Source: a virus
Strand: one strand, 5' to 3'
DNA: 21,222 nucleotides
IMG/VR virus record: IMGVR_UViG_3300025896_001614
Span: 1 to 21,222 of that record
Made by a program: the position numbers and the translations under genes. This document shows, piece after piece, positions 1-21,222 of this stretch (position 1 is its first letter; each line of letters begins with the position of its first letter). The notes beneath the pieces were generated by a model that did not search any database, was not told the DNA's origin, and was given only the letters and a program-made list of their open reading frames with translations.

Positions 1-288
1 ACTGATGGTGCAGAGGTACTTACCGAAGCATACGATTTGATTACGGGTGCCAGACATGACGAGTACGCTCACCCGTTAGAGGACTATACGCAGACCCGAG
101 ATATTTTTGAGGGGCTGACAGGTGTGTCTTTAACTGTTGAGCAAGCCATTCTGTTTATGGTGAGTGTTAAGTTGTCGCGTCTTAGGACAGCATTGGAAGC
201 AGGTAGGTGGTCACATGACACTGTTGTTGATGTGGCTGGGTATGTTGGGTGTTTGGCTATGGTGAAAGAAAAATTGTGGAACAAATAA
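1..288 (+). CDS. DUF6378-like phage protein, 5' end outside window
   Basis: The frame is open from the first base, so the true start lies upstream; the 94 visible residues begin TDGAEVLTEAYDLITGARHD. The pattern 'ITGAR.DEYAHPLEDY', then 'LTVEQAILFMVSVKLSRLRTA', then 'D.VVDVAGYVGCL' is that of the DUF6378 family, a small helical protein very common in phages of Gram-positive bacteria and actinobacteria and of unknown biochemical role. A TTG at 37 could serve as an internal start, but the conserved helix before it argues that the protein begins earlier. It is the first of a rightward series ending in whiB, and overlaps the next gene slightly. Family assignment is from memory of the motif order. 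Confidence 0.75.
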   Translation, partial: TDGAEVLTEAYDLITGARHDEYAHPLEDYTQTRDIFEGLTGVSLTVEQAILFMVSVKLSRLRTALEAGRWSHDTVVDVAGYVGCLAMVKEKLWNK

Positions 289-455
289 CTAAGTTGCGTT
301 GCAACAAATGTGGGTTCACAGTAAAACTAGATAAGCAAAGACTGGTCGGCTGTGGCTGTGACCCTGACGCTTCCTCGTGGATTGCGTTGGAGAAGACTGG
401 ACGATTATTAAAAATGTCTGACGCGAACTATGATGTGATGGAAACTCATGCGTGA
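276..455 (+). CDS. small Cys-rich (zinc-ribbon-like) protein
   Basis: From GTG 276 this is 59 residues: MEQITKLRCNKCGFTVKL, then VGCGCDPDASSW, then a short helical tail. Cysteines lie as CNKC followed about 20 residues later by CGC, a spacing able to bind one zinc ion. Short phage proteins with an 'RC.KCG...C.CG' core are common, but I cannot name a function. The start is uncertain: GTG 249 and TTG 294 are alternatives in the same frame; 276 gives a small overlap with the preceding stop and keeps the whole Cys core. No strong Shine-Dalgarno sequence is present, so translation may depend on coupling to the upstream gene. The stop at 453-455 overlaps a possible 32-residue gene. Confidence 0.6.
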   Translation: MEQITKLRCNKCGFTVKLDKQRLVGCGCDPDASSWIALEKTGRLLKMSDANYDVMETHA

Positions 456-546
456 CACTGGGAAACCTTCACCGTGTCCGTGTGTTGGTGAACGGATAAC
501 AAGGGAGATACAGTGTGGCAAATATGAAGAAGACGAAGACGACTGA
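448..546 (+). CDS. possible 32-residue Cys-rich microprotein
   Basis: ATG 448 overlaps the previous stop by 8 nt (ATGCGTGA). The product starts MRDTGKPSPCPCVGER, has one more cysteine (three in all) and ends in an acidic run EEDEDD. A GGAAA lies just before the ATG. It is too short for homology judgement. It competes with an overlapping reading frame starting at 515, and only one of the two may be real. Confidence 0.35.
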   Translation: MRDTGKPSPCPCVGERITREIQCGKYEEDEDD

Positions 547-574
547 CAACATTAAAAGGGGACTGGTCTTATGA
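515..574 (+). CDS. possible 19-residue peptide coupled to whiB
   Basis: GTG 515 has a good Shine-Dalgarno sequence, AAGGGAG at 501-507, with a 7-nt spacer. The peptide MANMKKTKTTDNIKRGLVL is basic, and its TGA (572-574) overlaps the whiB ATG (571-573) as ATGA, the coupling form used throughout this genome. It could be a leader whose translation controls whiB. Alternatively the AAGGGAG is chance and whiB uses only its own AAAAGGGGA just upstream. Confidence 0.35.
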   Translation: MANMKKTKTTDNIKRGLVL

Positions 575-831
575 CAGCATTAAAGTATTTAGCATGGTTT
601 GATGATGCAGTGTGCAAAGGCATGGATGGGAACATCTTTTTCCCTGACACACCTACAGGTATCTCGACCAAAGGTATCTTCACCGATGCACAAGCAGTGT
701 GTAAGGGTTGTTCGGTGAAGAAGCAATGTCTTGCGTTTGCTATGGAAGCAGAAGAGTTTGAGCAACGTAGGTACGGTGTGTGGGGTGGCAAAACCCCTGC
801 CGAGCGTTCGGTGTTGCGTTCGGGATATTGA
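571..831 (+). CDS. whiB: WhiB-family transcriptional regulator
   Basis: This 86-residue protein has the full WhiB signature: C15, C44, C47 and C53 (C-x28-C-x2-C-x5-C) to hold a [4Fe-4S] cluster, preceded by 'AWFDDAVC' and 'FFP', and followed by the turn GVWGG at 69-73 that contacts the principal sigma factor in studied family members. The short C-terminus (KTPAERSVLRSGY) carries few basic residues for DNA contact compared with chromosomal WhiB proteins. The ribosome site AAAAGGGGA lies just upstream of ATG 571. Known family role: sigma-bound, redox- or NO-sensitive control of transcription; phage copies such as mycobacteriophage TM4 WhiB can interfere with host WhiB2. Here it ends the rightward small-gene cluster. 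Which promoters it controls is unknown; the TTGACA promoters at 3797-3825 and 4236-4264 are candidates. Confidence 0.93.
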   Translation: MTALKYLAWFDDAVCKGMDGNIFFPDTPTGISTKGIFTDAQAVCKGCSVKKQCLAFAMEAEEFEQRRYGVWGGKTPAERSVLRSGY

Positions 832-834
832 AAA

Positions 835-879
835 GCCCCACTCAACGCTAGGGAAGGGGAAACCTTTGCGGAATGGGGC
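835..879 (-). terminator. Rho-independent terminator of the leftward operon
   Basis: GCCCCA (835-840) pairs with TGGGGC (874-879), with a few more pairs inside and a nested AAGG/CCTT hairpin (854-857/863-866). Read on the minus strand the stem is followed directly by TTTTC, the expected U-run, so it terminates leftward transcription after the last gene at 890. It sits in the 58-nt gap between convergent genes and would also hinder rightward read-through from whiB, although no U-run lies on that side. Confidence 0.7.
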
Positions 880-889
880 AGTTCAGGTC

Positions 890-1183
890 TTAGTCTAACA
901 TGGTTTTGTTTATTTTGCTCACCTTGTAATCTGCCAGTTTGTACAGCAGGCTGTTGTCGGCTGTTGCTTGGGCGCATTCGGCGGTACGGAACTTGCAGGC
1001 TTTGTTGATGTCACGGGTGAAAGCGTGTTTGCGTTCTGTGCCACGCCACCACCCGTACTCTTTACCTACCACTAGTCGGACTACTACATACAGGTATCGG
1101 GGGGTGTGTTGTAATGCCTGTTGTTTTTTGGTGTCTTGTCGTTTCCAGTTCCAGTAGCGGTAACGACTGGCTGGTGTCCTCAA
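890..1183 (-). CDS. hypothetical small basic phage protein
   Basis: 97 residues from a TTG start at 1183 that overlaps the previous stop as TTGA, the coupling pattern used by its neighbours; no in-frame ATG exists near the start. The N-terminus is basic and aromatic (RYRYWNWKRQDTKK). The core 'YLYVVVRLVVGKEYGWW', then 'HAFTRDINKACKFRTAECAQATA', reads as beta strands followed by a helix, a layout frequent in small phage proteins with an 'A.kF.t.e.A' motif. No enzyme motif is seen. It is the last gene of the leftward operon; a terminator follows. Confidence 0.65.
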   Translation of the reverse strand: MRTPASRYRYWNWKRQDTKKQQALQHTPRYLYVVVRLVVGKEYGWWRGTERKHAFTRDINKACKFRTAECAQATADNSLLYKLADYKVSKINKTMLD

Positions 1184-1326
1184 CTTTTCTCAAAGTCATT
1201 GAGTTCATGTATGAGGACAGTCCAACCCCAACGCTTACGTAAGACCTCAACCACCTCACGTGCTGTGGGTTCGTTCGTTATCCATGTGTTGATGAAGTCG
1301 TCGATGATGTCGTTGCTAGTTTCCAT
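1180..1326 (-). CDS. hypothetical 48-residue protein
   Basis: ATG 1326 is preceded by AAGGA with a 5-nt spacer and lies inside the end of the upstream gene. The product METSNDIIDDFINTWITN continues 'EPTAREVVEVLRKRWGWTVLIHELNDFEKS': two predicted helices around a short strand. It overlaps the next start as TTGA. Nothing identifies a function; the coupling at both ends is the main evidence that it is real. Confidence 0.6.
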   Translation of the reverse strand: METSNDIIDDFINTWITNEPTAREVVEVLRKRWGWTVLIHELNDFEKS

Positions 1327-1576
1327 GAGCGTCCTTGTTCATGTGTGCTAAACCTTCGGCAAGTTTCTTGCAGTTCTCTTCTTCGCCTTCAATGAAGTGG
1401 CTGTCACCTGTGTATCCATTCAGCCACTCGCCTGTAATCCAGTTGAAGATTGTTCCCATTGGGTAGTGTTCTTCTTCTTGGTCGGTGTTGTGATACCACT
1501 CGCCCAACTCTGTGTCAAAGGTGATGATGAAGTGATGTAGTTTTGCGTTCTCTTTTGCTTGTTCTTGTGCGCTCAT
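1316..1576 (-). CDS. hypothetical acidic protein
   Basis: 86 residues, beginning MSAQEQAKENAKLHHFIITF. The middle ('ELGEWYHNTDQEEEHYPMGTIFNWITGEWLNGY') is rich in Trp, Tyr and acidic residues, and the C-terminus is helical. ATG 1576 overlaps the upstream stop as ATGA and has AAAGGGA upstream. I do not recognise a family. Acidic, aromatic small proteins in such early operons are often host-protein inhibitors, but nothing here shows that. Confidence 0.7.
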   Translation of the reverse strand: MSAQEQAKENAKLHHFIITFDTELGEWYHNTDQEEEHYPMGTIFNWITGEWLNGYTGDSHFIEGEEENCKKLAEGLAHMNKDAHGN

Positions 1577-1707
1577 TTAATTCCCTTTCCTAGTTGCCAT
1601 TTGTAACGGTCACGGATTGCTTGCTCACGCTCAATCTTTTTTAGATACTGTCTTGTTGCTACCGTGTACCCGACTGCGAACCATATGATTACCAATGCGT
1701 AGTTCAT
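1573..1707 (-). CDS. 44-residue single-span membrane protein
   Basis: MNYALVIIWFAVGYTVATRQ starts with a hydrophobic segment of about 16 residues (3-18), followed by a strongly basic amphipathic tail (YLKKIEREQAIRDRYKWQ). This is a signal-anchor layout with the N-terminus outside or very short and the charged tail in the cytoplasm. ATG 1707 overlaps the previous stop as ATGA, and its own stop overlaps the next ATG in the same way. It is one of two such microproteins in this operon (the other is at 4713-4838). Function unknown. Confidence 0.65.
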   Translation of the reverse strand: MNYALVIIWFAVGYTVATRQYLKKIEREQAIRDRYKWQLGKGIK

Positions 1708-1907
1708 GAGTTCTCTCCGTTCTCAACATCAAACGCTTCAACATCAAAAGCCCCTGCGGTTTCCATGTCTAGCCCGTGTTGGTCTAGTAGTTGTGCTATC
1801 GCATTTGCTTCTGCTTGTTCTTCGTTCTCTGCCATAACATTTGTGATGAGACTGAAGTAACTACCTACGAACCTGACACACCACTCTGTCTCTGTTGTCA
1901 CGGTCAT
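1704..1907 (-). CDS. acidic strand-helix protein, paralogue of next two upstream
   Basis: 67 residues: 'TEWCVRFVGSYFSLITNVMAENEEQAEANAIAQLL' is a two-strand hairpin followed by a helix, ending in an acidic tail. The same arrangement occurs in the proteins at 1904-2101 and 2309-2692. It resembles the DpnD/PcfM-like module (strand, strand, 'A.s.eeA' helix) found in many small phage and plasmid proteins. Overlaps ATGA at both ends. Role unknown. Confidence 0.7.
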   Translation of the reverse strand: MTVTTETEWCVRFVGSYFSLITNVMAENEEQAEANAIAQLLDQHGLDMETAGAFDVEAFDVENGENS

Positions 1908-2101
1908 TTTGTTTCTCCTGTTCTATCGTTCGGTGTGTTCTCTTCTACCTGAATATCTATAACCTCGCCACCTCGTTCTTTGGCTAGGTCGTACTCTCCT
2001 GCTCTCCACTTTTCTTCTGCTTCTTCGGGTGTTTCTGCGTCAATAAAGTAGGTGGTAAAAGTTTCCTCTACAACATTGACCAAGTATTCTTTGGTGGTCA
2101 T
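1904..2101 (-). CDS. DpnD/PcfM-like small acidic protein
   Basis: 65 residues: 'KEYLVNVVEETFTTYFIDAETPEEAEEKW' gives the clearest copy of the module: a strand Y-x-V-x-V, a second strand ending I-D-A, then an acidic helix with E-E-A. A charged tail follows. ATG 2101 overlaps the upstream stop as ATGA. The module is known only as a small widespread domain without an established activity, so the name is structural. Confidence 0.72.
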   Translation of the reverse strand: MTTKEYLVNVVEETFTTYFIDAETPEEAEEKWRAGEYDLAKERGGEVIDIQVEENTPNDRTGETK

Positions 2102-2277
2102 TGTGCTACCGCCTGTTTCATGCCCTGCTCAATCAACCACTGCGCCTGATTTAACTGTTCAAGCATTGCGATAGTTTGCATAGGTTGTAACTCTCCTGTC
2201 CTGATACCTTCCGATAGTAAGAACCGTAAGTCCTCAAACTGGCGTACGATTTCTGTTCTAATTGTTTCTGTTGTCAT
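2098..2277 (-). CDS. hypothetical helical protein
   Basis: ATG 2277 has AAAGGAG upstream with a good spacer, so I start here and not at the in-frame TTG 60 nt further up. The 59 residues are almost entirely helical: MTTETIRTEIVRQFEDLRFL, then 'SEGIRTGELQPMQTIAMLEQLNQAQWLIEQGMKQAVAQ', consistent with a helical hairpin. No family recognised. It ends in an ATGA overlap with the next gene. Confidence 0.7.
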   Translation of the reverse strand: MTTETIRTEIVRQFEDLRFLLSEGIRTGELQPMQTIAMLEQLNQAQWLIEQGMKQAVAQ

Positions 2278-2308
2278 TGCTGTTCTCCTTTGTTGTTGGT
2301 TGTTTGTT

Positions 2309-2692
2309 TTATATTGAAGTGTGTATCTCAAACTCATCTTTGTTCATGTAATCAAACACATCTCTTGCTACATCCTCGGCATCATCTTCGTCTTCTGCTT
2401 CAACACAAACTCTGCTGATAACCGTGACCAAGAACTCATCATCGTCATCAAACTCCTCTGTGTTTTCGCACCTGACAAACTGCTCTGTAAGCGCATCATC
2501 TTTGTATAGGTTCCACGCTTTCCAACAGTCTTCGTGTAGTTCCTCTTCAACTAGTTCAACATCATCAAACTCAAAGTCTCTTGCGGTGTACCAATCGCCG
2601 TAGAACTCTTGTTTCATTCGGGCTATTGCATCCACTTCTGACTTCGCGTATATCTTTTCTAAGTTCCAAACTGACACCGAGTACTTGTTCAT
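2309..2692 (-). CDS. acidic protein with two strand-helix modules
   Basis: ATG 2692 has GGGAG upstream and overlaps the previous stop as ATGA, so the longer in-frame extension is rejected. The 127 residues contain two copies of one module: near the N-terminus 'KYSVSVWNLEKIYAKSEVDAIARM' and near the C-terminus 'EFLVTVISRVCVEAEDEDDAEDVARDVF', separated by a very acidic linker. The same module occurs singly in the two small neighbours downstream. The protein is strongly negative (many D/E runs), which could mimic nucleic acid or block a basic surface, but this is inference. Confidence 0.75.
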   Translation of the reverse strand: MNKYSVSVWNLEKIYAKSEVDAIARMKQEFYGDWYTARDFEFDDVELVEEELHEDCWKAWNLYKDDALTEQFVRCENTEEFDDDDEFLVTVISRVCVEAEDEDDAEDVARDVFDYMNKDEFEIHTSI

Positions 2693-3024
2693 TCTTCTTC
2701 TCCCTTGATGTAGCCGAGCGGATACCATTCGTCACCACATTCAGCACAGGTATAGCCATCGGGGTATCCCTCTTCGTATGATGGCTGTGATGATGCTCCT
2801 TTGTTTCTTGGTTCGTTAGCGCATTGCAAACAAACTAAACCACCTGCGTCTAATGCGATACCGATTACCCCATCTCCTGTTGGACAGTCTGAATATGGAT
2901 TCTCATTACCTTCGTTGTCTTCACACCCACACCAGTTGAATATCTCAACCTGTGTTTTGTGTGTTAGGTCAGCCATTTCGCCCCAACTGTAGGAGCGTTG
3001 GCTTGGTTCTGTGTCTTGCTTCAT
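2689..3024 (-). CDS. zinc-ribbon-like phage protein
   Basis: ATG 3024 is preceded by AAAGGG and overlaps the upstream stop as ATGA, giving 111 residues. Cysteines appear as WCGCED (about 35-40), a single C near 'YSDC', then VCLQC (about 68-72) and YTCAECGDEW (about 95-104). The last two CxxC pairs can form one zinc ribbon. The C-terminal part 'GYTCAECGDEWYPLGYIKGEEE' looks like a treble-clef or ribbon end. Whether it binds DNA, RNA or protein cannot be said. Confidence 0.75.
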   Translation of the reverse strand: MKQDTEPSQRSYSWGEMADLTHKTQVEIFNWCGCEDNEGNENPYSDCPTGDGVIGIALDAGGLVCLQCANEPRNKGASSQPSYEEGYPDGYTCAECGDEWYPLGYIKGEEE

Positions 3025-3221
3025 GCTTGTACCCTTTCTGCTTGTTGTTTGTATTGTCTGACCTGACAAGCGTGTGCGAGCCAGTACTGCTCTAACAACA
3101 CTCCGCTTGTGCTTGTTGCTCCGCTTCCCCTAAAGGCTTTGGCGTTGCGGTCTGCTCGTTTCGCTTCCGCTTCATACGCTTTCAATATCGCATCTATGTT
3201 TAGTTGCTTTGTTCGTGCCAT
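3021..3221 (-). CDS. hypothetical basic helical protein
   Basis: 66 residues, beginning MARTKQLNIDAILKAYEAEA; basic and helical, with a loop 'FRGSGATSTSGVLLEQYW' and a second helix 'HACQVRQYKQQAERVQA'. It starts 3 nt after the previous stop and has only a weak ribosome site, suggesting coupled translation. No known domain. Confidence 0.65.
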   Translation of the reverse strand: MARTKQLNIDAILKAYEAEAKRADRNAKAFRGSGATSTSGVLLEQYWLAHACQVRQYKQQAERVQA

Positions 3222-3224
3222 GAG

Positions 3225-3581
3225 TTACGCCCAGTCGTGTGAGAGTGTGTAACCCCCACGATTTTCCACACCGTACAATGTCATTGACAAGTTGTGCACC
3301 AAGTGGTAGCCCAAGTCCATACCGCCACCGCTCACCCTGATTGCTCGCTGTCCGTTGCGGTCATTCGCTTTGTCACCCAACGCAAGTGCGCTAGTCCAAG
3401 TGATGTCAATAAGTTGCCCGTCTTCTACTGTCTTCAATGAGATGTCTTTAGAGAGCCCCGAAGAAGAGACATGACGCAAGATTGTATAAACCTTTGGGTC
3501 TGTCTGTCCTGCGAATATCTCACGCAACCTCATTCTCGCAATTTCTCTGTCTAGTGCTAACTGCGTCTTCTTTGTAATCAT
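3225..3581 (-). CDS. conserved phage protein ('RHVS.SG...GGGMDLGYHLVH' family)
   Basis: 118 residues. The order 'VYTILRHVSSSGLSKDISL', 'ITWTSALALG', 'AIRVSGGGMDLGYHLVHNLS' and a final 'GGYTLSHDWA' is that of a family I have seen in very many phages and plasmids, always without an assigned function. The glycine-rich GGGMDLG turn and the conserved H residues are its hallmark. The start ATG 3581 overlaps the upstream stop as ATGA. Length is normal for the family. Confidence 0.82.
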   Translation of the reverse strand: MITKKTQLALDREIARMRLREIFAGQTDPKVYTILRHVSSSGLSKDISLKTVEDGQLIDITWTSALALGDKANDRNGQRAIRVSGGGMDLGYHLVHNLSMTLYGVENRGGYTLSHDWA

Positions 3582-3763
3582 TGTTGTTTCCCTTTCTTGT
3601 TTGGTGTGATGTCGTATGTTTCACACATGATGCTCTTTCCGTTTGCAAGTTGGACGAAAAACGATGTACCTAATTCGTCCACTGCTGTGTCGGTGATTGT
3701 CCCAGTCTGCGCACAGTATGCGTGGAACTGATTGGTGACTGTCACCTTTTGTCCTACTTCCAT
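3578..3763 (-). CDS. small beta-barrel-like protein
   Basis: 61 residues: 'MEVGQKVTVTNQFHAYCAQT', then 'GTITDTAVDELGTSFFVQLANGKSIMCETYDI' and a basic tail NKKGKQQ. Alternating strands with 'G.ITD....FFV.L.NG' resemble a small SH3- or KOW-like barrel, common in phage early operons. AAGGGAA lies before ATG 3763. It is the first gene of the unit driven by the promoter at 3797-3825, about 27 nt downstream of the expected transcription start. Confidence 0.68.
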   Translation of the reverse strand: MEVGQKVTVTNQFHAYCAQTGTITDTAVDELGTSFFVQLANGKSIMCETYDITPNKKGKQQ

Positions 3764-3796
3764 TGCTGGTTCCCTTCGTTGATGTTGATATGTCTA

Positions 3797-3825
3797 ACCG
3801 TAGTACGAATACTATGAGATGTCAA
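3797..3825 (-). promoter_or_regulatory. sigma70-type promoter, leftward
   Basis: On the minus strand a perfect -35 TTGACA (3820-3825) is followed after exactly 17 nt by TACGGT (3797-3802), a weak -10. Transcription would start near 3789 and lead into the gene at 3763. The 11 nt upstream of the -35 are the same as at the second promoter (4236-4264). Confidence 0.65.
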
Positions 3826-3836
3826 GGATTATCTTT
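3820..3836 (-). repeat. 17-nt promoter-linked repeat, copy 1
   Basis: AAAGATAATCCTTGACA on the minus strand, identical to copy 2 at 4259-4275. It covers the -35 hexamer and 11 nt upstream, so it may be a common binding site for a phage or host regulator as well as promoter sequence. Confidence 0.8.
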
Positions 3837-3843
3837 TCATCGT

Positions 3844-3883
3844 GGGTGTCGGGGACTTGAACCCCGATGTCTGCCAGTCACCC
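3844..3883 (-). other. tRNA T-arm/acceptor-like hairpin
   Basis: On the minus strand, CGGGG-TTCAAGT-CCCCG (3866-3850) is a textbook tRNA T-arm: 5-bp stem, 7-nt loop TTCAAGT that fits T-Psi-C-R-A-N-Y. It is enclosed by GGGTG (3883-3879) paired with CACCC (3848-3844), as an acceptor stem would enclose it, with 12 nt on the 5' side and one A on the 3' side. No D-arm or anticodon arm exists, so it is not a full tRNA. It lies 7 nt after the stop of the gene ending at 3891 and just upstream of a promoter. It may be a tRNA-derived attachment site, a processing site for RNase P/Z, or a stable terminator-like hairpin. Confidence 0.7.
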
Positions 3884-3890
3884 GACCTAC

Positions 3891-4196
3891 CTACTCTTCG
3901 TCTATATAGTCTTCTCGCTTTGTGCAAAAGTGCCAGTCCGACATGATTTCGTGGTCTGCCACCTCAAAGAACCCAGCGTTGTCTAAGAATGCAAGTGTGT
4001 CAAACTCGCTATCATTTGCTTCGGCTTGGTATTCTAAAGCCTTCTTCAATTGGTAGACGCAGGCGCACCAAGTTTTGCGGTGTATGCCTTCGTCCAACAT
4101 ATCGTATTCAGCCTTGACATACAAAGTGAATGCCTCGTAACTGAGGTATTCCGCTATGATGTCTGCTGATAACTTTTGAGTTGTTTTAGTTTTCAT
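3891..4196 (-). CDS. hypothetical protein, first gene after strong promoter
   Basis: 101 residues starting MKTKTTQKLSADIIAEYLSY. Mainly helical, with three cysteines ('TWCACVYQL' and 'HFC') and an acidic end. ATG 4196 follows AGGGGGTG with a 5-nt spacer, a strong ribosome site. It is alone between its own promoter (4236-4264) and the T-arm-like hairpin (3844-3883), so it may be expressed as a single-gene transcript. I do not recognise a family; a small regulator would fit the position, but no helix-turn-helix is clear. Confidence 0.75.
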   Translation of the reverse strand: MKTKTTQKLSADIIAEYLSYEAFTLYVKAEYDMLDEGIHRKTWCACVYQLKKALEYQAEANDSEFDTLAFLDNAGFFEVADHEIMSDWHFCTKREDYIDEE

Positions 4197-4235
4197 TGTT
4201 CACCCCCTCTCCCCTTCTCGTGTTGCTTGTAACTA

Positions 4236-4264
4236 AGTGTATCACAGATAAGAGTACTTGTCAA
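4236..4264 (-). promoter_or_regulatory. strong sigma70-type promoter, leftward
   Basis: Minus strand: TTGACA (4259-4264), 17-nt spacer, TACACT (4236-4241). Both boxes are close to consensus. Transcription would start near 4229 and run into the gene at 4196. A CRP/GlxR-type palindrome lies directly upstream. Confidence 0.8.
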
Positions 4265-4275
4265 GGATTATCTTT
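4259..4275 (-). repeat. 17-nt promoter-linked repeat, copy 2
   Basis: Same AAAGATAATCCTTGACA as at 3820-3836, again with TTGACA as the -35 box. The last base is shared with the palindrome at 4275-4290. Confidence 0.8.
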
Positions 4276-4290
4276 GTGAACTATGTCACA
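4275..4290. promoter_or_regulatory. CRP/GlxR-type operator
   Basis: TGTGAACTATGTCACA has perfect TGTGA and TCACA half-sites and the central TA of the TGTGAnnTAnnTCACA consensus reported for GlxR, the cAMP-binding CRP homologue of corynebacteria. Its centre is about 53 nt upstream of the predicted start of the promoter at 4236-4264, a position suited to activation, though not at the classic -61.5 or -41.5. Confidence 0.6.
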
Positions 4291-4332
4291 CCCTCAAACC
4301 CTTACCCCTCATCATAAACAAACATATGTTCG

Positions 4333-4348
4333 GTTACCTGCTGGTAAC
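4333..4348 (-). terminator. hairpin directly after a stop codon
   Basis: GTTACC-AGCA-GGTAAC on the minus strand, a perfect 6-bp stem with a 4-nt loop abutting the TAA at 4349-4351. The tail (CGAACATATGTTTGTTT) is only moderately U-rich, so it may be a weak terminator or an mRNA end protector. The rest of 4197-4348 holds the promoter, operator and no gene. Confidence 0.45.
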
Positions 4349-4558
4349 TTACCCAACGGTAACTTGTTCCCTCACTTTCATCCCGTCCGCCTGATGCCAC
4401 GCTTCGCCACTACCTGACACGGGCTTCACCTTGTAATCTAAATTACCGTAACGCTGGCGAGCGTCCACTATTTCTACCTCAAAACATAATGCCGACCCTG
4501 CTACTTGTAGTAGTGCAGTTTTGCCAATGTTCTGTGCCAACTCTTGTGCGGTAGCCAT
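4349..4558 (-). CDS. small beta-rich phage protein
   Basis: 69 residues: a short N-terminal helix 'TAQELAQNIG', then strands 'TALLQVAGSALCFEVEIVDAR', 'YGNLDYKVKPVSGSGEAWHQ' and a final 'VREQVTV'. The 'f.V.V.d.r..yG...y.V.PvsGsG..W' pattern is familiar from small actinophage proteins of unknown function. ATG 4558 overlaps the upstream stop as TAATG. Last gene of the first leftward block; a hairpin follows the stop. Confidence 0.72.
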   Translation of the reverse strand: MATAQELAQNIGKTALLQVAGSALCFEVEIVDARQRYGNLDYKVKPVSGSGEAWHQADGMKVREQVTVG

Positions 4559-4713
4559 TAGTCCTCGTCCTCGCTGTCTGCGTTATCGGCGTACAGTTCT
4601 TCGTAGCCCCGTTCGGTCAATGCCCTGCGAACCAAGTTGTAAATTGTGTCCTCGTCTCCATCTGTCCAGAAGAGCGCTGTTGCTTCGTGGAATAGTTGTT
4701 GGCTTAGTTTCAT
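4558..4713 (-). CDS. hypothetical 51-residue acidic protein
   Basis: I start at ATG 4713 because it overlaps the stop of an upstream microprotein as TAATG; longer in-frame starts would overlap that gene fully. Sequence MKLSQQLFHEATALFWTDGD continues with a helix 'TIYNLVRRALTERGYEEL' and an acidic end 'ADNADSEDED'. No known family. Confidence 0.65.
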   Translation of the reverse strand: MKLSQQLFHEATALFWTDGDEDTIYNLVRRALTERGYEELYADNADSEDED

Positions 4714-4838
4714 TAGTTGCCCCATTTCTGGCGCTCTGTAATAATCCCAAGATAAACCCCTGTCATAAAAATACCTGCAAGGCACATAAAGATGACTGCT
4801 TCGGGATAGTCTCGCATAATATAGATAATCTTCTCCAC
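4713..4838 (-). CDS. 41-residue single-span membrane protein
   Basis: GTG 4838 overlaps the upstream TAG as TAGTG, and the TAA at 4713 overlaps the next ATG. After MEKIIYIMRDYPE comes a hydrophobic span of about 19 residues 'AVIFMCLAGIFMTGVYLGI', then a short charged tail 'TERQKWGN'. The layout is a small bitopic membrane protein. AAGAAGGTGG upstream acts as ribosome site. It could be a membrane-targeted inhibitor such as a superinfection-exclusion peptide, but only position and topology support that. Confidence 0.65.
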   Translation of the reverse strand: MEKIIYIMRDYPEAVIFMCLAGIFMTGVYLGIITERQKWGN

Positions 4839-5047
4839 TATTTGCCCACCTTCTTGTATTTGCGTAGTTGGACGCGCACTTCGTCTAGTGCGAACATTGC
4901 CCCTAGTGCTTTATCGCGTTTGTATTCTCGGTCATATCCGCCCTCTGTTTCGGGACTGTCATATATTTTCCTATTTCGCTCTAGTTCTCTAGAGACTATG
5001 GTCTCCACGATGTCTAGGTCTATTCGCTGTATGTAATCTGCTCTCAT
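4838..5047 (-). CDS. hypothetical charged protein
   Basis: 69 residues from ATG 5047 (AGGGAAATA before it; overlaps the upstream stop as TAATG). MRADYIQRIDLDIVETIVSR begins one helix; 'YDREYKRDKALGAMFALDEVRVQLRKYKK' forms another, with a basic end. A longer frame reaching 5188 is an artefact of lacking stops and lies over two other small genes. Function unknown. Confidence 0.68.
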   Translation of the reverse strand: MRADYIQRIDLDIVETIVSRELERNRKIYDSPETEGGYDREYKRDKALGAMFALDEVRVQLRKYKKVGK

Positions 5048-5148
5048 TATTTCCCTACCTCTTCTAGTTCCGCTTTCAATTCTGCTATCTCTCTCTTGGC
5101 TTCCTGTAGTTGCTCCCACAGCCATTGCCATTCTGCTTTGGTTGTCAT
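5047..5148 (-). CDS. 33-residue coiled-coil microprotein
   Basis: MTTKAEWQWLWEQLQEAKRE continues 'IAELKAELEEVGK': a single amphipathic helix with heptad-like spacing of W/L/I and many E/K, likely a short coiled coil. TAATG overlaps on both sides and a ribosome site ACGGGGAAATA support it. It may oligomerise or bind a partner helix. Confidence 0.6.
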   Translation of the reverse strand: MTTKAEWQWLWEQLQEAKREIAELKAELEEVGK

Positions 5149-5282
5149 TATTTCCCCGTTTCCGTTTCTTCTTCTTGTGTTGTGGCAACTATCGCCCCGA
5201 CTATTTCTTCTTTTGTTGCGGTCATTGGTAGTGTTACCGTTGGACGGTCAAAACCTATGCCCATAATTACTATTTCACCCAT
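5148..5282 (-). CDS. hypothetical 44-residue protein
   Basis: ATG 5282 is preceded by AAAGGGAAAGAAAC, a strong ribosome site, and 36 nt separate it from the folded element at 5318-5363. MGEIVIMGIGFDRPTVTLPM then 'TATKEEIVGAIVATTQEEETETGK': strands followed by a helix and an acidic tail. No family known to me. Confidence 0.6.
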   Translation of the reverse strand: MGEIVIMGIGFDRPTVTLPMTATKEEIVGAIVATTQEEETETGK

Positions 5283-5317
5283 GTTTCTTTCCCTTTCGTT
5301 GTTTGTTTGTGTATCGT

Positions 5318-5363
5318 TCCCTAGTGAGTGCGTGACACTCTGCCGACTGTATCGGGCTAGGGA
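5318..5363 (-). ncRNA. three-way-junction RNA element, copy 1
   Basis: TCCCTAG (5318-5324) pairs with CTAGGGA (5357-5363), 7 bp. Inside are two hairpins, GAGTG/CACTC (5326-5330/5336-5340, 5-nt loop) and CCGA/TCGG (5343-5346/5352-5355, 5-nt loop). Almost every base is paired. It lies between a stop codon (5373-5375) and the next gene's ribosome site. A related element is at 5737-5778 in the same type of gap. Could be a processing site, attenuator or mRNA stabiliser. Confidence 0.55.
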
Positions 5364-5372
5364 TAACCTCGC

Positions 5373-5579
5373 TTAGTGGGTGAGAGTTCCGCACCCCTCA
5401 CAAGTCACCTTGTCACTTGAGTATCGTGGCGTCCATGACCAGCGCACCCCCGTTGCTTCGGCTTCTTCTAGTCTCGCGTCTACATTCGTGCCGTATTTCG
5501 GGTGAGTAGTCCAACGGTCATCACCGCAACTGTCACAGATTATTCCCTCGTGGTCAGTGTTTGCTTGATAGTAAGCCAT
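5373..5579 (-). CDS. zinc-ribbon-like small protein
   Basis: 68 residues from ATG 5579, with CGAGGGGGAA before it and a TAATG overlap with the upstream gene. 'IICDSCGDDRWTTHP' near the N-terminus and 'KVTCEGCGTLTH' at the C-terminus give two CxxC pairs about 45 residues apart, fit for one zinc ion. Between them lies a helix 'VDARLEEAEATGVRW' and a strand region. Looks like a nucleic-acid or protein-binding zinc ribbon; function unknown. Confidence 0.7.
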   Translation of the reverse strand: MAYYQANTDHEGIICDSCGDDRWTTHPKYGTNVDARLEEAEATGVRWSWTPRYSSDKVTCEGCGTLTH

Positions 5580-5689
5580 TATTCCCCCTCGCAATCGTGC
5601 CCGTAGTAGAACTCGCTGGCTTCTTCTTCGTCCATTAGGTCGAACACTCGCCCGCATTCTTCACACTTGGCTTTTGTTTGTATTTTCAT
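5579..5689 (-). CDS. 36-residue zinc-finger-like protein
   Basis: ATG 5689 follows GGGGAAAGC. MKIQTKAKCEECGRVFDLMD then 'EEEASEFYYGHDCEGE': a CEEC pair plus H-D-C near the C-terminus could ligate zinc. The longer frame to 5797 crosses the folded element at 5737-5778 and lacks a ribosome site, so it is rejected. Confidence 0.65.
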   Translation of the reverse strand: MKIQTKAKCEECGRVFDLMDEEEASEFYYGHDCEGE

Positions 5690-5736
5690 GCTTTCCCCGT
5701 TCTGTAGTTGTATGTTGTCTGTCTGCTTTCGCATTG

Positions 5737-5778
5737 TCCCTAGTCCCGATTGAACGGGCACGCCCAAGACGCTAGGGG
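5737..5778 (-). ncRNA. CCCTAG/CTAGGG hairpin element, copy 2
   Basis: TCCCTAG (5737-5743) pairs with CTAGGGG (5772-5778; one G-U), and inside CCCG/CGGG (5745-5748/5755-5758) forms a hairpin with loop ATTGAA. The closing stem matches that at 5318-5363, and both elements begin 6-9 nt after the previous stop codon on the minus strand and end 36-48 nt before the next start. Confidence 0.5.
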
Positions 5779-5784
5779 AATTGT

Positions 5785-5955
5785 CTAAAGTCCGCAAGCC
5801 TTCTCGAATATCTCACGCTTGAAGAGCACATTGTCTGCCTTTAGAGCCTTGCACAATGTCTCTACCAATTCGGCGAACTCGCCTTTAGCGGTGAGACTCT
5901 CATCTCTTGCTTGCTTGATTGCGCTTGCAATTAGTTGGTAATCCTTGCGAGTCAT
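5785..5955 (-). CDS. conserved small phage protein ('MTRKDY..IA.A' family)
   Basis: 56 residues: MTRKDYQLIASAIKQARDES, 'AKGEFAELVETLCKALKADNVLFKREIFEKACGL'. A start like 'M(T)RKDY..IA.A....' and an end like 'L..DN..F....F..ACG' mark a family found in many actinobacterial and proteobacterial phages, of unknown function. ATG 5955 follows AGGGGAAT. It is the first gene of the leftward unit; about 0.9 kb of non-coding sequence lies upstream. Confidence 0.78.
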   Translation of the reverse strand: MTRKDYQLIASAIKQARDESLTAKGEFAELVETLCKALKADNVLFKREIFEKACGL

Positions 5956-5999
5956 ATATTCCCCTATCCCTTGTAGTAAGGCTTATTCCCTACACCATT

Positions 6000-6029
6000 T
6001 ATTTAATCACATATGTAAGACAATTGCAA
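6000..6029 (-). promoter_or_regulatory. candidate promoter for leftward operon
   Basis: Minus strand TTGCAA (6024-6029) and TTAAAT (6001-6006) with 17-nt spacing, about 40 nt upstream of the ATG at 5955. Several other -10-like hexamers (TATGAT, TATATT) lie further upstream in this AT-rich stretch, so the exact promoter is uncertain. Confidence 0.35.
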
Positions 6030-6247
6030 CTACTAAACCAACTTTTCTCAATATACTTATCATATATCACCAAACAATATCCCCAACACAAACACAGATA
6101 ACAAGAGCCCAACACATCACCAAGTGAGATAGACACATAATGAGAACCATTCCCAGTAGGCGACCTCGCCCGATACAAACTGTTTGCAGTGTTCATGCGA
6201 TTTGTTTTGTTTGGGGTAGGTATGTTACTGGCAGGTAGGTTTGGTTT

Positions 6248-6342
6248 GTGGTGGAATAACTACTGTGAGTGATGTAGTTATCTAACTAATCGGTCAATTA
6301 GCCCGTACCGCGACTGGGCGTCTGCCCATGCTCCCCTACCAC
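6248..6342 (+). ncRNA. candidate four-way-junction structured RNA
   Basis: GTGGTGG (6248-6254) can pair with CTACCAC (6336-6342) and encloses three hairpins: ATAACTAC/GTAGTTAT (6256-6263/6274-6281, perfect 8 bp), CTAAT/ATTAG (6286-6290/6297-6301) and TGGGC/GCCCA (6315-6319/6324-6328). GCCC at 6301-6304 could instead pair with GGGC at 6316-6319, so the last hairpin has an alternative. The strand is not certain, since the stems exist on both. No coding potential. Confidence 0.4.
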
Positions 6343-6503
6343 TAGTAAAAGTATATCACCGCTCGATGTTTTCACTCTTTTGTTTGGTTGTCTGTAAACG
6401 GTTACGCCGTGATACGTTTCGAGTTTGACCCATGCACTTGGGAGGAGGGGGTTGGGCTGTCATACAGTTTAGGTTCCGCACACTTTTTTAGAGCATCGTT
6501 TAT

Positions 6504-6574
6504 GTTTCTCCGCAGAGGAACAAATGTTCGGACTGACCGACCCGTGTCAGTTGAGGGCAAGTCGCGTATGCGAC
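6504..6574 (+). other. cluster of three hairpins
   Basis: GTTTCTC-CGCA-GAGGAAC (6504-6521, one G-U), then either TCGG/CCGA (6528-6540) or CTGAC/GTCAG (6533-6550), then GTCGC-GTAT-GCGAC (6561-6574). Dense dyads in non-coding DNA ahead of the terminase region could be RNA structure or protein-binding sites for replication or packaging. Confidence 0.35.
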
Positions 6575-6707
6575 GCGGCAGATTAGTAAAACTAAAAAGT
6601 AACAAAAGACAAAACACAGTAATGCTCCCCCCCACAGTTCGCCCACCAAAGGACAGGTCGCCGTAGCCAAACTCTTTTAGCCGACACCAAAAATATAAAC
6701 ATATGAC

Positions 6708-6849
6708 GTTGTTTACGCTGCTCCCCCACATCAAGCATGGAGGTCGAACCACGTTCCCGTGGATAAGCCCCACACCACGCAAACGGTGCACAACCCTGAA
6801 AACTAAATCTGTTTGCTGTCTCCCGACAGGTGTAACAAGAGAGTACCAC
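6708..6849 (+). promoter_or_regulatory. late leader 1, related to leader at 20885-21026
   Basis: This 142-nt stretch begins with GTTGTTTACG after an AT-rich block and ends at ATG 6850. Shared with leader 2 in the same order: GTTGT (6708), AGG..AACC (6741-6750), a stem with 12-nt loop rich in CCCC (CGTGG/CCACG, 6758-6762/6775-6779), GGTG..AACC (6785-6795), GACAGGTGT (6825-6833) and GAGAGTACCACATGTC (6839-6854). Extra hairpins are CCACG/CGTGG (6749-6762, exclusive with the previous) and CTGTC-TCCC-GACAG (6816-6829). It probably holds a late promoter and a structured 5' UTR. Confidence 0.6.
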
Positions 6850-6984
6850 ATGTCTGCTATTCTTGCAACATGGCAACAAAAAAAGACCCGAAACAAAAAG
6901 AAAACCAAGCACGTAAACCTGTTGCCACAAAAGCAATGGCTGACACATCTGGTGGGTCACTTGCAGATTTTAAAAACAAAGTAG
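6850..6984 (+). CDS. alternative start frame of first late gene (possible -1 frameshift)
   Basis: ATG 6850 has GAGAG at 6839-6843 and sits in the same 16-nt context as the scaffold start at 21027, so ribosomes may well begin here. The frame gives 44 basic residues, MSAILATWQQKKTRNKKKTK then a stop at 6984, unlike its neighbours in codon use after about residue 12. At 6879-6885 it reads A_AAA_AAG; a -1 slip there enters the frame of the large gene beginning at 6870. The other choices are a non-functional leader peptide, or one missing base in the seven-A run. Confidence 0.35.
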   Translation: MSAILATWQQKKTRNKKKTKHVNLLPQKQWLTHLVGHLQILKTK

Positions 6985-7562
6985 TTAATACAGCAAAAAG
7001 TGTTGGAAGCACCGCTTACTCCGCATTTAAAACTGGTGAAAAAATTAAAATGGAAATCACTGGAGCGAACGACGTACTACGGTTAGCAAAAAATCCAACC
7101 CCAGCCAACGCAGCATTTGTAGCGTTAGACGTAGCCGCATATGCACTTCCAATCATCAAAGCAGCCAAAGCACCAGTTCAAGCCATACGTGCTGGTGAAG
7201 CAGCAGCAATGGAAGTAAGAGCATCACGCGCAGGAGCAGAAGCAGCAGTCCGTAGTGGTCAAGAATTTACTCAAACCATGAGACTTAAAAATAATGCTGG
7301 TGTCCTAAACAGCGTACGTGGCGGCGCAACTGAACTGTTTGGAAAGTCAGTATCTACAACTGGAACAAAAAGCATTAGAGCGGTCGAAGCAGCAACATCA
7401 CAAATGGCAAAAACTAAAGGTGCAGAAGCAGCAAGACTTTCTTATGCATCAAGCGCAGGGACCATTAAAGGTTTGCTTGCTGGTACTGCTGCAGTTGCCG
7501 CAGAAAATGTTTTAACATCAAAAATGAAAGACAAGCAAAACACTAAGATTAAAAAGAAGTAG
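6870..7562 (+). CDS. Ala-rich basic late protein, probably virion-associated
   Basis: From ATG 6870 this is 230 residues. The start MATKKDPKQKENQARKPVAT is charged; residues about 75-110 form a hydrophobic Ala-rich segment ('AAFVALDVAAYALPIIKAAK'), then repeated Ala/Gly/Arg helices, and the end is NTKIKKK. ATG 6870 has no Shine-Dalgarno sequence, whereas ATG 6850 in another frame does; joining them would need a -1 slip. First in the late operon and followed after 2 nt by the next gene. I know no family; Ala-rich helical proteins with a membrane-like segment at this place may be packaged in the head, which is inference. Confidence 0.72.
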   Translation: MATKKDPKQKENQARKPVATKAMADTSGGSLADFKNKVVNTAKSVGSTAYSAFKTGEKIKMEITGANDVLRLAKNPTPANAAFVALDVAAYALPIIKAAKAPVQAIRAGEAAAMEVRASRAGAEAAVRSGQEFTQTMRLKNNAGVLNSVRGGATELFGKSVSTTGTKSIRAVEAATSQMAKTKGAEAARLSYASSAGTIKGLLAGTAAVAAENVLTSKMKDKQNTKIKKK

Positions 7563-7564
7563 CC

Positions 7565-7957
7565 GTGGACTGGAACGACAATTTAGCCGATTGGAAAAAG
7601 AAAATTAAATCGCCACCCCCACTCCAAGGACCATACGCCACAACAATCCCAGTGGTTACACAAAGAAACATCAATCTAAACACCCGCAAAGAAATCCCAA
7701 ACAAAGTTGAAGGTGGAACATCCACTATTCGTTCCGCAGGATTTGACCTAACAAACAACCCTAAAGGACCAAACGTTCTCATCCCAACAGTGTTTAACAA
7801 CCAAATTGATTACACCAAAAACTTGCGTCCAAGTTGGAACCAGTACATCAAAACAGGAGAACATTTAGGGGTATACCCAAGCCGTGACGCAGCAACTTTA
7901 GCGGCATCAGTTTTGCATCTATCTGAAGAAAACCGTGTAGGAAAGAAAAAGAAGTAG
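7565..7957 (+). CDS. small late protein with phage 'GEHLGVY' motif
   Basis: 130 residues from GTG 7565, 2 nt after the previous stop; the lysine codons before that stop (AAAAAGAAG) could act as ribosome site. The central part runs 'RKEIPNKVEGGTSTIRSAGF', 'NVLIPTV', 'WNQYIKTGEHLGVYPSRDAATLAASVLH'. The order 'ggtsT.Rs.g....g...lIPTv....a...y..TGehlGvf.s...A...A..lH' occurs in many phage virion proteins, often within larger ones. It ends VGKKKK, a second lysine tail. Exact role unknown. Confidence 0.75.
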   Translation: MDWNDNLADWKKKIKSPPPLQGPYATTIPVVTQRNINLNTRKEIPNKVEGGTSTIRSAGFDLTNNPKGPNVLIPTVFNNQIDYTKNLRPSWNQYIKTGEHLGVYPSRDAATLAASVLHLSEENRVGKKKK

Positions 7958-7969
7958 TCTTATCCCTAC

Positions 7970-9955
7970 ATGGGAACCAAACGTAAAGTCAACCCCGAAG
8001 ACAAACAACGATTCTTCGCAGCCATAGCAGCAGGCTCATCAATAACCGAAGCCTCACGCATCTCAGGTGTACACATCAACACAGGCTCACGCTGGTTAGC
8101 CCAATCCAAAGCAGCCAAAGCCAAACTAGACGCAGCAGTCCTAGCCGTCACCAAAACCAAATCACGTGAAGGCGGCGCACAATACCGAGCATACGAACAG
8201 GACCTCGACGAATCCAACAACCTGCTACCCGCCATCCCCCACAACCGTTTATGCGACGAAGCACTACGAGGATTACACGACTTTGATTTCTTCAGAAAAC
8301 ATTATCTAGGTAGAGTCCCGTCACCATGGCAAGTAGAAGCAGCCGTCACCCTAGTAGAGATGTTGGAAAACCCTGAAAAAGAATTTGTTGTACTAAATGT
8401 TCCCCCAGGTGCAGGCAAATCAACCCTCTTCCACGACGTAGCCGTATGGTCTATCGTCCGCAACCGTGCCATCCGTGTAATGATTGGTTCCATCTCCCAA
8501 GCAATGGCAAAACAATACTCCCGACGTATCCGTGAAACTTTGGAACGTCAACAACCAATCCACCCAGACCCAGAAATTGTGAAGAAAGGACTGGCTGTCG
8601 ACGCTCAAGGATGCCTGTCCGTGGACTACGGTCGTTTCAAACCATCCGACAAAGGTGCACTATGGCGGGCAGAAGAGTTCGTTGTAGAACAATTAGACGG
8701 TAACGGGTTAGATAACAAAGAACCAACCGTACGTGCATACGGAATTGACTCAGAATACATTGGACACCGCGCAGACCTCTGCCTATTTGACGACGTAGCC
8801 TCAGTCGACAATGCCCGTGAAGGAAATACCCGCGACAAACTGTTGGAACGCTGGGACCAAGTAGCCGAAGCCCGTGTAGACCCAGCAGGCTTACTCGCTG
8901 TTGTAGGTCAGCGGTTGGGTTCAGGCGATTTGTATGCTCATTGCCTCAACAAAATCTCGTATGACATCGACGAAGAAGATTACGACGGGTCAGACATGAC
9001 CACACCAGAGTCATTTGCTGCCACAGAACCAGTCAAATCCTCTAAATACAAACACATTGTGTACAAATCTTATTACCCTGAACTAGATGACGGTCCAAAA
9101 TCACGCAAATATAATGCCAAACCGTACCCTGAAGGACCACTACTAGACCCGCAACGTCTCGGTTGGAAAGATTTATCATATATCAGGTACTCAAACCCGC
9201 GCACATTCAAAGTTGTTTATCAACAAGAAGACGACGCAGACGACACCAACCTAATTTCACGGGTGTGGATAACAGGTGGGCTAGGAGCCGACGGTGTTCT
9301 TTACCCTGGCTGTATTGATAACGACCGTTTACCAGGTCAAGTCCCTGAAGGACTCACCCCGCCAGTTATTTCACTGATTTCTGTTGACCCATCCCCATCA
9401 CAGTTCTGGGGTATCCAATGGTGGTTATATCAACCTGCAACAAACCTAAGATATTTGATAGATGTCGAACGAATCAAACTCACCGCTGAAGAACTTTTAG
9501 GTTATGACACCTCTACTGGGGAATACTCTGGTCTGTTAGAGGATTGGACTAATCGTGCGTTCAGTTACGGCTACCCTGTATCACACATCGTGGTTGAGGT
9601 CAACGCCGCCCAACGATTCCTACTAGCCCACGATTTTGTACGCAAATGGCAATCACGACAAATGGTAAACATCATCCCCCACACAACACACCGAAACAAA
9701 TTCGACGAAAAACTTGGAATCGAAGCACTACTCCCACCCCTCTACCGTTCAGGAGCAGTACGACTACCAACCATGCGCGGCAACTGGAAAACACTTGCAC
9801 TCGTAGACGAACTCACCAAATGGTCACCCGACAAAAAAAATGGTACCGACCTTGTAATGGCAAACTGGTTTGCAGAACTACACTTCCCAACAGTCGGCGG
9901 CATAAAACTACCGCCACGACAATGGCGACCCTCATGGATGCTAAGCGGCAATTAA
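7970..9955 (+). CDS. terL: terminase large subunit with N-terminal helix-turn-helix
   Basis: 661 residues; pumps phage DNA into the procapsid with ATP and cuts the concatemer. Residues about 12-48 form a helix-turn-helix ('FFAAIAAGSSITEASRISGV' and 'RWLAQSKAAK') like a small-terminase DNA-binding domain. The ATPase part has Walker A VPPGAGKST (144-152, K150) and Walker B LCLFDDV (270-276, D274/D275). The RNase H-fold nuclease has acidic residues D473 (SVDPSP), E543 (VVEVN) and D627 (GTDLV). Length is somewhat above the usual 450-600. Start ATG 7970 follows the previous stop by 12 nt without a clear ribosome site. No separate terS is seen just upstream, so the fused domain may recognise the packaging site. 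Confidence 0.93.
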   Translation: MGTKRKVNPEDKQRFFAAIAAGSSITEASRISGVHINTGSRWLAQSKAAKAKLDAAVLAVTKTKSREGGAQYRAYEQDLDESNNLLPAIPHNRLCDEALRGLHDFDFFRKHYLGRVPSPWQVEAAVTLVEMLENPEKEFVVLNVPPGAGKSTLFHDVAVWSIVRNRAIRVMIGSISQAMAKQYSRRIRETLERQQPIHPDPEIVKKGLAVDAQGCLSVDYGRFKPSDKGALWRAEEFVVEQLDGNGLDNKEPTVRAYGIDSEYIGHRADLCLFDDVASVDNAREGNTRDKLLERWDQVAEARVDPAGLLAVVGQRLGSGDLYAHCLNKISYDIDEEDYDGSDMTTPESFAATEPVKSSKYKHIVYKSYYPELDDGPKSRKYNAKPYPEGPLLDPQRLGWKDLSYIRYSNPRTFKVVYQQEDDADDTNLISRVWITGGLGADGVLYPGCIDNDRLPGQVPEGLTPPVISLISVDPSPSQFWGIQWWLYQPATNLRYLIDVERIKLTAEELLGYDTSTGEYSGLLEDWTNRAFSYGYPVSHIVVEVNAAQRFLLAHDFVRKWQSRQMVNIIPHTTHRNKFDEKLGIEALLPPLYRSGAVRLPTMRGNWKTLALVDELTKWSPDKKNGTDLVMANWFAELHFPTVGGIKLPPRQWRPSWMLSGN

Positions 9956-10002
9956 GTATAGTATTATCGCTATAGCCATCTACTGTAGGAGAACTACAAA
10001 CA

Positions 10003-11823
10003 GTGCAATCAGTTGAACAAATCGTAGCCCTCTACAACGCCCGCCGCGAAGCACAAGGACCCATCCTGCGCCGCATGCGCGAAGTACGAGACCTCGCCAA
10101 TGGCGACATCGTAATACCATTATCAGAACTTGACCGCAACGCACGAACCAACGTAGCAAACCTACTCGTACAAGGCTTAGACCAAACCTCTATGCGTATC
10201 GCATCAACAATGCCGATGCCATTCTTTCCACCAATCAAACAAAACAACGCAGACTCACAAGAACAAGCACGCCTTCGCAAAAAAGTTATTTTGTCATACT
10301 GGGACAAAAACAAAATGGGACTCAAAATGCGTCGCCGTGCAAGACACTTCCTTGCATACTCATCCAGCCCAGTCTATCTACGCCCAGATTTTAAAACATT
10401 GACACCAACCTGGTCCATCCGTAATCCGCTAGACACTTACGCTGCACCAAACGAAGACCCAGACAACCTAGTACCAGATGACACAATTTTTACGTACACC
10501 AAAACCGCTCAATGGCTTATCGACCATTACGGTCCAAAAGTTGTTGGCAAACTCCGCATGGGGCGTGTGACACCAGACTCACGTTTTACCATCCTAGAAT
10601 TTTGTGACGATACAGAAATTGTTTTGTGTGTTATGGGTGCGCCAATCGCAGAAGGAATGACACCACCAGAACGAGCAGGACTAGAAACCATCGAACTGGA
10701 ACGCATGCCAAACCGTACAGGTATGCCACTATCCGTTATCCCAAGTCGTATCTCATTAGATACCCCAAAGGGTCAATATGACGGTGTGCTCGGAATGTAT
10801 TTTACACGCGCACGTTTACAAGCACTCACAGAAATCGCTATCGAACGCGGCATCTTCCCAGACGAATACTTGGTAGCACGCGCAGGTGAAAACCCTGAAA
10901 TCATCCAGATGGCTGACGGAAAAACAGGGCAGTTAGGTGTTGTTAAGGGCGGCGACATTCAACAGTTGCAAACAAACCCAGGATACAAAACCGATACAGC
11001 CTTAGACCGTCTCGAACGCCAAGAACGACTTGAGGGTGCTATCCCTGCAGAGTTCGGTGGCGAATCAGGAACCAACATCCGTACAGGTCGCCGCGGCGAA
11101 AACGTACTGTCATCAACAATTGACTTCCGCGTACAAGAAGCCCAAGCAGTATTTGAACAAGCACTCTACGAAGAAGACAAAATTGCTATTGCTATCGAAC
11201 TTGCTTATTGGGGCAATCAAAAGAAATCATTTTTCTTGCAGGGACGTTCTTCTGGTGGCATGACCAACTATGTACCAAGCAAAGTATTTGAAACCGACTT
11301 CCATTATGTTTCATACCCATCATCGGGTTCAGACGTTAACGGTCTTATCGTAGGTTTAGGTCAAAGACTGGGTACAGGTCTGATGTCAAAAGAATCTGCC
11401 CGTGAAGCCGACCCGTTGATTACCGACCCTGAACTAGAAAAAGACCGCATCACATCAGAGTCCGTAGAAGCCGCATTGCTGTCAAGTATCCAAGCACAAG
11501 CCGCTGACCCTAACGGACCATACCAACCAGATGACCTTGCATACCTAACAATGCTTACAGTTGAAAAGAACATGAGTTTGTATCAGGCTGTACAAAAAAC
11601 TCAGCAACGCGCACAAGAACGTCAAGCAGCGATGGCACCTGCGGGCGCACCTGCAACTATGCCAGGATTGGCTACACCAGGTATGGGTCAAGAACAACCA
11701 GCCGCACCCCAAGGTGCAGGCGGTGTGGAAGGATTGTTAGCCAAACTTGGTAGACCACCAGCAGGCGCAGCAGCACAACCAGGAACACCAGGAGCAGTAC
11801 TCAGTTTAGGAGGGAGACTATAA
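10003..11823 (+). CDS. portal protein
   Basis: 606 residues; forms the ring at one head vertex through which DNA passes. The position right after TerL, the size and the sequence fit actinophage portals: N-terminal helix 'QIVALYNARREAQGPILRR', a strand-helix wing with 'NLLVQGLDQTSMRIASTMPM', 'RHFLAYSSSPVYLRPDF', then the stem region 'RLERQERLEGAIPAEFGGES' and 'NIRTGRRGENVLSSTIDF' before the long clip/crown helices. Residues from about 540 are Pro/Ala/Gly/Gln-rich and probably disordered. GTG 10003 follows AGGAGA (9987-9992) with a 10-nt spacer. The 47-nt gap before it has TATAG/CTATA (a small dyad) and no gene. Confidence 0.88.
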   Translation: MQSVEQIVALYNARREAQGPILRRMREVRDLANGDIVIPLSELDRNARTNVANLLVQGLDQTSMRIASTMPMPFFPPIKQNNADSQEQARLRKKVILSYWDKNKMGLKMRRRARHFLAYSSSPVYLRPDFKTLTPTWSIRNPLDTYAAPNEDPDNLVPDDTIFTYTKTAQWLIDHYGPKVVGKLRMGRVTPDSRFTILEFCDDTEIVLCVMGAPIAEGMTPPERAGLETIELERMPNRTGMPLSVIPSRISLDTPKGQYDGVLGMYFTRARLQALTEIAIERGIFPDEYLVARAGENPEIIQMADGKTGQLGVVKGGDIQQLQTNPGYKTDTALDRLERQERLEGAIPAEFGGESGTNIRTGRRGENVLSSTIDFRVQEAQAVFEQALYEEDKIAIAIELAYWGNQKKSFFLQGRSSGGMTNYVPSKVFETDFHYVSYPSSGSDVNGLIVGLGQRLGTGLMSKESAREADPLITDPELEKDRITSESVEAALLSSIQAQAADPNGPYQPDDLAYLTMLTVEKNMSLYQAVQKTQQRAQERQAAMAPAGAPATMPGLATPGMGQEQPAAPQGAGGVEGLLAKLGRPPAGAAAQPGTPGAVLSLGGRL

Positions 11824-12198
11824 ATGGCAGCATACGGACAACGCACCGATTTGAACATGGCACCAACAGCAGCACCAGGACAAACATACGGTAAAGCAGG
11901 AGCACAAATCGCTGCACAACGCGCAGTACCAATGGGCGCACCCGCAACACCAGCCGCACCTACAGCACCAACATCAACTCCAGGACAATACGGTCCATTA
12001 GACCGACCAACAGAACGCCCCAACGAACCCGTCACTGCTGGAGCACCATTTGGACCTGGACGCATGTCCACTGAAAACGCATACATCGGTCGACGCAACG
12101 GCGACCCAATCCTTGACGAATTACGCGCACTATACGCAAGTTACCCCAGTGATGAACTAGCAAATATGTTGGACTCATATATCCGCGAAGGATACTAA
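11824..12198 (+). CDS. Pro/Ala-rich virion-associated protein
   Basis: 124 residues; ATG follows the portal stop directly and has GGAGGGAG upstream. The first 85 residues are low-complexity Ala/Pro/Gly/Thr ('APATPAAPTAPTSTPGQYGP'), and the last 35 are helical ('PILDELRALYASYPSDELAN', 'MLDSYIREGY'). The composition continues that of the portal's C-terminus. The helical end may dock on the portal or head. Ends in a TAATG overlap with the next gene. Confidence 0.7.
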   Translation: MAAYGQRTDLNMAPTAAPGQTYGKAGAQIAAQRAVPMGAPATPAAPTAPTSTPGQYGPLDRPTERPNEPVTAGAPFGPGRMSTENAYIGRRNGDPILDELRALYASYPSDELANMLDSYIREGY

Positions 12199-15100
12199 TG
12201 GTCGGATTACTTAATCCTTTTGAATCTGTTGACAACACAAAAAATAATCAAGATGCACAAGCGTCAATCACAGCACAAAACAAACTTGCTTTAACATCAA
12301 CACCACAACAGGCTGCAAACGTAGCAAAAATTTATAGTCAAGCACCGTGGATACCACCACGCGTAATTTTAGATTTGGCTAAACAACAAAACATTTCTCA
12401 ACAAGCAGTAGATGTTATTGCAGGTATATCAGGGAAACAGATACCAGCAAACTATCCTGTGAACCCTCCTGAAAAGAAAAGTTGGTTTGAACGCAACGTT
12501 TACGGTAAAGCAAAAACTGCTTCACGATGGGCGTTTGCCGCATTGCAATTTACGCCAGACCTTGCACAAAACATTGCCTCGCAAGCATTTTCTAACAACG
12601 ACCCTGCTGGTGTTGATGGTTGGTTTGCTTCTACACAGTTGGGAACATTGGCTTCTGGTGCCGATGCAGGTTCAGGATTGTTCTTTGGTGGAGAAGCAGA
12701 AAAAACTCAAGCACAAAAAGCCAAAGAGTTCCGTGGAACCATCAATGGTCATGCTTGGACTGTTGGGCGTGGTGCAGCAGACATTATTTTTACACCAGGC
12801 TCAAAAGAGTATTCAATTCTTTCAGGATTTATTGATGGTGCCGTAAACATTTATGCAGACCCAACAATGTATTTAGGGCAGGCTTTTAAGGCAGCCAAAT
12901 CTGGTGAAGAAGTTAAGGGTCTTATTGGTACCAAGAAAATTTCTCAATTGTTGGCAGATAAAATGGTTGAACGCGGTTTAGTAACTGATGTTATTCCAAA
13001 GATAAGCAAAGAAGCAGCAGCAGCAGCAGCAAAAATTGCTAGAGGTGAAGCAGGGTTACATAGTGCTGAAAGCGTTTCGTTTCTTGAATCACCATTCTTC
13101 TCATGGTTTGACCGTAATAGCAGTGCACAAAGAATGGCTGAACGTGTTGCAGGTCACGCAGCCCGCGCAAGCGAATACATTGCCGCACATATATCTTTGA
13201 CACCAGAAGAACAACTTGTTGAACGTGGTAAAGCAGCAGCCAAAATTATGGCTGATTTTCCCGAAGGTTCAATCGACCCAGAAACAGCAATGCTATTTGC
13301 ATCAGCAGATGATTCTTTAAAAGTTAAAGCAACATTGGGTGGTGCCGCATCATTGGCTACTAGCCCAGAAAATATGTTGTTGCCAAAACAAATTGGTGAA
13401 ATTCGTGGTGTGGGTCTTACATCAGGTATCCGCGAATATGCCCGTGAGCGTATCCCTTTGTATAGAACATTAAGAAACAGTAGTTGGTTTACAGAAATAC
13501 CAACCGATGCCGTACTGCTTCACGCAACTGGTGCCGACCGTTCCAAATCTGTTGCATCACTCAGCAAATTTTTGCAAGGAATGAAACTTCACACCGCATC
13601 ACCAAAAGTTTATGAAGATTTTATGGGCAAAGCCGTTTCATCGCTGGCTATCAAAAGCCCATCACAACGCAAAGTAGCGTTCGATAATCTATACAACGAA
13701 TTCCTTGGTGTAATTACAGAAAACATTGGAGGCTCAAAAAAAGTTACAAACGAAGCCTACAAACTTGCCCAAAAAGAACTAATCAAAATGCGTTCTTTTG
13801 CTGTTGATGCAGCAGGAAATTTGAATGATGGCGGTGCATTTAAAATGATGCGTGAATATCTACCTGAAGACCAAATCAACCGTCTGCTAGAAAAATTTAC
13901 CCCAGAACAGTTAGATAATTTGCAGTTTCAAGATGCAACAGCACTTACTCAACTAATTGACAGTATGCACGTTATGCCAGATTTTAGAAAGTTTCGTGCA
14001 TTATCAACAAATGCTTTTATGAAAGGCGCATTACGCAACAAGAGTGGTGAAGCCAGACAAGTATTGGCGGCAGCAGAACAACTACAACAAGAAGTATGGA
14101 AACCAGTAGTACTTGCTACAGGCGGATTTATTGTTCGAAACATGATTGACTCACACATCCGCATTGCCGCATCAGGATACCAAGGGTTCTTTTCGCATCC
14201 TTTTCAATTTATGCAAATTGCAATGGGTAAACGGTTCATTGGCGCACTTACCGATGGTGCTGGAAGAGAAGTAAAAACTTTTGAAGATGCAGGACCAGAA
14301 TTGGCAAAAGCATGGAGCACCGATATTTTGTCAGAACATGCTTCAGCCACTGCATCAAATGTTTATAAAAATCTTCAAGACCCACAAGCCGCAAATGAAG
14401 GGTTATTTAGAACAGAACATTTTGGATTAGTTGACCGTGGTCAAGATGCAACGGCACATACCATTGGTTACATCGACAATATGGGTCAAATAGCATCAGA
14501 CCCAATTTTGAGTCGCATTGCTGCCGTATGGCATCTTCCACCAGCAGAACGAAATGCTGCCATTAAACAATGGTTGGATAGTCCTGAAGGTGCTAAAGCA
14601 AAACGCGGAATTCTAGACAACGATATTCGTCGTGTTGCTGACCCACAAACAAGTCGCCATGAATTTGTTGATTTGTCAACACTTACTGAAGACCAACGTA
14701 TTGACACATGGTTAGAAACTGCTACACACGAAGTATCAAACATTTTGCGGGCAGAAAAGCAGGTCGGACCAATTGACCAAGACCTTGCATTTATTGTTGC
14801 CCATGACCGTGTACCAAAAATAGAAAACGTTATTGGACCAAACAATAAACCAACAGATGAGGTTCGTATTGCCCCCAGACAAGAAGCCCGCGCAGATACA
14901 TTGCAAGTTATTGGACGAGACACCACTCCGCGTATTGGTTCCACTGTTTCTTTGGGTGAAAAAGAAGAAGGCATAGTAACAAAACTTACCGACCAAATAA
15001 CCCCAGACCCATTTAATCCTGGGCGAACAATCACACAACAAATAGCAGAAATCCAACCAGTCGCAAGCGGCAAAGCATTTACCAGAGCCGAAAAAGACCC

Positions 15101-17024
15101 TGCGCTCCTCGGTACAGCAGCACTACGTGAACATCTTGACTACAAAGGTAACCAAGGTTTGTTGTCTCAAAAAGTACGTCGAGCGAACCGTGTAGAACTA
15201 AACAAAACTGCTGGTTTAGACAAAGTTCATGGAATGATGGACTCTGCTGTTAAATGGTTTTTTGGGGGTTTGGTTGGAACAGCACAACACAAATTGGAAC
15301 GGTCACCATTATGGAGACAAGCCTTCTATAAAGAAGTAGCAGGTAATGCAAATCTTCTTTCTGAGGCAGAACAAACATTGTTGCGTTCAAACATTGAAAG
15401 ATATGTAACACAACTTAATACCGACCTTATCGAAGCAGGTCAAAAAGGTAACATAACCGCACAAAAATATGTTGGTAATGAAACCATATATAACAAAATT
15501 TTTGGAACAGTAGCAACGGGCGATGCAACCGTAGCCGAACTCGAACAATACGCAGGGGCATTTGCCACACACGAAACCCAACGTATCCTTTACGATGCCC
15601 ACAAAAAAGGCAACCTTGAAGACATGCTGCGAGTTATCGCACCGTTTGCTTCAGCGTTCCGAGAAACACTTGGCAAATACACCAAATATCTTGTGGAAGA
15701 CCCATCAAGAATACGTAAATCACAACTTGCATATAATGCTGTCAACTACAACTCATCAGACCCAGACAATGTTGGTGCAGGATGGTTTACAAAAGACCCA
15801 ACATCTAACACCAATGTGTTCAACATCCCTGTTGGCGGATGGATAGGACCACTATTACAGTTCCCTATACGTGGTGCTTTCCAAGTATTAAACCTTCCAG
15901 GTGTTGGTCCAGTAGCACAAATTGCTGCAACAGAACTACTCCCAGACACCCCAAAACTAGACTTTGTACGCAATCTTGTACTACCTTACGGTCCCAAAGG
16001 TATCTCATCTCTTGCGCCACAATGGGCTGCCCGTGGAATCGAAGCACTCAAAGCAGACACAACAAACATGGGTTCCATTTATGGCAACACATACGCCGAC
16101 ACTGTTCAATATCTTGCACAGTCAGGTTCATATAACACAAACGATGTGAACGATGTAACAAAACTTTATCGTGATGCAAAAAACAAGGCACGAATCATGG
16201 CTGGTATGCGAGCCTTGTTTCAGTTCACAGGACCAGTTTCACCAAAGATTGATTTCAGATTATCTACCGCTAAGGGCGACATTGTTGCTGGAGCATTATC
16301 GCAAGAGTTCTATAAACTTCAAACAAAGAATCGTGACACTGCCGTACAAGAGTTCATTGATACTTTTGGCGAAGATGCTTTCGTGTACTTGGGTCATAAG
16401 ACAGAACCAACCACATCAGGTATTGAACCAACCAAAGTGTTTTCAGATTGGGAACGCTCACATGGTGGTCTGTTTGAACAGTACAAAGGTGTGGCAGGTT
16501 ACCTTGCCCCAGGTGGAGATGGTTTCAGTTTCCAAGCATGGAACCGTCAAATCAACAAAGGTGAACGTCGCCGTTTATCTGCAGACGAAATTCTTGCTGG
16601 AGCAGAATACAAAATTGGTGCATCGATTTACCGTTCGAAACGGAACCAAATGGGAGACACTCTTACCGAAGAACAACGCGGCTGGCTATCACAATGGCGT
16701 GTTTATCTCAACAAACAGTATCCAGGTTTCCCTGTTAAAGCCCAATTCAACCCTGGAGAACTAGACAAATTCATTGGTGACTTGCGTTCAATCACTTTAG
16801 ATAAGCGTGTACAGAACAATGATACGGCTAAAGCCATCAGTACTTACCTTGATGCCCGCGACACAGCCAAGCAAAAGTTGGCTGAGGCAGGTCTAAGTTC
16901 GTTTGATTCTCCACGCGCACAACCTTTGAAGGACTGGTTGAGTAGTATTGCAGCAACACTTGTACAGCAAACCCCAGAATTCTCTAGGGTTTTTGAAGAT
17001 AAACTTGCAGCAGAGGTAGATTGA
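12198..17024 (+). CDS. giant virion protein (1608 residues)
   Basis: One uninterrupted frame, ATG at 12198 overlapping the previous stop. Regions seen: N-terminal charged/helical part to about 150; an Ala run near 271-278 (GCA codon repeat, about 13013-13031); membrane-like segment around 636-680 ('LATGGFIVRNMIDSHIRIAA'); a beta-rich insert near 910-960; 'HKLERSPLWRQAFYKEV' near 1027; 'MLRVIAPFASAFRETLGKYT' near 1143; a hydrophobic stretch near 1211-1245 ('GGWIGPLLQFPIRGAFQVLN'). The last few motifs recur in very large proteins of other actinophages lying between portal and capsid genes. No catalytic motif is clear. Likely an internal or ejected head protein or a connector component; a tail tape measure is less likely because it precedes the scaffold gene. 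Confidence 0.78.
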   Translation: MVGLLNPFESVDNTKNNQDAQASITAQNKLALTSTPQQAANVAKIYSQAPWIPPRVILDLAKQQNISQQAVDVIAGISGKQIPANYPVNPPEKKSWFERNVYGKAKTASRWAFAALQFTPDLAQNIASQAFSNNDPAGVDGWFASTQLGTLASGADAGSGLFFGGEAEKTQAQKAKEFRGTINGHAWTVGRGAADIIFTPGSKEYSILSGFIDGAVNIYADPTMYLGQAFKAAKSGEEVKGLIGTKKISQLLADKMVERGLVTDVIPKISKEAAAAAAKIARGEAGLHSAESVSFLESPFFSWFDRNSSAQRMAERVAGHAARASEYIAAHISLTPEEQLVERGKAAAKIMADFPEGSIDPETAMLFASADDSLKVKATLGGAASLATSPENMLLPKQIGEIRGVGLTSGIREYARERIPLYRTLRNSSWFTEIPTDAVLLHATGADRSKSVASLSKFLQGMKLHTASPKVYEDFMGKAVSSLAIKSPSQRKVAFDNLYNEFLGVITENIGGSKKVTNEAYKLAQKELIKMRSFAVDAAGNLNDGGAFKMMREYLPEDQINRLLEKFTPEQLDNLQFQDATALTQLIDSMHVMPDFRKFRALSTNAFMKGALRNKSGEARQVLAAAEQLQQEVWKPVVLATGGFIVRNMIDSHIRIAASGYQGFFSHPFQFMQIAMGKRFIGALTDGAGREVKTFEDAGPELAKAWSTDILSEHASATASNVYKNLQDPQAANEGLFRTEHFGLVDRGQDATAHTIGYIDNMGQIASDPILSRIAAVWHLPPAERNAAIKQWLDSPEGAKAKRGILDNDIRRVADPQTSRHEFVDLSTLTEDQRIDTWLETATHEVSNILRAEKQVGPIDQDLAFIVAHDRVPKIENVIGPNNKPTDEVRIAPRQEARADTLQVIGRDTTPRIGSTVSLGEKEEGIVTKLTDQITPDPFNPGRTITQQIAEIQPVASGKAFTRAEKDPALLGTAALREHLDYKGNQGLLSQKVRRANRVELNKTAGLDKVHGMMDSAVKWFFGGLVGTAQHKLERSPLWRQAFYKEVAGNANLLSEAEQTLLRSNIERYVTQLNTDLIEAGQKGNITAQKYVGNETIYNKIFGTVATGDATVAELEQYAGAFATHETQRILYDAHKKGNLEDMLRVIAPFASAFRETLGKYTKYLVEDPSRIRKSQLAYNAVNYNSSDPDNVGAGWFTKDPTSNTNVFNIPVGGWIGPLLQFPIRGAFQVLNLPGVGPVAQIAATELLPDTPKLDFVRNLVLPYGPKGISSLAPQWAARGIEALKADTTNMGSIYGNTYADTVQYLAQSGSYNTNDVNDVTKLYRDAKNKARIMAGMRALFQFTGPVSPKIDFRLSTAKGDIVAGALSQEFYKLQTKNRDTAVQEFIDTFGEDAFVYLGHKTEPTTSGIEPTKVFSDWERSHGGLFEQYKGVAGYLAPGGDGFSFQAWNRQINKGERRRLSADEILAGAEYKIGASIYRSKRNQMGDTLTEEQRGWLSQWRVYLNKQYPGFPVKAQFNPGELDKFIGDLRSITLDKRVQNNDTAKAISTYLDARDTAKQKLAEAGLSSFDSPRAQPLKDWLSSIAATLVQQTPEFSRVFEDKLAAEVD

Positions 17025-17878
17025 TGTCAAATACTCCAGTAGCACCAAACCCAAACGCAACGACCAACACGGCTGCACCAACAGACGTTGCACCAGCCGC
17101 AATCAGTACTTCAACCAAAGGTTTGGCTGCTGACGTTAAACTCCCAGAACGTCAAGTTAAAACATCAGGCATGCTTCCAGGATTTGACCCTGCTGCGGCT
17201 TCACAGGCTGGTTTGATTACAGGAACGACTGCTCTTGCTCCAAGCGTTTCAACATCTGCACGTGTGCGCGAAACTGCTGGTCCAGCATCTTTCGGATATG
17301 TCGGACAAAACCTTGTTAATAGTCAAGGTGTTATGGCTCGCCCACAATATGATGCCAGCGGTGAAGCATACAGCGAACTTGCAAGAATCCGCGATGTAGG
17401 TAATCGTATCGCGTTTCTTTCAACGTTAGCCTCACGTGGTTTATACGGCAAATCTGGGAAGCCATCGACAACGGGTTTTGAATCTGCCGACATTTCAGCA
17501 ATGACAGACTTTCTTCGCTTTGCCAACTCTCAAGGCGTTACAACGGATGTTGCTTATGGTCAGTTTCTTGCACAAATCAAACCAGTGCAGGGTCTTGGAA
17601 AAACCGTTCGACCTGATGCTAAACAAGATTTAGATTCTGCAGTTGATTCAGTGTTTAGACAGTTCATGGCAAGGGATGCAACCCCAGAAGAGAAGGCTGC
17701 TTTCCGTCAGATGGCTTTCAAACAAAAATCAACTGAAGCCTATGGTGGTGCTAAAGCACCGAACATTGGTGTTGCTGCTGAAGCATATGCTTCTAATAAG
17801 TTTGGTCCTGAAGCGCAGGCTACTAGTGCTGCTTCGTTGTTTGACATTTTGGATAAGAAAGTTAAAGGACTTGCATAA
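17024..17878 (+). CDS. virion-associated protein, helical C-terminus
   Basis: 284 residues from ATG 17024, overlapping the previous TGA by 1 nt, with AGAGGTAG upstream; an in-frame TTG at 17021 is possible but less likely. The N-terminal 90 residues are Thr/Ala/Pro-rich. The C-terminal half is helical, with 'DLDSAVDSVFRQFMARDATP' and 'EEKAAFRQMAFKQK', a pattern (helix, 'RdAtpeE..af...') shared with a class of actinophage structural proteins. Part of the block 12198-20867, all joined by 1-nt overlaps, so the four products are probably made in set ratios. Confidence 0.72.
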   Translation: MSNTPVAPNPNATTNTAAPTDVAPAAISTSTKGLAADVKLPERQVKTSGMLPGFDPAAASQAGLITGTTALAPSVSTSARVRETAGPASFGYVGQNLVNSQGVMARPQYDASGEAYSELARIRDVGNRIAFLSTLASRGLYGKSGKPSTTGFESADISAMTDFLRFANSQGVTTDVAYGQFLAQIKPVQGLGKTVRPDAKQDLDSAVDSVFRQFMARDATPEEKAAFRQMAFKQKSTEAYGGAKAPNIGVAAEAYASNKFGPEAQATSAASLFDILDKKVKGLA

Positions 17879-19611
17879 TGGCACAGCCTAAAGAACCAAA
17901 GAAATTGGAATCATCCAAAGACATTTTGCCGTATCTTAAAAAAGCACAAGACGAACGTGATGCTTTGAATTTAGAACTTTCTAATGCGTTGCCAAAAGAC
18001 CGTGCAGCAATTCAAACAAAATACAATACAGCAAAAGACCAAGTTGACACATATCAAAAAATGTACGATGATGCCAAAGACCGTGAAGGTGCTGCATCTG
18101 AGGCGATTGCTTCTAAATCTAAAGACATAGAACTAAAACAATCTAATGCAAAAACACGAATTAAAATTTTGGAAGATGCCGTCAAAGCATCTGGCAAACG
18201 ATTCAGAGATGACCCCAACGATGAAAACAAGTACGCAACATATCAAAACGATATGTTTCGGCTTGCATCCCAGTACGACAATTTTGATGCTAAAGGTTTT
18301 GTATTTCCACGCATTGTCAACTCGGTAGAGGGTGGATATGTCGAGACTGCGTTTGCTCCAGCAAAAACTGTTGCTGCAACCACAACAATGACTGGTGCTG
18401 AAGCATTAGCCGCAGAAAAAGGCACTGCTACGGGTGTACAAGACCCAACTCTTACGGTAAAAAGCAAAGTCACTGTAGTCAAGGGCGGTAACAACGTCGA
18501 AGTAACTACGTACATGGATGGTCGTACTGCAGAAAAAGTATTAGGAAAATCAAACCTCCCAGACACTGCAACAAGCAATCTACCTAAAGATACTTCTGGT
18601 AACGCTGCTTCAATGAAAACGTATGTTGATGCACAGTTGAAAGCCAAGGGTTTGGCTGACACTCCAGCGAACCGCAAAACGTTACGTGCCGCTTATCAAG
18701 CATTAACACCAGAAGAAAAAGTAACGGCAGTACCAGCAGTACCAGGAGCAAAAGCCCCACCAGTAGATAACGCGTGGGAACAACTGTTCATAAAGAACAA
18801 CCCTGCTAAAGCATGGTATCTGACCGAACTTGACCGCGCGAAATATCCACAACTCTTTGCTGTTATTCAAGAATATGCAAAAGACCGTCCATTAACCATC
18901 GAAGAAAAAAATGCGTATGATGCAAAACTTGAAGGAACAGACTTCTTCCGAGAACTAAGTACCTCTGGAAAAATTCGTGAAATTAAAAACGTTGTAGGTG
19001 ATTTAGGTTTCGACAGCACAGACTTCACAAAGTTTGTTCACAATGCCATCAACATGGGTTACACAGGCGACCGCCTCAAACAAGAAACATACAAAGAAGT
19101 ATTTAAAACTGGTGCCGATGGCAAATATGTGAACCCAATAGCGTTGGCTAGAGCAACCAAATCAGCCGACTACCTCAATGTAGTTAATACTGCCCGCGCA
19201 TACTTCAACACTGCAGGCGCAAACCAGGCTTCGGTTCAGTCAGTTCTTACTGGTGGAATTACTATGGATGATTTCCAAAGGCAACAACGAGAAATTGCCA
19301 AGAAACGTTATCCGCATTTGGCTGACCTTATCGACCAAGGTGTTTCATTGGAAAGTTTGGCAGGCAACTTCCAAACCAGTGCGGCAAAACTGTTGGAAGT
19401 AGACCCAAACACTATTGACATGTCTGCAGCGAACTATGAGGTTGCTTTAAACTATGGCGAAGAAGGCAAGAAACGTGTGATGACAACTGGTGAATGGGAT
19501 AAGTTGTTGCGTACAGATTCTCGTTATGGTTGGGAAAAAACCAATAATGCCAAGCAAGAGGCTAGAGGTTTGGCTGCTAATTTAGTTCAAGCGTTCGGAA
19601 GGATTATCTAA
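17878..19611 (+). CDS. structural protein with coiled coil and helical C-terminal domain
   Basis: 577 residues. Residues about 10-110 are charged and helical ('PYLKKAQDERDALNLELSNA' onward), predicted coiled coil. An Ala/Thr linker (about 155-280) precedes the C-terminal domain: 'WEQLFIKNNPAKAWYLTELD', 'GVSLESLAGNFQTSAAKLLE', 'NYEVALNYGEEGKKRVMTTG', 'EWDKLLRTDSRYGWEKTNNA' and a final 'LVQAFGRII'. The last order (…ALNY…pMt..eWd..LRtDpR..…tnnA…fG) is common in actinophage virion proteins near the capsid gene. Function: inside or at the head-connector; exact role not known. Confidence 0.75.
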   Translation: MAQPKEPKKLESSKDILPYLKKAQDERDALNLELSNALPKDRAAIQTKYNTAKDQVDTYQKMYDDAKDREGAASEAIASKSKDIELKQSNAKTRIKILEDAVKASGKRFRDDPNDENKYATYQNDMFRLASQYDNFDAKGFVFPRIVNSVEGGYVETAFAPAKTVAATTTMTGAEALAAEKGTATGVQDPTLTVKSKVTVVKGGNNVEVTTYMDGRTAEKVLGKSNLPDTATSNLPKDTSGNAASMKTYVDAQLKAKGLADTPANRKTLRAAYQALTPEEKVTAVPAVPGAKAPPVDNAWEQLFIKNNPAKAWYLTELDRAKYPQLFAVIQEYAKDRPLTIEEKNAYDAKLEGTDFFRELSTSGKIREIKNVVGDLGFDSTDFTKFVHNAINMGYTGDRLKQETYKEVFKTGADGKYVNPIALARATKSADYLNVVNTARAYFNTAGANQASVQSVLTGGITMDDFQRQQREIAKKRYPHLADLIDQGVSLESLAGNFQTSAAKLLEVDPNTIDMSAANYEVALNYGEEGKKRVMTTGEWDKLLRTDSRYGWEKTNNAKQEARGLAANLVQAFGRII

Positions 19612-20867
19612 TGGTAATGATGCGTGACCCTAATTGGACAGGTCCAGGTCTAGGACCTTTTATTGATGTTCCCGAAGACAAGGCTCCCGAGGACAATACC
19701 CCTAAAGAAATAGATGTATCTAGTATTGCTGACCTGTACAACACTGTTGGTGGGCGTGTAACTGGTTTAGTTCAAACATATATTGACGAAATTTATGCTG
19801 GCGCAAAAACTGGACAATACAGTATTGCTGATGTTCAGAACGCTTTAAACACTGTGAATGAACAAGCCAATTTGGGAATGACTGGTGCTTACGGTTCGGG
19901 TGTTGGTGTGGTTGCGGTTAACCCAGGTGGCGATGGCGGTGGCGGCGGTGATGGTGGTGGCGGTGGCGGCGATACTGGTGGCGGCGGTGATGGTGGCGGC
20001 GATACTGGTGATGGTTTTGAAACTGCTACAAGCATTTTGCAGGCAACCCTCAAATACTATGGAATGGATAACCCACAATTGTTGGCTGATGTTAAAGGTG
20101 CTTTGGCTGACCGCCGTTTAACAGCATCTTCAACGATTGACGACATTGGTATTCAATTACGTGAATCTGCTGCGTTCAAAGAACGCTTCTCCGCCAATGA
20201 GGCTCGACGCAATGCTAATAAGCCTGCCTATTCGGTGAGCCAGTATTTACAGTTGGAATCCTCATACCGTAATACGCTATTGAGTGCAGGTATGCCAGCA
20301 GACTTCTACAACGAAACATCAGACTTCGCCAACTTCATCGCCAACGACATTTCCCCAGACGAAATCAAAACCCGAGTAGACCAAGGCTACGCCTCAGTCA
20401 AAAACGCTGACCCAGCCGTAGTCAATGAACTCAAAAGCATGTACGGACTAGATGACAGCACACTCGCAGCGTTCTTCGTAGACCCTGTTAGAACCAAAGA
20501 CGCAGTGGTCAGAGCAGCCAGAGCAGCCGAAATAGCCTCACAAGCCCGCCAACAAGCAGGCATTAGCCTCGGAGCACCAGCAGCAGAACTACTTGTCCAA
20601 CAAGGCGTAACCCAAGACATAGCCCGACAAGCCTTTACAAACGTAGCCCAACTACAAGAACTCACCCGCCCATTACAAGGAGAACAAGCGTTGACACAAG
20701 AAGAACTAGTAGCAGGCTCACTGGGAACAAACGCTGCAGCCGCACAACGAGTAGCCATGACTAAACGTCGACGCACAGCAACCTTCCAAGAAGGCGGAGG
20801 GTTCGCAGAACAAAACTCCCTCACCCAATCAAACCGCAACGTCGGTCTTACTACCGTAGGGCAATAG
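19611..20867 (+). CDS. structural protein with Gly/Asp-rich linker
   Basis: 418 residues, ATG overlapping the previous stop. An N-terminal helical part (35-95) is followed by a Gly/Asp/Thr linker (105-135) coded by direct repeats, then a helical domain: 'YSVSQYLQLESSYRNTLLSA', 'GMPADFYNETSDFANFIAND', 'ISPDEIKTRVDQGYASVKNA', 'MYGLDDSTLAAFFVDP'. The signature 'YL.LE..YR..L..AG.P..FY....DFa.FI.ND.SP.E' and a C-terminus with 'FQEGGGFAEQ' mark a family widespread in actinophages beside capsid genes, probably related to the C-terminal part of the preceding protein. Last gene before the second leader. Confidence 0.8.
   Translation: MVMMRDPNWTGPGLGPFIDVPEDKAPEDNTPKEIDVSSIADLYNTVGGRVTGLVQTYIDEIYAGAKTGQYSIADVQNALNTVNEQANLGMTGAYGSGVGVVAVNPGGDGGGGGDGGGGGGDTGGGGDGGGDTGDGFETATSILQATLKYYGMDNPQLLADVKGALADRRLTASSTIDDIGIQLRESAAFKERFSANEARRNANKPAYSVSQYLQLESSYRNTLLSAGMPADFYNETSDFANFIANDISPDEIKTRVDQGYASVKNADPAVVNELKSMYGLDDSTLAAFFVDPVRTKDAVVRAARAAEIASQARQQAGISLGAPAAELLVQQGVTQDIARQAFTNVAQLQELTRPLQGEQALTQEELVAGSLGTNAAAAQRVAMTKRRRTATFQEGGGFAEQNSLTQSNRNVGLTTVGQ
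19926..20016 (+). repeat. in-frame GGTGGC-type direct repeats
   Basis: GGTGGCGGCGGTGATGGTGG occurs at 19938-19957 and 19977-19996 (39 nt apart), and GGTGGCGGCGATACTGGTG at 19962-19980 and 19992-20010 (30 nt apart). Offsets are multiples of three, so gain or loss keeps the frame of the Gly-rich linker. Confidence 0.85.
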
Positions 20868-20884
20868 CACACATTATTAAATAA

Positions 20885-21026
20885 GTTGTGTTATAGTTAC
20901 AAACGATACCTTAAACGGTAGGAACCTGTACGGGAATCCCCCGCACCGTACGGCGACATGGGGTGACCAATCAACCGCAGCCACCACGTACCTCGGACAT
21001 GGTGTGGGCAGAAACGAGAGTGCCAT
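20885..21026 (+). promoter_or_regulatory. late leader 2, related to leader at 6708-6849
   Basis: 142 nt from GTTGT to the ATG, the same length as leader 1. Shared blocks: AGGAACC (20920-20926), a stem GTACGG/CCGTAC (20928-20933/20946-20951) with a 12-nt loop GAATCCCCCGCA, GGTG..AACC (20962-20976), GACATGGTGT (20996-21005) and GAGAGTGCCATATGTC (21016-21031). CCACCA near 20981 can pair either with TGGGGTG upstream or with TGGTG downstream, giving alternative folds. No gene lies within it. Confidence 0.6.
20889..20897 (+). promoter_or_regulatory. extended -10 promoter element
   Basis: TGTTATAGT fits the extended -10 form TGnTATAAT with one mismatch; no good -35 is seen at the normal distance. 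It lies at the start of leader 2 and would drive the scaffold and capsid genes. Confidence 0.45.
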
Positions 21027-21222
21027 ATGTCAGATATTGACAACTACGACAACGACGACCAAATGGAATCAAACCAAAACCCTGTTAGGGCAAGGATGAA
21101 ACAATTGGAGAAAGAAACCGCCGACCTACGCAAGTTGGTAGCGGAATCTGAAGTAGCAAAAAGAGAACTAGCGTTTGTGAAAGCAGGCATCGACCTGACT
21201 GCACCAGCGTCAAAGTACTTTG
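21027..21222 (+). CDS. scaffold-like protein, 3' end outside window
   Basis: 65 codons are visible. MSDIDNYDNDDQMESNQNPV is acidic and probably disordered; 'RARMKQLEKETADLRKLVAE' is a coiled coil, followed by 'AKRELAFVKAGIDLTAPASK'. An acidic start, a coiled coil and then 'AF.KAGid......yF' is typical of actinophage capsid-assembly scaffold proteins, which fill the procapsid and leave before packaging. A capsid gene is expected downstream of the window. Start chosen by the ATG with GAGAG at a 6-nt spacer. Confidence 0.75.
   Translation, partial: MSDIDNYDNDDQMESNQNPVRARMKQLEKETADLRKLVAESEVAKRELAFVKAGIDLTAPASKYF

Follow-up and report, generated by a model that had tools for sequence, protein, structure and literature searches.

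The DNA analysed here, referred to as the window, is a 21,222-base IMG/VR virus record (IMGVR_UViG_3300025896_001614, positions 1-21,222) in which two structured elements separate small genes. The original prediction placed a pair of elements closed by CCCTAG and CTAGGG at 5318-5363 and 5737-5778. They are there, the CCCTAG...CTAGGG pattern has no third copy in the record, and comparative evidence settles that they are real. The genes around both elements are encoded on the minus strand, which is therefore the one read as RNA here and on which the folds lie. We assign the two elements to different classes, A and B, and add to the earlier account a third element of another class, C, as well as a likeness to tRNA, a downstream hairpin (P4) and a tail shared by all classes. 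The small genes were called mechanically, and the features are:

3840-3883, minus strand: class C element, matching covariance model R3 at 76.3 bits, 7 nt past the stop of the gene at 3891-4196
5148-5282, minus strand: small gene of 44 aa, after the class B element
5314-5317, minus strand: class B tail, ACGA, following the closing stem P1
5318-5363, minus strand: class B element, a three-way junction with covariation, matching model R2 at 5319-5362 with 44.8 bits
5373-5579, minus strand: small CxxC-type gene of 68 aa, its stop 9 nt before the class B element
5579-5689, minus strand: small gene of 36 aa that follows the class A element and has a GGGG-type ribosome-binding site
5724-5737, minus strand: the tail of the class A element (ACAA), then hairpin P4 (UGC-GAAA-GCA), which in relatives has another, 7-bp form that covaries
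5738-5777, minus strand: class A element, a three-way junction with covariation, matching model R1 at 62.6 bits
5785-5955, minus strand: small gene of 56 aa, its stop 7 nt before the class A element

The element at 5318 had been singled out as a compact three-way junction. That description stands, but not the contrast it implied, since both elements are three-way junctions of closely similar plan. In the class A RNA, CCCUAG and CUAGGG enclose the hairpins CGUC-UUG-GGCG and CCCG-UUCAAU-CGGG, with UG between them and A before the 3' strand; the third helix is thus capped by a T-loop-like UUCAAU. In the class B RNA, UCCCUAG and CUAGGGA enclose, in order, C, the hairpin CCGA-UACAG-UCGG, CA, the hairpin GAGUG-UCACG-CACUC, and A. 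The next start lies 48 nt from the class A element (ATG 5689) and about 35 nt from the class B element (ATG 5282). Single-sequence folding of the minus strand, with z = -3.6 for the element at 5318 and -1.2 for that at 5737, is only suggestive, and CCCTAG is barely enriched within the window. Elsewhere in the window, a long stretch without a convincing gene (about 6000-6850) separates divergent gene blocks and is possibly a control or replication sequence.

Relatives provided stronger tests. A terminase search (PHROG 38) gave 68 viral loci; a plain CCCTAG...CTAGGG search of these and further loci found dozens of copies of altered sequence, relaxed searches of relatives found compensated stems, and pattern scans of the viral collection returned 82 and 44 stretches. 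Covariance models were built from relatives for each class, the window's class C copy being among the sequences used for R3. The proposed covariance search of both elements showed homologous structures clearly present in viral contigs, with 158 R1 matches in 93 viral loci and 65 R2 matches in 66; R3 gave 28. These counts take in related contigs and so are not independent events, and the model E-values are rough. Among 21 terminase-family loci picked for holding sequence upstream of the terminase, all except L038 carry at least one element, and a single record may hold up to seven of class A.

Covariation is strong in both junction classes. Standard pairs make up 98.1% of pair cells in the 91 distinct class A rows (73% when shuffled) and 98.9% in the 49 distinct class B rows (79% when shuffled); 276 and 110 cells, respectively, changed on both sides, with covariation scores of 0.607 versus 0.157 and 0.524 versus 0.141. 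Shifting the partner by one column abolishes the signal. The alignments were fitted to the models and are therefore biased towards structure; model-free scans give the same compensated stems. Wobble pairs fix the strand of class A as the coding strand, because on the given strand 67 cells are G-U and one is A-C. The corresponding numbers for class B (9 versus 5) make its strand less clear.

The closing stem had been presented as shared by the two elements, and here relatives tell a different story: P1 is replaced by CCCCAG, CCCGTG, CCTTGC, CCCCCG or GCCTAG. We rejected a sequence-specific CCCTAG/CTAGGG signal on these grounds, for P1 covaries to other sequences; since it varies so widely, CTAG is not the signal and it is the fold that counts. 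The near-constant parts of classes A and B are unpaired: YR in J23, UCR in the loop of P3 and, in most cases, an A just ahead of the 3' strand of P1. Nearly all class A and B loops contain UCR; the T-loop UUCRA is seen in the majority of class A copies and in class C copies of the typical kind. No family of Rfam 15 reached its curated gathering score for the elements, and nothing matching was found in the literature on conserved structured RNAs in phage intergenic regions. Covariation and homologues in related phages strongly support the view that these are functional, inserted structures. Judged from the alignments, they almost certainly form a real and large conserved RNA family, apparently undescribed and widespread in environmental actinophages.

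The class C element gives this family its clearest link to tRNA. Its RNA in the window (3883-3844) reads GGGUG, ACUGGCAGACA, UCGGGG, UUCAAGU, CCCCGA and CACCC, then the tail ACGA; in parts, a GGGUG acceptor strand, the connector UGGCAGAC, the T-arm UCGGGG-UUCAAGU-CCCCGA, and CACCC. In the fold, the acceptor stem sits on a T-arm with a true T-loop, accompanied by the D-loop-like TGGCAGAC, and the connector contains the D-loop-like UGGCAGAC. The T-stem covaries and P1 is invariant in the aligned copies. The element is 44 nt long, occurs once per phage and is conserved in many relatives, mostly 6-11 nt past stops, a slot shared with classes A and B, as are its tails (ACGA, ACAA, ACUA). Many copies are followed by the same kind of hairpin; others, including that of the window, have a promoter-like TTGACA sequence instead. 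Divergent copies (in L139, L147, L166, L085 and L074) have AG for GG in the connector along with UGC for UUC in the T-loop. These positions touch in the elbow of tRNA, and the correlated change of the D-loop and T-loop may be a single event.

An independent scan for minihelices made of an acceptor stem and a T-arm recovered classes A and C together, mostly 6-9 nt past a stop. The nearest Rfam matches to class C are mascRNA/menRNA (RF01684, E 0.11) and the T-arm of tmRNA (RF00023, E 0.095), far below the gathering score, and ARAGORN called no tRNA in the window. We conclude from conserved sequence and fold that class C is very probably tRNA-like in the true sense. A simple attachment site made of a tRNA 3' half is an unlikely reading, because the 5' acceptor strand and the D-loop-like part are conserved too, and because 396 genomes of the phylum lack the pattern.

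The elements are strikingly regular in their placement. Counting distinct upstream flanks and same-strand ORFs of 40 codons or more, 162 of 167 elements follow the end of an ORF within 44 nt, and none lies nearer than 6 nt; 70% are found 6-11 nt past the stop codon, as against 3.9% of random positions. Their neighbours are unrelated (73 downstream protein clusters and 33 upstream), and identical elements occur beside different neighbours, which makes the element generic rather than gene-specific. The tail after P1 is of the RCNA type in 146 of 172 cases, with C as the second base in 167 and NCCA in none. In all classes it resembles RCCA with the second C replaced.

What follows the tail is more diverse. 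P4 usually begins about 4 nt past P1, with the ribosome-binding site of the next gene after it; the 14 variants of the 7-bp form of P4 are 100% paired and covary strongly (0.68 versus 0.19). No P4 was found after the class B element of the window, where relatives have UGC-AAAA-GCA. In some lineages (L103, L114, L115, L129 and L142, also L098, L099, L130 and L101), the Shine-Dalgarno core downstream of the element lies in a further hairpin with compensated stems, of the forms AUACCU-GAGG-AGGUAU, GACCU-GAGG-AGGUC and UGCCU-GAGG-AGGCA, which are reminiscent of SAS in cluster K phages. In another lineage (L064, L080, L102, L108 and L143), a promoter-like sequence of the type TTGACA-17-TACGAT stands between P4 and the next start, which is 84-85 nt away while the stop spacing is still 7 nt. 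The element is thus tied more to the preceding stop than to the next start.

The attribution to actinophages is strongly supported, because 35 of the 40 carrier records tested encode WhiB, a marker of Actinobacteria and their phages; 38 of the 40 have a class A match. The terminase of the window is recognisable in 25 of the 40 and missing from, among others, carriers of 97, 75, 64 and 59 kb. The carriers are actinophages of several lineages. When protein families were compared across eight carriers, the window and one cultured phage without significant matches, only WhiB spanned most lineages. We therefore rejected a shared trans-acting phage gene, and recognition by host machinery seems more likely than recognition by a phage factor. 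A host-encoded element or prophage was also rejected: in a thin sample of 396 actinobacterial genomes and under strict filters, there were no matches to R1, R2 or the class C pattern, and eight GTDB pattern matches were not model matches, though absence is not proven. Cultured phages, themselves thinly sampled, gave class B matches only in two ct2KA10 records; TM4 (30000-52797) had no R1 or R2 match, and FlowerPower and half of Rasputia had no significant one.

As for the window itself, its WhiB-like gene (571-831, plus strand) clusters with the WhiB genes of other carriers, and positions 4500-6500 show no DNA similarity to known phages. The structural block (7970-20867, plus strand) encodes a terminase, a portal and a 1608-aa protein in a gene order resembling that of FlowerPower, a Streptomyces phage of the Beephvirinae; the two terminases are about 25% identical. 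The terminases of two other carrier contigs (G018, 27349-29316; G012, 20407-22374) have one in-frame stop each, TGA and TAG, which may reflect sequencing error, a broken gene or recoding.

The earlier proposal that the elements serve mRNA processing or stability remains, on the comparative evidence, the best class of explanation. Three fold classes occupying one kind of slot with one tail are most simply accounted for by one function, which classes A, B and C probably share. Within this class, we tentatively favour cis-acting tRNA-like elements that would punctuate the polycistronic mRNA of actinophages and be cut by the RNase P or RNase Z of the host. Classes A and B would be further simplified forms doing the job of class C, with P1 as the acceptor, P3 as the T-arm and P2 replacing the D and anticodon arms. 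The cut would then fall on the 5' side of P1 if made by host RNase P, one base into the tail if made by RNase Z, and at both places if both enzymes act. Each gene block would end up on its own mRNA with protected ends, and expression of a gene would no longer depend on the one before it. By avoiding CCA, the element could escape becoming a charged tRNA or inhibiting RNase Z.

Several observations speak for punctuation by tRNA-like elements: the covariation in all three classes, the coding-strand wobbles of class A, the strict placement after stops, and three folds sharing a kind of slot, an RCNA tail that is never CCA and, mostly, the following hairpin. The UUCRA and UCR loops, the correlated change in divergent class C copies, the joint recovery of classes A and C by the minihelix scan, and an element generic to genes and lineages, which points to host machinery, weigh on the same side. 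Other observations speak against it. Classes A and B are only loosely tRNA-like: P3 and P1 are usually one base apart, class A has P2 stacked directly on P1, and the loops of classes A2 and B are not full T-loops. RCCA, which bacterial RNase P often favours, is absent, and the matches of class C to tRNA-like families are below threshold, with no tRNA called. Cutting by RNase P or RNase Z, argued by analogy, is a conjecture we hold with some doubt. More doubtful again is the full picture of an undescribed punctuation system in several unrelated lineages, in which either a tRNA reduced to its acceptor, T-arm and D-loop (class C) or a three-way-junction mimic of it (classes A and B) would follow stops so that host tRNA enzymes cut operons, the altered 3' end barring maturation into charged tRNA.

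Two alternatives are serious rivals. The elements could be compact decay barriers that involve no tRNA enzymes and block 3'->5' or 5'->3' exonucleases, either in the manner of REP sequences or as 5' stabilisers exposed once another RNase cuts the short spacer. A position right after stops and a stable compact fold, with a second hairpin in most copies, are what such a barrier would show, yet it would have no need of the conserved J23, the UCR loop, the RCNA tail or a tRNA-like class C. A pseudoknot of L3 with the flank, as in exonuclease-resistant viral RNAs, was rejected, because loop-flank complementarity is no better within elements than between them; this result concerns that lock alone and leaves room for other ring folds. 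We consider a plain barrier unlikely. Less probable still is a role in translation, of the kind suggested for SAS and ESAS of cluster K: bound to a factor or to the ribosome, the element would govern termination, uncoupling or the initiation of the gene that follows. Such a signal would fit the next start, most commonly 47 nt past P1, the stop spacing of 6-11 nt, near the front edge of a terminating ribosome, and the Shine-Dalgarno hairpins of some lineages. Yet the promoter-like sequence of the L064 lineage, inserted between element and start with the stop spacing kept, makes the link to the start loose, and no common RNA-binding protein was seen in the carriers compared.

Terminators, promoters and DNA recombination sites are disfavoured. 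The original prediction had suggested partial terminators, and one might think more broadly of an RNA that acts on RNA polymerase as a terminator, attenuator or put-like antiterminator, given that the folds lie within operons and that some copies precede promoter-like sequences; this is improbable, because the folds are not followed by a T-tract, the coding strand at the two elements of the window has neither a terminator-like nor a promoter-like site, and copies recur between many genes instead of standing at the heads of operons. The idea that the inverted repeats are recombination sites shuffling small genes in the manner of integron attC, attractive in that they separate unrelated genes and that identical copies have different neighbours, is the least credible of all, since the class A wobbles on the coding strand, the orientation and the spacing from stops point to RNA, and any shuffling could simply come with having repeated sequence.

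The elements are relevant to the question of how a single phage transcript can give each of many tiny genes its own expression level, and our models let annotators find gene borders directly in these phages. If the tRNA-like reading is true, they would be a virus counterpart of mitochondrial tRNA punctuation.

Comparison with known systems helps to delimit them. Intrinsic terminators combine a G+C-rich stem with a T-tract; no such coding-strand site occurs in 3700-6400, and P1 is followed by ACAA or ACGA. Nor is there the loop-to-flank pseudoknot lock of xrRNAs, tested as loop-flank complementarity. The mascRNA/menRNA family and the tRNA-like domain of tmRNA are, like class C, reduced tRNA-like RNAs with a T-arm, and mascRNA is released by RNase P and RNase Z; we claim no homology to either. 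With canonical tRNA, class C shares the acceptor stem on a T-arm and the T-loop UUCRANN, which classes A and B have in part. It lacks the cloverleaf with its anticodon arm, an 11-nt connector replacing the D and anticodon arms, and no element encodes the NCCA end, as is also the case of many real tRNA genes.

By position, the closest phage features are found in cluster K mycobacteriophages (PMC3203893), namely SAS, a fixed 13-bp sequence at the ribosome-binding site, and ESAS, an imperfect inverted repeat of 17 bp, together with similar repeats in Microbacterium phages (PMC7302621). Like the present elements, these actinophage features come in multiple copies, each in a short gap between non-structural genes and ahead of the start of one of many unrelated genes. 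They are described as sequence repeats, whereas the present elements are covarying three-way junctions that contain neither the 13-bp nor the 17-bp repeat. ESAS in Adephagia holds a SigA-like promoter (PMC11373665), and none was found at 5318-5363 or 5737-5778.

The reading based on host tRNA enzymes draws on two precedents. Host RNase P acts on operon mRNAs of E. coli and on the phage C4 and M3 RNAs (reviewed in PMC11143913); those are individual cases, whereas here a conserved multi-copy family would be cut. The t-elements of plant mitochondria are tRNA-like sequences at mRNA borders; RNase P and RNase Z cut there and in this way set the ends of the mRNAs (PMC11658184). These t-elements resemble the phage elements in placing a tRNA-like sequence at an mRNA border (class C, with A and B in the same slot) and in encoding no CCA. 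They differ in being recognisable tRNA homologues of organelle genomes, while the phage elements span 40-46 nt, have no anticodon arm and fall into three classes, two of them three-way junctions. If we are right about the cutting, the phage elements would work like t-elements.
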